Part shown: piece by piece, positions 1-64,000 of the stretch
Layout: each line of letters begins with the position of its first letter
How positions within the stretch are numbered: position 1 is the stretch's first letter
Assembly (NCBI GenBank): GCA_030425425.1
Contig: JAUIAO010000008.1
Location: 1-64,000 of the forward strand
DNA from: Bacteroidia bacterium
Lineage (GTDB): Bacteria; Bacteroidota; Bacteroidia; Cytophagales; Cyclobacteriaceae
DNA length: 64,000 nt
Direction of reading: 5' to 3'
The notes under the pieces: model-generated
Told to the model about the DNA's origin: nothing
Database searches by the model: none
What the model saw: only the letters and a program-made list of their open reading frames with translations
Translations under genes and position numbers: made by a program

Positions 1-423
1 GGCACACCAGATTACCTGGATGTAGATGATGACGAAGATGGCGTCTTAACGAAGGATGAAAACTACAATGGTGGCAATCCAGAAGATGATGATACCGACG
101 GAGATGGCATACCAGATTATCTGGATGTAGATGATGACGAAGATGGCGTCTTGACTGCTGACGAAAATTACAATGGCGGTACACCAGAAGACGATGACAC
201 AGATGGGGATAGCGTCCCGGATTATTTGGATATCGATGACGATAATGATGGCGTCTTAACTGAAGATGAAAATTATAATGGCGGTACTCCAGAAGATGAC
301 GATACTGATGGAGATGGCACGCCAGATTATCTGGACATAGATGATGATGGAGATGGAATCCTTACTGAAGATGAGGATATCGATAATGACGATGATCCGA
401 CAAATGATGATCAGGACGGTGAT
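1..423 (+). repeat. 105-bp (35-residue) tandem coding repeats, about four copies
   Basis: The segment PDYLD recurs at exact 105-bp spacing, with units starting at 1, 106, 211 and 316. Each encodes a DGDGxPDYLD core followed by a DENYNGGxPEDDD segment. The fourth copy loses the NYNGG part and is one codon longer. The array is in frame and probably continues upstream of the window. Confidence 0.85.
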
Positions 424-1266
424 GGTTCACCAAACTACCTCGATCTGGACTCTGACGGTGACGGTATTCCTGACGAAGATGAAGGAGGTGGTGACACAGA
501 TGGAGATGGTACGCCGGATTATGTTGATGACGATTCGGATGGAGATGGCATCCCTGATGAAGACGAGGGAGATGGTGACTCTGATGGAGATGGAGAACCG
601 GATTATTTGGATGAAGATTCAGATGGTGATGGTATTCCTGACGAAGATGAAGGCGATCAAGACTCAGATGGCGATGGAGATCCTGACTATCTTGATGAAG
701 ATTCGGATGGAGATGGAATTCCAGATGAAGACGAAGGAGATGGCGATTCGGATGGCGATGGAGAACCAGACTATCTGGATGAAGACTCGGATGGTGATGG
801 CATCCTGGATGAGGACGAAGGACAAGGAGATACAGACGGTGATGGCGAGCCAGATTATCTGGATGAGGACTCTGATGGCGATGGTATGCCTGACGAAGAA
901 GAAGCTTCTGACCCTGAGGCTGACTGTGATGAAGATGGAATTCCGGACTATTTAGATCCATATTCTTGTGAAGACCTTCCGGTCAATGAAGTCTTTACTC
1001 CTAACTATGACGGATTTAATGATGAATTCTTGATTGAAGGAATTGAAAACTTCCCGAATAATAGAATACAGATCTTCAATAGATGGGGTAACCTGGTTTG
1101 GGAGGCTCGTAACTACGATAATACTTCCAATCTCTTCACGGGAACGGCCAACAGCGGTAATGCTGTAAGAAACAATAGTGACTTGCCAGACGGAACATAC
1201 TTCTTCATCCTCGATTTGGGTGATGGCAGTCCATTACAAAAAGGATATATCGTAATCAGAAGATAA
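1..1266 (+). CDS. Asp-rich calcium-binding-repeat protein with T9SS type B sorting domain (3' end of a larger gene)
   Basis: The reading frame is open from base 1, so the gene starts upstream and only the last 421 residues are present. Residues 1-317 are almost wholly Asp/Glu/Gly-rich repeats of the thrombospondin type 3 kind (DxDGDGxPDYLD), expected to bind Ca2+ and form a rigid stalk. Two Cys flank the end of the repeats. The last ~95 residues ([38 protein letters not shown]) match the gliding-motility-associated C-terminal (CHU_C, type B) domain that targets proteins to the type IX secretion system. A PorP/SprF gene follows 8 bp later, the usual partner of type B cargo. The protein is probably a very large cell-surface adhesin; its ligand cannot be told from this fragment. 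Confidence 0.88.
448..951 (+). repeat. 84-bp (28-residue) tandem coding repeats, five copies plus a degenerate sixth
   Basis: Units begin at 448, 532, 616, 700, 784 and 868. Each encodes [13 protein letters not shown] followed by [13 protein letters not shown]-type sequence. The sixth unit is degenerate ([15 protein letters not shown]) and leads into the sorting domain. The period differs from the 105-bp array just upstream in the same gene, so two separate amplifications built this stalk. Confidence 0.88.
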
Positions 1267-1274
1267 TTTCAATT

Positions 1275-2177
1275 ATGAAAAGATATTTATTACCGGCACT
1301 AATTTTCTTTCTGGGACACATGGCTCTTGCACAGCAGCAAGCCAACTTTACCCAGTACATGTTTAACCAATTACCTCTGAATCCTGCTTATACCGGGATT
1401 CACGAGGGCCTTAGCGCAAGTATGTTATGGCGCGAACAATGGATTGGATTTGAAGGTGCACCGAGTACACAGACTATTTCCATCCACTCGCCGATTGCCT
1501 TTCGATCGATCTCCCTTGGTGGAGTGATCATGAGAGATAAAATCGGGGTTTCGAATCAAACAACGGCCAGGTTCATGTACGCTTACAGGATCAGGATCGC
1601 CAATACAAAAGTGAGTTTTGGGCTGGAGGCATCACTTAATCATTATAGAACCACCTATAATCAAGATGCCATTTTTGATCCTGCTTTAGCAGCTGTTGAT
1701 CAGAATATGATGAAACCAAATTTTGGAACTGGTATACTCTGGCATGGCAACAAATTTTATCTTGGAGTAGGTTTACCTAATGCATTCAAGCAAAAGTTTT
1801 ATGACAGTCCGGAATTCAATGGCGAATTGCTGAGGCACTATTATATTACTGGTGGATATGTTTTTGCGATCTATGACAACTTGCTGGTAAAACCAAACTT
1901 TATGGTAAAAGGAGTGAAAGGAGCTCCAATGCAAGCAGATTTTAACATAAATGTTTTGTTGCAACGAGTTCTATGGCTTGGGCTGTCCTATCGATCATTT
2001 GAGAGTATTGATGCGGTGATTCAGTTTCAGATCAACCCTAAATTTCAGGTCGGATATGCTTTTGACTTCTGGACCACAACTGATCTGAACAGGGCAATCA
2101 AAGGCTCTCATGAGATCATGATCAATTACGTATTCGAATTACCAAGAACAAAAATTATTACACCAAGATATTTCTAG
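1275..2177 (+). CDS. PorP/SprF family type IX secretion membrane protein
   Basis: This is a 300-residue outer-membrane beta-barrel with a Sec signal peptide (residues 1-20, cleaved after ALA-Q). The family hallmarks QYMFNQLPLNPAYTG near the mature N-terminus and the following WREQWIGFEGAP are both present, and length is typical. In flavobacteria SprF-like proteins pair with, and are needed for secretion or attachment of, type B-tailed cargo. The cargo gene lies 8 bp upstream and a PorE-like gene starts 2 bp downstream, so the three genes form one translationally packed unit. Paralogues of this pair are usually numerous in a genome, so this one is probably dedicated to the adhesin upstream and is not the core PorP. 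Confidence 0.92.
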   Translation: MKRYLLPALIFFLGHMALAQQQANFTQYMFNQLPLNPAYTGIHEGLSASMLWREQWIGFEGAPSTQTISIHSPIAFRSISLGGVIMRDKIGVSNQTTARFMYAYRIRIANTKVSFGLEASLNHYRTTYNQDAIFDPALAAVDQNMMKPNFGTGILWHGNKFYLGVGLPNAFKQKFYDSPEFNGELLRHYYITGGYVFAIYDNLLVKPNFMVKGVKGAPMQADFNINVLLQRVLWLGLSYRSFESIDAVIQFQINPKFQVGYAFDFWTTTDLNRAIKGSHEIMINYVFELPRTKIITPRYF

Positions 2178-2179
2178 TC

Positions 2180-4210
2180 ATGAGAAGAGTTATTGGATTA
2201 TTTATACTGACCATATTATCTGGCTCCATAGTTTTTGCAGCCGGTAATGATTCCAAGAAAGTACAAAGACTCATTGCTAAAGGAGATAAGGCTTTTGACA
2301 ATTTCGTCTATGTGAAGGCAGTGGATTACTACGAAAAGGCACTGGATGAAAAAGCCAAATTTGATGCGGAAGTAAGTCTGAAGATAGCGGATAGTTATCG
2401 CCTAATGAATAAACCACGCAGTGCAGAACCATGGTATGCCAAAGTGGAAGACACGGAGGTGATGACAGAGCAGGATCTTATGAATTATGCGCAGATTCTT
2501 CTCAGAAACGGCAAAGATCAAAAGGCTAAAGAAATCAGTAGCCAGATCAAGGTGCTGGACCTCTCTAAGTTCGAAAGATTAAAGAAAATCGACAATGTGG
2601 AGATTTACTATGCTGATTCGGCTGCTTATTATGTTGAAAACATGAACATCAACACGCCGGAATCTGAATTTTCTCCTACTTATTTGGATGATGGATTTGT
2701 GTTCGTTTCCAACAGAGATAGAGATGGTGTCATCAAGCAGGCGACTTATGGTTGGGACGACACTTACTTCCTGGATCTGTACTATGCCAAAGTGGAGGAT
2801 GGTAAGATTCTGGAACCAGAACCTATGACCAAGCGTATCAATACGATTTTTCATGAAGGTCCTGCTGTATTTTTTGATGATGGCAATAAGCTGATCTTTA
2901 CAAGAAACAACTTCAACCTTGGTGAAGAGCGTACCAGTGTGGAAGGGGTAAACATGTTGAAACTTTATTATACAGAAAAAGACAAGAAAGGTAAATGGGG
3001 TAAACCTACCACTTTGCCATTCAATAGTGACGATTACTCTGTGGGTCACCCAACATTCGACGATGCTTCTCAGACCTTGTACTTTGCTTCCGACATGCCA
3101 GGCGGTCAGGGAAATTCTGATATTTATAAGGTTAAGTATCTGGATGGAAAATGGGGAACGCCTGAAAATCTGGGTGATAAGATAAACACGATCGAAGATG
3201 AGCTTTTTCCATTTATTGGTGAGGATGGCGATCTTTATTTTGCTTCAGAGGGTCACCCCGGTATTGGTGGATTAGATGTTTATGCTGTCAATCTGGAAGA
3301 TGAGTCATCTGAAGTGAAAAATATGGGATATCCGATCAACACACCGGATGACGATTTTGCGATGATTATCGACGGTAAAGTGGGGTACTTATCCAGTAAC
3401 AGGCTTGGCGGCAGAGGATATGACGATATCTACAAAGTTTACTTGTATAAATATGACATTACGGCTCGGCTTGTAGATTTTGATTCGGGTGAAGAATTGG
3501 ACGGAAGTATTGTGGCAACAGACCTGAAAGATGAATCAGCACTGGCTGAGACTGAAGATGAGGGAAAAGTCTATTTCAACATCATTCGAGGTAAAGAAAT
3601 CAAATTTAGTGGTGCCAAAGACGGGTATAAGTCCAATGAACTATCGTTCTCCACACTAGACATTCCATTGGAAGCAGACAGTTTTGTGGTGGATATTCCT
3701 TTGAGAAAGCCAAACTTATTTGCCGATGTAATTCGAGTGACTTCTCCTACATCACTGGATCTTTTCAGTAATGATGAGGCGCTGAGATTTTTTGATGGTT
3801 CCATGGAAGAACTCAAAAAGGATCTGGATGCTAAATACTACAAAATCGCAGATATCTACGATGTGGAGTCTATTTATTATGATTTTGACAAGGCCAATAT
3901 CCGTGAAGATGCCCAGCAATCTTTGGATGCGTTGGTTGAGGTTTTGAACAAATTTGAGGACTTCACCGTGCAGCTTGGTGCTCACACAGATAGCCGTGGT
4001 AGCAATACATATAATGATTATCTGGCGAAAAGAAGGGTAAAGGCAGCTTATGACTATCTGATCGAGAATGGTGTGAAGGCCGAGCGAATCAGTACCGGAT
4101 CATTTGGTGAAGAGGAGCTCTTGAATGATTGCGGAGACGGAGTTCCATGTAATAAGCAGCAGCACCAGCTCAACAGGCGTACTGAGGTAAGACTCGAAGT
4201 GAAAAAATAA
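2180..4210 (+). CDS. PorE-like OmpA-family protein (TPR, PD40 propeller, CRD, OmpA_C)
   Basis: This 676-residue exported protein has a signal peptide (1-20), a TPR-like helical region (about 28-130), WD40/PD40-type propeller strands (about 150-410, with recurring SEFSPTYLDDGFVFVSNRD-like blades), a short carboxypeptidase-regulatory-like beta domain (about 420-510), and a C-terminal OmpA_C peptidoglycan-binding domain (560-676, with YYDFDKANIR, GAHTDSRGSNTYNDYLAKRR and NRRTEVRLE). That order matches PorE, which anchors the T9SS to peptidoglycan. It follows the PorP/SprF gene by 2 bp and ends at a hairpin terminator. Because it sits with a type B cargo it may be a cargo-specific paralogue and not the housekeeping PorE. 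Confidence 0.85.
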   Translation: MRRVIGLFILTILSGSIVFAAGNDSKKVQRLIAKGDKAFDNFVYVKAVDYYEKALDEKAKFDAEVSLKIADSYRLMNKPRSAEPWYAKVEDTEVMTEQDLMNYAQILLRNGKDQKAKEISSQIKVLDLSKFERLKKIDNVEIYYADSAAYYVENMNINTPESEFSPTYLDDGFVFVSNRDRDGVIKQATYGWDDTYFLDLYYAKVEDGKILEPEPMTKRINTIFHEGPAVFFDDGNKLIFTRNNFNLGEERTSVEGVNMLKLYYTEKDKKGKWGKPTTLPFNSDDYSVGHPTFDDASQTLYFASDMPGGQGNSDIYKVKYLDGKWGTPENLGDKINTIEDELFPFIGEDGDLYFASEGHPGIGGLDVYAVNLEDESSEVKNMGYPINTPDDDFAMIIDGKVGYLSSNRLGGRGYDDIYKVYLYKYDITARLVDFDSGEELDGSIVATDLKDESALAETEDEGKVYFNIIRGKEIKFSGAKDGYKSNELSFSTLDIPLEADSFVVDIPLRKPNLFADVIRVTSPTSLDLFSNDEALRFFDGSMEELKKDLDAKYYKIADIYDVESIYYDFDKANIREDAQQSLDALVEVLNKFEDFTVQLGAHTDSRGSNTYNDYLAKRRVKAAYDYLIENGVKAERISTGSFGEEELLNDCGDGVPCNKQQHQLNRRTEVRLEVKK

Positions 4211-4235
4211 GAATTATAACCTTTATAAATTCAAG

Positions 4236-4265
4236 CAGGAGCAGCGAAAGCTGCGCCTGTTTTTT
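4236..4265 (+). terminator. Intrinsic terminator of the cargo-PorP-PorE operon
   Basis: A 10-bp stem (4236-4245 with 4250-4259, one A.G mismatch) is closed by a GAAA tetraloop and followed by six T. It lies 25 bp past the PorE-like stop codon, and its T-tract overlaps the stop codon of the convergent CotH gene. Confidence 0.85.
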
Positions 4266-7149
4266 ATTGCTTGATAATTCTAAAAGTTTCCTGATCAATT
4301 TTCATCAAGTATAGTCCACTAGGAAGATGATAAAGATTGATCACCTCATCTTTTGTTTTACATAGACGATTCGAATAGCTCCTTCCATGGATATCAAAAA
4401 TTCGAATGGTTTTACCCAGCGCATTTTTTACTTCAATTTCATTTTCAAAAAGTGTTGGAAACACTTGAACTTGCTGTTGTTCTGAGCCTAGCACAAACTC
4501 CACAAAAACATTGGTTTCGTTAAAGCTCGGCTGAGTAATCACCCACTGATCAGCTCCGTCGGTTTTTCTTGCATAGCTGATATTCGAAGTTAGCTGTGGA
4601 TATTCCACCAAATCAACTTGTATTATTTCCGAGCCTGTTTTCTGGTAAAGCCCCAGTTTTTCTCCTTCTTTGTTTAGTTTGAAATTGAGGTGAAGCGGTC
4701 CCTGAATGTCGTCATCATCTGCCCACAATATTTTTCGCTCATTGGTATGGATTGTGGTTGCTTCAGGATTGTCCGTAGGAAATTGATACTTGGTTTTATC
4801 AGCCAAATTATCAGTGATATACCAACCTCCAATATTGACGTCTTGCGGACTCACATTATACAACTCAATATAGTCATCTGTATCACCATACTCATCTTCA
4901 TGTATTTGATTAGAAGCCATCAGTTCATTGATCAGAATGCTCGGTTCTTGGGTGATTTCAACAGGGTCAAAAACTGCCTGAAGGGAGAAGGGTCCTGAAA
5001 AAGTGGTTTTAAATGTCGGGTCTTCGTGTATTTCTTCATTAAACAGCCAGTGCTTGAACTGCCATCCCGGGGGTGGAATAGCTTTGATTTCCATATCACG
5101 TCCTTTGAAAAAACTGATGTCAGCTTCTGTGTCGATAATATTCTGACTATTCAGCTGGTACGTTGCTCCGGCAATATCCGATGATATATGAAACTCATAG
5201 ATTGAAGTGCCACGCAGAAAAGTCCTGCTGATCTGTTTCAGGACATTTGAAGCTCGTTTTTCTGTAAAAGTTCTATACTTCGCCAGATCATCGTCAAATC
5301 TGTGAGGCATTCCGTATAGATTTTGATGATGGATTTGTTCATTCCTTATCCTATTGGCCATACTGTCCATCAGGTGATTGATCCTCGACGGCTGAAATGT
5401 AGTAGATAGGTGAATGGCATACCTGTCTATGAATTTGTTTTTGAAGGTTTCATTCTTCATCAACTCTCTAAAAACCACAATGGACCATTCGGGGGTTTCA
5501 TCGTACCCACCAATGACGTTGCTGTTATTCTGACCCATCGCGAAGAGGATAGAATTGTGATCAATCCTACTCGTACTGTAACTGTACTCCAGATCCAGCA
5601 AAATCCATCTCCATTTACCACCATTGATTGGTTTCCACATTTTCACATTGTTGTATGGCCAGTCCACATTGCTCACAAAAGTTTCCGTAATCATGTAGTT
5701 GATCAATTCCTCTACATCCATCATTTCACATGCTTTGGCATAGTTTGCACTATCCTGCATAGGATTGTTTTTCAGGAAGTCACTCAGTGCGATAAACTCC
5801 GGGTCAGTGGGCATGTCATTGTGTAAATCTACCCCTTTGTAAGTTGCCTCTATCAGATAGACTTCATCATCATCGAGTCCGTGATTGCTGTAAACAAAAT
5901 CCTTGTTGGTTCGCTCCCTCATGTTTTCCATTCCTCTGTACTTTCCGTTGATATAGATCACGGCGGGTTCATATGCCTGATAATCTAAATCCATCCGGCC
6001 CACGATTATCGATTGTAGGAAGGGGTCTTTGAAGAGATTATCATCATCATTCCCACCATTCCGCATCATAATGTCTTTGTATTTATGGTTGGGTTTGGTG
6101 GTGAAGAAATCATAATTCAATTTATTCTCACCGAATTTCTTTTTGGGTGATAGGGAAATGGACTTAAGTTCTTTGTCTCTGGATCCTCCACCGAGAATTC
6201 TAATGTCCAATTCCTGATTGAGCTGTAATTCTCCCGCCTCATCAAAAAATTCAAAGCTTACAGGTCTGTCCCAGTCCTGATTAAAATTTTTGGGTGTTTT
6301 CTGAAGGTTTCCAAGAATGCCGTTTGTGCCATCACAGTAAATCCCGATGGTATCATTGTAGAGATATCGATCATCTGTTGCTATAGAAACCACACGAAAT
6401 TCCGGCTTTCTTTCATCAATAAAATAGGTGGCAGCAACTACATCACTTGACAGCATACCTGATCCAATCGCCTTGGCTCTTACCATCACGGTAGTATCCA
6501 GCGTGATACTGTTGCCGGGAGTGTATAGATAATCATCCAGATTTGGTTCGGTATTGTCTAAAGTGTAATAGATCGATGACCCGTCTTCCAGGTTTTCAAA
6601 AGAGATATTTTGTGAACCGCTATAAAAACCACTGCGTAATGTAAAAACAGGGTTTGCACAGCGCTGCTGGCCAAAGAATTCTTCATTGTTGGATTTGCCA
6701 GGACTAGGAGATTCGAAGTAGACCCAATCGTTACCTACATCAGTTTTCCTTCCGTAAGAAATGTTTCTGTACTGTTCAGGGTAGGTCACCTGATCGATTA
6801 CACTTAGAGAAGCATCCAAAAGATATAAGTCTCCTCCCTTTGGTTCCAGTTTGAATGAAGCATGGCCGATTCGGTCTGCTCTTTCAAAATAGAGAAGGAG
6901 ATAAGCTTTTGATTCTATAATCGTGTCAAGTGGCTGCCACTTCGTTGTGCCGCTTAGATCGGTAGAAAAAAAGTAATTGGAAAGGTTGATGCTTGCTTCC
7001 CCCGAATTGTACACCTCCACCCACATGCTGTAGTTCCAGGATTCGTCCATGTTGAACGAAATGTTCTTGGGCATGATTTCATTGATTACGAGCTGGGCGT
7101 ATAGTTGCATAGGCAACAGTATCAGAAGAGTCAGAAGGGGCCTGATCAT
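4264..7149 (-). CDS. Secreted CotH kinase-like protein with lamin-tail domains and T9SS type A tail
   Basis: This 961-residue exported protein (signal peptide 1-18) has an N-terminal lamin-tail domain (about 20-150), a chitobiase/hexosaminidase C-terminal-like beta domain (about 170-245, IYYTLDNTEPN), a CotH domain (about 270-610; RNGGNDDDNLFKD, IYINGKYRGMENMRER, KWRWILLDLEYSY), a second lamin-tail domain (about 740-870) and a C-terminal type A sorting domain ending GLYLMKIDQETFRIIKQ. CotH proteins have an atypical protein-kinase fold; in Bacillus spores CotH phosphorylates coat proteins. Here the likely target is another surface protein or polysaccharide-associated protein, which is inference. 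It is monocistronic, convergent with the PorE-like operon and downstream of cysS on the same strand, separated by a terminator. Confidence 0.87.
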   Translation of the reverse strand: MIRPLLTLLILLPMQLYAQLVINEIMPKNISFNMDESWNYSMWVEVYNSGEASINLSNYFFSTDLSGTTKWQPLDTIIESKAYLLLYFERADRIGHASFKLEPKGGDLYLLDASLSVIDQVTYPEQYRNISYGRKTDVGNDWVYFESPSPGKSNNEEFFGQQRCANPVFTLRSGFYSGSQNISFENLEDGSSIYYTLDNTEPNLDDYLYTPGNSITLDTTVMVRAKAIGSGMLSSDVVAATYFIDERKPEFRVVSIATDDRYLYNDTIGIYCDGTNGILGNLQKTPKNFNQDWDRPVSFEFFDEAGELQLNQELDIRILGGGSRDKELKSISLSPKKKFGENKLNYDFFTTKPNHKYKDIMMRNGGNDDDNLFKDPFLQSIIVGRMDLDYQAYEPAVIYINGKYRGMENMRERTNKDFVYSNHGLDDDEVYLIEATYKGVDLHNDMPTDPEFIALSDFLKNNPMQDSANYAKACEMMDVEELINYMITETFVSNVDWPYNNVKMWKPINGGKWRWILLDLEYSYSTSRIDHNSILFAMGQNNSNVIGGYDETPEWSIVVFRELMKNETFKNKFIDRYAIHLSTTFQPSRINHLMDSMANRIRNEQIHHQNLYGMPHRFDDDLAKYRTFTEKRASNVLKQISRTFLRGTSIYEFHISSDIAGATYQLNSQNIIDTEADISFFKGRDMEIKAIPPPGWQFKHWLFNEEIHEDPTFKTTFSGPFSLQAVFDPVEITQEPSILINELMASNQIHEDEYGDTDDYIELYNVSPQDVNIGGWYITDNLADKTKYQFPTDNPEATTIHTNERKILWADDDDIQGPLHLNFKLNKEGEKLGLYQKTGSEIIQVDLVEYPQLTSNISYARKTDGADQWVITQPSFNETNVFVEFVLGSEQQQVQVFPTLFENEIEVKNALGKTIRIFDIHGRSYSNRLCKTKDEVINLYHLPSGLYLMKIDQETFRIIKQ

Positions 7150-7228
7150 GGTCTAGAGGTTTTACAGGTAGTAAAGCAAATCAATGACAGGCGAGTAACT
7201 GTCCTCTGGTAGGTGGTATTGGGCAAAC

Positions 7229-7258
7229 AAAAAAAAGAGGCGGCTCAGAGCCACCTCT
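7229..7258 (-). terminator. Intrinsic terminator downstream of cysS
   Basis: Read on the minus strand, a 9-bp stem (7258-7250 with 7244-7236, including one G.U pair) is followed by seven or eight T. It lies about 30 bp past the cysS stop codon, so the CotH gene needs its own promoter in 7150-7228. Confidence 0.85.
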
Positions 7259-7290
7259 ATTAAGTCATTGTAACTATAAATAGACTGGGA

Positions 7291-8772
7291 TTACTCCTCA
7301 AATGCCCAGTCAATTCCAGTTTTCATGTCTTTGACTATGATTCCTTCTGATTTTAGCTGTGCTCTGAGACTGTCTACTTTGTCGTAGTTTTTCTGCTCTT
7401 TGGCCTCTTTGTATTCAGCAAGAATTACTTCTAAAAGTGCTTCTGATGAATTCAGTCCCTCTGGTTTTAAACCCAACACATTTTCCGCAAAGTCGATCAT
7501 GGTGGACTTCATACGTTCGAATGTCTCTTTCCCGATTTCCTCATATTTCAGTTGACCGGTCTGTATTGAATTCACCTTTTTCACCAGATTGAAGAGGTGA
7601 CCGATAGTCAAAGCAGTGTTAAAGTCATCATTCATGGCATAGTGGCAATTGTCACAAATCTTATTGATTTGATCTACTTGCTTCTGATTCAGTGATTCTT
7701 CTATTCCTTCAGGAAATTCATAGGATTTGATCAGCCTCAGGCCATTGGTTAATTTGGTATACCCTTTCTGAGCGGCATTGAGTGCTTCATTAGAAAAGTC
7801 AAGCGTACTCGCGTAATGCGACTGTAGCATGAAAAAGCGAATAGTCATAGGGCTATAGCCTCTTTCCAGCAGTTCATGATCACCTGAGATGAGCTGGTGT
7901 GGCAGGAATGAATTTCCCAGAGACTTACTCATTTTAGTACCATTAACGGTTAGCATGTTGGTATGGATCCAATACTTCGCACCATCTTTTCCATGAGTTC
8001 CGGCATTTTGCGCTATTTCACACTCATGGTGCGGGAATTTCAAGTCCATTCCACCTCCATGAATATCAAACTCTTCACCCAAATATTTGGTACTCATCAC
8101 AGAACATTCCAGATGCCAGCCCGGGAAGCCATCGCTCCATTTTGTTTTCCATCTCATGATGTGCTCTGGAGCAGCTTTTTTCCAAAGTGCAAAATCTAAT
8201 GGATTTCTTTTATCAGTTTGGCCGTCCAGATCACGGGTTTGGTTAAGCAGATCTTCCGTTTTCCTGCCACTCAGCTTACCGTATTGATGAGATTCATTGT
8301 ATTTCTCAATATCGAAATACACAGAGCCATTAGATTCATAAGCAAAACCTTTCTCTACCAATTCATCAATCATCGTTAGTTGCTCCATAAGGTGGCCGGT
8401 GGCAGTGGGCTCAATATCCGGGGTGAGCGCATTGAACCTTTCCATTACCTGATGAAAATCATTCGCATATTTCTGGACAATTTCCATTGGCTCCAGATTA
8501 TCCAGCTTCGCTTTTTTAGAGATTTTATCTTCACCATTGTCGAGCAAATGCCCCACGTCAGTGATATTACGCACATATCTGACTTTGTACCCAAGAAATT
8601 GTAAGTATCTATAGATCACATCAAAGGAGATAAATGTCCTCACATTTCCCAAATGCACATCACTGTAAACTGTAGGCCCACAAACATACATACCCACATT
8701 AGGAGCATTCAATGGCTCAAAAACTACCTTTTCTTTAGTTAAGGAATTGACAATTCGGAGTTTGCCGATCAT
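7291..8772 (-). CDS. cysS: Cysteinyl-tRNA synthetase
   Basis: This 493-residue cytoplasmic enzyme charges tRNA-Cys. It is a class I synthetase with the HIGH motif as HLGN (residues 40-43), the KMSKS loop at 280-284, and the zinc ligands expected for CysRS (Cys31, the Cys in GWHLECS, and the His/Cys of FPHHECEIAQ). The C-terminal DALR-type helical region is complete and length is normal. It is transcribed divergently from rimP-nusA-infB across a 263-bp gap, which is also a translation-related unit. The ATG start gives the standard MIGKLRIVNSLT beginning. Confidence 0.97.
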   Translation of the reverse strand: MIGKLRIVNSLTKEKVVFEPLNAPNVGMYVCGPTVYSDVHLGNVRTFISFDVIYRYLQFLGYKVRYVRNITDVGHLLDNGEDKISKKAKLDNLEPMEIVQKYANDFHQVMERFNALTPDIEPTATGHLMEQLTMIDELVEKGFAYESNGSVYFDIEKYNESHQYGKLSGRKTEDLLNQTRDLDGQTDKRNPLDFALWKKAAPEHIMRWKTKWSDGFPGWHLECSVMSTKYLGEEFDIHGGGMDLKFPHHECEIAQNAGTHGKDGAKYWIHTNMLTVNGTKMSKSLGNSFLPHQLISGDHELLERGYSPMTIRFFMLQSHYASTLDFSNEALNAAQKGYTKLTNGLRLIKSYEFPEGIEESLNQKQVDQINKICDNCHYAMNDDFNTALTIGHLFNLVKKVNSIQTGQLKYEEIGKETFERMKSTMIDFAENVLGLKPEGLNSSEALLEVILAEYKEAKEQKNYDKVDSLRAQLKSEGIIVKDMKTGIDWAFEE

Positions 8773-8945
8773 TATTTTTATTTTAAATATCTTGGTTTAA
8801 CATCAATGCACATTTCGCTATACACTATAGCCAAAGATGAATGTTCAATAGAATACTGACGTATTATCGTTCCTTTGCAGGATTGAAAACACCCTAAGTA
8901 CCTGAATTTGAACAACCCTCAGGAAAAACACATTGTTTCGCGAGA

Positions 8946-8976
8946 TTTGAATTCAATTATTTTTCTTTTACTTTTG
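8946..8976 (+). promoter_or_regulatory. Bacteroidota-type promoter of rimP-nusA-infB
   Basis: TTTG at 8946-8949 and TACTTTTG at 8969-8976 are separated by 19 bp, an exact match to the Bacteroidota sigma-A consensus TTTG-N19-TAnnTTTG. Transcription should begin near 8983, giving a leader of about 50 nt that contains the hairpin at 9001-9020. No comparably good promoter was seen for cysS in the other direction. Confidence 0.75.
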
Positions 8977-9000
8977 CATGCAAATATAGAATTTAGGTTC

Positions 9001-9025
9001 GAGGGGACGCAAGTCCCCTCTTTTT
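9001..9025 (+). terminator. Terminator-like hairpin in the rimP leader (attenuator candidate)
   Basis: A perfect 8-bp GC-rich stem (9001-9008 with 9013-9020), a GCAA tetraloop and five T form a classical intrinsic terminator shape. It lies after the predicted promoter and only 10 nt before the rimP start codon. No gene upstream on this strand needs terminating, since cysS runs the other way. It is therefore a leader element, either an attenuator or a translational structure. Confidence 0.7.
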
Positions 9026-9035
9026 ATTCGTAATA

Positions 9036-9506
9036 ATGACTAATAACAAATCTGTAGAACAAACTGTGACCGAGATGGTAGAAAGATTCATCACGGATGC
9101 TCCCGATTTGTTTATTGTCAAAGTAATTTTAAAAGGGAATCCTGGTAGCCAAAAACTGATTATACTCTTAGATGGCGATCAGGGAGTAACCATCGATCAG
9201 TGTAGCAAGGTTAGTAGAGCAGTTTCTGCTGAATTAGAAGAAAACGATCTGATAGATGGTAAGTACTTTTTAGAGGTTTCTTCTGCAGGATTGGATTTTC
9301 CACTTCAGAGTTTAAGACAGTATAAAAAGAATGTGGGTAGATCATTAAAGGTGACAACCTTTGAAGGAGAAGAAATTGAGGGAAAGCTAAAGGAGGTAAT
9401 AGATAATCGCATAACCCTTGAAGTGAGTAGTAAAAAAACTACAGAGCTAAAGGAAATTGAAATAGATAAATTAAGTAAATCAATGGTATTAGTTTCATTC
9501 AAGTAA
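9036..9506 (+). CDS. rimP: Ribosome maturation factor RimP
   Basis: This 156-residue cytoplasmic protein is needed for maturation of the 30S subunit. It has the family core LDGDQGVTIDQCSKVSRAVSAELE and the strand EVSSAGLDFPL (usual form EVSSPGLDRPL), then the C-terminal SH3-like half with EGEEIEGKLKEV. It is first in the conserved rimP-nusA-infB order, with nusA starting 3 bp after its stop. The ATG start lies just after the leader hairpin, so ribosome loading and the hairpin are likely to interfere with each other. Confidence 0.96.
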   Translation: MTNNKSVEQTVTEMVERFITDAPDLFIVKVILKGNPGSQKLIILLDGDQGVTIDQCSKVSRAVSAELEENDLIDGKYFLEVSSAGLDFPLQSLRQYKKNVGRSLKVTTFEGEEIEGKLKEVIDNRITLEVSSKKTTELKEIEIDKLSKSMVLVSFK

Positions 9507-9509
9507 ACA

Positions 9510-10751
9510 ATGGATACTGGAATTTTAATTGACTCATTTGCGGATTTTGCCCGAGGCAAAAACATTGATCGCCCAACGATGATCAGAATACTGGAAGATG
9601 TATTCAGAACCATGATCCGTAAGAAATATAAAACTGATGATAACTTCGATATTATCATCAATACCGATAAGGGAGATCTTGAAATTTGGAGATTCAGAGA
9701 AATTGTTGACGATAACTCTGAAGATATCTGGGATCATGATAAGATCAGTCTGACTGATGCTCGTCAGATAGAACCAGATTTTGAGATTGGAGAAGAAGTA
9801 TCAGAAGAAATCAAATTAGAGGATTTCGGAAGAAGAGCTGTAATGACTGCTCGTCAGACTTTGATTCAAAAAATTAAGGATCTGGAGAAGGATATTCTTT
9901 TTCAGAAGTATAAAGATTTGGCTGGAGAAATCATTTCTGGTGAAGTGTATCAAACACTAAGTCGTGAGATATTATTGATAGATGGAGAAGGAAACGAGCT
10001 AAATTTGCCTAAAAACGAACAGATTTCTAAAGATAGATATCGAAAAGGAGATTCTGTACGAGCAATAGTGAGTAGAGTAGAGATGGTGAATGGTAATCCA
10101 AAAATCATCCTTTCAAGAACATCTCCTACTTTCCTTGAGCGATTGTTTGAAAGTGAAGTGCCGGAAGTTTACGATGGTTTGATTACTATTAAAAATGTGG
10201 TCAGAGAACCTGGAGAGCGAGCAAAAGTGGCTGTAGAGTCATACGATGACAGAATAGATCCTGTAGGTGCCTGCGTAGGTATGAAAGGGTCTCGTATACA
10301 TTCGATCGTACGTGAGCTCCAAAATGAGAACATAGATGTGATCAATTTCACAGATAATCTAGAACTTTACATCGCCAGAGCACTTAGCCCGGCTAAGATT
10401 GTCAGTATGAAGATCGATCAGGAGAACAAAAGAGTATCTGTCTTTTTGAAACCGGATCAGGTATCATTGGCTATTGGTAAAGGTGGTCAGAATATTAAAC
10501 TGGCCTCTAGATTGGTAGGACTTGAGATCGATGTATTCAGAGAGCTTGATGAAGCAGAAGAGGAAGATGTGGATTTGGATGAATTTTCTGATGAAATCGA
10601 AAGCTGGGTCATTGATGAATTAAAAAGAATCGGTTTGGATACTGCCAAGAGCGTACTGACATTGTCTGCTGAGGAGCTGGTAAGACGTACAGATCTGGAG
10701 GAAGAAACCGTTGAGGATGTCTTAGGAATCCTCAGACAAGAATTTGAATAA
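9510..10751 (+). CDS. nusA: Transcription termination/antitermination factor NusA
   Basis: This 413-residue RNA polymerase-binding factor controls pausing, termination and antitermination. It has the N-terminal polymerase-binding domain (about 1-125), an S1 domain (about 130-200), tandem KH domains (about 205-345, including GACVGMKGSRIHSIVREL and SLAIGKGGQNIKLASRL), and a short helix-hairpin-helix-like tail. The long acidic repeat tail of E. coli NusA is absent, as is common in Bacteroidota. It is the middle gene of the rimP-nusA-infB operon. NusA could itself act on the terminator-like leader, which would close a feedback loop; that is inference only. Confidence 0.96.
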   Translation: MDTGILIDSFADFARGKNIDRPTMIRILEDVFRTMIRKKYKTDDNFDIIINTDKGDLEIWRFREIVDDNSEDIWDHDKISLTDARQIEPDFEIGEEVSEEIKLEDFGRRAVMTARQTLIQKIKDLEKDILFQKYKDLAGEIISGEVYQTLSREILLIDGEGNELNLPKNEQISKDRYRKGDSVRAIVSRVEMVNGNPKIILSRTSPTFLERLFESEVPEVYDGLITIKNVVREPGERAKVAVESYDDRIDPVGACVGMKGSRIHSIVRELQNENIDVINFTDNLELYIARALSPAKIVSMKIDQENKRVSVFLKPDQVSLAIGKGGQNIKLASRLVGLEIDVFRELDEAEEEDVDLDEFSDEIESWVIDELKRIGLDTAKSVLTLSAEELVRRTDLEEETVEDVLGILRQEFE

Positions 10752-10775
10752 GATTAGAAACACCAACAATAACAC

Positions 10776-13760
10776 ATGGCAGAAGGTAAAACTTATCGTT
10801 TAAGTCAGGTTGCTAGAAAACTAAATGTAGGGAGAGGTACAATCCTTGATTTCCTTTCAGGAAAAGGGTTTGAGGTGGACAGTAGTCCAAACTCTAAAAT
10901 CACCCATGAGCAGTTTTCTATGCTATCCAAAGAATTTGCATCTTCTGCTTTAGAAAAGGAAGAGGCATCTGGCTTAACTATAGGCACAAAACATGCCGAT
11001 AATTTGGTAATTAAGGCTACTGACGAGTCTAAACCTGATTCTTCATCTGATGAAGAGGAGGAGATTCTGATCAAAGACAATAACGCTAAAGATCAGCCGA
11101 AAAAAGAGGATCAGCCAGTGGCCAAAGAGCCAGAAAGTGCCGATAATCTATTGGGAAAACAGACACTTACTGGTCCTAAGGTGCTTGGTAAAATAGACCT
11201 GGATACTAAGAAAAAGAGACCAGAAGAAAAGCCAAAGGCTGAAACTGTGCCTGAGAAGGAGCCGGAAAAGCCAAAAGAGGTTGAAAAACCAGCAAAAGTA
11301 GAGGAGAAGAAGGAAGAACCTGCTCCTAAAAAAGAAGAGCAGAAGCCGGAAGAAAAACCGGAGCCTAAGGTAGAAAAGAAAGAGGAAGCTCCGAAAGCTC
11401 CTCCTGTAGAGGAACCAAAAGCAAAGACAGAGGAACCTAAGGAGCAGCAGCCAAAGGCTGAGGAGAAGGCTAAGGAAGAAGCTCCAAAAGAGCAGAAGGA
11501 AGAGCCGAAAAAGCAGGAAGAAAAGGAAGCTTCCAAACCTGAGGCTCCGAAAGAAGAGCCAAAAGAACAAGAAACCATTGCTGCTAAAGCAGATTCTTTG
11601 AAAGGACTGACTGTACTTGGTAAAATAGAACTCCCAGCGGAGAAGAAAAAGGCCAAGCCAGTCGCTAGCTCGGATCAGAAGAAGGATCGTAAAAAACGAC
11701 CAAGAAAAAGAATCAATAGCCCTCAGTCGGGTGCTGGAGGCGGTCAACAGGGTCAGCAAGGAGGAAACAGAGGTGGCAACCGAGGTGACAATAGAGGAAG
11801 ACCACAGCAGGGCAAAGGAGGCAGAAGAGACACAAGAAAAACAGAAGAACTTTCTGATAAGGAAATTCAAGATAAGATCAAGGCAACACTTGCTAAGCTC
11901 TCAGGAGGAAAAACTAGTGGAGGAACAGGACGATCGAAATACAGAAAAGATAAGCGAAACGCAAAAGCTGAGGCTGAGGAAGAAAAGCTGATGGCTCAGC
12001 AGGAGGATGCTAAGAAGCTAAAAGTGACAGAATTTATTTCTGCGAGTGATTTGGCATCTCTGATGGATGTATCAGTAAATGATGTGATTTCCACTTGTAT
12101 GTCACTTGGTATGTTCGTGTCCATCAATCAGCGCCTGGATGCTGAGTCTATCACTGTGATAACGGATGAATTTGGATATGAGGTTGAATTTACTTCTGAT
12201 GATGATGAGGTAGAAGTAGTGGAAGTTGAGGATAACCCTGATGATTTGTCAGATAGAGCTCCAATCGTTACTATCATGGGTCACGTTGATCACGGTAAGA
12301 CTTCATTGCTTGACTTTATCCGAGACTCTAAAGTAACAGAAGGAGAAGCCGGAGGTATCACACAGCACATTGGTGCTTATGATGTGTTTACTGATGATGG
12401 TAAACGTATTGCCTTCCTGGATACTCCTGGTCACGAAGCATTTACAGCCATGCGTGCTCGAGGTGCTAAGATCACCGATATAGCAATTATTGTTGTTGCA
12501 GCTGATGATGCTGTGATGCCTCAGACTAAAGAAGCGATCAATCATGCTCAGGTAGCAGGTGTGCCTATTATCATAGCGATTAACAAAGTTGATAAGCCAA
12601 ACGCAAATCCGGAAAAGATCAAAGAAGAGCTTTCTGGAATGAACATTCTGGTAGAGGATTGGGGTGGAAAATACCAATGTCAGCATGTTTCGGCAAAAAC
12701 AGGAGAAGGTATTGATGACCTTCTGGAAAAAGTCTTGTTAGAAGCAGAAATGCTCGAGCTAAAAGCAAATGCAGATAAAGCGGCTGTAGGTACAGTAATA
12801 GAAGCCTCTCTTGATAAAGGAAGAGGTTATGTAACCACGATGATGGTTCAGGGTGGAACCATGAAAGTTGGGGATGTAGTATTGGCTGGATCACATTTCG
12901 GTAAAGTAAAAGCCATGTTTGATCATAGGGGTAAAAAACTCGTTACTGTTGGGCCGAGTACTCCTGTGCTAATGCTCGGTTTGGATGGAGCGCCTCAGGC
13001 AGGAGATCGCTTCAATGTGATGGAAACGGATCGTGAAGCAAGAGAAATTGCTACGAAACGTGAGCAAATCCTCAGAGAGCAATCTATCAGAACTAAGAAA
13101 CATATCACGCTTGATGAAATTGGTAGGAGACTTGCTATTGGATCGTTCAAGGAATTGAATGTCATAGTAAAAGGTGATGTGGATGGTTCTATTGAAGCAC
13201 TTTCAGATTCATTGTTGAAACTTTCTACTGAGGAAGTTCAGGTAAATATCATCCATAAAGCTGTAGGTCAGATTTCAGAATCAGACGTGTTGCTTGCAAG
13301 TGCGTCAGATGCAGTCATCATTGGTTTCCAGGTAAGACCGTCTTCATCAGCACGTAGGATTGCAGAAGCGGAGGAAATTGAAATCAGGTTGTACTCAATT
13401 ATATACGATGCTATCAACGATGTGAAAGATGCGATGGAGGGTATGCTAGAGCCAACTACTGAAGAAGTCATCACTGGAAACATCGAAGTGAGAGAAGTAT
13501 TTAAGATTTCTAAAGTAGGTACAGTAGCCGGATGTTATGTGACTGATGGAACCGTGAAACGATCTAATAAAGTCAGATTGGTGAGAGATGGTATTGTGGT
13601 GTACGAAGGAGAAATCAATCAGCTGAAACGTTTCAAAGATGATGTAAACGAAGTGAAGCAAGGTTATGAGTGTGGGGTTTCTATCAAAAACTTCAACGAT
13701 ATCAAGATGGGTGATATCATAGAAGGATTTGAAGAGAAAGAAGTAAAGAGGACACTATAA
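10776..13760 (+). CDS. infB: Translation initiation factor IF-2
   Basis: This 994-residue GTPase delivers initiator tRNA to the 30S subunit. An IF2_N winged-helix-like start ([13 protein letters not shown]) is followed by a very long Lys/Glu/Pro/Ala-rich linker (about residues 75-290), a basic RG-rich stretch (about 300-350), a second IF2_N-like domain (about 415-460), and then the G domain with G1 (GHVDHGKTS, from residue 502), G3 DTPGHEAF and G4 NKVDK. Domains II-IV complete a normal C-terminus. It is the last gene of the operon, with a terminator 22 bp downstream. Confidence 0.97.
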
Positions 13761-13781
13761 TTCTTTTTGTAAATAATATTC

Positions 13782-13814
13782 AAGCAGGTTTTCTTTTGAG
13801 AGCCTGCTTTTTTT
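13782..13814 (+). terminator. Intrinsic terminator of rimP-nusA-infB
   Basis: AAGCAGG at 13782-13788 pairs with CCTGCTT at 13803-13809 and runs into a T-tract ending at 13814. It lies 22 bp after the infB stop, so the regulator gene downstream is a separate transcription unit. Confidence 0.85.
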
Positions 13815-13861
13815 GTATCTCTAAACTCAGATTCACTAAATTGAAGCTAAAATCTGACTAA

Positions 13862-16753
13862 GTGCCCAAGATCAGCCTACTCATTTTATCAGTTGTTGTT
13901 TCCGTTTCAGCATTCTGTGCTGAATCATCCAATCAATTTGTTTACTATGACCTTAGTGAAGCTGTCTCTAATGAGGTAATTAAAAGCGTCATTAAGGATG
14001 AGGTTGGGTATCTGTGGTTTGCTACAGATGAAGGACTACTTAAATACAATGGTGTAAGCAGTCAGAATTATCAAGATGGCTTAAGAAGTAATTACGTCAA
14101 GCATTTTTTAAATACCCAGGATGGTAGATTAGTCGCTCTGGATGATATAGGTCTGAACGAAGTGATTGTTGACGGAGAATCTGTTGAGATAGTTCCATTT
14201 CAATGGGGAAGTCAACTTTATGATTTTGATTTTAATTATCCGAAGAGCATTTATCAGGATAATGATGGAAACATCTGGGTTGGAGAAGCATCCTCTGTAG
14301 TACGGATAAATGAAAATGGATACAAAAGATTCAATCTTGGAGTTAATTTCCAGTCCATTAGCTATCACCGAACTTTTCAGTTTCAGGAAGATGCATTTGG
14401 TACACTTTGGATAGCGCCTTATAAAGGCAGCCTTTTGAAGTACAATCCACAAGCAGATCAATTAGAGGAAGTTGAAATTGAATTACCGGTGACTGATGTT
14501 TCTGGTTTCACGGTACTCAATGGAGATTACCTGATGCTGGGAGGAAAAGAGGGAATATTTCAGATCAAGGTAGACAGTGATCAGCAGCTGTTATCCTCCG
14601 AATTAATAGACAAAGTGGACAATGTTTCGGCATTAGAATGTATAAATGAGATAGTGTTTGTTGGGACATGGGATCAGGGCCTTCTACAATATGACTATAA
14701 GAAGAAGGAAATGAAACCTGTTTCGGCTGTCGATTTTAATGACATTGTTGATTTCTATTTGGATCCGGAGACTTCAGATATTTGGGTTGTGGGTAGTGAG
14801 AATGTAGGACTTATTTCATTTTCTGTTATACATCCAATGAATCCTGTTGGATCTGTGCGTATCGAGAGTGTATCACAAGATCACGATAAATTTTATTATT
14901 CAATAGGACAGGAAATACGCTTGTATGATCCAGCAGAAGCCAAAGTGACCAGATTGCTTCAAACCAAGAGTAACTTTTTCAACAAGATTGTTGCTAAAAA
15001 TGATGTGCTATGGATAGGAGATTCATTTGGAGCCATTTTAAAGTACAATGTGAGAGGAGGGAGTATCATCCTGCTAAAGGATAGTACTGGCACAGCCATC
15101 AAACATAGCTACATGGATTATGCTGCCAATAAGTGGTTTTGTGGAAATCTCGATTATGTGGTTAAAGTGAAAGGATATACGGATGAAGTGAGTACATATC
15201 CGGTGAGAAATTCCAATGTATTAAAACAGGCACCTGATGGAGCCATTTATTGTGGATCATCGGACCCTAAAGGTCCGCTATCCAGATATGATGAGATGAA
15301 TGATCAGTTCGAAGCGCTAGCCATTTCCATAGATTTCGAATTGTCATCACCTATGTCTATAGAAGATATGTCATTTGTCCGTCCAGACTCCATTTGGCTC
15401 ATTACAAATTATGGAATTTTGGCAGGTAATCCGCTCACAGGTCAGTTTTCAAAAGTTCTGATTCCAGATGTCACCATTGACGAATCCTATAAGGCTATTA
15501 CTATTCAGGATGAAATTATTTGGATTTCAGGTAATTCTGGACTCTATGCCTACAATGGTGATGAAGTTTTAATGTTCAATACAAGAAATGGACTTCCTTC
15601 AAAACTTTTGAATTGGCGAGGGCTAGATCGACTTGATGGTGGTGTAATGATTTCTACTGCCAAAGGTCTGGTCAAGGTCAATAGTGATAAGGTCCAGTTC
15701 GAGAATACACCTGCGCCCATTATTCTGGGAATGAAAGTGTCAAATGAACCTTTTATTCCTGAAAATGATCAGGACATTTCTATACCTTACGAAGGTTCGT
15801 TGGAATTGGAATTCACCACGCTCACCTATCCGGGAAAGCAAATAATGTATCAATCCAGGATACTAGAAATTTCTGATTCATGGTCTGCGGCAACTTCCAA
15901 TCGGCAACTGTCTTATATTGGTTTTTCAGAGGGTTCCTATACCATTCAGATTAGATCACGTGAAGTAGGAGCAATGTGGAGTGAACCCGTAGAGATGAAG
16001 TTTACTGTACCGGAACCATGGTACAAAACTTTCTGGGCTAAGCTTCTGATGTTATTGCTGGTTGCAATTATGGTAGTAGCAGCTATCAGGATCTATAACT
16101 ACAATCTTATTCTGCAGAAGCGAAGATTTAAATCAATAATAGAGGAGCGAACACGTCTGATCAATGAGCAAAAAAATGAAATCATTGCTCACAAAAATCG
16201 AATTATTGAGCAAAAAGAAGAGCTCCTAGCCAAAACAGAATCTGTTCATAAATCACAACAAGCTCTTCAAGAGGCTGATGTCAATTTTCTACATTTAAAA
16301 GAGAAGCAGTTACTTGATCAGATTGACTATAAAAACAAGCAAATCACCACCCATACGCTTCATATCATTCAGAAAAATGAGACATTAAAAGATCTCAAGG
16401 ATCGTCTGGACAAACATCTGAAATCACCAACCAAGACATCAGCACAGGAAATCAGAAAGAGTCTGAGAGTGATTGATGATAGCTACAGGATGGATAAGGA
16501 TTGGGAAGACTTCAAGCTATATTTTGAACAGATTTACACTGGTTTTTATGCGAAATTGAAGGTCAACTGCCCGGCACTAACTACTCAGGAGTTACGACAC
16601 TGCGCACTCATCCGTCTGAATCTATCTGTTAATGAGTGTGCAACCATTCTGGGGATCTCTCCCGAAAGTGTAAAGGTTTCCCGATCAAGAATCAGAAAAA
16701 AAATGAATCTGGAGACCGGGCAGAATCTGGCAGATTTTATTTTATCAATTTAA
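13862..16753 (+). CDS. SusR-like membrane-spanning regulator (two-component propeller, Y_Y_Y, TM, LuxR-type HTH)
   Basis: This 963-residue protein has a signal peptide (1-20), periplasmic propeller repeats of the two-component-regulator type (DEVGYLWFATDEGLLKYNG, DNDGNIWVGEASSVVRINE and others, about 30-620), a Y_Y_Y domain (about 640-715), one TM helix (about 725-745), a long coiled coil (about 750-840) and a C-terminal HTH (TTQELRHCALIRLNLSVNEC, then SPESVKVSRSRIRKKM). No histidine kinase or receiver domain is present. It resembles SusR, which senses an oligosaccharide in the periplasm and switches on the adjacent sus genes. The start is GTG, directly after an in-frame stop, with no alternative ATG upstream. 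Because it opens the alpha-glucan locus it is the likely activator of the genes downstream. Confidence 0.85.
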   Translation: MPKISLLILSVVVSVSAFCAESSNQFVYYDLSEAVSNEVIKSVIKDEVGYLWFATDEGLLKYNGVSSQNYQDGLRSNYVKHFLNTQDGRLVALDDIGLNEVIVDGESVEIVPFQWGSQLYDFDFNYPKSIYQDNDGNIWVGEASSVVRINENGYKRFNLGVNFQSISYHRTFQFQEDAFGTLWIAPYKGSLLKYNPQADQLEEVEIELPVTDVSGFTVLNGDYLMLGGKEGIFQIKVDSDQQLLSSELIDKVDNVSALECINEIVFVGTWDQGLLQYDYKKKEMKPVSAVDFNDIVDFYLDPETSDIWVVGSENVGLISFSVIHPMNPVGSVRIESVSQDHDKFYYSIGQEIRLYDPAEAKVTRLLQTKSNFFNKIVAKNDVLWIGDSFGAILKYNVRGGSIILLKDSTGTAIKHSYMDYAANKWFCGNLDYVVKVKGYTDEVSTYPVRNSNVLKQAPDGAIYCGSSDPKGPLSRYDEMNDQFEALAISIDFELSSPMSIEDMSFVRPDSIWLITNYGILAGNPLTGQFSKVLIPDVTIDESYKAITIQDEIIWISGNSGLYAYNGDEVLMFNTRNGLPSKLLNWRGLDRLDGGVMISTAKGLVKVNSDKVQFENTPAPIILGMKVSNEPFIPENDQDISIPYEGSLELEFTTLTYPGKQIMYQSRILEISDSWSAATSNRQLSYIGFSEGSYTIQIRSREVGAMWSEPVEMKFTVPEPWYKTFWAKLLMLLLVAIMVVAAIRIYNYNLILQKRRFKSIIEERTRLINEQKNEIIAHKNRIIEQKEELLAKTESVHKSQQALQEADVNFLHLKEKQLLDQIDYKNKQITTHTLHIIQKNETLKDLKDRLDKHLKSPTKTSAQEIRKSLRVIDDSYRMDKDWEDFKLYFEQIYTGFYAKLKVNCPALTTQELRHCALIRLNLSVNECATILGISPESVKVSRSRIRKKMNLETGQNLADFILSI

Positions 16754-16773
16754 ATCTTGCCGTTTCCGAGCCT

Positions 16774-16863
16774 AAAAGGTTAACAAAAGGTTAACAACCT
16801 TATTTTTTTTGCTGACCGAAGAATCCACGTCGAATACACTCTTTTGTTAATGTTTTGTTAACC
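16774..16863 (+). promoter_or_regulatory. Repeated GGTTAAC element, candidate operator of the glucan locus
   Basis: AAAAGGTTAAC occurs as a perfect direct repeat (16774-16784 and 16785-16795). An 11-bp exact inverted copy, TTTTGTTAACC, lies at 16853-16863, with a partial copy TTTTGTTAA at 16842-16850. The group sits in the 358-bp gap (16754-17111) between the SusR-like gene and the first structural gene. The rest of the gap is AT-rich; I saw no other gene and no exact TAnnTTTG box in it. Confidence 0.5.
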
Positions 16864-17111
16864 TCCCAATTTTCTAATAACCTTCATTAAAGTCATTTAA
16901 ACCAATAAATGTAGAAAATACGTCTAATTTTTTGCATTCGATTTCAAGCAGCGTTGATAACTAATTGTGGAAGATTAATCAATCAGATTTTCATTAAGTA
17001 ATATGAAATTGGTCATCGGGTAATTAACAAAGCCGCAATAAAGCATCGAATCGCAAGGTGGTTTTTGAGAATTATTCAATAAATGAATTAAACAATAAAA
17101 ATTATTTAAGT

Positions 17112-18614
17112 ATGAAGAAGTCTATTAAATTTTTAGGAATGCTCCTATTCTCAGCGTTCATCTTCGGGCTTGGTGCCTGTACAGAAGACGATGATGTATC
17201 CGGTAAAATTGATGATATCGTCAATAAGGGAACAACTCTTGATGCAGGTTACTATGTAGTAGGTTCTGCTATCAGCGCAGATTCATCTGCAGCCAACAGA
17301 TTAGTTGCGGCTAAAGTAAGTGCACCTGATTTTGGTTCACAAGAAAGAGCTGGTTTGTATGAAGCTTATGTTTACATGGGTTCAGGATCTTATTCTTTCA
17401 TCAAAGTGATCGATAGCGAAACAGTGGAAGCCTATGGCGGAACTGCTGAAATGACTTACACTAAACCATCTGCTGATGCAGCTGACTCTATCGTGGCTTA
17501 TATTGGTGATTTCACACAAGATGGTGGCGAAGCTACATCTGCAGTGGAAGGCCTTGTACATGTATTATTTGATGAGACTAGCGGTCAGTTCATCGTAGCT
17601 CCGGTAGAATACTGGGAAGTAATCGGTGGTGCTACAGAAACAGGCTGGAGCAGTGGCCAGAAGTTAGAAATGAAATCTGCAAGCGCTGATGAAGTAGTGT
17701 TCGAAGGAACTAATATCACTTTGAGACCAGGTGAAATGAAATTCAGATACAATACAAACTGGAATTCAAACCTTGAGCCCGATTGCGACGAAGCAGCTTC
17801 TGCTTGCTTGAACTACTTCACCAACTTCGGTGGAACTGTAGACGCACCTGTTCATGGTGGTGGAAACATTGATTTTGCAGGAGAAGACGGTGCTTACACT
17901 GTTACATTGACTTTTAGCGCTGCTGCTGGTTACGGTCTTGCAATTGAATTGACTAAGACAGGCGATGTAGAGCCGCTTCCTGAATACCCTGCTGAACTCT
18001 ATATGGTTGGTGGTTCTGTAGGTGGATGGGACTGGGCTGCTAATGGAATTGATATGATTCCAGTACATAGCAATGCTCATCTTTTCTGGAGAATAGTATG
18101 GTTGGATGCTTCTGTAAATGACGAAGGATTCAAATTCGCTCCTCAGAAAGATTGGATTGGTGATTTCGGTAAGACCGGTGATGCGACTGACGGAGTATAT
18201 GGAACAGGTGGAGACAATGTGCCTTGTCCTACTACTGCCGGATATTACACTGTTGTTGTGAATTTCGAAGATGAAACTGTAGAAGTCAATCCTGCTATGG
18301 TGTACGGAATTGGCGATGCATTCGGTGGCTGGGATGCTGCTACTGAAGCTTACAAGTTCACTGAAAATGCAACTGACAAAACATTAGTTTCTCCAGCTTT
18401 CGTAGCTGATGCTGATTTGAGAATCCATGTTGCTGCAAGCACTTTGACTAAGTTTGAAAGTACAGATGCTGTAGACTGGTGGCAAGCAGAATTCGTAGTT
18501 CTTGATGGAAACATTGAATATAGAGGAACTGGCGATGACCAAGCAAGAAACGTAACCACAACAGGTCAGACTGTTGCTTTGGATTTCGTAAACGGAACAG
18601 GTTCTTTCCAATAA
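17112..18614 (+). CDS. SusE/SusF-like outer-membrane starch-binding lipoprotein
   Basis: The ATG at 17112 gives a 500-residue lipoprotein with signal MKKSIKFLGML... and lipobox GLGAC (Cys23), followed by acidic residues (TEDDD) of the kind that route lipoproteins to the Bacteroidota surface. An ATG 54 bp upstream would put 18 unlikely residues before the signal, so the later start is preferred. The C-terminal half has SusE/F-type beta domains (LYMVGGSVGGWDW, then YGIGDAFGGWDAA). It probably helps hold starch or maltodextrin at the cell surface for the SusCD transporter. It is the first structural gene after the candidate operator and is separated from the amylase gene by a strong hairpin. Confidence 0.8.
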   Translation: MKKSIKFLGMLLFSAFIFGLGACTEDDDVSGKIDDIVNKGTTLDAGYYVVGSAISADSSAANRLVAAKVSAPDFGSQERAGLYEAYVYMGSGSYSFIKVIDSETVEAYGGTAEMTYTKPSADAADSIVAYIGDFTQDGGEATSAVEGLVHVLFDETSGQFIVAPVEYWEVIGGATETGWSSGQKLEMKSASADEVVFEGTNITLRPGEMKFRYNTNWNSNLEPDCDEAASACLNYFTNFGGTVDAPVHGGGNIDFAGEDGAYTVTLTFSAAAGYGLAIELTKTGDVEPLPEYPAELYMVGGSVGGWDWAANGIDMIPVHSNAHLFWRIVWLDASVNDEGFKFAPQKDWIGDFGKTGDATDGVYGTGGDNVPCPTTAGYYTVVVNFEDETVEVNPAMVYGIGDAFGGWDAATEAYKFTENATDKTLVSPAFVADADLRIHVAASTLTKFESTDAVDWWQAEFVVLDGNIEYRGTGDDQARNVTTTGQTVALDFVNGTGSFQ

Positions 18615-18634
18615 GAACTAACACAATAAACTCT

Positions 18635-18662
18635 CAAGTCACCCGATTTTTCGGGTGACTTG
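18635..18662 (+). other. Perfect 12-bp intercistronic hairpin without T-tract
   Basis: 18635-18646 pairs perfectly with 18651-18662 around a TTTT loop, 20 bp after the SusE/F-like stop. Only two T follow before the sequence turns mixed, so it is a poor intrinsic terminator. It may protect the 3' end of the upstream message after processing, or give partial read-through into the amylase gene. Confidence 0.65.
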
Positions 18663-18706
18663 TTAATCAAGTCTCTTAGAACGAGTAACACCTCTACCAC
18701 TCTTTC

Positions 18707-21445
18707 ATGCGTAAAATTCTATTCACTTTATTAGGGCTAGTCATATTAGCCACCAGCACTTCTTTTGCCCAAAAAGTTGCTGTCACACCATCTATTTCCC
18801 CAGATTTCTTTACACCTGATGAAGAAATCACCATCACCTATGATGTCACAGGTACAAGTCTCAGTAGTTTGACAGATGCATGGCTCTGGCTGTGGTTGCC
18901 AGACCTCAGTAATGTAGACGTACCTACGAATGTAAATCCAGCAAATAGCGACCCCTCTAACACAGATCAAGCTAAATTCACAAAATCCGTTGAGGAAGGT
19001 CGAACTTTATTTAAGATATCTCTAACTCTTACTGAGTTTACCAACAAATCAGCTTCTGAAATAACAAAAGTCGGATTACTCATAAAGGGTAATGACTGGG
19101 CCAATGGCCAATCAGAAGATTTTGTTTTTGAATTACAAGATGGTTATTCTCTCAAGATTAATAGCCCCACAAATCCTTACAGTTTTACAGAAACTGACGA
19201 GAAGATTGTATTTGATTTCGTCCTTTCACAGGAATCAGATGTAAGTCTCAAGCTCGATGGAACGGAAATATTCTCAGCTTCTGCCACCAAGGCAGTTTAC
19301 CATGAGCATGTTACAATTAATGATGGTAATGTGCATGTCATGGACTTTACTGCAACTAATGGTGTGGAAGAGTTGACTTTTCAGCATTCCTATACTAGTA
19401 CACCGGTAGTTACCGAAGCAGCATTGCCCGCAGGAAAGCTCAATGGTGTAAATCATGATTCTAATACTTCAGTGACGCTCGTACTTACTGCACCTGGCAA
19501 GGAGAATGTTTTCGTCATAGGAGATTTTACAGATTGGAATCTCAGCGAAGATTTCTTAATGAAAAAAGATGGCGATAAGTTCTGGTTAGAAATTACCGGA
19601 CTTACAGCTGAGACTGAATATATTTATCAATATCTGATAGATGGAGAAATTTCAATTGCTGACCCTTACTCGGAGAAAGTGAGCTCACAATACGATGACC
19701 CTGAAATTATCCAGGATAACAGATATCCTGGATTAAAGCCATTTCCTTCTGACAAAACGAATAGGGAAGCATCTTATCTCCAGGTAGGTTTTCCTGCATA
19801 TGACTGGCAAGTCACAGATTTTGAGAAGCCCGCTCAGGAAGACCTGGTTATTTATGAATTGCTGGTGAGAGATTTTTCTGAAGAGAGAACCTACCGTGCA
19901 GTGATTGACAAGCTGGATTATTTAGATTCATTGGGAATTAACGCCATAGAGCTGATGCCAGTGACGGAGTTTGAAGGAAACCTTAGCTGGGGTTATAATC
20001 CGAGTTATATGCTCGCTCAGGATAAATACTACGGCACTGAAGATGATTTGCGTGAATTGATTGATAAAGCTCATCAGAGAGGCATTGCCATCATTTTTGA
20101 TATGGTGTTCAATCATCAATTCGGCAGAAGTCCACTGGTATACATGTATGCTAGTGGTGATTTTGGACCTCCTACTTCAGACAACCCCTGGTTTAATGTG
20201 ACCCCTAAACATGATTACAATGTGGGATATGATATGAACCATGAGAGTGAATATACCAAGGAGTTCTTGAAACGAGTAGTCACCTATTGGACAGAAACCT
20301 ACAAAGTAGATGGCTATCGATTTGACCTATCCAAAGGATTTACCCAGAAAAATACGCTTGGGGATGTAGGAGCCTGGGGGCAGAAGGATGATTCTAGAAT
20401 AGCTATACTAAAAGAGATGGCGGATGCTATCTGGGAACAAGACCCTGAGACTTACGTGATACTGGAGCACTTTGCTGATAATGCGGAAGAAAAAATTTTG
20501 GCTAATTATGGCATGATGCTTTGGGGAAATGCCAATCATGATTACATCGGTGCTGCTAAAGGTTACACCGCCAATTTGAATTGGACTTATTACAAAACCC
20601 GAGATTGGGATGAGCCCAATCTGGTCTCCTACATGGAGAGTCATGATGAAGAACGAGTCATGTGGAGTATCAAGTCTGGGTCTGAAGACGAGTCATATTA
20701 TCTCAATAGATTGAAGCAAAATGCAGCATTCTTTTTTCTTACTCCCGGCGCAAAAATGCTCTGGCAATTCGGTGAGATGGGATATGACGAAGAGTTGAAT
20801 AATGACAGACTGGGTATCAAGCCAACACATTGGGAATACATGCAGGATGAAGAGCGTTTGGAAGTTTTTGCTGTTTATCAATCGTTGATCAATCTAAAAA
20901 CACAGACTGATTTGCTCGATGCTGATAATTTCAACTGGGGAGTGTCTACTGAGTTTAAGTGGCTCAATTATGACAATGATGATGTGAAAATATGTGCATA
21001 CGGTAACTTCAGTAAAATTGAAAAAACCGGAGATCCACATTTTCTCACCACTGGTACATGGTATGATTACTTTTCTGGAGATGAGATTAATGTAGAGGAA
21101 TTATCAGGGTCAGTTACGTTAGCACCGGGAGAGTTTAGAGTCTTCACGTCAAAACCAATTGATAACTACATCAGCTCTAATCCAACAGATTGGATAACGA
21201 GCGTGGAGCCGATAGCTACAGATATACATATATATCCTAATCCTGTATCGGATCAATTGATCATCAACACTTCCGGTGGCGAATTAAGGGTCAAATTATG
21301 TGATTTGAGTGGTAAGACTGTTCTACAAAAGTCATCTGTAAACAATCATCTGGAATTGATTCTGGAAGATTTAAATCCGGGAATGTATGTGCTCAAATTA
21401 GAGACCGAAAACGGTATTGTGAGAAAGAAAATAATTAAAAATTAA
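18707..21445 (+). CDS. Secreted GH13 alpha-amylase family enzyme with CBM48-like domain and T9SS tail
   Basis: This 912-residue exported enzyme (signal 1-21) has an N-terminal beta region (about 25-240), a CBM48-like domain (about 255-330, NVFVIGDFTDWN) and a GH13 catalytic barrel (about 375-780). All four GH13 regions are visible: DMVFNH (465-470), GYRFD with nucleophile Asp540, ILEH with acid/base Glu587, and ESHDEE with Asp647. The C-terminal 75 residues form a type A sorting domain (YPNPVSDQLIINT ... GMYVLKLE), so export by T9SS to the surface or medium is expected. It would cut alpha-1,4-glucan into oligosaccharides for SusCD. The exact cleavage mode (endo-amylase, neopullulanase-like or other) cannot be fixed by eye. 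Confidence 0.9.
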   Translation: MRKILFTLLGLVILATSTSFAQKVAVTPSISPDFFTPDEEITITYDVTGTSLSSLTDAWLWLWLPDLSNVDVPTNVNPANSDPSNTDQAKFTKSVEEGRTLFKISLTLTEFTNKSASEITKVGLLIKGNDWANGQSEDFVFELQDGYSLKINSPTNPYSFTETDEKIVFDFVLSQESDVSLKLDGTEIFSASATKAVYHEHVTINDGNVHVMDFTATNGVEELTFQHSYTSTPVVTEAALPAGKLNGVNHDSNTSVTLVLTAPGKENVFVIGDFTDWNLSEDFLMKKDGDKFWLEITGLTAETEYIYQYLIDGEISIADPYSEKVSSQYDDPEIIQDNRYPGLKPFPSDKTNREASYLQVGFPAYDWQVTDFEKPAQEDLVIYELLVRDFSEERTYRAVIDKLDYLDSLGINAIELMPVTEFEGNLSWGYNPSYMLAQDKYYGTEDDLRELIDKAHQRGIAIIFDMVFNHQFGRSPLVYMYASGDFGPPTSDNPWFNVTPKHDYNVGYDMNHESEYTKEFLKRVVTYWTETYKVDGYRFDLSKGFTQKNTLGDVGAWGQKDDSRIAILKEMADAIWEQDPETYVILEHFADNAEEKILANYGMMLWGNANHDYIGAAKGYTANLNWTYYKTRDWDEPNLVSYMESHDEERVMWSIKSGSEDESYYLNRLKQNAAFFFLTPGAKMLWQFGEMGYDEELNNDRLGIKPTHWEYMQDEERLEVFAVYQSLINLKTQTDLLDADNFNWGVSTEFKWLNYDNDDVKICAYGNFSKIEKTGDPHFLTTGTWYDYFSGDEINVEELSGSVTLAPGEFRVFTSKPIDNYISSNPTDWITSVEPIATDIHIYPNPVSDQLIINTSGGELRVKLCDLSGKTVLQKSSVNNHLELILEDLNPGMYVLKLETENGIVRKKIIKN

Positions 21446-21460
21446 CCATAAATAAATAGT

Positions 21461-24421
21461 ATGAAGAAGGTTTATTGGAAAATGAAGACGCTAAATCCTC
21501 GTCAGTGGATAAGCGTACTTATGGTGACCATACTGACGGCTTTCCAGAGTGTAGCTTATGCTCAGGAGAGAACGGTAAGTGGTACGGTGGTTGATGCTGA
21601 GGATGGTCTTGGTATACCGGGTGCTACTGTATTGGTAAAAGGTACTACTAGTGGTACCACTACGGATTTTGATGGTAACTATAAGTTGTCGGTTCCGGAT
21701 GATGCTGTATTGGTATTCTCATTTGTAGGATATGTGACGGTAGAGGAAACAGTTGGCGCCAGGTCCGTAATAGATGTAAATCTGGAGCTCGATGTGGAGG
21801 AACTACAAGAAGTAGTAGTGGTAGGATACGGTGCTGTGCAGAAGAAAGATGTGACTGGGGTTGTTGCCAAGGTAGACGAGGAGCAATTCAACAAAGGAAT
21901 CATCGCTTCACCTGCTGAGCTATTGACAGGTAAAGTAGCTGGTGTAAGTATCACTACTTCCGGAGAGCCTGGAGGAGCAGCAAACATCAGGATCCGAGGT
22001 ACATCTTCGATCAATGCAAGTTCTGATCCCCTTTATGTAATTGACGGAGTGATCATTGACAATGGAGGAACTGCTGGTCAGCGAAACCCATTGAACTTCA
22101 TTAATACAGAGGACATAGAAAGTATTTCAGTTTTGAAAGATGCATCCGCGGCAGCAATCTACGGTAGTAGGGGAGCTAAAGGTGTAGTAATCATTACTAC
22201 AAAAAGATCAAAAGATGGTAAACCGCAGGTTTCTTATGATGGATATTACTCCGTGAGTCAATTTGTGGGAGAACCTCAGATTATGAATGCTGATGAGTTC
22301 AGAGCAGTGGTAAACGCCAGGTATCCGCAGTATTCGGAAGATCTGATGAGTTACAATACCGATTGGGTAGATGAAGTCACACAGACTGCTTCAGGAATGA
22401 AGCATGCGATATCAGTCTCTCAAGGTGGTTTGTACTTGTCCCTGATGCACCAGACCTTGAATGGAGTGGTAAGACACGATAAGTTGGAAAGAAATATTTT
22501 TAACCTGAACTATAACAAAGCCTTTTTTGATGACAATATGAAGCTCAATATTTCATTGAAAAATGGATTTACAAAGAACAACTTTGGTAGTAACCAGACA
22601 GGTACGGCATATGATTTTAATCCAACATACCCGGTAAAATCAGATTCAAGCGAATTCGGTGGCTATTTCGAACCAAGAAATGTAGGTGAATTAGGTACTC
22701 AAAACCCTGTGTCACAGCAAGACTTGAGAACGAACGAAGGCCGTTCATTCAGAAGTTTAGGTAAGGTTGAGATCATTGCTAATATTCCGTGGATTGATGG
22801 ATTGAGCTGGACGAACAACTTCTCTTTTGATATTACTTCTTCTAAGAACAGATTTTTCCAGCCGCTCGATCAGTTTGGAGTATTTGGAAGAGGCGCACTT
22901 TCCTATGATGAAGCATTTAAATCCAGTGTGATTGGAGAATCATTCCTGACTTACAAGAACTCTTTTGGAAACCACAATGCTGAAGTAGTTGCTGGTTATT
23001 CCTCACAAAGAGTATGGTCAGAAGGCATCAACATTTTCGCAGACTCACTGAAGTCAGATAAATACACCATTTATGACCTGACTCAAATCAAGAGGATTCA
23101 GACTGGTCAGTATTATTACGAAAACAAGCAGGAGTCTGTATTCGGTAGATTGAATTATTCCTACCTGAACAAATATTTGGTTACCGTCAACTTCCGTTTA
23201 GACGGTAGTAGCCAGTTTGCTCCAGCAAATCAGTATGTATTCTTACCTTCCATTGCACTTGGTTGGAGAGTAATTGACGAATCTTTTGCCAGTTTCTTAA
23301 ACGGTGCATTTGATGACTTCAAGCTAAGAATGGGATATGGTAGACTTGGAAACCAGGAATTTGATGCCTATTTGTACAATACATTCTACTATTCAGGTAC
23401 CAATGATGCCAGATATCAGTTTGGTAACGATTATGTGACTACTATCAGAGGTATTGCCGCAGATCCTGGTATTCAATGGGAAACTACCGAAACTACAAAC
23501 ATTGGATTGGACTACTCACTTAAGGGTGGTCGTATCAATGGATCATTAGAAGTGTACCAAAGAAAAACTTATGATTTGTTGTTCAGATCAGTAATTCCTG
23601 CAGGTATCAACATTGGTGACCGTGTAATGAAGAACGTAGGAGCTATGTCCAACAGAGGGATTGAAATGGAGCTAAGCGCTGTAGCCATCGATAAAAATGA
23701 CCTAAGATGGGATCTTGCTTTCAACGTAGCTCACAACCAAAACGAAGTAGATGAAATCAGTGTAGGAAATGACTTCATCAATACTGGAGGCATCTCTGGT
23801 GATGTAGGACAAACCATTCAGGTGATCAAAGTAGGTGAGTCAATGAATTCATTCTATGTGTATGAACACAAAATGGAAAATGGATTGCCAGTAAATGATC
23901 AGGGATTTGGCACAAGACTAGATCGATACGTAGATCAAAACGAAGATGGGTTGATCAACGAAAATGACCTGGTGGTATACAACAACGCATTTGCGAAAGT
24001 AGAAATGGGATTAACCTCTAATCTATCTTATAAGAACGCCAGCATGAGCTTTACCATGAGAAGTAAACTAGGTAACTACGTTTACAACAACGTGGCTTCA
24101 AGTAAGGGATACTTCAACAGAATGACGGAGTTTGGCCCGAATAACTTACACACTTCAGTGTTCACCACTCAGTTTAACGATAAGCAACTTCTGTCTAACT
24201 ATTATGTAGAAGATGCTTCTTTCTTAAGACTGGATAACATCACGCTTGCATATACATTCACCCAGTTGGATTTTGTGAAAATAAGGGTTTATGGTACTGC
24301 GCAGAATGTGATGACCATTACAGGTTATAGCGGATTAGATCCGGAAGTGGCAGGAGGTATAGATAATAATCTATATCCAAGATCCAGAACTTTTGTTGGT
24401 GGAATTAATATCACATTCTAA
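21461..24421 (+). CDS. susC: SusC/RagA-family TonB-linked outer-membrane transporter
   Basis: This 986-residue protein has a signal peptide (to about residue 35, YAQ), a carboxypeptidase-regulatory-like domain (about 36-115, SGTVVDAEDGLGIPGATVLVKG), a TonB plug (about 120-240, with IRIRGTSSINASSDPLYVIDG, the SusC signature) and a C-terminal 22-strand-type barrel ending GGINITF. It should import maltooligosaccharides using TonB energy, with the SusD-like lid encoded 11 bp downstream. Its closeness to the amylase gene (15 bp) and to susD argues for one transcript. Confidence 0.95.
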   Translation: MKKVYWKMKTLNPRQWISVLMVTILTAFQSVAYAQERTVSGTVVDAEDGLGIPGATVLVKGTTSGTTTDFDGNYKLSVPDDAVLVFSFVGYVTVEETVGARSVIDVNLELDVEELQEVVVVGYGAVQKKDVTGVVAKVDEEQFNKGIIASPAELLTGKVAGVSITTSGEPGGAANIRIRGTSSINASSDPLYVIDGVIIDNGGTAGQRNPLNFINTEDIESISVLKDASAAAIYGSRGAKGVVIITTKRSKDGKPQVSYDGYYSVSQFVGEPQIMNADEFRAVVNARYPQYSEDLMSYNTDWVDEVTQTASGMKHAISVSQGGLYLSLMHQTLNGVVRHDKLERNIFNLNYNKAFFDDNMKLNISLKNGFTKNNFGSNQTGTAYDFNPTYPVKSDSSEFGGYFEPRNVGELGTQNPVSQQDLRTNEGRSFRSLGKVEIIANIPWIDGLSWTNNFSFDITSSKNRFFQPLDQFGVFGRGALSYDEAFKSSVIGESFLTYKNSFGNHNAEVVAGYSSQRVWSEGINIFADSLKSDKYTIYDLTQIKRIQTGQYYYENKQESVFGRLNYSYLNKYLVTVNFRLDGSSQFAPANQYVFLPSIALGWRVIDESFASFLNGAFDDFKLRMGYGRLGNQEFDAYLYNTFYYSGTNDARYQFGNDYVTTIRGIAADPGIQWETTETTNIGLDYSLKGGRINGSLEVYQRKTYDLLFRSVIPAGINIGDRVMKNVGAMSNRGIEMELSAVAIDKNDLRWDLAFNVAHNQNEVDEISVGNDFINTGGISGDVGQTIQVIKVGESMNSFYVYEHKMENGLPVNDQGFGTRLDRYVDQNEDGLINENDLVVYNNAFAKVEMGLTSNLSYKNASMSFTMRSKLGNYVYNNVASSKGYFNRMTEFGPNNLHTSVFTTQFNDKQLLSNYYVEDASFLRLDNITLAYTFTQLDFVKIRVYGTAQNVMTITGYSGLDPEVAGGIDNNLYPRSRTFVGGINITF

Positions 24422-24432
24422 AGATTGATATC

Positions 24433-25995
24433 ATGAAAAAGATTTTAATATTCATATTGCCACTATTTGTTACCTTTTCTTGTGCAGACCTGGATGTGCT
24501 GCCAAAGACAGGAACACCGGCAAACTTTACCTTTACTGATGCGGCTGCATATCGAGGATATATAGCCAAGATTTATGCATCTATGTCACTTACAGGTCAG
24601 GATGGACCTGCTGGTCAGGGAGATATTTCCATTATCAATGACGAGGGATTTACTAGCTACATCCGTGCTTATTGGAAAGCACAGGAGCTTCCTACAGATG
24701 AGGCAGTGATTGCCTGGAATGATGCGGGTATTCAGGATTTGAATACACATACTTGGTCTTCGGACAACCAGTTTGTAAGAGTACTTTACTATAGGATTTA
24801 CTATCTGATTGCGCTGAGCAATGATTTCCTTAGACAGTCTACTGTAGAGTCTATGGCTGCAAATGGAGTGCCTACCGAAGATTATGCTGAAATCCAACAG
24901 TATAGAATAGAGGCTCGTTTTTTAAGAGCACTAGGTTATTGGCACGCATTAGATCTGTTTGGCAATGTACCATTAATCACTACGATCAGAAGTGATAATC
25001 CAGATCAGAATACACAGGAAGATATCTTCAACTTTATCATCAGCGAATTGAATGATATAGAAGACGATATGGTAGATGCGCGTGCTAATGAGTACGGACG
25101 TGCAGACAAAGCCGCACTATGGATGCTCAGAGCAAAGGTGAACTTAAATGCAGCTGAGGTATATGTAGGAGAAGACCATTATGCTGAGGTAATTGCAGAC
25201 TGTGAGAAAATTATCGCAGCAGGTTATACATTAGAGCCAGAGTACAGCAATTTGTTCAATGCAGATAACCACAATTCGGATGAGCTGATCTTTACCCTTC
25301 CGGCTGATGGTGTAAATTCTACGAGTTGGGGTACGACTACTTTCTTAGTACATGCTGCTGTAGGAGGTACTGTGATGGCTCCTGCTGACTATGGAATTGA
25401 TGGAGGATGGGGTGGTCTCAGGACTACTAAAGTGATGGTTGAAAAATTCGATGATATAAGTGGTGATACGGATTCCAGGGCCAACTTCTTCACGGAAGGA
25501 CAGGCCTTAGAAATCGAAGACCTTAGAGTTTTTGAAGATGGCTATGCCGTGCCAAAATACTCAAACATAACTTCTACAGGAGCTGTTGGCAGTAACCTTA
25601 CACATGTAGATACTGATTATCCGATGTTCCGTCTTGGAGACGCTTATCTAATGTATGCAGAAGCAAATCTGCGAGGTGGTGGAGGTAGCAGAGCTACTGC
25701 ACTCGGCTATATCAACGAATTGAGAGAAAGAGCATACGGTGATGCTTCTGGCAACATAGCCGATGCAGATCTTACGCTTGATTTCATTCTAGATGAGCGA
25801 TTGAGAGAAATGTACTGGGAAGCTACCAGAAGAATTGATTTGATTAGATATGGTCAGTTTACGACAGAGGGCGTATGGCCATGGAAAGGAAACGTTGCAG
25901 CAGGTACAACCACTGATGCAAAATACCGATTGTTTCCAATTCCTGCATTCGAATTGAGTGCGAATCCAAAAATCAAACAGAATGACGGTTACTAG
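24433..25995 (+). CDS. susD: SusD/RagB-family nutrient-binding lipoprotein
   Basis: This 520-residue surface lipoprotein has signal MKKILIFILPLFVTFSC with the lipidated Cys17. TPR-like helices and the typical C-terminal section (FILDERLREMYWEATRRIDLIRYGQF, written here only in part: DERLREMYWE, RRIDLIRYG) identify the family, and the protein ends with the usual PxxELSANPKIKQNDGY-like tail. SusD proteins close over the SusC barrel and bind the glycan. It is followed by a weak terminator-like hairpin before the esterase gene. Confidence 0.95.
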   Translation: MKKILIFILPLFVTFSCADLDVLPKTGTPANFTFTDAAAYRGYIAKIYASMSLTGQDGPAGQGDISIINDEGFTSYIRAYWKAQELPTDEAVIAWNDAGIQDLNTHTWSSDNQFVRVLYYRIYYLIALSNDFLRQSTVESMAANGVPTEDYAEIQQYRIEARFLRALGYWHALDLFGNVPLITTIRSDNPDQNTQEDIFNFIISELNDIEDDMVDARANEYGRADKAALWMLRAKVNLNAAEVYVGEDHYAEVIADCEKIIAAGYTLEPEYSNLFNADNHNSDELIFTLPADGVNSTSWGTTTFLVHAAVGGTVMAPADYGIDGGWGGLRTTKVMVEKFDDISGDTDSRANFFTEGQALEIEDLRVFEDGYAVPKYSNITSTGAVGSNLTHVDTDYPMFRLGDAYLMYAEANLRGGGGSRATALGYINELRERAYGDASGNIADADLTLDFILDERLREMYWEATRRIDLIRYGQFTTEGVWPWKGNVAAGTTTDAKYRLFPIPAFELSANPKIKQNDGY

Positions 25996-26019
25996 CATTT
26001 TCTAAATGCTTCTTCATAG

Positions 26020-26047
26020 CAGGTCCCGGCTTGTACGGGGCCTGTTT
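26020..26047 (+). terminator. Weak intrinsic terminator after susD
   Basis: CAGGTCCC (26020-26027) pairs with GGGGCCTG (26037-26044), including one G.U pair, followed by only three T then ATT. It lies 25 bp past the susD stop and 36 bp before the esterase start, so it may be a partial terminator that lowers esterase expression relative to susCD. Confidence 0.6.
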
Positions 26048-26079
26048 ATTAAACAACATTCATTATCATTTTAAACCCC

Positions 26080-27243
26080 ATGCGGTTGCATTATTATTAT
26101 CGATACTTTTTGATGACCGGGGCAGTTTTGCTCATGATGAATCTGACCTTTGGTCAGGTACATATAGAGCTGGAGTCTGTGCCCGAATCTACTCCAAAAG
26201 ATGCAACTATATTTATCTCAGGTAATCTCAACCACTGGAATCCGGCAAACAATTCCTATGCACTGAATAAATCGCTGGATGGCAAATATCGAGTTACGCT
26301 CGATTCAGCACCCGAAAATCTTGAATTCAAGTTTACTCGTGGATCATGGGATGCCGTGGAGGGAGATGTAATGGGGAGAAACATTCCCAACAGGATTTTT
26401 TATGTTACTCAACCAGACACATTGCTTCTCGATGTACATTCCTGGGAAGACCTGGATGGTGGAGGAGAGATCAAATCAACCGCCAATTCTCAGGTAATCA
26501 CCTGGGATTCGGCTATGTGGATTCCTCAACTGAAAAGATCCCGACTCATTAGGGTCTACCTGCCAAAGGATTATTATACTTCGTCCAGGCGTTACCAGGT
26601 CATTTATATGCTTGATGGTCAGAATGTATTCGACATGACCACTTCCTATGCAGGAGAGTGGCAGGTAGATGAGACCTTAAGCAAACTGGAGCAACAAGGT
26701 AAACGATCTGCTATAGTAGTAGCCATTGACAATGGTGGGCCGCTTAGAATTTCAGAGTATTCGCCATATCCGAACGAAAAATTTGGTGTGGATGAAGGTC
26801 ATGAATTTGTCAGGTTTCTGGTAGAAACCCTGAAGCCCAAAGTGGATCAATCATTTAGAACTAAAAAGGATGCTGAAAACACAGCTATAGTTGGCTCCAG
26901 CCTTGGAGCATTGATTGCTCATTATGCCTATTTCAAATACCCAAATGTCTTCAGTAAAGTAGGAATTTTCTCACCATCATATTGGTATTTGCCGGAGTTT
27001 TTTGATTTGACCAAACACCCAAAAACCAAAGAGAACCCTCGAATTTACATGCTGGCAGGAGAGCATGAAGAAGGGATGATCGACCGAACTAAGGAGATGT
27101 ATCAGCGCCTAATGGACGGTGGCTTTAGTAACAATGAAGTACATCTAGATATCGATCCTGACGGCACTCATTCAGAAGCTTTCTGGGCACGGAAATTTGA
27201 AGAAGCCTATTTGTGGCTTTTCGAAGAAACTGAGAAGCCATAG
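26080..27243 (+). CDS. Exported esterase-family protein with starch-binding-like N-terminal domain
   Basis: This 387-residue protein has a signal peptide (1-26), a CBM20/CBM48-like beta domain (about 27-120; FISGNLNHWNPANN, LEFKFTRGSWD) and an esterase D-type alpha/beta hydrolase domain (about 135-385). The nucleophile elbow is GSSLG with Ser274 and the likely catalytic His is His364 in GTHSEAFW. It lies at the end of the alpha-glucan locus. Relatives with this architecture are annotated as putative esterases. A role in removing acyl groups from glucan, or in another hydrolysis step, is inference. No lipobox is visible, so it is probably periplasmic. Confidence 0.82.
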   Translation: MRLHYYYRYFLMTGAVLLMMNLTFGQVHIELESVPESTPKDATIFISGNLNHWNPANNSYALNKSLDGKYRVTLDSAPENLEFKFTRGSWDAVEGDVMGRNIPNRIFYVTQPDTLLLDVHSWEDLDGGGEIKSTANSQVITWDSAMWIPQLKRSRLIRVYLPKDYYTSSRRYQVIYMLDGQNVFDMTTSYAGEWQVDETLSKLEQQGKRSAIVVAIDNGGPLRISEYSPYPNEKFGVDEGHEFVRFLVETLKPKVDQSFRTKKDAENTAIVGSSLGALIAHYAYFKYPNVFSKVGIFSPSYWYLPEFFDLTKHPKTKENPRIYMLAGEHEEGMIDRTKEMYQRLMDGGFSNNEVHLDIDPDGTHSEAFWARKFEEAYLWLFEETEKP

Positions 27244-27440
27244 CATTGACTCCTTTGTTAAAGTTCCGATCAAGAGACACAAAACTCATCGAATAACACT
27301 CATCCCCCGATCTCTGATTTCCCATTCTCTCAATTTCTACCATGAATTGATATATATCATTGCCCCGTCTGAGGTATGATATAATAGATTCTCCAGTTTC
27401 ATTTAAACTTTGATGACACAGCATGCCGAGCTTAATTGAC

Positions 27441-27448
27441 TAAGTTTG
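27441..27448 (+). promoter_or_regulatory. Candidate -7 box for the decarboxylase operon
   Basis: TAAGTTTG matches TAnnTTTG and sits 21 bp before the oadG start codon. No TTTG was found at the preferred 19-bp spacing upstream (the nearest leaves 28 bp), so this is a half-match only. The rest of the 226-bp gap 27244-27469 shows nothing I can name. Confidence 0.35.
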
Positions 27449-27469
27449 AAATGCTTAACTTTCAAATCT

Positions 27470-27721
27470 ATGGAACCAAACTTTACAGAGGCGCTTACCC
27501 TTCTCGGAATCGGGATGATCACTGTTTTTTTAGTCTTGATGCTAGTTGTTGCTACAGGTAACATACTCATCTCATTTGTTAATAGGTATGCAAAGGATGT
27601 GGTGGTAACACCTGCTAAATCTGAGAATATACCTACTGGTGAGTTGGTGGCAATTACGGCAGCAGTAGAAGCCTTCACCCTTGGAAAAGGAAGAATTACG
27701 AAAATCGAAAAGAAAAACTAA
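27470..27721 (+). CDS. oadG: Na+-translocating decarboxylase gamma subunit (OadG family)
   Basis: The ATG at 27470 gives an 83-residue protein with one N-terminal TM helix (about residues 8-32, LTLLGIGMITVFLVLMLVV) and a short cytoplasmic tail. This is the standard size and shape of the gamma subunit, which holds the alpha and beta subunits together. A TTG 24 bp upstream is possible but adds residues not typical of the family. The alpha subunit starts 7 bp downstream and beta follows, so the pump is encoded in the order gamma-alpha-beta. Confidence 0.85.
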   Translation: MEPNFTEALTLLGIGMITVFLVLMLVVATGNILISFVNRYAKDVVVTPAKSENIPTGELVAITAAVEAFTLGKGRITKIEKKN

Positions 27722-27728
27722 CAATATT

Positions 27729-29624
27729 ATGGCAAAGGAAATTGGGCTAAGCCTAGTCTATCGTGATATGTGGCAATCTTCAGGAAAGTATATGCCACGT
27801 GTAGATCAATTGGTTCGTGTAGCAGAGCCAATCATTGATATGGGTTGTTTCAAACGCGTAGAAACCAATGGAGGTGGATTTGAGCAAATCAACCTTTTGT
27901 ATGGTGAAAACCCGAATAAATCTGTTCGTGACTGGACTCAGCCATTCAATGATGTAGGAATCCAAACACACATGCTCGAAAGAGGACTTAATGGTCTGCG
28001 CATGTATCCCGTGCCAAGAGATGTTAGAAAACTGATGTTTAAGCTGAAGAAGCAACAAGGAACTGACATTGCCAGATCTTTCGATGGGTTGAATGACATC
28101 AGAAACCTCAAGCTTTCTATTGATTATGCCAAAGAAGGAGGCATGATCGCTCAGACAGCTCTGTGTATCACACACTCTGACCTTCACACAGTTGATTATT
28201 ACATAAAGATGGCCGAAGAGCTCATTGATATGGGTGCGGAAGAAATCTGTATCAAAGACATGGCAGGTATTGGTCGCCCGGCTTCTATGGGTAAGTTGGT
28301 AGCAGGTATCAAAGCCATTAAATCTGACATTCCGGTGACCTATCATGGACACAGCGGACCCGGTTTCTCAGTGACTTCTTCTTTGGAAGCAGCCAGAAAT
28401 GGTGCAGACTTCATTGATGTGGGAATGGAGCCATTGTCATTCGGTACAGGCCATGCTGATTTGTTGACTGTTCATGAAGTGCTCAGAGATGCAGGATTCA
28501 GCTTACCTGATATCAACATGAAAGCCTACATGCAGGCTCGTTCATTGACTCAGGAATTCATAGACGATTTCCTTGGCTACTACATCAATCCTAAAAACAG
28601 GATGATGAACTCCTTATTGATCGGTCCTGGTCTTCCTGGTGGTATGATGGGTAGCTTGATGGCTGACCTTGAAAACAACCTGAAGAGTCTGAACAAATTC
28701 AAAGAGAAGAATAACCAACCGACAATCACTCAGGATGACTTGTTGATCAAGTTGTTTGAAGAAGTGCAATATGTATGGCCGAAGATGGGATATCCTCCAT
28801 TGGTCACTCCGTTTAGCCAATATGTGAAAAACGCTGCATTGGTGAACGTAATGCAAATGGAAAAAGGCAAAGAACGTTGGTCGTTACTGGATGACAACAA
28901 CTGGGGAATGATCCTTGGTCAGTCTGGTCGAGTGCCGGGTGAGATTGCTGATGAATTGAAAGAATTGGCGAAAGAGCAAGGCAGAGAATTCTTTGAAGGA
29001 GATCCGCAGGATCTACAGCCAGACGCTTTGGATGAATATAGATCGAAGATGGCTGAGAAAGGCTGGGAGACAGGCCCGGATGATGAAGAATTGTTTGAAT
29101 ATGCGATGCACCCTCAGCAGTATGAAGCTTACAAGTCCGGAAAGGCCAAGGCAGATTTCGAAACAGACCTTGCGAAACGCAAAGGTGAAGCAGCGGGTCC
29201 TGCATCTGCTACTCCTGCTCCAGTCGCCAGTAGTCAGACAGCTGCTCCTGTACAACCAAAAGCGCTTAACATAGACGTGAACGGACAGCAATATAAAGTG
29301 ACTATCAGCTACGATGGTGCTGAAGCTCCACCTGCAGCCAGTCAACCTGCTGCAGAGACACCAGCCGCTCCAGCACCAGCTGCCGGCAGTGCAAGTGCAG
29401 AGATTTTGGCTCCACTGGAAGGTAAAATCTACATGACCAAGGAGTCTGGCGAAAAAGCGCTGAAAGTAGGTGACAAAGTGAATAAAGGGGATATCGTATG
29501 CTACATAGAAGCCATGAAAGTGACCAATGCTGTGAAAGCAGATGTGGAAGGCACAGTGATAGAAGTGTGCGTCAACGAAGGTGACGATGTATATGATGAT
29601 GATGTATTGTTTAAGTTAAGCTAA
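27729..29624 (+). CDS. oadA: Biotin-dependent carboxyl-transferase alpha subunit of the Na+ decarboxylase pump (oxaloacetate decarboxylase type)
   Basis: The ATG at 27729 gives 631 residues, with a TIM-barrel carboxyltransferase domain (about 1-300; ICIKDMAG with the metal-binding/carbamylated Lys, and YHGHSGPG metal-ligand histidines), a conserved carboxylase domain (about 300-480), an Ala/Pro linker (about 490-555), and a biotinyl domain with EAMK and biotin Lys597. The first motif reads YRDMWQSSGK where most OadA/pyruvate carboxylase proteins have LRDAHQS, so it is a divergent branch. It transfers CO2 from oxaloacetate (or a related acid) to biotin, and the beta subunit then releases it while exporting Na+. 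A longer start 48 bp upstream would overlap oadG and is not favoured. Confidence 0.86.
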   Translation: MAKEIGLSLVYRDMWQSSGKYMPRVDQLVRVAEPIIDMGCFKRVETNGGGFEQINLLYGENPNKSVRDWTQPFNDVGIQTHMLERGLNGLRMYPVPRDVRKLMFKLKKQQGTDIARSFDGLNDIRNLKLSIDYAKEGGMIAQTALCITHSDLHTVDYYIKMAEELIDMGAEEICIKDMAGIGRPASMGKLVAGIKAIKSDIPVTYHGHSGPGFSVTSSLEAARNGADFIDVGMEPLSFGTGHADLLTVHEVLRDAGFSLPDINMKAYMQARSLTQEFIDDFLGYYINPKNRMMNSLLIGPGLPGGMMGSLMADLENNLKSLNKFKEKNNQPTITQDDLLIKLFEEVQYVWPKMGYPPLVTPFSQYVKNAALVNVMQMEKGKERWSLLDDNNWGMILGQSGRVPGEIADELKELAKEQGREFFEGDPQDLQPDALDEYRSKMAEKGWETGPDDEELFEYAMHPQQYEAYKSGKAKADFETDLAKRKGEAAGPASATPAPVASSQTAAPVQPKALNIDVNGQQYKVTISYDGAEAPPAASQPAAETPAAPAPAAGSASAEILAPLEGKIYMTKESGEKALKVGDKVNKGDIVCYIEAMKVTNAVKADVEGTVIEVCVNEGDDVYDDDVLFKLS

Positions 29625-29628
29625 TACC

Positions 29629-30825
29629 TTGGAACTATTTGAAAAGCTATACAGGATGACGGCCATCCAGGATATTGTGGATGCGCCTCAGACCTTGTTG
29701 ATGATACTCATCGCTTTTTTCCTGCTCTATCTGGGGATCAAAAAGCAATACGAGCCTTTGCTACTCGTGCCGATTGCTTTCGGGATGTTGATTGCCAACT
29801 TCCCAGGTGGCCAGATGGGTGTGGAAAAAATCAATGCCGAGGAGCTCAATTTTTATCAGATTGCGCATGAGCATGGCATCATGAATTTCATCTACTATTC
29901 ATTGATCAAAACAGGCTTCCTTCCTCCGATCATTTTTATGGGTGTGGGAGCGTTGACTGATTTTGGACCAATGTTGCGAAATCTCAGACTGGCGTTTTTC
30001 GGGGCGGCAGCACAGATCGGGATTTTTACCGTTTTGATTTCTGCTGTGGCTATGGGCTTCACCATGAAGGAAGCCGCTTCTCTTGGAATCATTGGAGGTG
30101 CAGATGGCCCCACGGCGATCTATACCACGATCAAGTTGGCTCCACATTTACTGGGACCAATCGCGATAGCGGCTTATTCTTATATGGCTCTGGTGCCGGT
30201 GATCATACCTTTAGTGGTGCGGTTTACCATGTCAAAAAAAGAATTGCTGATCAATATGAAGCAGCAGGACAAGCTTTATCCTTCTAAGAAGGAAATCAAG
30301 GATTTGAAAACGCTCAAAATCATCTTCCCTATCGGAGTAGGAACGATCGTGGCGTTGTTAGTGCCGTCTTCTGTACCTCTGATCGGGATGTTGCTTTTTG
30401 GTAATTTGGTAAAGGAAATCGGAGCCAGTACTTCCAGATTGTTCAAGGCAGCTTCAGATACGATTCTGAATGCAGCGACTATTTTCCTTGGATTGGCTGT
30501 GGGTGGTACCATGACAGCCAAGGCATTCCTGAATACTGAAACCATTATGATTATAGTGGGGGGATTTATTGCTTTCGCTATTTCGATCGCTGGTGGAATC
30601 TTTGCAGTGAAAGTTTATAACTTATTTGCAAAGAAGAAAATCAACCCGCTCATCGGAGCGACTGGTTTGAGTGCAGTACCGATGGCCTCTCGTGTGGCCA
30701 ATGACATTGCACTGCAGCACGATCCTAACAATCACCTTTTGCAATATGCCATGGCCAGTAACATCTCAGGTGTGATTGGTTCGGCTGTAGCGGCAGGGGT
30801 ATTGATTAGCTTCCTTGCAGGGTAG
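29629..30825 (+). CDS. oadB: Na+-translocating decarboxylase beta subunit (OadB family)
   Basis: This 398-residue polytopic membrane protein decarboxylates carboxybiotin and pumps Na+. Family motifs are GVGALTDFGPMLRN, GIIGGADGPTAIYTT (with the Na+-binding Asp region) and the C-terminal NISGVIGSAVAAGVL. The frame opens with TTG, 4 bp after the oadA stop; the first in-frame ATG is at 29656 and would shorten the N-terminus by nine residues. Both are possible, and coupling to oadA favours TTG. A terminator follows. Confidence 0.92.
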   Translation: MELFEKLYRMTAIQDIVDAPQTLLMILIAFFLLYLGIKKQYEPLLLVPIAFGMLIANFPGGQMGVEKINAEELNFYQIAHEHGIMNFIYYSLIKTGFLPPIIFMGVGALTDFGPMLRNLRLAFFGAAAQIGIFTVLISAVAMGFTMKEAASLGIIGGADGPTAIYTTIKLAPHLLGPIAIAAYSYMALVPVIIPLVVRFTMSKKELLINMKQQDKLYPSKKEIKDLKTLKIIFPIGVGTIVALLVPSSVPLIGMLLFGNLVKEIGASTSRLFKAASDTILNAATIFLGLAVGGTMTAKAFLNTETIMIIVGGFIAFAISIAGGIFAVKVYNLFAKKKINPLIGATGLSAVPMASRVANDIALQHDPNNHLLQYAMASNISGVIGSAVAAGVLISFLAG

Positions 30826-30851
30826 GGTTTTTCAATGCTGAAAAGGAATTG

Positions 30852-30878
30852 AAGCCGGCTTGATAGTCGGCTTTTTTT
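30852..30878 (+). terminator. Intrinsic terminator of the oad operon
   Basis: AAGCCG (30852-30857) pairs with CGGCTT (30868-30873) and runs into a T-tract to 30878, 26 bp after the oadB stop codon. Confidence 0.75.
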
Positions 30879-30999
30879 GATTGGTATTCCCAATTTAGGA
30901 TGAGTCTATGATTCCTTTTTTGTAAATTGATAGATATAAAAACTTGGGATATTTTTTTATCGTTCGAGTGGTTTTATCTACAATTCAAATTGATCTAAG

Positions 31000-31656
31000 A
31001 TGAAGAAAACAATGGTTATTATAGGAATGGGTGGAGGTATCAGTTATGCCACTGCTCTGAGGTTTGGTCATGAGGATTTTAAGATTTATATGATTTCACG
31101 AAATGAGCAGAAACTGAAAACCTATCAGGAAATGCTCAATAATGATGAGATAGATAGTGACTATAAAATAGCCGATGCAGGGGATGAATATGCGTTGGAA
31201 AAGGCCCTAACTGAAATCAAGCAATCGCAAAATGAAATCATCGATGTATTGTTTTACAATGCTGCGGTAGTTCGTCAAAAACACATTTTGGAGGAGTCTA
31301 TCCAGCAGATTTTTACCGATCTGAAGGTGAATGTTGGAGGGGCGATTACTGCCGTGAAGGCTGTCATAGAGCCCATGCGTAAAAACAATCGTGGCACTAT
31401 ACTATTTACTGGCGGAGGCCTTGCTTTGACTCCACTGCCTACTTATGGTTCATTGTCAATCGGTAAATCTGCTTTGCTCAGTCTCAGTCGCCAGATTGCT
31501 ACGGAGCTCAAAGATACTAATGTGAAAGTAGGCACAGTGGTGGTGCGAGGATATGTCACTGCCGACCATGTGAAGTACAATCCTACTTCCATAGCAGAGG
31601 AGTTTTGGTACATCCATCATCAATCTGGCAAGGAGCTTTCTGAGATTGTTTATTGA
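31000..31656 (+). CDS. Atypical short-chain dehydrogenase/reductase
   Basis: This 218-residue cytoplasmic Rossmann-fold protein has a glycine-rich nucleotide loop (IIGMGGGIS, residues 7-15), an NAA-like strand end (FYNAAVV), a TGGG segment in the Ser-loop position and YGSLSIGKSALLSL where the catalytic helix lies. The normal YxxxK is not present: the Tyr and Lys are seven residues apart, and the position four before the Lys is Leu. The family's usual hydride transfer to a carbonyl is therefore doubtful, and the substrate is unknown. It stands alone between the oad terminator and a hypothetical gene. Confidence 0.8.
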   Translation: MKKTMVIIGMGGGISYATALRFGHEDFKIYMISRNEQKLKTYQEMLNNDEIDSDYKIADAGDEYALEKALTEIKQSQNEIIDVLFYNAAVVRQKHILEESIQQIFTDLKVNVGGAITAVKAVIEPMRKNNRGTILFTGGGLALTPLPTYGSLSIGKSALLSLSRQIATELKDTNVKVGTVVVRGYVTADHVKYNPTSIAEEFWYIHHQSGKELSEIVY

Positions 31657-31776
31657 TTAATATGGTTCTTCGATTTTACGGATGTTGTTTAGTAATAACA
31701 AACCGTTAAGCAGATAAATATTGTTAAATAATTTCAATTATAAATTATCTTTCGGATTTTAGAGCTAACCATTGCG

Positions 31777-32214
31777 ATGCAAAATCTCACAGGAATTTGG
31801 GAAGGAGAATACAGCCTACTTGATGATACATTAGAAAAGCCTGAAATGGAATACCATTCTTTCAAGCTTGAGTTGAAGGATGTGGACTGTGAACTAAGCG
31901 GAAGGTGTTTCGATCTTACATTGGAAGATGAACCTTCGACAGTAAATGGTTTTCATGATGAAACTGGATTGATCAGTTTTATTAAAAAATATAGGAGATT
32001 GATTTTTACTGATGATATAGGAAACTATTTCGGAGACGACACTATTGATCATCCAGATATCAACTACTACGGAAGATACAATAAGAAAGAAGATGTTTTT
32101 GAAGGTCATTGGGAAATACATGAATCAGAAGAACATATTGGACTCCAAGAAGAATTTGTAGATCGCTACTTTAATGGTCAATGGTTTATGAGGCTTATAA
32201 AAAAGCACCTGTAA
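31777..32214 (+). CDS. Hypothetical acidic protein, 145 residues
   Basis: No family was recognised. The protein has no signal peptide or membrane helix. It begins MQNLTGIWEGEYSLLDD and contains several aromatic beta-strand-like segments (INYYGRYNKKEDVFEGHWEI, EEFVDRYFNGQWFMRLIKK), suggesting a small lipocalin-like or heme-binding-like beta-barrel such as those that begin 'TGxWxGxY'. That fold guess is inference. Codon use looks like its neighbours. It lies just upstream of a structured non-coding stretch and a toxin-antitoxin pair. Confidence 0.65.
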   Translation: MQNLTGIWEGEYSLLDDTLEKPEMEYHSFKLELKDVDCELSGRCFDLTLEDEPSTVNGFHDETGLISFIKKYRRLIFTDDIGNYFGDDTIDHPDINYYGRYNKKEDVFEGHWEIHESEEHIGLQEEFVDRYFNGQWFMRLIKKHL

Positions 32215-32270
32215 CAGGCAAGGTTGTTTTAGTACTTGAATCCCTTTTTAAGTTTCTTTTTCTTCGCCAA

Positions 32271-32317
32271 GGGTTGTGTCCTCACAACCCTATGATGGTT
32301 TTGATTATTGAGGACAC
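32271..32317. other. Two mutually exclusive stem-loops in a 308-bp non-coding stretch
   Basis: GGGTTGTG (32271-32278) pairs perfectly with CACAACCC (32283-32290) around TCCT. The overlapping GTGTCCTC (32276-32283) pairs perfectly with GAGGACAC (32310-32317). The two stems share bases and cannot form together. The whole gap 32215-32522 holds no convincing gene; a 68-codon minus-strand frame (32229-32435) starts without support. It may be a remnant of a small repeat element. Confidence 0.5.
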
Positions 32318-32522
32318 TAATCGAGGCGACAGAATCTGTTGAGCTGGTTATTCTGCTTGAACAACCAACTCGGTATTCCCAGAATCCGCAGTTGCTTTTC
32401 GACAGACTAGTTGAAGTTCTGAATAAATAGTTCACGGCAGGTTATTTAACCTTTTTTTATACAAAAATCGCTTGTTTAAGGTAATGGCTTTACATCAAAA
32501 GTGGATTTACTATCTTTATCCT

Positions 32523-32726
32523 ATGACAATTGAACAAAAGAAAATATCATTGATCAACTGGATCACAAATCTGGAGGATGAAATTGTTCTTGATCAAATT
32601 GCTGACCTTCAGAAACTCTCTCTTAATGAGCTACCTGATGCAATAGTTGAATTATTGAAAATGGCTGATGCAGAATCTGAGGGTAATCTGACTGTTCATA
32701 CTTCTGTCCGAGACATGTTGAAATGA
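32523..32726 (+). CDS. Probable antitoxin of a RelE/ParE-type module
   Basis: The ATG at 32523 gives 67 residues, MTIEQKKISLINWITNLED onward, a small helical acidic protein. A longer start at 32472 is unlikely because it adds unrelated residues. The last codons overlap the toxin start by 4 bp (ATGA), the usual arrangement for antitoxin then toxin. Antitoxins of this family in Bacteroidota are short, poorly conserved helical proteins, so the call rests mainly on the partner. Confidence 0.72.
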   Translation: MTIEQKKISLINWITNLEDEIVLDQIADLQKLSLNELPDAIVELLKMADAESEGNLTVHTSVRDMLK

Positions 32727-33037
32727 AAGAAGTTCGCTGGACTGAGACGGCTAAAATTACCCTTCAAGAAACATCAGATTTTATACTTGAAGTATGGAAT
32801 AGTCAGATAAACGAGAATTTTTTAGATCAATTTGAATATCGAATCAAACAACTCCAGCACAATCCTGAACTGGGACCAATTTATGAGAACTCACATTATC
32901 GAAAGTTGATAATTCAAAAGACTGTTTCGCTTTTCTACGTTAACAAGCCAGATTTTATCAAACTTCTTCTGATTTGGGATAATAGGTGTGATCCAGACAA
33001 ACTCTTAAATAAATTGTTAAATGCAAACATCGAATAA
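32723..33037 (+). CDS. RelE/ParE-family toxin
   Basis: This 104-residue protein begins MKEVRWTETAKITLQETSDF and continues through NFLDQFEYRIKQLQHNPELG, the pattern of ParE/RelE toxins (W/S-x-x-A...L...F...L..NP.LG), with the typical C-terminal strands (YRKLIIQKTVSLFYVNK, LLLIWDNRCDPDKL). It would block translation (RelE type) or DNA gyrase (ParE type); which one cannot be told by eye. It is translationally coupled to the antitoxin and convergent with the cytochrome operon. Confidence 0.85.
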   Translation: MKEVRWTETAKITLQETSDFILEVWNSQINENFLDQFEYRIKQLQHNPELGPIYENSHYRKLIIQKTVSLFYVNKPDFIKLLLIWDNRCDPDKLLNKLLNANIE

Positions 33038-33088
33038 TCATTCTAAAAAGTGATTTTCAAATGCTGTTAATACTTGATTAAATGAACC

Positions 33089-33115
33089 AAAAAACGCGAA
33101 TCTCTCCGCGGTTTT
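33089..33115 (-). terminator. Intrinsic terminator of the multiheme cytochrome operon
   Basis: On the minus strand an AAAAC-CGCG arm pairs with CGCG-TTTTTT around a GAGAGATT loop (33115-33089), with one bulged C. The T-run is five to six long and begins about 30 bp after the ccsBA stop codon. The stem is short, so confidence is moderate. Confidence 0.6.
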
Positions 33116-33127
33116 AAACTTTGTTAT

Positions 33128-36100
33128 CTACATTTTGAATTTCTTCTTCTTCACCCAGGCGAAGAAGCTGATCACCATCAGAGCGGCCACAGATACATAG
33201 ACCCAAGAAGGGATCGGCACAGGGTCGCCAGCCGCGTAGGAGTGCAGACCAGACAGGTAATAGTTTACGCCGAAGTAGGTCATGATCACAGTCGCCAGCC
33301 CGAAAAGTGATGCCAGGTTGAAGTTGTAAAGGCTGTTGAGTTTAGGGATGATGCGCATATGTAGAATGAATGCATATACGAGTATGGTCACGAGTGCCCA
33401 TGTTTCTTTCGCATCCCAGCCCCAGTATCGTCCCCATGATTCGTTGGCCCAGACACCACCGAGATACGTTCCCACACTCACCATCACCAGACCACCTATC
33501 AAGGTCATTTCGCTGATGTGTGTCATCTCTGTGATGATGCGCTTCACGCGTGATTTATTGCTCTCTGTAAGTGAGGAAAAGAGTAGTAAGTTGATCAGAC
33601 CTATGATAGCTCCAAGCATCAGGAATCCATAACTACCGGCTTCCAAAGACACATGAATTGTCAACCAATAGGATCTTAATACAGGCACTAATGGCGTGAT
33701 TTCAGGATCGAGGAAACTTAGCATTGATACTCCCAGTAGTGTGGCTCCCAGTATCATGGTAGCTGCGAGACCACCGAGTGATCTCCTTGTGAAAATAACC
33801 CCCGCCAACACACTCGTGTAGGCAATGTAGATCATGGACTCATAGCCATTACTCCATGGTGCTCTACCAGATACGTACCATCTCAGTCCTAGTCCCAAAG
33901 TATGCGCTGCAAACCCTAGCATCACAAATACGAAAAGAATGTAATAAGGATACTTCAGGCTCAGATTTGGTTTGAATACAGAAATGAATAAAAGCACCAG
34001 AAAAATCATTCCCAGAAGGGCGTAGTACCAGCTTAGGTGATTGAAAACATGCGTATTGTTGAGCCAAATCTCGGCATTCACCTTTGCTTCTGATGGCATA
34101 ATGTCACCAGATTGCTTTTGTTGCATACCCACCAGGCCATCCAAAACCTGATTGGCCAATGAATAATCATTGGTGACTATACCATGTCCGAGCGCCTTTT
34201 TGTATCCATCAAAAAACTGCTCAGCACGCTCCTCAAAACCAGGAAATTCATGCGTATGCATCGCAGAAACCCATGAATTATTTTCATCACCAGGTACTGG
34301 TAATATCTTGAATATACTTCCCGAAAACACCATGCCCATGATGTTGATTCGCTCGTCTAGTTTGATCAGATCTTTTTCGAACATACCACGATCAGCAGAT
34401 TCCAACTGATTGGCATTCTGTACCATTTCGGTCAGTTTATAAGAGCCATCCATATTGAAAGCATCTTTATAGGCAATTCGCTTTCCGCTCGTACCCAGGA
34501 TGCTATGAAGCCTTTCACTTTTCCCAATTTTAATCAGTTTAGTCCCAAACCAATCTCCCGGTTTTGCATATAGGCTTAGGACTACCTGGTCGGCAGTCAT
34601 TCCTTCATACGATTCCTTGCCATAGACCTTGCGCATCACTTCACGTGTCATGGTGTGCAGAGGCTTCATTCTTCCACGCACATCCTGTACGATCACCTTG
34701 CTGAATTTATTTGCATGGGCCTCTGAAACAGCCGCATGAGTTTGGGTGATTTTCTCTTGACTAAATGCCACACTTGAGATCATCAATAAAGTGATTACAG
34801 ACGCGGAATTGAGGAAAGTCCTGTTTTTATTGACCATTTTGCTCAGCTGTGTGAACCGAGTGTCTTTACTTACAAATACCAGCACCATACCGATGGTGAG
34901 CAGTATATAACCTATGTAAGAAACCCACGTTCCCCAGAAATCATGATTTACGCTGAGGTATGTTCCCAGTTCATCACGATCAAATGACGACTGGAAGAAT
35001 CGATAGCCTCTATAGTCAAGAATGTGATTCATGTAAATTCTGTAGTCCATACTCACACCATTTTCCGGGTCTTCCAGATGTACTTCACTGGCATAGGACG
35101 CAGCGCTGTTTGTTCCCGGGTAGCGCTCCATGATGAAATCATACAGACTTACCGTAAATGGCACCTGAATCTCTTTGGCTCCATATGCGATGGAAAGCTG
35201 TAGGTCAGAAGTACCAACTTCTACTGGCTGCCCTGACATACCGCCATATCCACTCACGAACGCTTCTTTTGCTTCTCCATCTACGGTCACCTGCATTCGT
35301 AAGGCGATCATGCTGTTCCCTTGTACTTTTTGGTTTTCACTTCTTACGGCGGTGCTTCCTTTCGGATCGAAGCTGAGGAGGACGAAACGACTGTGATCAT
35401 TCGTGTAAAGAGCTCTCAGCGCAAGAGGGTTACGAGATCCCGGCATCAGTGTATCTAGCTGCTGAGTAGCCATAGTCATTCTGGTAGTTGGTTCTGCTAC
35501 TTCCATGGTCAGTTCTTCATTTTCCCAGAAAATATTCACCGCATGATCAGCTATCGTATTGGTGAAGTTGAAGAAGGTACCACCAATCATCTTTTGCTGG
35601 CCAAGTTGTATGAAGTATTCTTCCCGGCCATTGGCTCCAGCCAAAACAAGCTTCAAAAGTGGCTTTCCGTTTTCCTGATCAGAAGTCATTTCCTGAACTG
35701 GATTCGGAATGAAATCCAGTAATTTCACTTTTACCAAATGGTCACCCACTAGATATGATTCTTCAAAATCATTGGATCCAAGCGAGGCAAAAAGCACTTC
35801 CTCTTCAAACTGGTACTTGCCTTCTGAGGTAGTGGCATTGAATATCAAGTAGTTTTTAGAAGACAAAAATGAGTTCGCAGAGCTTCCCTCACGAATGTGC
35901 ATGATGCCTTCATAGCTATAATACCGCGTGATAGCTGCACCGAGGAGTATCACAATGATGGCCGCATGAAACATGAGCAGAGCCCATCGCTTATTCTTAA
36001 TCATGCGAAACTTGAAAATGTTGTAAATGATCGACGCTCCAAACAGTGCCAATAGTAATTCAAACCACCAGGCTTGATAGACTACTTTCTGCGCTGCGCT

Positions 36101-36223
36101 GGTGCCAAAATCATTTTCTATAAAAGTGGCTGCTCCTATGGCGAATGCGAATAGGAGTAGGTAAAATCCCGCCGCACGTGTGTTTACTAATCTTTTTAAG
36201 AGTTTTTCTGGATTGAATGCCAT
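33128..36223 (-). CDS. ccsBA: Fused cytochrome c synthase CcsBA (ResB-CcsA, system II)
   Basis: The ATG at 36223 gives 1031 residues and leaves 16 bp after the upstream lipoprotein gene; the longer frame from 36295 would overlap that gene by 56 bp. The N-terminal ResB/CcsB half has four TM helices and a large periplasmic domain. The C-terminal CcsA half has the heme-handling WWD motif (about residues 925-944, WGRYWGWDAKETW) and conserved His residues between TM helices. The protein carries heme across the inner membrane and attaches it to CxxCH. It is the last gene of an eight-gene run containing 55 CxxCH motifs, so it is probably the dedicated maturation enzyme for these cytochromes. Confidence 0.93.
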   Translation of the reverse strand: MAFNPEKLLKRLVNTRAAGFYLLLFAFAIGAATFIENDFGTSAAQKVVYQAWWFELLLALFGASIIYNIFKFRMIKNKRWALLMFHAAIIVILLGAAITRYYSYEGIMHIREGSSANSFLSSKNYLIFNATTSEGKYQFEEEVLFASLGSNDFEESYLVGDHLVKVKLLDFIPNPVQEMTSDQENGKPLLKLVLAGANGREEYFIQLGQQKMIGGTFFNFTNTIADHAVNIFWENEELTMEVAEPTTRMTMATQQLDTLMPGSRNPLALRALYTNDHSRFVLLSFDPKGSTAVRSENQKVQGNSMIALRMQVTVDGEAKEAFVSGYGGMSGQPVEVGTSDLQLSIAYGAKEIQVPFTVSLYDFIMERYPGTNSAASYASEVHLEDPENGVSMDYRIYMNHILDYRGYRFFQSSFDRDELGTYLSVNHDFWGTWVSYIGYILLTIGMVLVFVSKDTRFTQLSKMVNKNRTFLNSASVITLLMISSVAFSQEKITQTHAAVSEAHANKFSKVIVQDVRGRMKPLHTMTREVMRKVYGKESYEGMTADQVVLSLYAKPGDWFGTKLIKIGKSERLHSILGTSGKRIAYKDAFNMDGSYKLTEMVQNANQLESADRGMFEKDLIKLDERINIMGMVFSGSIFKILPVPGDENNSWVSAMHTHEFPGFEERAEQFFDGYKKALGHGIVTNDYSLANQVLDGLVGMQQKQSGDIMPSEAKVNAEIWLNNTHVFNHLSWYYALLGMIFLVLLFISVFKPNLSLKYPYYILFVFVMLGFAAHTLGLGLRWYVSGRAPWSNGYESMIYIAYTSVLAGVIFTRRSLGGLAATMILGATLLGVSMLSFLDPEITPLVPVLRSYWLTIHVSLEAGSYGFLMLGAIIGLINLLLFSSLTESNKSRVKRIITEMTHISEMTLIGGLVMVSVGTYLGGVWANESWGRYWGWDAKETWALVTILVYAFILHMRIIPKLNSLYNFNLASLFGLATVIMTYFGVNYYLSGLHSYAAGDPVPIPSWVYVSVAALMVISFFAWVKKKKFKM

Positions 36224-36239
36224 TTCTGCTGTTCCTCTG

Positions 36240-37007
36240 TTATTGTATAATCCTGCAATTTTCGAGAATAATTTCGTATTTATAGCCAGCGCCAAAGTCT
36301 TTATTGACTGCCAGTGTTCCCATCATGGTGACGGTATGACCTTCCGGTATCATTTGATCTGTGGTCAACACAAAGTCGTAATCCGTATCACTGTTGTCTT
36401 TGAGGTGCACCCAATTACGTTGCATGATGTTCGGGTTGATTTTGGTACAGGTACCAGTCACTTGTACTTCCTTGCCAGCATATGATGAAGGGTTTTTTAC
36501 CAGTTCGGCGATGGGCACAGATCCTGTGGCAAGCTTCACGTCACCTATTTCAGTGTTATTTTTGGCGGTAGTCGCTTGCTTGCCAGACTGCTGGCTGGCG
36601 TGATTAGATGCGACCAGATTGTTGACCAAATACATCTGATCAAAAACTCTATTATATTCCTTGCTTTCAAAATTGGTCTTGAGCAATCCATTTTTATAAA
36701 AGTATATTCCACCAATTTCGATATCCATCAGAGCGGTAGCGATCCAGTATTCCTGATTGGTTTTGAGGTTTTTCACCCGCAGATAGACATATTTTGAGGT
36801 GGGCAATTGTTCTATGACCACCACCTGATTTACTGAGGTTACGGCTCCTTCAGTGCCGTGCATTTCTATAGGTTCTTTGAGCTTGTCAAATTTGAAGTTT
36901 GTTTTTTCCTCCGTAGTACTGCTTTCTGTTTGATCGACCACTTTCGGTCTGTTGCAGCTAGTCATCATTATGGCCACAGCCAAGATTAAGAATTGTAATT
37001 TATACAT
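36240..37007 (-). CDS. Lipoprotein with two OB-fold-like halves (NrfJ-like)
   Basis: This 255-residue lipoprotein has signal MYKLQFLILAVAIMMTSC (lipid Cys18). The first half (about 55-130; YVYLRVKNLKTNQEYWIAT, FESKEYNRVFDQMYLV) resembles the small NrfJ-type OB proteins, and the second half (about 165-255; YAGKEVQVTGTCTKINPNIM, RNWVHLKD) is a related OB domain. NrfJ is known from the Wolinella nrfHAIJ operon, where NrfI is a CcsBA-type synthase. The same pairing occurs here, 16 bp upstream of ccsBA. A role as periplasmic helper in heme attachment or cytochrome handling is inference. Confidence 0.65.
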   Translation of the reverse strand: MYKLQFLILAVAIMMTSCNRPKVVDQTESSTTEEKTNFKFDKLKEPIEMHGTEGAVTSVNQVVVIEQLPTSKYVYLRVKNLKTNQEYWIATALMDIEIGGIYFYKNGLLKTNFESKEYNRVFDQMYLVNNLVASNHASQQSGKQATTAKNNTEIGDVKLATGSVPIAELVKNPSSYAGKEVQVTGTCTKINPNIMQRNWVHLKDNSDTDYDFVLTTDQMIPEGHTVTMMGTLAVNKDFGAGYKYEIILENCRIIQ

Positions 37008-37034
37008 GAGTGATTGAAGGTTTCTGTATGCGAA

Positions 37035-38630
37035 TTAATTGCCAAATCTTTTAATTACCTGAAGGTTTACCCGATAATTTTGATCAAACTCGTTGAATGA
37101 ATATTCACCAAGAACACCAAGGCTGAGCTTATCGTTCAACCGATAATTTACTTTACTTCCAAAATAATGATGAGCCGTAAGCTGACCTTCAAAACCAATA
37201 GATGTGTATCTAACCAATCTATAATAGGTGTAGGTTCTGAGCTTTTTCTGAAAGAAATTATTTCTGTAGCTGGCAGATGCAGATTCACTGCTCACGCTTC
37301 TGCCATCGTTTCTATTGTAGTATACACTGACACTTCCAGGTACGAATGGTAATTTATTGATCGTTACGTTTCCTCCCATGCTGGCAAAGTTGGCCTGATC
37401 CCGATTCCGCGAATTGTAATTGAGACCAAGGAAAATATTCTTGTTGAGTCGATAATTTACACGTGTCCGCCAGCCGGTGGTCACATAGTCGTTTAGTAGC
37501 AACCTTTCAATGTCCAGCTGGTAGGATTCATAATAGATCACCCTTTTTCTTTGGTCATAAGATACCATAAAAGAAAGCGCACTATTCAAACGGTACCTGG
37601 CACTTGCGAAAAGATTGGTGAGTCGCGCCCCGGTTTTCAAAGAATCTATGTTCCCATTGTAGAGGTCCAGTTCAGACGAAACGAAAAGGCTGAGTTTCCG
37701 AAACAATGTGCTTTGGTGCTGTAGATAAGTATATTGTCGATCGATATTACCTCGGTTTCTTTGATCGATAATTCCAATAGTAGAAGTAGTCTGAATGGTT
37801 TTTCTGTTTCCTAGTGATATGGCTGTAAAAGCTCCCAGCTGACCTTGATCTGTGTTTAAGCCAAAATCATATAGGTCCGGTTTGAATCCGGCAATAGCAC
37901 CAACGGAGACTTTCCCAAATGATTTTTCTAGCTGAAGGCCATCAACCGGCCCAATACTGGACATATTTCTGTTGATACTTCTTCCCACTGAGGCTTTGAA
38001 CAACTTAGGGTTATCATAATTCAGAGCCAGATTATACACACGCACACGATTGTCAGAGGTAGTTTGTAAGCCTTGCTGAAAGATCTGATTAATATATAAA
38101 TAAGATTCAAATGAAAAGTCTGAACCCTGAATATGATCTATATCCAGTCTTGCTCGTTCCATGATTCGGTGTGTTGATGAATTGTTGTTTGCACCGAAAG
38201 TGCTGTAACTAGCCGCTGATAGCCTTCCCGAAACTCGTTGCTGGTCACGAAGATTAACTTTTACCTTTTCAGGAATGTCCTTTTCTTCATTCTGTTCGAT
38301 AGACTGCTCGTCCGTTTCTTCCGGTGTTACTTCTTGCACCGTGCGGAAGTATAAAACCTTCTGACCTTTGGAGACGGAGACACCAGATAAAGCTTCGCAT
38401 ACGAGCGACAGAGAGGATTTAGCTGTCACGATGAGCAGAGGGGTGTTTTGATCGCTGAGGTATAGAGTGTCACCTATCGAAACCTCAGAAGCACCATCAA
38501 TCTTCACATAGATGTTCTGCGAGGTAACAAACGATATTGTTCCCTCCGTGGATTGGCTTTGCCCGAAAACTGGACTATTCATAAGGATTCCAATCCAACC
38601 AATTATCGCTATTAGATTATTCTTTTTCAT
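37035..38630 (-). CDS. Outer-membrane beta-barrel protein of the cytochrome operon
   Basis: The ATG at 38630 gives 531 residues; its A is the last base of the upstream gene's TGA (TGATG). A signal peptide (1-24, VFGQ) is followed by a small N-terminal beta domain (about 25-100, SH3-like), an acidic linker (about 100-125), and about 400 residues of alternating amphipathic strands (for example RVRVYNLALNYDNPKLFKAS, GWRTRVNYRLNKNIFLGLNY) ending in VNLQVIKRFGN. No homology to MtrB-type porins can be claimed by eye. Its place directly after three multiheme cytochromes makes it a candidate sheath that lets electrons or a substrate cross the outer membrane. Confidence 0.72.
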   Translation of the reverse strand: MKKNNLIAIIGWIGILMNSPVFGQSQSTEGTISFVTSQNIYVKIDGASEVSIGDTLYLSDQNTPLLIVTAKSSLSLVCEALSGVSVSKGQKVLYFRTVQEVTPEETDEQSIEQNEEKDIPEKVKVNLRDQQRVSGRLSAASYSTFGANNNSSTHRIMERARLDIDHIQGSDFSFESYLYINQIFQQGLQTTSDNRVRVYNLALNYDNPKLFKASVGRSINRNMSSIGPVDGLQLEKSFGKVSVGAIAGFKPDLYDFGLNTDQGQLGAFTAISLGNRKTIQTTSTIGIIDQRNRGNIDRQYTYLQHQSTLFRKLSLFVSSELDLYNGNIDSLKTGARLTNLFASARYRLNSALSFMVSYDQRKRVIYYESYQLDIERLLLNDYVTTGWRTRVNYRLNKNIFLGLNYNSRNRDQANFASMGGNVTINKLPFVPGSVSVYYNRNDGRSVSSESASASYRNNFFQKKLRTYTYYRLVRYTSIGFEGQLTAHHYFGSKVNYRLNDKLSLGVLGEYSFNEFDQNYRVNLQVIKRFGN

Positions 38631-40330
38631 CAATCATCTCCGTCTGGGTGACAAGCAAAGCAGGCGTTGCTTTCATATACATAATTTCTTCTGCCTCGGT
38701 GTTCATCGTCCATTTTTGATTGTCTATGCTCATGGCAGTCTATACAGCTGAAAGTATCATATGTCTGATCTACATGGCATTCATAGCAGCTGTTCCATTC
38801 GCCGCGGTGGTTTCCTCTGTAAATCGGGAAATATTGACTGTCATGATCCCTGAAGCTTGCTGGTGTCCAGCCTGAGCTAGTGCTATGGCAAGAGGCACAA
38901 TCGGTATTAAACCCGGAAGATGAATGGTTTGGATCTGAGGTTTGATTGTAATCATCGATATGGCACGAAACACATTCGCTGCTGGCATCAGCATATGAGC
39001 CGGTATTGTGGCATTCGGTGCATGATGAGATATTATGAACCCCTGTCAGTGGAAACTGAGTATGCAATGATGAAGGGAAATCGGCAGGCATCCATCCCGG
39101 ATTGGTAGTATGACAATTAATACAATCTGTGCCGATATTTACTTCTGTATGGTTAGGGTTGGTCGTATTGAGATAGTCTGTCTGGTGACACGTGCTACAC
39201 TCGTTACTAATGGCGGTATATTCTCCAGAAGTGTGACACTCTGTGCATGTGCTGATGTCATGACCTAGTGTCAGAGGAAAACTACTGTGAAACTCACCAT
39301 CACCACCAAGAGTAGATTTCCATCCTATATCCGTGGTATGACAATCTGTACAACTAGTCCCAAAATTGGCTCGAAGATGATCAGGGTTCTCTGTTCTATT
39401 GAAATCCTCAACATGGCAGGAAATACACTCCGAAGAAATATCTGAATAGTCGTTGGTGTTGTGACATTCTGCACAATCCTGGATATTGTGACCTCCGGTA
39501 AGAGGGAAAAAGTCATGAAATATCTCGCCGCCCATAGTAGTCGGGCTCCATCCTGGTAATGTACTGTGACAACTCGCGCAATTCATGTCGAAATTGGCTG
39601 CCTGATGGTTTGGGTTGATAGTGTTATTATAATCTTTCAGGTGACAATCCACGCATTCTGAGGAGAGGCCTTCATAGGTTCCTGGAGTGTGGCATTCGTT
39701 GCAATCTGCAATATCATGCCCCTGAGTCAAAGGAAAAAAGTCATGGAACAGACCTCCGGGTGACCAAACTTCAGTAGTAGGTAAATGACATTCTATGCAT
39801 TCAGTAGAGAATCCTGATTCGATGTGGTTTGGCTCTGTGGTTGCCTGAAAATCAGCCATATGGCAATCTGCACATTCTCCACCCACTCTGTTCCATTGCA
39901 AGGTGTTTTGCGAAGTGTGGCATTCTGCGCATGAAATCTGATCATGTACCCCAAAGAGCGGGAAGCCGTTTTGTTCATGCAGTTCTGGAATGATATCTAC
40001 GAGCCATGTTTCCGTAGTGTGACATCTGATACAATCATTGCCTACTGTCATGCTGTGTACATCTGTATGGCAAGATGCACATTGATTGGGTGCCGCAGAA
40101 AAAACCAGCGTTTCGTGGCAACTGATACAGCTGGTCTCGCTATGCTGGCCATCTAATATAAAACCAGTAGTATCGTGTTGGAACCCTGTGTTTCTAAAAT
40201 CAACTTCCCAACTCTCAGAAGTATGACATGAATTGCAATCAGCTTTAAATGAATCTCCATGAGGGTTTTGGGCCTGCAATGCCATATTGGCAAAAAGTTG
40301 AATCAATATATAAACCTTAAAATATTTCAT
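38630..40330 (-). CDS. 22-heme c-type cytochrome with amplified three-heme modules
   Basis: This 566-residue exported protein (signal 1-20, LQAQ) has 22 CxxCH motifs. After an N-terminal four-heme part (to residue 104), five modules of 75-76 residues start at Cys134, 210, 286, 362 and 437. Each holds three hemes in the order CxECH, CxxCH followed by a DYNxTxNPNH-type stretch, and CxxCHTTxxGW, then FFPLTxGH. A three-heme cap follows (HRGEWNSC, CHEHRQSKMDDEHRG, CHPDGDD). It lies 6 bp after the 13-heme paralogue gene and overlaps the barrel gene by one base. It is probably periplasmic or surface-exposed and moves electrons along a heme wire. Confidence 0.9.
   Translation of the reverse strand: MKYFKVYILIQLFANMALQAQNPHGDSFKADCNSCHTSESWEVDFRNTGFQHDTTGFILDGQHSETSCISCHETLVFSAAPNQCASCHTDVHSMTVGNDCIRCHTTETWLVDIIPELHEQNGFPLFGVHDQISCAECHTSQNTLQWNRVGGECADCHMADFQATTEPNHIESGFSTECIECHLPTTEVWSPGGLFHDFFPLTQGHDIADCNECHTPGTYEGLSSECVDCHLKDYNNTINPNHQAANFDMNCASCHSTLPGWSPTTMGGEIFHDFFPLTGGHNIQDCAECHNTNDYSDISSECISCHVEDFNRTENPDHLRANFGTSCTDCHTTDIGWKSTLGGDGEFHSSFPLTLGHDISTCTECHTSGEYTAISNECSTCHQTDYLNTTNPNHTEVNIGTDCINCHTTNPGWMPADFPSSLHTQFPLTGVHNISSCTECHNTGSYADASSECVSCHIDDYNQTSDPNHSSSGFNTDCASCHSTSSGWTPASFRDHDSQYFPIYRGNHRGEWNSCYECHVDQTYDTFSCIDCHEHRQSKMDDEHRGRRNYVYESNACFACHPDGDD
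38789..39931 (-). repeat. Five tandem ~228-bp three-heme modules inside the 22-heme cytochrome gene
   Basis: Modules correspond to residues 134-209, 210-285, 286-361, 362-436 and 437-514. The neighbouring 13-heme gene has only two such modules (Cys133 and Cys208). The difference in length between the two proteins (225 residues) and in heme count (9) equals three modules exactly. Confidence 0.85.
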
Positions 40331-40336
40331 TGGCTT

Positions 40337-41362
40337 TTAATCATCCTCCTTTCCATCTGGGTGGCACGAATAGCAGGCATTGCTTTCATAAACATAGTTT
40401 CTTACTTCTCCTCGATGCTCATCATCCATCTTGGATTGGCGATGCTCATGACATTCCAGGCAGCTGAAAATACTATAATCAGACTCGGTCACATGACAGT
40501 CAAAGCAGCTATTCCATTCTCCTCTATGTTCTCCTGAGTAGATCGGGAAGAAATCCGAATCGTGTTGTCTAAAGCTTGCCGGACTCCAGCCTGGTGCTGT
40601 GGTATGGCAAAGCACGCAATCCGTATTGAACCCCGACGTTTGATGGTTGGGGTTGCTGGTGGAGTTGTATGCGTCCAGATGGCAGTTTACACAATCATCC
40701 GTAATCCCATCGAAAGTAGGAGAGATGTGACAATCAAAGCAATTGGCAATGTCATGGCCTTTCGTCAATGGAAAAAACTGATGGCTATTACCGCCGGACC
40801 ACTGATCTTCGGTAGGTAAATGACATGTGATACAATCTGTGTCAAAACCAGATTCTATGTGATTTGGATTGGTGGTTTGGTTGTAATCAGTCATGTGGCA
40901 TTCTATACATTCGCCACCTAGCCTGTTCCATTGCAAATTATTACCAGCCTCATGGCAATCTGTACAGGATATCAAATCATGGGCCCCAAAGAGCGGGAAA
41001 CCATTCTGCTCGTGCAATTCTGGAATATTATCTACTAGCCAGCTTTCTGTACTATGACATCTCATACAATCATCGCCTACAGTCATGGCATGCACATCTG
41101 TATGGCAAGAAGCACATGCCTGGCTAACCTCAGGAAATTCTAAAGTCTTGTGACAATCCATACAGCTGATAGACTGGTGCTGGCCAGTCAAAGAGAAGTT
41201 TGTAGTATCGTGATTGAACAATATGTCATCAACACTGACTTTCCATCCGTCAGGAGTATGGCAGGTATTGCAGTCCACTTTGAAACCCTCACCGTGGGGG
41301 TTTTGCGCATGCGCAAAAAGCATAGACGCCATGAGGCTTATTATGAGTGACAATCTATACAT
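40337..41362 (-). CDS. 13-heme c-type cytochrome
   Basis: This 341-residue exported protein (signal 1-19, AHAQ) has 13 CxxCH motifs, one per 26 residues. It is clearly paralogous to the 22-heme protein from end to end: the same QNPHG start of the mature protein, the same four-heme head, two three-heme modules (from Cys133 and Cys208) instead of five, and the same CHEHRQSKMDDEHRG ... CHPDG tail. The start overlaps the end of the 20-heme gene by 22 bp. The heme ligands besides CxxCH are probably the His in FxH and GxH motifs that precede several hemes. Confidence 0.9.
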   Translation of the reverse strand: MYRLSLIISLMASMLFAHAQNPHGEGFKVDCNTCHTPDGWKVSVDDILFNHDTTNFSLTGQHQSISCMDCHKTLEFPEVSQACASCHTDVHAMTVGDDCMRCHSTESWLVDNIPELHEQNGFPLFGAHDLISCTDCHEAGNNLQWNRLGGECIECHMTDYNQTTNPNHIESGFDTDCITCHLPTEDQWSGGNSHQFFPLTKGHDIANCFDCHISPTFDGITDDCVNCHLDAYNSTSNPNHQTSGFNTDCVLCHTTAPGWSPASFRQHDSDFFPIYSGEHRGEWNSCFDCHVTESDYSIFSCLECHEHRQSKMDDEHRGEVRNYVYESNACYSCHPDGKEDD

Positions 41363-42948
41363 GCGAATTGTTGAATTTTGTATTCTATCCTTTCCTGACC
41401 ATCAATGAAAGTAGGTTTATGGCACTCCTTGCAGTCTACTTTGGCATGTTCCCCATCCAGCGGAAATTCTGTATTGCTATGATCAAAGCTGTTCGCATTC
41501 CATTCCATAGCTGTAGTATGACAATTGGTACAGCTGAAAGAACCAACCGGACCAAATTGGTTACCATGGATATTTTCATGGCAGGTAGAACACTCGGTAT
41601 TGAGTCCATTAAACACCTGGCCAAAGTCTGCCAGCGATTCGTCTCTGAAGTGACATTCCCGACAGCTGATTTCCCCGTGCTTTCCTTCAAGAGGCCAATC
41701 CGTGTTATTATGATCAAAGTCTACTGAGGCCCAGCTTTCCGTATTATGACAAGAGGTACAGTCATTATCCGGATAAAATTTATCCGTGATTTTATCTCGA
41801 TGAATGTTTTCATGACAGTCCACACATGACTCACCAATACTTCTAAAATGCCATTTCTCATCTGCTTCATCTATATGACAGGCAAAACATGGAGTAGCCA
41901 TGTGAGCGCCTTCCAAGGCGAATCGAGAAGCATTGTGCTCTTCAAAACCGAAGAGGGTGTAATCAAATTTTTTCTCTAAAGTGTGACATTCCTTACAATC
42001 GGGAGATTGTCCATTTTCAATAAATTCTCCTTCATGATAATCTTCGTGACAGTCTTTGCATTCATTGAAACTTAGAGGATCTGTGTTGTTGCCAGTAGTA
42101 TGACATTCTTTACAGTCTACCTGTATATGCAGTCCCTCCAGCGGATAATTGGTTAGGTCGTGATTAAAATTTTCTGGAGCGGTGGTCAGTTTGAAACTGT
42201 TTTCATTGTGACAGTCCAGACAATTGAGGCCAAACTTTCCTTCATGCACATCGTCATGACAGTTGATACATTGTGAAAACTCCAGACCGGTAAACACCTG
42301 GAAGTCTTTGCCATTTCGCTGAGTCATTTCATGACATTCCTTGCAATCCACTTCATTGTGAGCACCTTTTAGTACAAAATTGGCATTATTATGATCGAAT
42401 TTTGGTGCAGGTCTCCATTCATCGAAACCATGGCATTCTATACAGTCGTTGGTGAGTGTTTCCTGATGGAAATCCTCATGACAACTCAGGCACTCCTCAT
42501 TCATCCCGAGGAATGTATTCTCGAGTTTACGGATTTCCGGATTCGCTATATTTTCTGATTGATGGCAATCACGGCACTCGATTACATGGTGCTGACCTTC
42601 CAGTTCATATCCGGTTAGTAAGTGGTCAAAGTTTTCTTGATCAAATTTGGTAGCATCAAATTCTTGTCCGTGATGTTCGCTATGACACTCTGCACAAGAT
42701 TTATTTTCTACTTCGACTGAAGCATGATATCCACGATTTTCATCTAATAAGAAAGAAATTTCCTGATGGCAATCCAGGCATTTCTGATTCACAATTTGTT
42801 TGCCCAGCGTATGGCATTCCGTACAATTCGAGATGCCTTCCAGATCACTATGCGCAGCGGATAATTTACCGGGAGACAATTGTCCAAAAACGCTCATCGA
42901 CCAAAGAATCGGGCTCAAAAGGGCGATATTTAATAGTAGCCGTTTCAA
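41341..42948 (-). CDS. 20-heme c-type cytochrome
   Basis: This 535-residue exported protein (signal 1-22, VFGQ) has 20 CxxCH motifs. Six times the pattern FxH-x2-(T/A)-x-aromatic-x-L-x-G-x-H precedes a CxxCH by about five residues (for example FDHNNTDWPLEGKH, FNHDLTNYPLEGLH); those His are good candidates for distal heme ligands. The same pattern occurs once near the start of each of the two smaller cytochromes. The start codon is TTG in a TTGA overlap with the upstream gene's stop; the next Met is inside the signal peptide, so TTG is likely real. It is the first cytochrome after the inner-membrane proteins, hence probably the first periplasmic acceptor. Confidence 0.9.
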   Translation of the reverse strand: MKRLLLNIALLSPILWSMSVFGQLSPGKLSAAHSDLEGISNCTECHTLGKQIVNQKCLDCHQEISFLLDENRGYHASVEVENKSCAECHSEHHGQEFDATKFDQENFDHLLTGYELEGQHHVIECRDCHQSENIANPEIRKLENTFLGMNEECLSCHEDFHQETLTNDCIECHGFDEWRPAPKFDHNNANFVLKGAHNEVDCKECHEMTQRNGKDFQVFTGLEFSQCINCHDDVHEGKFGLNCLDCHNENSFKLTTAPENFNHDLTNYPLEGLHIQVDCKECHTTGNNTDPLSFNECKDCHEDYHEGEFIENGQSPDCKECHTLEKKFDYTLFGFEEHNASRFALEGAHMATPCFACHIDEADEKWHFRSIGESCVDCHENIHRDKITDKFYPDNDCTSCHNTESWASVDFDHNNTDWPLEGKHGEISCRECHFRDESLADFGQVFNGLNTECSTCHENIHGNQFGPVGSFSCTNCHTTAMEWNANSFDHSNTEFPLDGEHAKVDCKECHKPTFIDGQERIEYKIQQFACIDCHS

Positions 42949-44285
42949 TGCTTTTTCATGATTTGACCAAAACGTTTCGTGATTGTCACGCCTGCATTTT
43001 CTAAAAATTTTGTCGGTAATTCTCCCCCGATGAAGATGTAAACCAAATCATTCTCAATACTCACCGCTTCTCCATTTTCCGCATTTACCTGAAGCTGGAT
43101 TTTGTCAGGCTCTATGCTGATCAGATTAGAATTGAAGAGCGGCTTCACATACCCCTTTTCAATTGCTTCATTGATTCTTTCCTGATTTTTGGGTTTGATC
43201 CGTGCAAACTTTTCTTTTCGATAACTGAGCGTGACTTCATTTTCCTCCATCAAAAGCATGGCCGATTCCACGGCAGAATCTCCACCGCCTACTACCATGA
43301 TTTTTTTACCGCTGATTCTCTCTGGTTCCAGTAGCTTGTATGCTACCTTTTCTGATTCTTCTCCTGGAATTCCCAGTTTTCTTGGGCTGCCTCTTCTTCC
43401 AATCGCAAGCAATACGTGGTTCGTTTGCCATTCTCTGCCATCGTTAGAGATCACTTTCAGACTATTGTCAACAAGTGGGGTGATCTTATCGACCTTCACA
43501 TGCTCCTCTATCTTTATTTCATTATTCGAAAGCGCCTCATTCCAGACTTTTAGCAGTTCAGATTTTGAAGTTTCATTGAATTTCACTTTTCCATAAAGTG
43601 GCAAATCCACCGGACGAGTCATCACTATTTTGGTTCTTGGAAAGTTAGAGACCGTTCCCCCAAGGCTATCCTGATCCAGCACTACCACATCCAGTCCATT
43701 TTTTTTGGCAGTAAGAGCACCTCCGATACCTGCAGGTCCAGCACCAATTATTACCAGGTCAGGTATTCCCTCAATCTTCTTTTTTGTGCTTTTGGCAATG
43801 TTTTCTACCGCTTGTTTTCCTTGCTCAATACTGTTTTTGATCAGTCCCATTCCTCCCAGTTCTCCAGCGATATAGATGCCACTGACGTTCGTTTCGTAAG
43901 TAGGCTTTACATGTGGTAGATCAACACCTCTGGTTGCTGTTCCTATTCTCAGTGTAATAGCCTCTACCGGACATGCATGAAAACACGCACCATGCCCTAT
44001 GCACGCACTGGCATTAATGGCGGTGGCTTTATCATCCACTATTCCCAGGATGTCTTGTTCCGGGCAAGCTTTGATGCAGGCTCCGCTACCGATACAGGTG
44101 TTGAGATCTATATGCGGATAAAGAGAAACTGGTTCAAACCGGCCTTCTGCCTTGGCAATGTTTACCTTTTGCTGGGTGAGCGAACTAGAGGATTTATTTT
44201 TTCTCAAATAGATCCAAACCACAATCAAACAAATGATTGCTACTATACCATAAATCAGTATTTCTTCTATCAGTAAGCCCATCAT
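42945..44285 (-). CDS. Membrane-anchored FAD/NAD(P) oxidoreductase with two variant ferredoxin motifs
   Basis: The ATG at 44285 gives 446 residues and overlaps the upstream stop as TGATG. It has one TM helix (about 7-27), a dicluster ferredoxin-like domain (58-115), then a thioredoxin-reductase-type fold with FAD loop GAGPAG (181-186) and NAD(P) loop GGGDS (333-337). Each ferredoxin motif lacks the second Cys: CIGSGAC-x3-CP (Cys64, Ser67, Cys70, Cys74) and CIGHGAC-x3-CP (Cys95, His98, Cys101, Cys105). The CxxC of thioredoxin reductase is absent. It would pass electrons between NAD(P)H and the membrane cytochrome b or the periplasmic cytochromes; direction is unknown. Confidence 0.85.
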   Translation of the reverse strand: MMGLLIEEILIYGIVAIICLIVVWIYLRKNKSSSSLTQQKVNIAKAEGRFEPVSLYPHIDLNTCIGSGACIKACPEQDILGIVDDKATAINASACIGHGACFHACPVEAITLRIGTATRGVDLPHVKPTYETNVSGIYIAGELGGMGLIKNSIEQGKQAVENIAKSTKKKIEGIPDLVIIGAGPAGIGGALTAKKNGLDVVVLDQDSLGGTVSNFPRTKIVMTRPVDLPLYGKVKFNETSKSELLKVWNEALSNNEIKIEEHVKVDKITPLVDNSLKVISNDGREWQTNHVLLAIGRRGSPRKLGIPGEESEKVAYKLLEPERISGKKIMVVGGGDSAVESAMLLMEENEVTLSYRKEKFARIKPKNQERINEAIEKGYVKPLFNSNLISIEPDKIQLQVNAENGEAVSIENDLVYIFIGGELPTKFLENAGVTITKRFGQIMKKH

Positions 44286-45127
44286 CAAAAAATCCAGGTA
44301 TAACCAAAAAGTAGAGTGACCACCACATGAATGACCACCACAATTAACATAATCAATGCGAAAGGCTTATGAGCTACATGCCAGTATTTAAAAAGCTTTT
44401 GCATACGATTGAGATTGGCTATTCGACTGCTTAGCGCAATTTCCGAACGCACCAAATTCATAACGGATCTTTGTTCTTTTTTGTCTGTGATCTGGGCATT
44501 GATCAATTTTTTCAATGACCTGATATATTTACCTTGTCTTCTTCTCGACTGTAGATACGATCCTTCCAGACAGGACTTATCGGCTAGTTCGTGGATGATT
44601 TGATCATTAGGCAGCTTGAGTGATTTGATTTTTTCAATGATCTTCTCTTGATTCGTTCGGATTTCTGTCAGACTCAGTTCACGACCTTCAATACTCCTGG
44701 GGATCTGGATATAAATGAACCTTCCGATAACACCACTCAAAACTACAGCCACCATGCTCCAGAAAGCAATTGATACTACTCCACCAAATTTGAAAGTAGT
44801 GTGAAACAGGATCAGGATTGGCCCGAGAGTGCAAAGAAAAATATGAAATTCCAGCAGGTATTTGAGCCTGATAACTCTGGTTAAAAAACCGTATTTCTTA
44901 GCAAGGGTATACATGACTACACCAATGGTAATCAATAACGTCCCAATAATTCCCAACCCGTGTCCAAATAGACCTGAAGGTTTGAACCAATCATATTGGG
45001 CGTGATAAAACCGTTCCTCAATGGGTGTTTTATAAAAGTCCATGCCCACATAGGAGATGTATGTCGTTACAAAAACTATTATGGATATCAGAACACCAAT
45101 GTAGGCTGTGTGAAATTTCTTAATCAT
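44285..45127 (-). CDS. Diheme cytochrome b-like membrane protein
   Basis: This 280-residue protein has TM helices near 8-28, 52-75, 90-112, 117-140 and 252-275, with a charged cytoplasmic loop (about 145-250). Two helices each carry HX13H: His95/His109 and His253/His267. That spacing is classical for two b hemes stacked across the membrane, each held by one His from each helix. The family could not be named, but a quinol-oxidising or quinone-reducing cytochrome b fits. It is the first gene of the eight-gene cytochrome operon. No convincing promoter was seen in the 210-bp gap upstream (45128-45337). Confidence 0.72.
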   Translation of the reverse strand: MIKKFHTAYIGVLISIIVFVTTYISYVGMDFYKTPIEERFYHAQYDWFKPSGLFGHGLGIIGTLLITIGVVMYTLAKKYGFLTRVIRLKYLLEFHIFLCTLGPILILFHTTFKFGGVVSIAFWSMVAVVLSGVIGRFIYIQIPRSIEGRELSLTEIRTNQEKIIEKIKSLKLPNDQIIHELADKSCLEGSYLQSRRRQGKYIRSLKKLINAQITDKKEQRSVMNLVRSEIALSSRIANLNRMQKLFKYWHVAHKPFALIMLIVVVIHVVVTLLFGYTWIF

Positions 45128-45260
45128 AAAAAATAGACCAGTCTGTGAGTCTTTTCGGACCCGACGAAAAAATGGTTGGTTGACTTCACAATTTATCTTG
45201 AATATTCTAAAAATAAACGTAAGGATTCGTTAAATCTGAGCGGTGAATCATGAATCACGT

Positions 45261-45285
45261 AAAAAGGTCAACGGCTGTCTGTTGA
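45261..45285 (-). terminator. Weak candidate terminator downstream of terC
   Basis: On the minus strand TCAAC (45285-45281) pairs with GTTGA (45272-45268) and is followed, after CC, by five T. The stem is only 5 bp with an 8-nt loop, so this is tentative. It would separate terC from the cytochrome operon. Confidence 0.3.
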
Positions 45286-45337
45286 AAATGGGATTTCAAT
45301 GATCTACCTATGGCCAACAGATTCATGATCATTTTGC

Positions 45338-46078
45338 CTATTCTTCAGAGATTCGTTTTCTCAGTTTGACTGGATTACGATTTTTTCTCATTCGCATATT
45401 GAGCATCTCCACTACGAGAGAGAAAAACACTGCGAAATAGATATAGCCTTTTGGTACATGATAATGAAGTGCTTCTACCATTAGCATGAAACCAATGAGG
45501 ATCAAAAAAGAAAGTGCGAGTACTTCTAGCGTTGGGTTTTTATTAATGAAGCCACTAATTCGATTCGAAAAGATCATCATGATTCCAATAGAAATAATCA
45601 CTGCTATGATCATTAAGATCACCTCTTCTGTTAGACCTATGGCAGTCAATATAGAATCAAATGAGAATATGATATCTAGTGCAATGATCTGAATGATGGT
45701 GCCAGCGAATGAATGAATTTTTCCTCCGGATTCGAGGTGCTCATCACCTTCCATTTTATGATGTATTTCCCTTGTACTTTTAAAAAGCAAAAACAATCCA
45801 CCAATGAGTAAGATCAAATCTCGGCTACTTATTTCATGATCCAATAGGCTAAAAAGCGGTTCTGTGAAGGTGATTATCCACGTTACTCCCAATAGTAAGC
45901 CTATTCTGAAAAGTAGGGCCAGACTGAGCCCCAGAGTTCTGGCTTTTCCTTGCTGCTCTTTTGGAAGCTTGTTCGTGACAATTGATATGAAAATGATATT
46001 ATCAACGCCTAAAACAATCTCTAAAAAAGTGAGGGTTGCCAATGCAACCCAGGCTTCAGCATGCAGGAAAATCTCCAT
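45338..46078 (-). CDS. TerC-family integral membrane protein
   Basis: This 246-residue protein has about seven TM helices and the TerC hallmarks LEIVLGVDNIIFISIV (near the N-terminus) and IIFSFDSILTAIGL (middle), whose Asp residues lie within the membrane. TerC/Alx-like proteins are linked to Mn2+ export and to loading of exported metalloproteins. The original tellurite-resistance label is historical. It starts 11 bp after the metK stop on the same strand and is probably co-transcribed with it. Confidence 0.92.
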   Translation of the reverse strand: MEIFLHAEAWVALATLTFLEIVLGVDNIIFISIVTNKLPKEQQGKARTLGLSLALLFRIGLLLGVTWIITFTEPLFSLLDHEISSRDLILLIGGLFLLFKSTREIHHKMEGDEHLESGGKIHSFAGTIIQIIALDIIFSFDSILTAIGLTEEVILMIIAVIISIGIMMIFSNRISGFINKNPTLEVLALSFLILIGFMLMVEALHYHVPKGYIYFAVFFSLVVEMLNMRMRKNRNPVKLRKRISEE

Positions 46079-46089
46079 GGTGGTTTATT

Positions 46090-47343
46090 TTACAGTCCGA
46101 AAGCAGACTTTACCTGATCTACAAAATCTAGTTTTTCCCAGGTAAATGTTTCAAAAGTCATTTCTTTGGATTCCCCTTCTCCGTTTTGGAAAGTTCTGGT
46201 GACTGTTTCTGAAGTACGTCCCATATGCCCATAAGCCGCAGCATCTTGGTACATCGGAGTTCTTAGTTTCAGTCTGGTTTCTATTGCGTAAGGAGTCATG
46301 TCAAATACTTCACTCACTTTTCTCGCAATCTCACCATCAGTCATATCCACATTGGCAGTACCGTAGGTGTTTACAAATATTCCCATAGGCTCCACTACAC
46401 CGATCGCATAGGAAACCTGCACCAATACTTCCTTACAAACACCAGCCGCGACCAAATTTTTAGCAATATGTCTTGTGGCATAAGCCGCCGATCTATCCAC
46501 TTTAGAAGGATCTTTGCCGGAGAACGCTCCTCCACCATGAGCACCTTTTCCACCATAAGTATCTACGATGATTTTTCTTCCAGTCAGTCCAGTGTCACCA
46601 TGAGGGCCACCAATCACAAATTTCCCGGTTGGGTTGATGTGGTACTTGATATCGTCATTGAATAGCTTTTGAAGTTCAGGGGTTAGCTGTGCTTTCACTC
46701 TTGGAATCAAAATATTGATAATATCGGACTTGATTTTATCCAGCATTTTCTGTTCTTCATCAAAATCATCATGCTGGGTAGAAACCACAATCGCATCTAT
46801 TCTTTGTGGCACATTGTCATCGGAGTATTCTATCGTTACCTGCGCTTTAGCGTCAGGCCTGAGGTAGGTGATTTCTTTATTATCTCTCCGAAGGTTAGCT
46901 AATTCGATCAAAAGCTTGTGAGAAATGTCCAATGCCAATGGCATGTAGTTTTCAGTCTCGTCCGTTGCATAGCCAAACATCATTCCCTGATCTCCAGCAC
47001 CCTGGAGCTTAGGGTCTGTTTTGTCCACACCCTGATTGATATCTGGCGACTGTTCATGTATTGCAGAAAGCACTCCACAAGAATGCGCTTCGAACATGTA
47101 TTCAGACTTAGTATATCCGATTTTTTCAATCACATCTCGTGCTAATTGCTGTACATCCAGGTAAGTTTTGGACTTCACTTCACCAGCTAAAATCACCTGA
47201 CCTGTAGTAACAAGTGTTTCACAAGCCACCTTTGATTGTGGGTCGAACGCTAGGAAATGATCAACCAGTGAATCTGAAATTTGGTCGGCTATTTTATCTG
47301 GGTGTCCTTCAGACACTGACTCTGATGTAAACAAGTATGACAT
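46090..47343 (-). CDS. metK: S-adenosylmethionine synthetase
   Basis: The ATG at 47343 gives 417 residues beginning [17 protein letters not shown], the standard start; a longer frame from 47409 adds 22 unrelated residues. It has [12 protein letters not shown], the ATP-binding [12 protein letters not shown], and the P-loop-like [16 protein letters not shown]. It makes SAM from methionine and ATP in the cytoplasm. It lies between an RsmI-like SAM-dependent methylase (upstream, 44-bp gap) and terC. A TAnnTTTG box in the gap suggests its own promoter. No SAM riboswitch-like structure fits in the 44 bp. Confidence 0.97.
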
Positions 47344-47363
47344 ATCAATTACTTTAAGGGTCG

Positions 47364-47371
47364 CAAATTTA
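47364..47371 (-). promoter_or_regulatory. Candidate -7 box for metK
   Basis: On the minus strand TAAATTTG (47371-47364) matches TAnnTTTG and lies 20 bp before the metK ATG. No TTTG was found at 19-bp spacing upstream, so only half of the promoter is supported. Confidence 0.35.
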
Positions 47372-47387
47372 TGATTTTGGTTGAATT

Positions 47388-48098
47388 TTAGGGTAATTGT
47401 CCCAAGCAAAACACAGCAGGTATTTTGTGAAGGTCTTTGTTAGACATTTTCCATTCCTTGACAGATTGAGTCAATATGAATTCTTGTTCTCCAAAAATGT
47501 CTGCTGAAACACTCAATTGTTGGTTAGGGTCCAGATGCGCAACAAGATCTTTTATTAAAGCAGTGTTTCTGAAAGGCGTTTCCATAAATACCTGCGTGTA
47601 GCCGGTTGCCTTCAAATCTCTGGATAAGTTTTTAATTGCCTTGGCACGATCAGATTTTTGTATAGGCAAATATCCATGAAATGTGAATTGCTGACCTGTA
47701 AATCCAGAACCAATCACAGCTGTCTGTATTGAAGAAGGGCCGGGAAGAGGCACAACCTTCAACTGATGACGGTGAGCGTATGCTACTGCCATGTGACCTG
47801 GGTCTGCCAGGCCGGGAAGGCCGGCTTCAGAAATAATTCCGATGTTTTCCCCGGTTTTCAAAGGATTCAGTATTTTATCGGCCTTTTCGTATGAGGTATT
47901 TTTATCCAGCACCTCAAACCTCAACGATGAAATATCAACGTCCAGTTTTAGACTACTGATAAAACGTCTGCTTGTTCTCACATTTTCTACCACAAAGTAC
48001 GAGGTGTTTTTGATCACATCAAGCACCATAGGAGCGAGAAAACTCCGGTCATTCGCAGAAGAAAGATACGTGGGTATGAGATATAAAGTGCCGCTCAT
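47388..48098 (-). CDS. SAM-dependent methyltransferase, RsmI/tetrapyrrole methylase family
   Basis: The ATG at 48098 gives 236 residues ([14 protein letters not shown]); a TTG three codons upstream is possible. The family core is visible: [15 protein letters not shown] (SAM-binding, as in RsmI) and [19 protein letters not shown], followed by [12 protein letters not shown]. RsmI 2'-O-methylates C1402 of 16S rRNA. This shorter Bacteroidota member lacks the RsmI C-terminal domain and diverges at the N-terminus, so the rRNA role is likely but not certain. It lies just upstream of metK, which supplies SAM. Confidence 0.85.
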
Positions 48099-48108
48099 GT
48101 AAGCCAAA

Positions 48109-48870
48109 TTAGGATAGAAAATTGAGCACCAATGTCAACAATTCTTTTGGCTTTTCCGCATGAACCCAATGTCCGGCACCATCCACCATTTCAATCTGGT
48201 AGTCTGAGAAATGCTTTTGAATGATCAATTCATCATCTGATTGGATGTAATTACTTTTTTTACCACCTATGAATAAAGTTGGCTTGTCAAATTGGGCAAC
48301 GTCTGGCAATCCTTCTCCGATCCGATCAATATGAGCCTCTAAAGCATCGAGGTTGATTTTCCAGGAATATTGATTCTCACTGTCGCGATTTAGGTTTTTG
48401 AGAATAAACTGCCGAACTCCAAAGTCTTTAATGATTTCTGATACTTTTTGGTCAGCTTCCTTTCGGGAATCCAGTTTTTCCAGAGCCACGGACCTGTAAG
48501 CCTTGAAGATTTGCTGATGATGTGGAGGATAAAATTTAGGAGCAATATCTACTACAATAAGTTTTTTTACCAATTCTGGATAGTGAGTCGCAAAATGCAT
48601 GGCTGTCTTACCACCCATGGAGTGGCCCATGACATGGGAAGAAATAATATTTTCATCTTCCATTAGTTCTTTTAAATCCTCGGCCATCACCTCGTAGTTC
48701 ATTTCAGTATCATGAGGAGAATTGCCATGATTTCGTTGATCAATAAGATAAACAGTAAAATGTTCTGAGAGATCCTTGCCCACTGTTTGCCAGTTGTCAG
48801 AAGAACCAAAAACTCCATGCAATATCAACAATGGGTCCCCTGACCCATATTTTCTAAAATTTAATTTCAT
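48109..48870 (-). CDS. Alpha/beta-fold esterase (YbfF-like)
   Basis: The ATG at 48870 gives 253 residues. It has the oxyanion segment HGVFGSSDNW, the nucleophile elbow GHSMGG, and the catalytic His in DGAGHWVHAEKP. IDQRNHGNSPHD is typical of the YbfF branch, which hydrolyses short acyl esters and thioesters. It is cytoplasmic. The gene lies 10 bp upstream of the methylase gene on the same strand. Between it and pdxJ is a 7 x 8-bp tandem repeat ending 21 bp before its start codon, which could affect its expression. Confidence 0.88.
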   Translation of the reverse strand: MKLNFRKYGSGDPLLILHGVFGSSDNWQTVGKDLSEHFTVYLIDQRNHGNSPHDTEMNYEVMAEDLKELMEDENIISSHVMGHSMGGKTAMHFATHYPELVKKLIVVDIAPKFYPPHHQQIFKAYRSVALEKLDSRKEADQKVSEIIKDFGVRQFILKNLNRDSENQYSWKINLDALEAHIDRIGEGLPDVAQFDKPTLFIGGKKSNYIQSDDELIIQKHFSDYQIEMVDGAGHWVHAEKPKELLTLVLNFLS

Positions 48871-48891
48871 CAAGAAATACTTTTTTTAAAC

Positions 48892-48947
48892 CCAATAACC
48901 CAATAACCCAATAACCCAATAACCCAATAACCCAATAACCCAATAAC
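48892..48947. repeat. Perfect 7 x 8-bp tandem repeat (CCAATAAC)
   Basis: Seven uninterrupted copies of CCAATAAC (GTTATTGG on the minus strand) fill the space between the pdxJ stop (48950) and the esterase start (48870), 21 bp upstream of that start codon. The unit is not a multiple of three but the array is non-coding. Perfect copies imply recent slippage and probable length variation between strains. Confidence 0.95.
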
Positions 48948-48949
48948 TG

Positions 48950-49663
48950 TTACTGCAATTGGCGCAAATACATCTGTATAGTGTTTTCTAAGCCGTAGTA
49001 CAGCGCATCACAAACTAGCGCATGTCCAATGGAGACCTCATCCAGAAAAGGAATTTTTTTCTCAAGATATTTCAAGTTGTGCAGATCAAGATCATGTCCG
49101 GCATTCAGTCCTAAACCGAGTTCTTTGGCTTTCTCAGCTGCGTTTACATAATCTGCTACAGCCATATCTTTGTTCTCATGAAATTGAGAGGCATACGGTT
49201 CTGTATAGAGCTCTATTCTATCCGCTCCGATTTTAGCTGCATATTCGACCATTTCTACATTTGGATCTACAAAAACAGAACACCTTACTCCCCAACTTTT
49301 GATTTTGGAAACAATTTCTGTCAGTAGTTTCTCATTTGCTTTGGTATCCCATCCGGCATTGGAAGTGATGGCATCAGGGCCATCCGGCACCAGTGTGGCT
49401 TGCGCAGGTCTCACTTTTTCGATGATGTCCAGATATCTTTTGTCTGGATAACCTTCTATATTAAATTCGGTAGTCACTGTATCTTTGAGCTGCATGACGT
49501 CATCAAAACGGATATGTCGTTCGTCTGGTCTGGGATGAACAGTGATTCCCTGAGCTCCGAATCGCTCACAGTCTTGTGCTACCTTGATCAGGTCAGGATT
49601 ATTCCCGCCACGAGCATTGCGCAAGGTTGCAATTTTGTTGATGTTTACACTAAGTTTGGTCAT
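48950..49663 (-). CDS. pdxJ: Pyridoxine 5'-phosphate synthase
   Basis: This 237-residue cytoplasmic enzyme condenses 1-deoxyxylulose 5-phosphate with 3-amino-2-oxopropyl phosphate in vitamin B6 synthesis. Typical features are [26 protein letters not shown], and [13 protein letters not shown] near the C-terminus. Length is normal. It is divergent from the YqeY gene across 46 bp and is the probable first gene of a minus-strand run pdxJ-esterase-methylase-metK-terC. Confidence 0.96.
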
Positions 49664-49709
49664 ATATTAATACACAGTATTCAAGGCAAAATTGTTCAAA
49701 AAATCGATT

Positions 49710-50159
49710 ATGAGTTTAAAGCAGAAAATAGAAGGAGAAATTAAGCAGGCAATGCTTAACAAGCAAAAGGAAAGACTTACACCTCTTAGAGCAATAAAAT
49801 CATTGATTCTGTTGGCGGAGACAGAAAAAGGAGGGGCTGACGGGTTGTCAGAAGATACTGAAATTAAATTGTTGACTAAGGCTGCAAAGCAGCGGAAAGA
49901 TTCTCTGGAAATCTACAATGAACAAGGCCGTGCGGATTTGGCGGAAAAAGAAGCCTCTGAGTTGAAGGTAATAGAGGAGTTTTTGCCGAAGCAAATGAGC
50001 GAGGAGGAATTAGAGTCTGAACTCAAAGAAGTAATTGCTCAAGTAGGTGCCGAGGGTCCGAAAGATATGGGCAAAGTAATGGGCGTGGCTACTAAAAAAT
50101 TTGCAGGAAGAGCAGATGGAAAAGCAATTTCCATGTTGACCAAGAAACTATTGAATTAG
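49710..50159 (+). CDS. GatB/YqeY domain protein
   Basis: The ATG at 49710 gives 149 residues (MSLKQKIEGEIKQAML), the typical start; a TTG 18 bp upstream is not needed. It is a small helical protein of the YqeY family, related to the tail domain of the GatB amidotransferase subunit (LIEFLPKQMS-like segment FLPKQMSEEEL, then GPKDMGKVMG). It may bind tRNA; its exact role is not established. It is first in a plus-strand run that reaches ompH, with CvpA starting 1 bp after its stop. Confidence 0.9.
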   Translation: MSLKQKIEGEIKQAMLNKQKERLTPLRAIKSLILLAETEKGGADGLSEDTEIKLLTKAAKQRKDSLEIYNEQGRADLAEKEASELKVIEEFLPKQMSEEELESELKEVIAQVGAEGPKDMGKVMGVATKKFAGRADGKAISMLTKKLLN

Positions 50160-50160
50160 A

Positions 50161-50700
50161 TTGAACTACCTCGATATTTTTTTACTGGTGGTATTGCTAA
50201 TTGGAGCTATCAAAGGATTTATGAAAGGCCTGATAGTGGAAGTGTTCTCCTTTTTGGCATTTTTTGTTGGTCTTTTTCTGGCAATAGAGCTTTCAATCCC
50301 CATTACCGACAAGTATTTCGGGAAGAGTGATTATTTTCAAGCAGTGTCTATAGGGGTTTTTGTGGTGTTGTTTCTGATTACAGTTATTTCTATTAATCTA
50401 CTTGCAAAAATTATCAGGAAGGCTTTTAAGCTCGCTGCTCTGGGAATGATAGATAGGATTTTAGGAACTATTGTAAGCACGATCAAATGGGCATTTATAG
50501 TCAGTGTGTTTTTTTGGGTCTTCGATTCCATCGGCATTCGCGTGCCTGATAAACTGGGGAAATCATCACTTATATACCCATATGTAGCAGATTTTGGACC
50601 GAAAACCTTTGAATGGATTGGAAATGAAGTACCTTTTATCGAGGATATGATAGATTCATTGAGAGAAATCGGGAAGAAAGGAAAATCAATTTACACTTAA
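50161..50700 (+). CDS. CvpA-family membrane protein
   Basis: This 179-residue inner-membrane protein has four TM helices and the CvpA start NYLDIFLLVVLLIGAIKGFMKGL. The start codon is TTG, 1 bp after the YqeY stop; the first Met would delete the first TM helix, so TTG is preferred. CvpA is linked to colicin V export and to envelope stress tolerance in other bacteria; here it sits upstream of outer-membrane assembly genes. Confidence 0.87.
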   Translation: MNYLDIFLLVVLLIGAIKGFMKGLIVEVFSFLAFFVGLFLAIELSIPITDKYFGKSDYFQAVSIGVFVVLFLITVISINLLAKIIRKAFKLAALGMIDRILGTIVSTIKWAFIVSVFFWVFDSIGIRVPDKLGKSSLIYPYVADFGPKTFEWIGNEVPFIEDMIDSLREIGKKGKSIYT

Positions 50701-50730
50701 TATTGTTGAACCTTTAGTTAATTCATATAA

Positions 50731-51489
50731 ATGCAAGTCAAAGAAGAAAACGGTTACCAGTTTATCGATGAGGGAGAAGGTGAGATTCTTCTTTTGTTAC
50801 ATGGCCTATTTGGTGCATTGAGTAATTGGGATGGTGTGGTCAATCATTTCTCCAAAAATTACAGAGTAATTATTCCTTTATTACCTATCTACACCATGCC
50901 TGTGAAGCAAGCTGGTCTGGAGGCTCTCAACAAATTCGTGGAGGAGTTTGTGACTGATCAAGGCATTTCTGATCTGAATATTATTGGCAATTCATTGGGA
51001 GGTCATGTTGGGTTGATCTTTACGCTGGCAAATGAAGACAAGGTGAAGCGTCTCATTTTGACAGGAAGTTCAGGGCTATTTGAAAACGCCATGGGTGGTT
51101 CTTTTCCTAGAAGAGGTTCATATGATTATATTCAGGAGCGAGTTGCTTACACGTTTTATGATCCGAAAACAGCTACAAAAGAGCTTGTCGATGAGGTTTT
51201 TGAAACTACTAAAAGCATCCCAAAAGCACTAAGAATAGTAGCAATAGCCAAATCAGCACAGCGGAACAATATGGCTGATGATATTCCAAATATCAAAGTT
51301 CCTACATTATTGATCTGGGGACTGAATGATACCATTACCCCGCCGTATGTAGCTCATGAATTTGACCGTTTGATTCCAAATACAACTCTTCGGTTCATTG
51401 ATAAATGCTGTCATGCACCTATGATGGAACAACCTGAGCAGTTCAACGTTATTCTAGAAGACTATCTACTCAATACTGATTACTCATGA
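50731..51489 (+). CDS. Alpha/beta-fold hydrolase
   Basis: This 252-residue protein has HGLFGALSNWDG (oxyanion region), GNSLGGHVGL (nucleophile elbow), an Asp in LLIWGLNDTITPP, and a C-terminal His (CCHAPMMEQPEQF). The substrate cannot be read from sequence. It overlaps the CBS-domain gene by 4 bp (ATGA), so the two are translationally coupled, and it belongs to the conserved Bacteroidota cluster leading to nadK and uppS. Confidence 0.86.
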   Translation: MQVKEENGYQFIDEGEGEILLLLHGLFGALSNWDGVVNHFSKNYRVIIPLLPIYTMPVKQAGLEALNKFVEEFVTDQGISDLNIIGNSLGGHVGLIFTLANEDKVKRLILTGSSGLFENAMGGSFPRRGSYDYIQERVAYTFYDPKTATKELVDEVFETTKSIPKALRIVAIAKSAQRNNMADDIPNIKVPTLLIWGLNDTITPPYVAHEFDRLIPNTTLRFIDKCCHAPMMEQPEQFNVILEDYLLNTDYS

Positions 51490-52151
51490 TTGCACAAGAT
51501 CTGATAAACTACATGATTCCACCATTGAAGCCAGGAGACCCTGTCATTCGCGCAAGGCAATGGATGGATGAAATGAGGTTGTCAGAGCTTCCCGTCGTAG
51601 ATAATGATACTTTTTTAGGAATATTAGATGCAGACTTGATCTTCGATGAAGAGTATGTTTATGCATCGGTCGGTGAGTATCCATTGATGGGTAAAAAATG
51701 TTGTGTTCCTGGTAATTCTCATTACTATGATATTTTGAAAACATCAAACATAGAAGGATGCAGGACGGTGGCCATAACTGATGAACACAATCATTATCTT
51801 GGAGTGGTTTCTATTGAAGACCTTGTCGGCACCTTTGCTCAAAATTCTTCTGTAAATACTCCCGGAGCAATCCTCGGGATCAAGTTGACAGTTCAAGATT
51901 ATTCTCTGGCAGAGATTAGTCGCATTGTAGAGAGCAATGATGCTAAGATTTTGAGTAGTTATTTAAGTCCACATCCTGCGAATCAATCTGATTTGCATCT
52001 CACGCTCAAGATCAACACAGAAGAAGTCTCTCATATAATTGCCTCTCTGGAAAAGAATGGGTTCATAATTGAGAATTCATTCAACACCAGAGATAGCAGT
52101 ATAGAGGAAAAAGAGCGAATTGACATTTTAATGAAATATCTCAAAATATAA
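51486..52151 (+). CDS. CBS-pair protein with ACT-like tail
   Basis: This 221-residue cytoplasmic protein has two CBS motifs (about 1-60, with DEMRLSELPVVDNDTFLGIL; about 70-120, with YLGVVSIEDLVG) and a C-terminal ACT-like alpha/beta domain (about 125-195). CBS pairs sense adenine nucleotides or SAM. Its fixed place just before nadK (3-bp gap) suggests it may sense a nucleotide linked to NAD(P), but that is inference. Confidence 0.85.
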   Translation: MIAQDLINYMIPPLKPGDPVIRARQWMDEMRLSELPVVDNDTFLGILDADLIFDEEYVYASVGEYPLMGKKCCVPGNSHYYDILKTSNIEGCRTVAITDEHNHYLGVVSIEDLVGTFAQNSSVNTPGAILGIKLTVQDYSLAEISRIVESNDAKILSSYLSPHPANQSDLHLTLKINTEEVSHIIASLEKNGFIIENSFNTRDSSIEEKERIDILMKYLKI

Positions 52152-52154
52152 TCC

Positions 52155-53030
52155 ATGTCAAAAGTAGCCATTCACGGTAGGCGCATAGATAGTGATGCTG
52201 TGAGCTATGTGAGTGAAATTATTCAAATCATCCAACAGTACGGACGAGAGATTTACGTAAGTGCGGCATTGGCAGAGCTGCCTACAGTGTTCGAATTATT
52301 GAAAGACTTTCCGCAGTACGATCAAGAACAGGACTTGGGAGAATTTGAGGCAATTTTTAGTCTTGGAGGAGATGGCACTTTGTTGGATACACTCACGCAT
52401 GTAGGGTCTTCAGAGGTTCCCATCCTTGGGGTTAATCTTGGCAGACTAGGCTTTTTAGCCGTCATTTCCAGAGAGAATATTAAAGAAGCATTGTCCGCTT
52501 TTTTCAATGGCCAATACAGTGTAGATAAGAGAACACTACTGGAGTTGGAGACTTCCGCTCCGTTGTTTGAAGGCAAAACATATGCCCTCAACGAGTTTGC
52601 TATTCTTAGGAAAGATACCTCTTCGATGATCGTGGTGGAAACATTTCTGGATGGCGAATTTTTAAATACATACTGGGCGGATGGGTTGATGATAGCAACT
52701 CCTACCGGCTCTACGGGATATTCCCTTAGCTGTGGCGGTCCTATTATCATGCCAGATACTGGCACATTCATTATTACACCAATCAGCCCACATAATCTGA
52801 ATGTAAGACCTTTGATTATTTCTGAAAATAGTGAATTGACAGTACGTGTGACTTTGCCGAATCAATCATATCAGATTTCTTTGGATAGTAGATCAGAAGC
52901 CGTGGAAGAGCAGATGAATTTATTACTGAGAAAAGCGCCATTTTATGCCAATCTTGTCAAAGTAAAAGGTGTGTCTTTTCCCGATACGCTCCGTACTAAG
53001 CTAAGTTGGGGCTTGGATAAGCGAAATTAA
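52155..53030 (+). CDS. nadK: NAD kinase
   Basis: This 291-residue cytoplasmic enzyme phosphorylates NAD to NADP. The invariant LGGDGTLLDT and NLGRLGFLAVI motifs and the later ATPTGSTGYSLSCGGP segment are all present, and length is standard. It lies between the CBS-domain gene (3 bp) and the first DUF6089 gene (78 bp), in the plus-strand run leading to uppS-bamA. Confidence 0.97.
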   Translation: MSKVAIHGRRIDSDAVSYVSEIIQIIQQYGREIYVSAALAELPTVFELLKDFPQYDQEQDLGEFEAIFSLGGDGTLLDTLTHVGSSEVPILGVNLGRLGFLAVISRENIKEALSAFFNGQYSVDKRTLLELETSAPLFEGKTYALNEFAILRKDTSSMIVVETFLDGEFLNTYWADGLMIATPTGSTGYSLSCGGPIIMPDTGTFIITPISPHNLNVRPLIISENSELTVRVTLPNQSYQISLDSRSEAVEEQMNLLLRKAPFYANLVKVKGVSFPDTLRTKLSWGLDKRN

Positions 53031-53108
53031 TCAGAATTTAATAGTAAGAAATCCACCATTCATCGAAGAGCATTAACTTTGAGATTCAATTACTTACATA
53101 TTTGTAAT

Positions 53109-54212
53109 ATGCGCTTCAAACACATTCTATCATTTTTCTTGATTGTCGTTTTGCTATTTGCAGCAGATGATGCGGATGCTCAAAGACGAAGAAGAAACAA
53201 ATACAAAAGGAGAAAAGTCAGAAACAAAAGTATTTCTAAGTACAGAGGTGGGTCCGTTGGTGGAAAATTCCGCCCATACACTTTCATTTCTTACAATGTA
53301 AATGCTTTGAATTATTACGGTGATCTGGCCCCGGTAAATCAGGCCGCAAGTACGGATGTGTCATGGACCAGACCAGGAGCAGGAGTTAACATTGGATATA
53401 AATTCAATCCTTATCTCACTTTTAGAGCTGGGTTGAACTACGGACGGATTACAGGAGACGATAACAAAACAAAGGCTGAGGGCTATGACAATGCACCACG
53501 ATATTATCGAAACCTGAGTTTCAGAAATGATATCAAAGAGTTTCAGGTTGGTTTTGAATTAAGCTTAATTCCTAATTACGGTGGTCCAAATGTCAGGAAA
53601 CCATTTAATGCTTATCTGTTTGCAGGTGCTGCAATTTTTCATCATGAGCCAAAAGGTCTTGTACCTGATTTTGATTATGTCACAGGGGGAGCGAATTCTA
53701 CAGTAAAAGCTCCCTCGGCAGGTAAATGGGTAAGGCTCAGGCCACTTGGGACCGAAGGGCAATATATAGACGGTGTTGGCGTTAAAAAGCCGTATCTTCC
53801 TTTTTCTTATGCCATACCGCTGGGAGTAGGAGTGCGAATGAGATTGTCCGGCCCGTTTGATTTAGGTTTTGAGACCACTTACAGGTTTTTATTCACGGAT
53901 TACATTGATGATGTGAGTAATAACTATGTAAGCTTTGATAATTTTGATGATCCTTTGGCAAAAATTATGTCGGATAGAAGTGCTGAACCAGTTGGCATTT
54001 TGACTGGAGATGTGAGAGGATTACCGGTATCTAGTCAGACTCTGGCAGATGGTCAGACTTACTACACTGTTTCTGGTGAATATGCTCCAGGAGGAGGATT
54101 GGCGAATGGTGCCAAAAGAGGAAACCCTAAAGATGGTGATACTTATTTTATGACTACTGTTCGACTTATTTGGATACTAGGAAAGACAAAGAAAACAGCC
54201 AAATTCAGATAA
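53109..54212 (+). CDS. DUF6089-like outer-membrane beta-barrel protein with Arg/Lys-rich N-terminus
   Basis: The ATG at 53109 gives 367 residues with signal MRFKHILSFFLIVVLLFA and cleavage near DADAQ. A longer frame from a TTG at 53079 adds ten residues before the signal and is rejected. The mature N-terminus is very basic (RRRRNKYKRRKVRNK), followed by barrel strands (NALNYYGDLAPVNQ, PGAGVNIGYKFNPYLTFRAG). These proteins are conserved next to uppS-bamA in Bacteroidota; the function is not known. The basic patch may contact LPS or peptidoglycan, which is inference. Confidence 0.82.
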   Translation: MRFKHILSFFLIVVLLFAADDADAQRRRRNKYKRRKVRNKSISKYRGGSVGGKFRPYTFISYNVNALNYYGDLAPVNQAASTDVSWTRPGAGVNIGYKFNPYLTFRAGLNYGRITGDDNKTKAEGYDNAPRYYRNLSFRNDIKEFQVGFELSLIPNYGGPNVRKPFNAYLFAGAAIFHHEPKGLVPDFDYVTGGANSTVKAPSAGKWVRLRPLGTEGQYIDGVGVKKPYLPFSYAIPLGVGVRMRLSGPFDLGFETTYRFLFTDYIDDVSNNYVSFDNFDDPLAKIMSDRSAEPVGILTGDVRGLPVSSQTLADGQTYYTVSGEYAPGGGLANGAKRGNPKDGDTYFMTTVRLIWILGKTKKTAKFR

Positions 54213-54213
54213 A

Positions 54214-54921
54214 TTGATAAAAAGACTTTTAAGCGTAGTATTGTTTTTTCCATTGTTTCTAAATGCTCAGTTCTTGGAATTCGGTGGAGGGCTTGGTTCT
54301 ATGTACTACACTGGAGATTTAACTCATACGGTAGATTTTAGTCAGAGTCATTTAGCTTTCAGTGGTGTTTATCGAATGAATTTTTCACCAGAACTTAGTT
54401 TTAAACTTGGTCTGGCGTATGGGAAAATCAGTGGTAACGATGACAAGCCAATTGATGTGCTAGGCGAAAACAGAGATTTCAGCTTTAATCATCAGCTGAT
54501 TGAATTCAGTTCTGTTTTTGAATATCACTTCTTGAATTACCGAGACCCTAACAATGTGTTACCCTTAGCTCCTTACGTGTTTTTTGGGTTCGGTTTTACT
54601 CGGATTACAGATCCGGTTCCTTCTTATGAAGACTATAACTCTACACAACCGGTGCTTCCGATGGGTGCGGGAGTGAAATATGTTTTTTCTAAACGATTCA
54701 CGATAACCGGAGAAATAGGAGCCAGGAAAACATGGTTTGATTACCTTGATGGTATTTCTGATGGTGATACTTACATCAAAAATTACCGATATGGTAATCC
54801 GAATGATAATGATTGGTATTTTTTTACAGGCATTCAGCTAACCTATGTGCTATACAAAGTGCCTTGCCCTTTCCCTTATGTGCCTAATCAGAGTATCCTA
54901 AACAGGATCAAGGCTCACTAA
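54214..54921 (+). CDS. DUF6089-like outer-membrane beta-barrel protein, second copy
   Basis: This 235-residue paralogue of the preceding gene (GGGLGSMYYTGDLTHTVDF, LSFKLGLAYGKISGNDDKP parallel the first copy) has a signal peptide ending LNAQ. The start is TTG, 1 bp after the upstream stop, with no alternative Met before the signal. It lacks the basic N-terminal patch. Tandem position, coupling and shared pattern suggest the two barrels form a pair. It is followed by an 82-bp gap before uppS. Confidence 0.8.
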   Translation: MIKRLLSVVLFFPLFLNAQFLEFGGGLGSMYYTGDLTHTVDFSQSHLAFSGVYRMNFSPELSFKLGLAYGKISGNDDKPIDVLGENRDFSFNHQLIEFSSVFEYHFLNYRDPNNVLPLAPYVFFGFGFTRITDPVPSYEDYNSTQPVLPMGAGVKYVFSKRFTITGEIGARKTWFDYLDGISDGDTYIKNYRYGNPNDNDWYFFTGIQLTYVLYKVPCPFPYVPNQSILNRIKAH

Positions 54922-55003
54922 TCGTTAAAAAATGTTTAAACATTCTTAGTTACTAAAAAAAAACACACCTTTGTGGTCTTTCGTAATTTGACCCTAATTG
55001 TGG

Positions 55004-55744
55004 ATGGAAGAGATAATAAAACAAGGCAATTTACCCAAGCATATTGCCGTTATTATGGATGGTAATGGGAGGTGGGCCAAAAAGCAGGGAGCAGCAAGAA
55101 TTTTTGGTCATAGAAATGCTATTAAGGCAGTTAGAGATACTACGGAAGGATGTGCAGAATTAGGGATTTCGTGTTTGACATTGTATGCATTTAGCACAGA
55201 AAATTGGTCAAGACCGGAGCAGGAGGTCAAAGGACTGATGAATTTATTGGTGTCTACAATAAACGATGAGGTACCCACACTTCAGAAGAATAATATCAGT
55301 CTTGGGGCAATTGGTGATATTACAATGCTACCTGAAAAGGCACAGATCAAATTGGCAGAAGCAATGGCACAAACGTCTTCCAATACAGGCTTGAAATTGG
55401 TATTGGCCCTGAATTATAGTGGCAGATGGGATTTGACTAATGCTATTAAAAATATAGCTGTAGATGTGGAATCTGGTAAAATTCATTCAGAAGAGATACA
55501 TCAGGATTTAATTAACAAATACTTATCAACAAGCACTTATCCAGATCCGGAATTATTGATCAGGACTAGTGGTGAGATGCGTATCAGTAATTTTTTGCTT
55601 TGGCAAATGGCATACACTGAGTTGTTTTTTACACCAGTATTATGGCCTGATTTTAGGAAGGAACATTTGTTGGAGGCAGTAAAAGCATATCAAAATAGGG
55701 AAAGACGGTTCGGTAAAACCAGTGAACAATTGAATAAAGAATAA
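55004..55744 (+). CDS. uppS: Isoprenyl transferase (undecaprenyl diphosphate synthase family)
   Basis: The ATG at 55004 gives 246 residues (MEEIIKQGNLPKHIAVIMDG). Catalytic motifs are IMDGNGRWA (with the essential Asp), FGHRNA, TLYAFSTENWSRP, and the C-terminal RTSGEMRISNFLLWQ. It extends farnesyl diphosphate with isopentenyl units to make the C55 lipid carrier for peptidoglycan and LPS. Its stop overlaps the bamA start by one base (TAATG), a conserved Bacteroidota arrangement. Confidence 0.96.
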   Translation: MEEIIKQGNLPKHIAVIMDGNGRWAKKQGAARIFGHRNAIKAVRDTTEGCAELGISCLTLYAFSTENWSRPEQEVKGLMNLLVSTINDEVPTLQKNNISLGAIGDITMLPEKAQIKLAEAMAQTSSNTGLKLVLALNYSGRWDLTNAIKNIAVDVESGKIHSEEIHQDLINKYLSTSTYPDPELLIRTSGEMRISNFLLWQMAYTELFFTPVLWPDFRKEHLLEAVKAYQNRERRFGKTSEQLNKE

Positions 55745-58398
55745 TGCGGGGGTATTTTATTTTAGTTTTAGTCTTAACAGGGACGTTCGTTTCAGCTCAG
55801 ATTAGATTCGGTCAGCGTTATAATACAACTGACCCAAATGAGCTCACCGTAAATTACTCCAGTCCCAGAGAGTTTGAAATAGCAGAAATCAGGGTAGAAG
55901 GCATTCAGTTTCTAGATAATAATGCGTTGATTTCACTTTCAGGTCTGAAAGTAGGAGATAAAATCAAGGTGCCAGGCGATGAAATCTCCTCAGCAATCAA
56001 AAAGCTATGGAAGCAAGGGATTATTGGGAATGTTTCTATCGAAGCGGAGAAAATAGAGGGAGATAATATCTGGCTGGTTATAAAATTAAGTGAGCGACCA
56101 AGACTGAACAAGTATGAAATCACAGGTGTTGGAAAAAACCAGCAATCAGAAGTTAAAGACAAAATAGAATTGGTGAGAGGAAGAATACTCACCGACGTTG
56201 TTTTGAAAAATACAGAGCTGGCTGTTAAAAAACATTTTGAGAGCAAAGGATTTCTGAATGCAGAAATTAACATTCAGCAGGTGAAAGACACCATTCTTTC
56301 AAATAGCGTCAATATTATAATTGATGTAGAGCGCAATCAGAAAGTGAAAATCAAAAGGATACATTTTTATGGAGACGATAATTTCTCTACTGCAAAGCTC
56401 AGATCTAAACTGAAAAAGACGGGAGAAAAACCACGGATCGGCTTGCCTGAAGATCTGCTTCTAAAAACATTAAATGTTTTAAAGCCAAAGAATTTAGTTC
56501 ATTTTCTTACACATAAGAGGGAAAGCAATTGGCTTGAGGTAAAAGAGTATTTAGGAGAACAAGTGAATGTGAACATTTTCAAATCAGCGAAATATGTTCA
56601 AAGTGATTTCAAAGAAGATAAAAAGGCACTTATTGCATTCTACAATTCAAAAGGATATCGCGATGCTCAAATCGTAGATGACTCCATTTATAATTTGGAT
56701 CGTAAGTACATGAATCTGGACATATATGTTGATCCAGGTAAGAAATACTATTTTGGAGATATTAGTTGGTCTGGAAATTATCTATATGAAAATGACTTTT
56801 TAGATCAGATTTTAGGAATTGAAAAAGGAGATGTATATGACCTTGATCTGGTAAACAAGAAACTGAATTACAATCCAACTGGTACAGATATCTCATCTTT
56901 ATATATGGATGACGGTTATTTATTTTTTAGTGTAAAGCCTGTAGAAGTTTCCGTAGTAGAAGATTCAATCAATTTGGAAATGAGGATTTATGAAGGTCCT
57001 CAGGCTACCATTGACAAAATCATTATCAGTGGAAATGATAAAACGAATGATCATGTAATCCTGAGAGAAATCAGGACGCTTCCAGGTCAGAAGTTCAATA
57101 GGTCTGAATTGATAAGAACCCAAAGAGAGCTATCTCAGCTTGGATATTTTGACCCAGAACAATTAAATCCAGTGCCAATTCCAAACCCAGCAGAGGAAAC
57201 AGTGGATATAGAATGGCAACTTGTGGAGCAGCCAAATGATCAGGTTCAGTTATCAGGTGGCTGGGGCGGAAACTTCGGATTTGTGGGAACCCTTGCCTTG
57301 TCATTTAATAATTTCTCAGTAAAAAATATACCACATATTGAGAAGTGGAGACCTCTACCAATGGGTGATGGCCAAAGGTTGTCGGTTAGCTTACAGGCAA
57401 ATGGTAAACGATATCAGAGTTACTCAATCAGCTTTAATGAGCCATGGTTAGGCGGAAGAAAGCCAAATAACTTTGGAATCAGTTATAATAATTCGAGGAG
57501 TAGACAGTTCAATACTTTTAATTTTGATGCTCCTCCAAGTAATACTTTGTCTATCGCCGGGGCTACTGTGTCGCTAGGAAGAAGAGTGACCTGGCCGGAT
57601 GACTTTTTTACGATTAGTAATTCCCTTTCGTATCAGAAGTATTCTATAGAAGGGGATTCATATAGAAGGTTCTATGGGTTTAACGGTTCCTCCAACAGTA
57701 TTACATTTAATACGACCATTGCCAGAAATTCTGTTGATAATCCGATGTATCCAAGAGGAGGTTCTTCATTGAGCATTAGTGCGAATTTTACTCCACCGTA
57801 TTCTATTTGGAGAGATTTTGATTATGAAAATGCTGAAGATGATGAGCTTTATAAGCTACTTGAGTATTACAAATGGAACATGGATTTCAAGTATTATCTA
57901 AAGTTGGCAGGGAATTTGGTATTAGCACCACGTGCACACTTTGGGATGCTGGGGTCATACACAGACAAGGTTGGCGTTGGTCCGTTTGAAAGGTTCACAT
58001 TAGGAGGTAGTGGTCTTACAGGTCAAAACTTCTTATTGGGAACGGATGTGATTGGATTGAGGGGATATGAAGATAATTCGGTAACTCCTACAGAAGATGG
58101 CGTTAGAGGCGGAACTATGTTTACCAAATTTGTGATGGAACTGAGATATCCGGTTTCATTGAATCCATCAGCAACCATTTATTTATTATCGTTCTTTGAG
58201 GCAGGAAACAACTGGAATAATTTTGATAACTTCAATCCTTATAATTTATACCGATCTACAGGTGTTGGCGTTAGGATATTTATGCCGGCATTTGGATTGT
58301 TAGGATTAGATTGGGCATATGGACTGGATCCGGCACCAGGAACACGTGAGGTAAGTGGTCCTCAGTTCCATTTCTCAATCGGTCAGCAAATTAGATAA
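55744..58398 (+). CDS. bamA: Outer-membrane protein assembly factor BamA
   Basis: This 884-residue Omp85 protein has a signal peptide (1-18), five POTRA domains (about 40-490) and a C-terminal 16-strand barrel (about 500-884) with GLRGYEDNSVTP, the conserved substrate-exit loop region. A lysine-rich insertion of about 60 residues lies in a middle POTRA domain (about 225-285), as seen in other Bacteroidota. The protein ends FHFSIGQQIR. It inserts beta-barrels into the outer membrane. It is coupled to uppS and followed by two ompH chaperone genes, so carrier lipid and barrel assembly are co-expressed. Confidence 0.96.
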   Translation: MRGYFILVLVLTGTFVSAQIRFGQRYNTTDPNELTVNYSSPREFEIAEIRVEGIQFLDNNALISLSGLKVGDKIKVPGDEISSAIKKLWKQGIIGNVSIEAEKIEGDNIWLVIKLSERPRLNKYEITGVGKNQQSEVKDKIELVRGRILTDVVLKNTELAVKKHFESKGFLNAEINIQQVKDTILSNSVNIIIDVERNQKVKIKRIHFYGDDNFSTAKLRSKLKKTGEKPRIGLPEDLLLKTLNVLKPKNLVHFLTHKRESNWLEVKEYLGEQVNVNIFKSAKYVQSDFKEDKKALIAFYNSKGYRDAQIVDDSIYNLDRKYMNLDIYVDPGKKYYFGDISWSGNYLYENDFLDQILGIEKGDVYDLDLVNKKLNYNPTGTDISSLYMDDGYLFFSVKPVEVSVVEDSINLEMRIYEGPQATIDKIIISGNDKTNDHVILREIRTLPGQKFNRSELIRTQRELSQLGYFDPEQLNPVPIPNPAEETVDIEWQLVEQPNDQVQLSGGWGGNFGFVGTLALSFNNFSVKNIPHIEKWRPLPMGDGQRLSVSLQANGKRYQSYSISFNEPWLGGRKPNNFGISYNNSRSRQFNTFNFDAPPSNTLSIAGATVSLGRRVTWPDDFFTISNSLSYQKYSIEGDSYRRFYGFNGSSNSITFNTTIARNSVDNPMYPRGGSSLSISANFTPPYSIWRDFDYENAEDDELYKLLEYYKWNMDFKYYLKLAGNLVLAPRAHFGMLGSYTDKVGVGPFERFTLGGSGLTGQNFLLGTDVIGLRGYEDNSVTPTEDGVRGGTMFTKFVMELRYPVSLNPSATIYLLSFFEAGNNWNNFDNFNPYNLYRSTGVGVRIFMPAFGLLGLDWAYGLDPAPGTREVSGPQFHFSIGQQIR

Positions 58399-58402
58399 AC
58401 CT

Positions 58403-58939
58403 ATGAGGAAGCTAGTTGTCTTTTTATCATTCATTTGTTTTTTGGCAATTAATCATACTTTTGCCCAAAAATTCGGATACGTTGATACCCAATATGTGTT
58501 GGGAAGAATGGCAGAATACAAGGAGGCTCAGGCCGAAATTGAAAAACTAGCAAAAGGATGGGAAGCGGAGATCAACGAGATGTATAAGAAGGTAGAGGAG
58601 ATGGAAGCGTCTTTGCAGGCTGAAGAGGTACTATTGACAGCAGAAATGAGCCAGGAGAGAAGACAAGAGATCGATAGAGAATGGAAAGAAGTAAAAGATT
58701 ATCAAAAGCAGATTTTTGGATTTGATGGTCTCTACTTTTTGAAAAAGAAAGAACTGATTAAACCAGTTCAGGATCAGGTATATGAGGCAGTAGAACGAGT
58801 AGCTAAAAACAATCGGTTACAAATCGTTTTCGATAAGTCGGGAGACCTGGTCATGATTTACACAGATCCTATTCATGACTATACGGATTACGTATTGGAG
58901 GAATTGGGATTAGGAGAAAACCAAGAAAATAATAATTAG
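58403..58939 (+). CDS. OmpH/Skp-family periplasmic chaperone, first copy
   Basis: The ATG at 58403 gives 178 residues; an earlier in-frame Met would overlap the end of bamA. A signal peptide (to FAQ, about residue 20) is followed by FGYVDTQYVLGRM, a long coiled coil (about 40-115) and a C-terminal strand region. Skp proteins hold unfolded barrel proteins in the periplasm and hand them to BamA. It lies 4 bp after bamA and 14 bp before a second copy. Confidence 0.92.
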   Translation: MRKLVVFLSFICFLAINHTFAQKFGYVDTQYVLGRMAEYKEAQAEIEKLAKGWEAEINEMYKKVEEMEASLQAEEVLLTAEMSQERRQEIDREWKEVKDYQKQIFGFDGLYFLKKKELIKPVQDQVYEAVERVAKNNRLQIVFDKSGDLVMIYTDPIHDYTDYVLEELGLGENQENNN

Positions 58940-58953
58940 GAAAACAATTAATC

Positions 58954-59490
58954 ATGAAAGCAAAAACCCTTTTAGTAATTGTGATGTTGATGGCTGGCGC
59001 TATCCACGTTTCAGCTCAGGACAATCTTAAAATTGGATACACCAATGCAGACTATGTGTTGAGTCTGATGCCAGAGGCAAAGCAAATAGATGCTGAACTC
59101 AAGGCATATGAAAAACAATTACAAAATCAGATACAGGCCAAGTATAACAACTTGCAGGAGAAGATGACAGATTACCAAACCAATGCAGGTTCATGGGATG
59201 ATCTGATCAGAAGTGATAAGGAGCAGGAAATTCAAACGCTACAACAAAACATTCAGCAATTTTCTCAGGATGCCGAAACACAGATGGCTAAAAAGAGAAA
59301 TACGCTTTTGAAGCCTGTCTATGAGAAGATCGGAAAAGCAATAGAAGATGTGGCTGTAGAGAACAACTACTCTCATATATTCAGCGCTGGATCTCCGGGG
59401 TTTGATGTATTGCTTTATGCTAGAGAGCAGGATGATGTGTCTGATTTGATTCTCAAAAAATTAGGAATCACACCTCCTTCAGATAATTAA
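58954..59490 (+). CDS. OmpH/Skp-family periplasmic chaperone, second copy
   Basis: This 178-residue tandem paralogue has signal peptide 1-21 (VSAQ), then IGYTNADYVLSLMPEAKQID and a Gln-rich coiled coil (about 45-115). The same length and layout as the upstream copy suggest a duplication with later divergence. Hetero-trimers of the two are possible. It is the last gene of the plus-strand run and is followed by a strong terminator. Confidence 0.93.
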   Translation: MKAKTLLVIVMLMAGAIHVSAQDNLKIGYTNADYVLSLMPEAKQIDAELKAYEKQLQNQIQAKYNNLQEKMTDYQTNAGSWDDLIRSDKEQEIQTLQQNIQQFSQDAETQMAKKRNTLLKPVYEKIGKAIEDVAVENNYSHIFSAGSPGFDVLLYAREQDDVSDLILKKLGITPPSDN

Positions 59491-59518
59491 AAGAAGAATT
59501 TTTATTGAAGAAATTAGG

Positions 59519-59549
59519 AGCCCAATTGCGAGAGTAATTGGGCTTTTTT
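59519..59549 (+). terminator. Intrinsic terminator of the YqeY-to-OmpH run
   Basis: AGCCCAATT (59519-59527) pairs perfectly with AATTGGGCT (59536-59544) and the stem runs directly into six T (59544-59549). It lies 28 bp after the second ompH stop and touches the stop codon of the convergent chromate-family transporter gene. Confidence 0.9.
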
Positions 59550-60735
59550 ATTTGAATATCAGTCCAGTTATTAAACCAACCAGGATGAGCACTGGTGTTG
59601 GTATTTTGGTGAAAAACATCAATATCATAGTCCCGAGAATTAGCACATAATTGATAGTGGATGGGTGATGTTGGAAAGGCTCAAATAATATGAAAGCTGC
59701 AGCAATCACCATTCCTGAACTCACTGCATGTATACCCTCCAGAGATGCTTTTACCATTCTGTACTTCTTGAGATCCTCCCAGAACCTGCTCACGAAGAAG
59801 ATGAAAAAGGTGCCTGGTAAAAATACACCCCCTGCCGCCATGATGCCACCCAGTACCTGCTGGAAAACATCTGTGTTTTTCATAGAGACTGTACCGATAT
59901 ATGCACTAAAAGAGAAAACAGGGCCAGGCAATGCCTGAACCATACCGTATCCGGACAAAAACTCCTCTGAAGTGAGCCATTGCTTAAACTCTACAAACTC
60001 ATTATAAAGTAGGGATATAAGAACCTGACCGCCTCCAAATATCAGACTTCCGTTACGGTAGAAGTTTTCAAAAAGCCTGATTGGAAGGTATTTGGTAATC
60101 GCTCCAATTGCCGCAACAAATACAAAAACTGCCACCCATAAAATGAAATTAGACCAATTTATTTTAATGCTGGTTTTTTCTTCTACCGGTTGCTGCTCAA
60201 ATTTGAAAGCTGTCACAAACCCTCCTGCCAAAAGCATTATCGGGAAAGCCCACGGAGTTCTGAATTGGTAAGCAGCCAACATAGAAATCATCATCAGGAA
60301 AAATCCTGTTCTCGTTTTTACTACACTGCTGGAGATTTTGTATGCACTATACCCTACTATTCCTACGGCAATAGGTTGAATGAATTTTAGAAAAGAAAGG
60401 GATATTTCCATCTCTTGAAAGACATTGATCATCAATCCCATGACGATCATGATGGTCAAGGCAGGCAGGGCCCAGATCAAAAGTGTCAGATAGGCGAGTC
60501 CTGGTCCGCCCAGTTTAAAACCTATGGCGGTGATGGTCTGTGTGGAAGTTGGTCCGGGCAGAACTTGACATAGGGCGTAGAGCTCCATCAGTTCTTGTTC
60601 TGTCAGGTAGCCGTGCTTTGTGACTAGCATATCGAGAAAGAGCCCAATATGGGCAGTTGGTCCCCCAAACGAGCTGACCGCAAGGATCAGGACATCCCTC
60701 AAAAATATGATGTATCTGACCCTTCTTACTGACAT
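59548..60735 (-). CDS. chrA: CHR-family (chromate-type) transporter
   Basis: This 395-residue polytopic membrane protein contains two CHR repeats. The first has FGGPTAHIGLF and CQVLPGPTSTQ; the second has FGGGQVLISLLYNEFV and YGMVQALPGPVFSF. Length and two-domain layout match ChrA. Members export chromate or related anions, but many have no proven substrate. The start overlaps the oxygenase stop by one base (TGATG), so the two are co-transcribed. Confidence 0.92.
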   Translation of the reverse strand: MSVRRVRYIIFLRDVLILAVSSFGGPTAHIGLFLDMLVTKHGYLTEQELMELYALCQVLPGPTSTQTITAIGFKLGGPGLAYLTLLIWALPALTIMIVMGLMINVFQEMEISLSFLKFIQPIAVGIVGYSAYKISSSVVKTRTGFFLMMISMLAAYQFRTPWAFPIMLLAGGFVTAFKFEQQPVEEKTSIKINWSNFILWVAVFVFVAAIGAITKYLPIRLFENFYRNGSLIFGGGQVLISLLYNEFVEFKQWLTSEEFLSGYGMVQALPGPVFSFSAYIGTVSMKNTDVFQQVLGGIMAAGGVFLPGTFFIFFVSRFWEDLKKYRMVKASLEGIHAVSSGMVIAAAFILFEPFQHHPSTINYVLILGTMILMFFTKIPTPVLILVGLITGLIFK

Positions 60736-61697
60736 CAGGATTTTAGGCCTAGTTCTCTCAATCGTTCATCCAGAAACTCACCGGCTGTCATATCATCGTA
60801 CCGCTTAGGGTTTTCTTCAGTCACGCAGCTTTTGAGACAGGTTAGGTCCATTTCAGAAATTGGGTGCATAAAAAATGGAATGGAAAACCTGGAAGTTCCC
60901 ATTTTCTCTTTAGGAGGATTGACTACCCTATGGATTGTGGACTTTAGCGTATGATTTGTCAACCGATCCAGCATGTCTCCGACGTTCACCACAATCTGAT
61001 CTGGTAGCGCAGTGATCGGGATCCACTCACCATCTCGTCGCTTTACCTGAAGTCCGTCCGCACTCGCCCCCATCAATAATGTGATAAGGTTGATGTCTCC
61101 ATGCTCAGCGGCTCGAACTGCATCTGAAGGAATCTCCTCTGGGTTTTCTATCGGGAAATAATGAATCTGCCGAAGTATGCTATTCCCCTGCCTCACCTTT
61201 TCGTCAAAATAGGTTTCTTCCAGCCCGAGGTGAATGGCAATTGCCCTTAACATCTGAACACCGGCCTTCTGCAGTATGTCGTATGCCTCTAGAGTATATT
61301 CTCTGAACTCAGGTACTTCTTCAGGCCAAATGTTGAAGGGATAATCGTCCGTTTTATTATCGTCAGGTTGACCCACATGATAAAATTCTTTCAAATCACC
61401 AGTGTTTCTTCCCTTTGCTTTTTCGCGGCCTTTGCTCACATATCCTCTTTGTCCTGCTAGTTCTTGTTTTTCATATTTGAGTTTTACATCATCTGGTAAG
61501 GCGAAAAACCTTTGTACCGATTGATACAGGCTTTTGGTAAGTTCATCAGAGAGGCCATGATTCTTAATAGCTACAAAGCCAATGTTTTGATAGGCATTTC
61601 CCAGTTCTTCAACAAACTTTTTCTTAGCATTTGCATCTCCGGATGTGAAGTCTGCAAGATCCAAAGAGGGGATTTCGGTGTAGAGGATTTCTTTCAT
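60735..61697 (-). CDS. Fe(II)/2-oxoglutarate-type oxygenase, isopenicillin N synthase family
   Basis: This 320-residue cytoplasmic enzyme has the N-terminal DIOX_N region (NIGFVAIKNHGLSDEL) and the catalytic facial triad His199-x-Asp201 ... His256, with the co-substrate RxS motif at Arg270/Ser272. It is a non-heme iron oxygenase. Whether it uses 2-oxoglutarate or ethylene/penicillin-type chemistry, and on what substrate, cannot be told. It lies 40 bp downstream of recO and is coupled to the transporter gene, the only hint of function. Confidence 0.9.
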   Translation of the reverse strand: MKEILYTEIPSLDLADFTSGDANAKKKFVEELGNAYQNIGFVAIKNHGLSDELTKSLYQSVQRFFALPDDVKLKYEKQELAGQRGYVSKGREKAKGRNTGDLKEFYHVGQPDDNKTDDYPFNIWPEEVPEFREYTLEAYDILQKAGVQMLRAIAIHLGLEETYFDEKVRQGNSILRQIHYFPIENPEEIPSDAVRAAEHGDINLITLLMGASADGLQVKRRDGEWIPITALPDQIVVNVGDMLDRLTNHTLKSTIHRVVNPPKEKMGTSRFSIPFFMHPISEMDLTCLKSCVTEENPKRYDDMTAGEFLDERLRELGLKS

Positions 61698-61737
61698 TTG
61701 CTTATTTGAATTCTCTCAAAAATAACCCTTCCTAATT

Positions 61738-62427
61738 TTATTGAAAAACCTGATGTAATACTTTGAGTGATTTCACCTCGGATAGCTCTGCCGTATGGTG
61801 CCGTAGATACTTAATGATTAAGTCTAATGATTTGAATCTCAATTCACCAGTGCCACCTATATCGGTTTCGTATTCCGTCTGAATAATCCTGGTAACAAAG
61901 TCGAGCATTTCGGAATCTTCTTCCAATATTTCAGAATCCATATTTTCAACCAATTCCTCGCCACGATCTACGGATAGTCCCAAATATGGAAGCATTTTTA
62001 GTAAAAAATGAAGGTGAAAATTTTCAATTTTTGAAGTTTGCCGATCGAATAATAAAACACTCTCGTGAAGAAAACTAAAAAGTTGTTCATGAGATTCTCC
62101 CTGTTCATGCTTAAGAATTTTTCCCAGTATTTCGGAGAGAAAAAGTGTGATCGAAGACTTCCTGATATCTTGCTGAATGTGATAGGTAGGAGTAAGATAT
62201 TTGTAATCCGAAATTCTTTGTATCTCGCGATTAGGTTTAATATATGCGATCAGGTCTAGTAGAGAGAATGGCTGGAAATAACCAATACTTCTCTTAGATC
62301 TGGCTGACCGAATGCCATTCACGATGAATGGTGTCAAGCCGTACTTTTCTGTGAAGATCTGAGCAATGATGCTTGTCTCCTGATATTTAAGATATTTGAT
62401 GACGATCCCTCGAGTATTGGCTATCAT
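61738..62427 (-). CDS. recO: DNA repair protein RecO
   Basis: This 229-residue protein has the N-terminal OB fold (GIVIKYLKYQETSIIAQIFT, GLTPFIVNGIRSARSKRS) and the helical C-terminal part. No Cys residues occur at all, so the zinc site found in many RecO proteins is absent. RecO works with RecR to load RecA on SSB-covered single-stranded DNA. The start codon abuts the stop of the upstream T9SS gene with no gap. Confidence 0.93.
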   Translation of the reverse strand: MIANTRGIVIKYLKYQETSIIAQIFTEKYGLTPFIVNGIRSARSKRSIGYFQPFSLLDLIAYIKPNREIQRISDYKYLTPTYHIQQDIRKSSITLFLSEILGKILKHEQGESHEQLFSFLHESVLLFDRQTSKIENFHLHFLLKMLPYLGLSVDRGEELVENMDSEILEEDSEMLDFVTRIIQTEYETDIGGTGELRFKSLDLIIKYLRHHTAELSEVKSLKVLHQVFQ

Positions 62428-64000
62428 TTAATTCACCACTGCAATTTTGCCAATGAAACTTTCCAATCCATCCCAGGAGCTAGATAAGATGATATATACT
62501 CCACTTTTAACGCGCTCTCCATTGTAATCATACAAATCCCATGAGGCAGTACCACCGTTGGTATCCAGCTCTCTAATTAATTTTCCATTGATATCAGTGA
62601 TTTTCACAAATGCATCGTTTGCCAGCCCACTGATACCGACTTCTCCGTCATAACCTGGTCTCACAGGGTTAGGGAAAATATTCACATTAGAATGATAGGG
62701 AAGTCCCTCAGAGGAGTTGCTTCGGTAAGAAACCAGACCCACATCTGTTAATATGTACATTTCTCCATTTCTAGGATTATAGGTCATATCCTTAATATAA
62801 TGGCTTGGGAGAGGAGAGTTTTCTGTATTAAAAAATGCCTCAACTTTGGAAATATTACTATCGAAGATCCATAATCCATCTCCCGTACTCACCCAAGGGC
62901 GATCACCTCCATCAAATGCAATTGCCGTAAGGTTTTCATTATTAAATAACTCTTGATTTTCATAGATAGGACTGTAGGCTCTATTGTTGCTTTCTGTTAT
63001 ATATGAGGCATCGGAAAAGATTCTGACACCATCATCAGAAATGACCCATGCTTCGTCTTGATGGTTAATTCCAATTCCTTGAATAAAAAGGCTGGGCAAA
63101 CCAGCAGAAGATGAAAGGTATCTAATGTCTTCTGTAGACGGATTGAAAGTAATTACACCTCCGCCATCAGACAAACTATTATCTATCCAAAGAGTGCCAC
63201 CATCGGTTATATAAACTCCTTCTGGATAATAAGTTGTCAATTTAGATTTTGGGTAAGAAGTGAGATTGTTATTCTTATCCAATGAAAATAGGGATTGTGC
63301 GTGACGAAAAGAAATAGCAAAAAGTTGATCACCACTTGCTAGCATTGGTATCAATGGATCATAACCGTCGAGATTCGTTCCCATGCTGTCTATTATAGAC
63401 ATTTCCTGGCTATCAAATAAACCATACCCGATGGAGGAGAAAAATAGTCGACCATTGAAATACGCTCCGTCACTGATATTATAAAAACCGGGAATTATCG
63501 TGTGAGACCATGTATAATTATCAAATGCTTCATATCCCATTGAATCACTTTTTCCGATATAAGCTTCCGGAAGCATTCCATAAAAACCGTAAATCCTATT
63601 GTTGATATACCGGATTTTTGTCATTTCATCTGACACAGGTCCATTGGGAAGAACAAACTCATGAGAAGGCGTTTCCAGACCTTTAGCAGAATGGCCTAGC
63701 CAGAATCCATCATAATAAAGCGCTGTATTCACTTCTTCATGCTCCAAATCTAGCTCCAGGACCCATTCATTAGAATTAAAACGGGTCAATCCACTTAAAG
63801 TAAGGGCAATAAGCTCATTCTGTTTTACAATTAGTTTTTGAATGGTTTCTGTATTGGTGGAGTCAATGATTTCCCAATGATCTGACTCGAAACGAGCCAA
63901 CTTGCTATTATCGGCTACTGCGTAAAGTTCATTATTCCAGATAGTCAATTCTCTGAAATCGGTACTGTCATTAGGGTCATGAACCCAATTGTTGAAATCA
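62428..64000 (-). CDS. porZ: Probable T9SS component PorZ (two-component propeller type, 3' part)
   Basis: The frame is open to the window edge, so the N-terminus is missing; 523 residues are present. They contain propeller blades (MTYNPRNGEMYILTDVGLVS, FDGGDRPWVSTGDGLWIFDS) and a C-terminal sorting-domain-like module (NIFPNPVRPGYDGEVGISGL, FVKITDINGKLIREL, GGTASWDLYDYNGERVKSGVYI - shown here in pieces). PorZ, a surface T9SS protein needed for attachment of A-LPS to cargo, has this layout of propellers plus a CTD. The call is based on the tail and on adjacency to recO; a generic two-component propeller protein remains possible. Confidence 0.68.
   Translation of the reverse strand, partial: DFNNWVHDPNDSTDFRELTIWNNELYAVADNSKLARFESDHWEIIDSTNTETIQKLIVKQNELIALTLSGLTRFNSNEWVLELDLEHEEVNTALYYDGFWLGHSAKGLETPSHEFVLPNGPVSDEMTKIRYINNRIYGFYGMLPEAYIGKSDSMGYEAFDNYTWSHTIIPGFYNISDGAYFNGRLFFSSIGYGLFDSQEMSIIDSMGTNLDGYDPLIPMLASGDQLFAISFRHAQSLFSLDKNNNLTSYPKSKLTTYYPEGVYITDGGTLWIDNSLSDGGGVITFNPSTEDIRYLSSSAGLPSLFIQGIGINHQDEAWVISDDGVRIFSDASYITESNNRAYSPIYENQELFNNENLTAIAFDGGDRPWVSTGDGLWIFDSNISKVEAFFNTENSPLPSHYIKDMTYNPRNGEMYILTDVGLVSYRSNSSEGLPYHSNVNIFPNPVRPGYDGEVGISGLANDAFVKITDINGKLIRELDTNGGTASWDLYDYNGERVKSGVYIILSSSWDGLESFIGKIAVVN

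Follow-up and report, generated by a model that had tools for sequence, protein, structure and literature searches.

The locus described here raises the question of where electrons enter and leave a set of eight tightly packed minus-strand open reading frames, running from 45127 to 33128 within the 64-kb stretch of DNA analysed (the window; Table 1). The reading that we favour, with a probability of about 0.55, is that they form a quinone-independent trans-envelope conduit from NADPH to the extracellular side, a proposal whose direction, donor, localisation and acceptor we infer from the evidence that follows.

Table 1. Features of the operon and its flanks, in the direction of the genes.
Feature	Coordinates	Strand	Basis
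Presumed promoter region	45128..45337	-	210-bp gap upstream of cytochrome b; no clear motif
Cytochrome b, 280 aa, five hydrophobic segments, probably diheme	44285..45127	-	ORF, TM segments, family alignment
Membrane-anchored NAD(P)H-type FAD oxidoreductase with Fer4, 447 aa	42945..44288	-	Pfam, PDB profile, structure matches, Cys/His pattern
20-heme c-type cytochrome, signal peptide, 20/23-heme slot	41341..42948	-	20 CxxCH; C7/c3 Pfam
13-heme c-type cytochrome, paralogous to the 22-heme cytochrome	40337..41362	-	13 CxxCH; DNA repeats
22-heme c-type cytochrome, 'wire' slot	38630..40330	-	22 CxxCH; motif spacings; DNA repeat spacing
Outer-membrane barrel, 22 modelled strands and N-terminal beta domain	37035..38633	-	AlphaFold2 model, mean pLDDT 82
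Lipoprotein, possible OB fold, 255 aa	36240..37007	-	Conserved Cys; sub-threshold Pfam match
CcsBA cytochrome c synthase	33128..36223	-	ResB and Cytochrom_C_asm; likely ATG at 36223
Terminator-like hairpin and T run, after CcsBA	33095..33110	-	Consensus scan

Gene organization and distribution

A sequence-only reading had placed an eight-gene minus-strand set at this span, and all eight frames were found there. It had also claimed five overlapping junctions and gaps of at most 27 bp; by longest frame, five of the seven junctions do overlap and the remaining gaps are 6 and 27 bp, but one overlap is doubtful. The likely CcsBA start is the ATG at 36223, 24 codons inside the longest open reading frame and behind a purine-rich stretch, so that a 56-bp overlap becomes a 16-bp gap. 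The gene layout supports the proposed co-transcription as a probable single unit, and the suggested order from inner to outer membrane is supported as well. The upstream gap of the window contains neither the Bacteroidota -33/-7 promoter motif, in its consensus form, nor an FNR- or CRP-like palindrome; among the corresponding gaps of 70 relatives, 23 contain the -7 part and none contains the full motif, where shuffling expects 0.3. The hairpin after CcsBA is a consensus match only, the same scan having found 15 against a shuffled mean of 9.4. Clustering of the genes around the loci was uninformative as to function: what recurred were response regulators and further families of a general kind, in no more than 10 loci.

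Relatives of the flavoprotein were found in at least 576 stretches of GTDB contigs, of which 80 were kept for analysis, and the synteny check called for by the sequence-only reading showed conserved gene order. All 80 loci are Bacteroidota wherever the title names a group; the core recurs across that phylum rather than being confined to Cytophagales, and a system specific to Cytophagales was no longer considered once these relatives had been found. The conserved core has five genes, encoding cytochrome b, the flavoprotein, the 20/23-heme cytochrome, a variable cytochrome and the barrel, while the lipoprotein and CcsBA occur often but can be missing. In loci with room, cytochrome b adjoins the flavoprotein (71 of 74), a multiheme gene comes next (71 of 73), and the barrel follows the cytochromes (37 of 41), so that the pairing of barrel and multiheme cytochrome that marks a porin-cytochrome conduit is present both in the window and in those 37. 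In a deeper tier the gene set is unchanged, but the flavoprotein gene comes behind those for the cytochromes (11/11).

The flavoprotein was found in 38 of 395 genomes sampled across Bacteroidota and in 9 of 395 genomes of the window's own class. Copies from the window's family do not form one clade (AU p 7e-5), and the operon site is empty in two congeners; on this basis we regard the operon as patchily distributed and apparently subject to horizontal transfer. The underlying flavoprotein tree omitted L115_far (a very long branch, maybe the wrong protein), L021 (the same sequence as L095, which comes from a family genome) and G016 (L101, matched only over 174-438), and kept G612 (L100, matched over 203-448 only). 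Since loci known by their titles could not be assigned to the codes used for the family, the clade test was also run on a set limited to the 36 rows whose names place them in another family.

The inner-membrane module

That the first gene encodes a diheme cytochrome b, as had been claimed, is made probable by its histidines. In a family alignment of 73 sequences H95, H109, H250 and H267 are present in all and H253 in 72, and the putative heme ligand pairs, His95/His109 and His253/His267, lie 14 residues apart in two helices. Two His pairs on two transmembrane helices is the pattern of a diheme cytochrome b, and the pairs recur in all nine distant cytochromes b found. No Pfam family matched the window protein at E<=0.01; at E<=0.1, 42 of the 73 are weakly similar to DUF4405 and 6 to Ni-hydrogenase cytochrome b. 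Two matches of the family profile to the PDB (E 0.13 and 0.23) were taken as chance.

The second protein has an N-terminal hydrophobic helix, then Fer4, then a YpdA/TrxR-like domain, and its Pfam matches, Pyr_redox (Pyr_redox_3) and Fer4 (Fer4_10), agree with the earlier assignment as an FAD/Fe-S oxidoreductase. Its best PDB profile matches are Bdr/YpdA, with which structure matches agree; NCBIfam TIGR04018 (YpdA/Bdr) scores 158.7 bits against a cut-off of 339.9, the fold being shared. GGGDS, R362 and K364 are found in 71 of 71 aligned sequences (69 of the 80 relatives' rows, the window and L002, with 11 rows omitted for brevity), and the presumed preference for NADPH rests on the motif rule HRRxxxR. 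The seven cysteines of the window protein are C19 and six cluster cysteines, so there is no TrxR-type CxxC. An invariant histidine stands within an Fe-S motif, and CxxCxxCxxxCP is altered in both motifs, so that two working clusters, predicted to have His and Ser/Thr sites, are an assumption; in this part the structure model is weak (pLDDT mostly 40-58).

The flavoprotein probably resembles a circularly permuted bacillithiol reductase, whose C-terminal strand-helix would have moved to the N side. Residues 178-443 align to Bdr 4-271 and residues 130-147 then align to Bdr 277-294, the latter at 3.7 bits, insignificant alone. Moving the 130-147 stretch raised the score against Bdr 7a7b from 74.7 to 84.2 bits and extended the reach from 270 to 308; scores also rose for 5ygq (38.5 to 44.2 bits) and 3lzw (45.0 to 49.6), only from 78.0 to 79.1 for 7a76, and fell slightly for 3f8p and 2q7v. 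A permuted six-row profile reached residue 294 of 7a7b and 275 of 7a76. A literature search for permuted thioredoxin-reductase flavoproteins returned nothing relevant, judged by titles.

An outward conduit could also be fed by menaquinol at cytochrome b, with the flavoprotein only balancing NAD(P)H or acting in bifurcation. The entry proteins CymA, CbcL and ImcH appear as quinol oxidases or quinone reductases in the available text of one source (PMC6295460), and the weak similarities of cytochrome b to DUF4405 and Ni-hydrogenase cytochrome b favour such feeding; however, the flavoprotein is a near-constant neighbour of cytochrome b and carries a hydrophobic anchor, and the near-tier maps contain no extra multiheme entry-protein gene between cytochrome b and the cytochromes. 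We regard menaquinol feeding as unlikely, if worth serious attention, and prefer entry from NADPH.

The multiheme cytochromes

The counts of 20, 13 and 22 CxxCH motifs were confirmed; in 1000 shuffles of each cytochrome the mean was below 0.3 and the maximum 3. All three are of the C7/c3 Pfam type. The first slot has 20 or 23 motifs in 65 of the 73 counted. The variable cytochrome grows by a module of 3 hemes and 76 residues. In the 22-heme protein, built of such modules, the motif spacings are 34-35/16/25 and the DNA repeat spacing is 228 bp; direct repeats at the DNA level, 216 nt (76%) and 125 nt (74%) long, connect its gene with the 13-heme one. Among cytochromes complete in their locus and with at least 10 motifs (n=51), 45 have 13+3k motifs, ranging up to 82; the other six have 12, 15, 21, 21, 29 and 42. 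Three that run to the locus end (L038, L090 and L079), and are excluded from this count, have 90, 78 and 72 motifs.

At least two histidines per CxxCH are present in 144 of 145 cytochromes, the single exception being a cut fragment, so that all hemes can be bis-His, which argues for a wire rather than a catalyst. This histidine supply, together with the lack of a catalytic subunit among the eight genes, makes a periplasmic reductase for a soluble substrate very improbable, despite weak HMM similarity to DmsE, NrfH and ExtN/ExtO cytochromes, all below cut-off: the ExtN and ExtO NCBIfam equivalog models score 42.3 bits against 200 on the 20-heme cytochrome, and NrfH 19-21 bits against 134.2 on window proteins.

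None of the window's three cytochromes has a lipobox, so that the operon showed no surface lipoprotein of the MtrC type, and inspection by eye revealed no C-terminal sorting domain. A crude lipobox pattern matched 4 of 54 wire cytochromes; these were not taken as lipoproteins, since in two of them the pattern falls on the Cys of the first heme motif and the remaining pair carries the usual signal peptide as well. When the 20- and 22-heme cytochromes were each searched singly against PDB sequences, no match reached E<=0.01. The OmcA/MtrC subfamily model gave 18.8 bits against a cut-off of 209.3, but the 22-heme protein passes Pfam MtrC/MtrF domain II/IV (52 bits, cut-off 30); it may therefore be not wholly unlike known surface cytochromes, shared heme motifs being an alternative cause of the domain match.

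Barrel, lipoprotein and cytochrome c synthase

The claimed outer-membrane barrel is supported by a structure model with 22 predicted strands. It has no Pfam family match at E<=0.01, and its structural neighbours among the matches listed are OprD/OccK (substrate porins), TonB-receptor and usher barrels. MtrB/PioB is absent from its Pfam and NCBIfam matches at E<=0.01, and from the 12 Pfam families matched by 37 barrels at E<=0.1, in libraries that presumably contain MtrB/PioB models; MtrB is also not among the best 50 matches listed in either structure search, an absence that carries no weight. The likeness to substrate porins and the missing lipobox would suit cytochromes acting as a periplasmic electron store ('capacitor') beside an ordinary transporter, a role on which the accessible part of one paper speculates for multiheme proteins of very large size, chiefly from Saprospiraceae (PMC11495043). 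We think this rather improbable, given the regular place of the barrel after the cytochromes and a range of 13 to 82 motifs that would be hard to reconcile with a periplasm of fixed width.

The OB-fold lipoprotein of the sequence-only reading survives as a lipoprotein (Cys18 invariant in 25/25), the OB fold resting on a sub-threshold tRNA_anti-like match (18.7 bits against 23.5). CcsBA has ResB and Cytochrom_C_asm both above Pfam cut-off, as expected of system II, and scores just below the NCBIfam CcsB equivalog cut-off (169 against 187.6 bits). The operon does contain a synthase gene, but to call it the operon's own is too strong: of 29 loci with room, 17 show a CcsBA of >45% identity, which shares the strand in 6, and a second CcsBA, 39% identical, is encoded elsewhere in the window genome.

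Proposed function

In the conduit that we favour, cytoplasmic NADPH would reduce the FAD of the membrane-tethered flavoprotein, as its fold and motif suggest, and electrons would cross its Fe-S clusters to two putative hemes b stacked across the inner membrane. From there they would pass to the periplasmic 20-heme cytochrome and on to the modular 13/22-heme cytochromes, which may traverse the 22-strand barrel or dock into it and so release electrons to the exterior, with hemes attached by CcsBA, as its family predicts. Extracellular oxidants of no specific kind (Fe(III)/Mn oxides, humics, partner cells) would probably serve as the acceptor, and they would be called on under oxygen shortage, given that two COX1 genes are present in the host genome as well.

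Given the low potential of NADP+ as an acceptor, Fe(II) and comparable donors would need coupling to drive an inward conduit, and the operon has no energy-coupling subunit; reduction of NADP+ by an external donor through the same chain is accordingly quite improbable, even if such pathways can be bidirectional, as stated in available text (PMC8258643).

In weighing the outward conduit, we counted for it the conserved core order, paired histidines, Bdr/YpdA-like flavoprotein, bis-His capacity, absence of MtrB/PioB or NapC/NirT names, and two COX1 genes. Counted against it were the missing lipobox, a possible quinone site in cytochrome b, the reliance on a motif rule for NADPH preference, MtrC/MtrF domain match, porin-, receptor- and usher-like barrel, weak Fe-S model and altered motifs; several host strains, moreover, are presumably aerobic marine heterotrophs, and to our knowledge none of those named respires metals.

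A wider picture, which we hold tentatively and find somewhat more doubtful than probable, is a phylum-wide, horizontally moving exporter of electrons from NADPH that bypasses the quinone pool, using a permuted flavoprotein whose Fe-S motif includes a His, a diheme b stack and a single-chain wire lengthening by 3-heme bricks: an electrical counterpart of NADPH oxidase in marine Bacteroidota not known to be electroactive. If true, electron export would be a common but little-recognised Bacteroidota trait, a quinone-independent entry into envelope cytochromes would be added, and conduction studies would gain single-chain heme wires whose length varies naturally from 13 to 82 motifs. Named, presumably culturable strains, Lutibacter oceani and Arenibacter sp. 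among them, carry the operon, so direct testing is possible.

Comparison with known systems

MtrCAB, PioAB and MtoAB likewise place a barrel and multiheme c-type cytochromes in one operon, with an inner-to-outer-membrane logic. Mtr-type barrels have 26-28 strands, against the 22 modelled here, and the window shows no barrel match named MtrB/PioB and no MtrC-like lipoprotein. A decaheme MtrA and a lipid-anchored decaheme MtrC are replaced by proteins of 20, 13 and 22 motifs lacking a lipobox, and CymA by an NAD(P)H-type flavoprotein and a probable diheme cytochrome b, no NapC/NirT (CymA) Pfam match being found in the eight window proteins at E<=0.01. Geobacter Pcc (OmbB-OmaB-OmcB) and Ext also pair barrels with multiheme cytochromes, and ExtN/ExtO are weakly similar to the 20-heme protein; the window differs in gene set, in heme numbers (8 and 12 for the Pcc cytochromes in the available text of PMC4245776) and in its added flavoprotein module. 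CbcL, described in accessible text as having a diheme b domain (PMC6295460), ImcH and CymA similarly feed envelope cytochromes; they act on quinol or quinone, whereas the window has a tethered NAD(P)H-type flavoprotein beside cytochrome b, CbcL and ImcH being set apart here by their descriptions.

Giant Saprospiraceae cytochromes from activated sludge share very high CxxCH numbers and may include the wire slot, and the accessible part of that paper gives no operon, modules or inner-membrane partner (PMC11495043). Putative Bacteroidota conduits are mentioned in earlier literature, in the available text without the five-gene-core architecture. YpdA/Bdr and thioredoxin reductase share the two-domain FAD/NADPH fold at ~20-30% identity, whereas the window flavoprotein has a membrane anchor, an Fe-S domain, no CxxC and a C-terminal strand-helix apparently at the N side. 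In eukaryotic NADPH oxidase and ferric reductase, cytosolic NADPH passes electrons through FAD to two hemes b stacked across the membrane on His pairs. The window would be analogous in its path from NADPH and FAD to two stacked hemes b; no such family appears among its Pfam matches, and its electrons would exit instead to multiheme c cytochromes.

Operon layout and conservation of gene order

The sequence-only reading had placed eight minus-strand genes in this part of the window, and open reading frames were found at the same positions; the 20, 13 and 22 CxxCH motifs attributed to its three cytochromes were likewise counted, shuffled sequences averaging below 0.3. Its claim of tight junctions stood for the most part. 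By longest ORF, the junctions from CcsBA back to cytochrome b are -56, 27, -4, 6, -22, -4 and -4 bp, amounting to five overlaps and gaps of 27 and 6 bp, but the overlap of CcsBA with the lipoprotein gene is probably a gap of 16 bp, since the ATG at 36223 is the better start for CcsBA. A terminator-like hairpin and T run follow CcsBA, the last gene. Pfam supports CcsBA, the flavoprotein and the cytochromes, and the lipoprotein weakly resembles an OB fold; the barrel and cytochrome b match no Pfam family at E≤0.01.

A profile of ten flavoproteins, searched against the GTDB contig collection, matched at least 592 stretches, at least 576 of them encoding relatives, and the best 80 relatives were kept for gene maps. 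Wherever a title among these 80 names a group, the group lies within Bacteroidota (Flavobacteriaceae, Saprospiraceae, Bacteroidales and others); named carriers are Lutibacter oceani, Yeosuana marina, Phaeodactylibacter xiamenensis, Aequorivita antarctica, Ulvibacter antarcticus, Hanstruepera marina and Arenibacter sp. Synteny across Bacteroidota, proposed earlier as a check, was borne out for the core gene order over 79 of the best 80 loci (L026, in which the flavoprotein frame is not intact, was left out). Where the locus leaves room, cytochrome b lies upstream of the flavoprotein in 71 of 74 loci (absent in L042, L043 and L082), a multiheme gene comes next after it in 71 of 73 (absent in L028 and L077), and the barrel is present in 37 of 41 (absent in L015, L039, L054 and L081). 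The lipoprotein is found in 22/35 such loci and CcsBA is within view in 17/29, on the same strand in 6/29. Junctions in relatives are mostly short or overlapping: that between cytochrome b and flavoprotein is at most 30 bp in 69 of 76 loci, and the 20/23-heme gene (the cytochrome gene after the flavoprotein) overlaps the gene for the modular "wire" cytochrome in 47 of 50. On these counts and junctions the core consists of five genes, with CcsBA and the lipoprotein as frequent companions. Other CcsBA-like genes were seen upstream of cytochrome b in L084 (34% identity) and at the left end of L015 (31%).

The flavoprotein occurs in 9 of 395 sampled genomes of the window's class (E≤1e-40) and 8 of 295 of its family, its own included in both counts; the family genomes G016 and G612 are partial matches. 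Across the phylum it occurs in 38 of 395 sampled genomes (E≤1e-100), forming an upper tier of 22 (about 1e-205 or better) and a lower one of 16 (about 1e-154 to about 1e-118). With window proteins as the sole queries, the surroundings of 11 of the 16 lower-tier members held a recognisable cytochrome b (9/11), a 20/23-heme cytochrome (9/11), another multiheme cytochrome (11/11) and a barrel (5/11, with an unlabelled barrel-sized ORF of 536-543 aa in the same place in three more). The flavoprotein comes after the cytochromes in all 11, not second as in the near tier, and in one (L117) is followed by an extra 12-heme gene.

Features of the window and of one related locus, by coordinate
Feature	Position	Strand	Remarks
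Eight-gene operon, cytochrome b to CcsBA	45127-33128	-	
ParE-type toxin gene with small overlapping upstream ORF	32472-33037	+	PF05016, 26.0 bits against a cut-off of 23; beside operon end
Biotin-type carboxylase subunit and Na+-transporting oxaloacetate decarboxylase beta subunit	27681-30825	+	Beyond operon end
Tandem flavoprotein pair, Maribacter MAG locus L063	8438-11329		Copies on different Flavobacteriaceae tree branches

Cytochrome b and the flavoprotein

Cytochrome b has five hydrophobic segments. In the family alignment, His95, 109, 250 and 267 are found in 73/73 sequences and His253 in 72/73; the pairs 95/109 and 253/267 are each 14 residues apart, a pattern that in bc1 and NADPH oxidase goes with two hemes stacked between a pair of helices. 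Twin H-x13-H pairs were present in all nine distant cytochromes b found.

The flavoprotein consists of one hydrophobic helix, positive residues, an Fe-S domain and a two-nucleotide-binding domain (residues numbered from the second ORF codon, alignment of 71). GGGDS is invariant (71/71), as are R362 and K364 of Y-R-x-x-x-F-x-R-x-K (R356, 70/71), which we take, by the HRRxxxR rule, to be a putative NADPH 2'-phosphate site. The Fe-S motifs are two, both of the form C-x5-C-x3-CP. The usual second Cys is replaced in the first by Ser or Thr67 (58 and 13 of 71) and in the second, residues 95-105, by His98 (71/71); among the distant flavoproteins the second-motif His is kept in 11/11, while the first motif has its usual Cys in 10/11. 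The second motif, C-x2-H-x2-C-x3-CP, is invariant in 71/71 near and 11/11 distant members and suggests a His-ligated or three-Cys Fe-S cluster. Judged from sequence, the flavoprotein is not a disulfide reductase of the thioredoxin-reductase type, since, beyond these motifs, most members share just one further Cys, C19 in the anchor (62/71).

Among PDB entries it comes closest to the bacillithiol reductases Bdr/YpdA (7a7b, Foldseek E 7e-22; VIA Z 22.5, 261 aligned, rmsd 3.9). The Bdr alignment ends near residue 270 of about 326, at the flavoprotein's own end, and the element absent from that end carries the TNxxGIYIAG signature. A profile aligned flavoprotein 130-147 to Bdr 277-294 (3.7 bits, insignificant alone), and the model has a strand (137-140) and helix (146-164) before the nucleotide-binding domain. 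When the element was moved to the end, one Bdr rose from 74.7 to 84.2 bits with its match extended to residue 308, and two ferredoxin-NADP reductases gained 5-6 bits; for the other Bdr the gain was only 1 bit, and some thioredoxin reductases did not improve. It is probable that the flavoprotein is circularly permuted, the missing C-terminal element now lying before the domain.

Multiheme cytochromes and the barrel

The 13- and 22-heme genes are paralogues sharing DNA repeats that are 74-76% identical; recurring heme spacings of 34-35, 16 and 25 residues define a 76-residue, three-heme module, seen in the DNA as a 228-bp spacing. Motif number follows 13+3k in 45 of the 51 complete wire members that have 10 motifs or more, over a range of 13 to 82, with six exceptions; three cytochromes running to the locus end have 90, 78 and 72. 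Single chains of L038, L035 and L090 hold 90, 82 and 78 CxxCH; those of L038 and L090 may be truncated where the locus stops. The 20/23-heme slot varies less, with 23 motifs in 40/73 and 20 in 25/73; the remaining 8/73 have 11 to 17, several at locus ends or split. The sixfold variation in wire length would suit a part that extends outside better than one that bridges a periplasm whose width is fixed. At least two His per CxxCH are present in 144 of 145 cytochromes of both slots (the exception is a six-motif fragment), so every heme can be given bis-His ligation, which would fit electron transfer over catalysis. By eye, all three cytochromes of the window start with ordinary signal peptides and lack a lipobox.

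The barrel, modelled with AlphaFold2 from 37 sequences (mean pLDDT 82), combines a beta domain at the N terminus with 22 strands in the stretch 132-530, counted from the model listing. Its closest structural neighbours among solved proteins include OprD/OccK porins (Z 18.8, 281 aligned, rmsd 4.5), TonB receptors and ushers. Because the 22-strand barrels of TonB receptors hold a plug domain inside, the modelled barrel could hold a slim cytochrome.

Apparent horizontal spread

The flavoprotein is absent from five congeners (E≤1e-40). Two of the five carry TerC, which in the window lies upstream of the operon; in these congeners it adjoins a 153-residue ORF and then an oxaloacetate decarboxylase beta gene (one) or an SDR gene (other), and no operon intervenes. 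In quick flavoprotein trees without bootstraps, the seven family copies are scattered, requiring at least four changes, and their monophyly is rejected (AU p 2.4e-5). A test with only the 36 rows titled to another family again gave four changes and the same rejection (p 6.6e-5); two family copies fell among Saprospiraceae and four among Flavobacteriaceae, and the window copy adjoined Saprospiraceae (86% SH-aLRT, branch not starred). Losses alone do not readily fit this tree, and repeated horizontal transfer would be the simplest account of the spread.

Beside the operon end, a small ORF that overlaps the ParE-type gene from upstream is probably its antitoxin (no Pfam match); in neither of the two congeners was a ParE-type gene seen between the flanking genes. 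In one congener the oxaloacetate decarboxylase region is conserved beside the empty site.

Physiology and comparison with known systems

The host is probably aerobic, since its genome has two COX1 genes. It also holds a second CcsBA and seven further C7-type multiheme matches, one within the window. The proposed conduit would serve to unload electrons of NADPH onto external oxidants when oxygen is limiting; it is also possible that the operon serves in iron acquisition or in feeding extracellular redox enzymes. With the electron conduit as the proposed role, the operon is real, conserved and widespread, and apparently mobile.

In the open-licence literature, covered mostly by title and opening of the abstract, we recognised no published description of this gene set. 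A paper surveying porin-cytochrome clusters across six phyla names Ignavibacterium and lacks the word Bacteroidetes (PMC4245776), and the text of the MHCscan survey contains no Bacteroid- word (PMC11475568). Other studies describe conduits in Ignavibacteria and others in anode communities (PMC7399161), putative novel conduits in "a number of Bacteroidetes" of a humic lake (PMC6344600), cytochromes with very many hemes in Bacteroidota, mostly Saprospiraceae (PMC11495043), and quinol entry proteins in Bacteroidetes, namely five CbcL-type and one ImcH homologue (PMC6295460). A seven-gene anode Bacteroidetes cluster, as described, comprises six multihemes and a barrel, and so differs in composition (PMC8258643). 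The MtrC/MtrF domain II/IV of Pfam matches the 22-heme protein above its cut-off (52 against 30 bits) and the 20-heme protein below it (22.9 bits). The operon is of the porin-cytochrome kind, set apart by its NADPH-type flavoprotein and diheme b module and by its brick-built wire.
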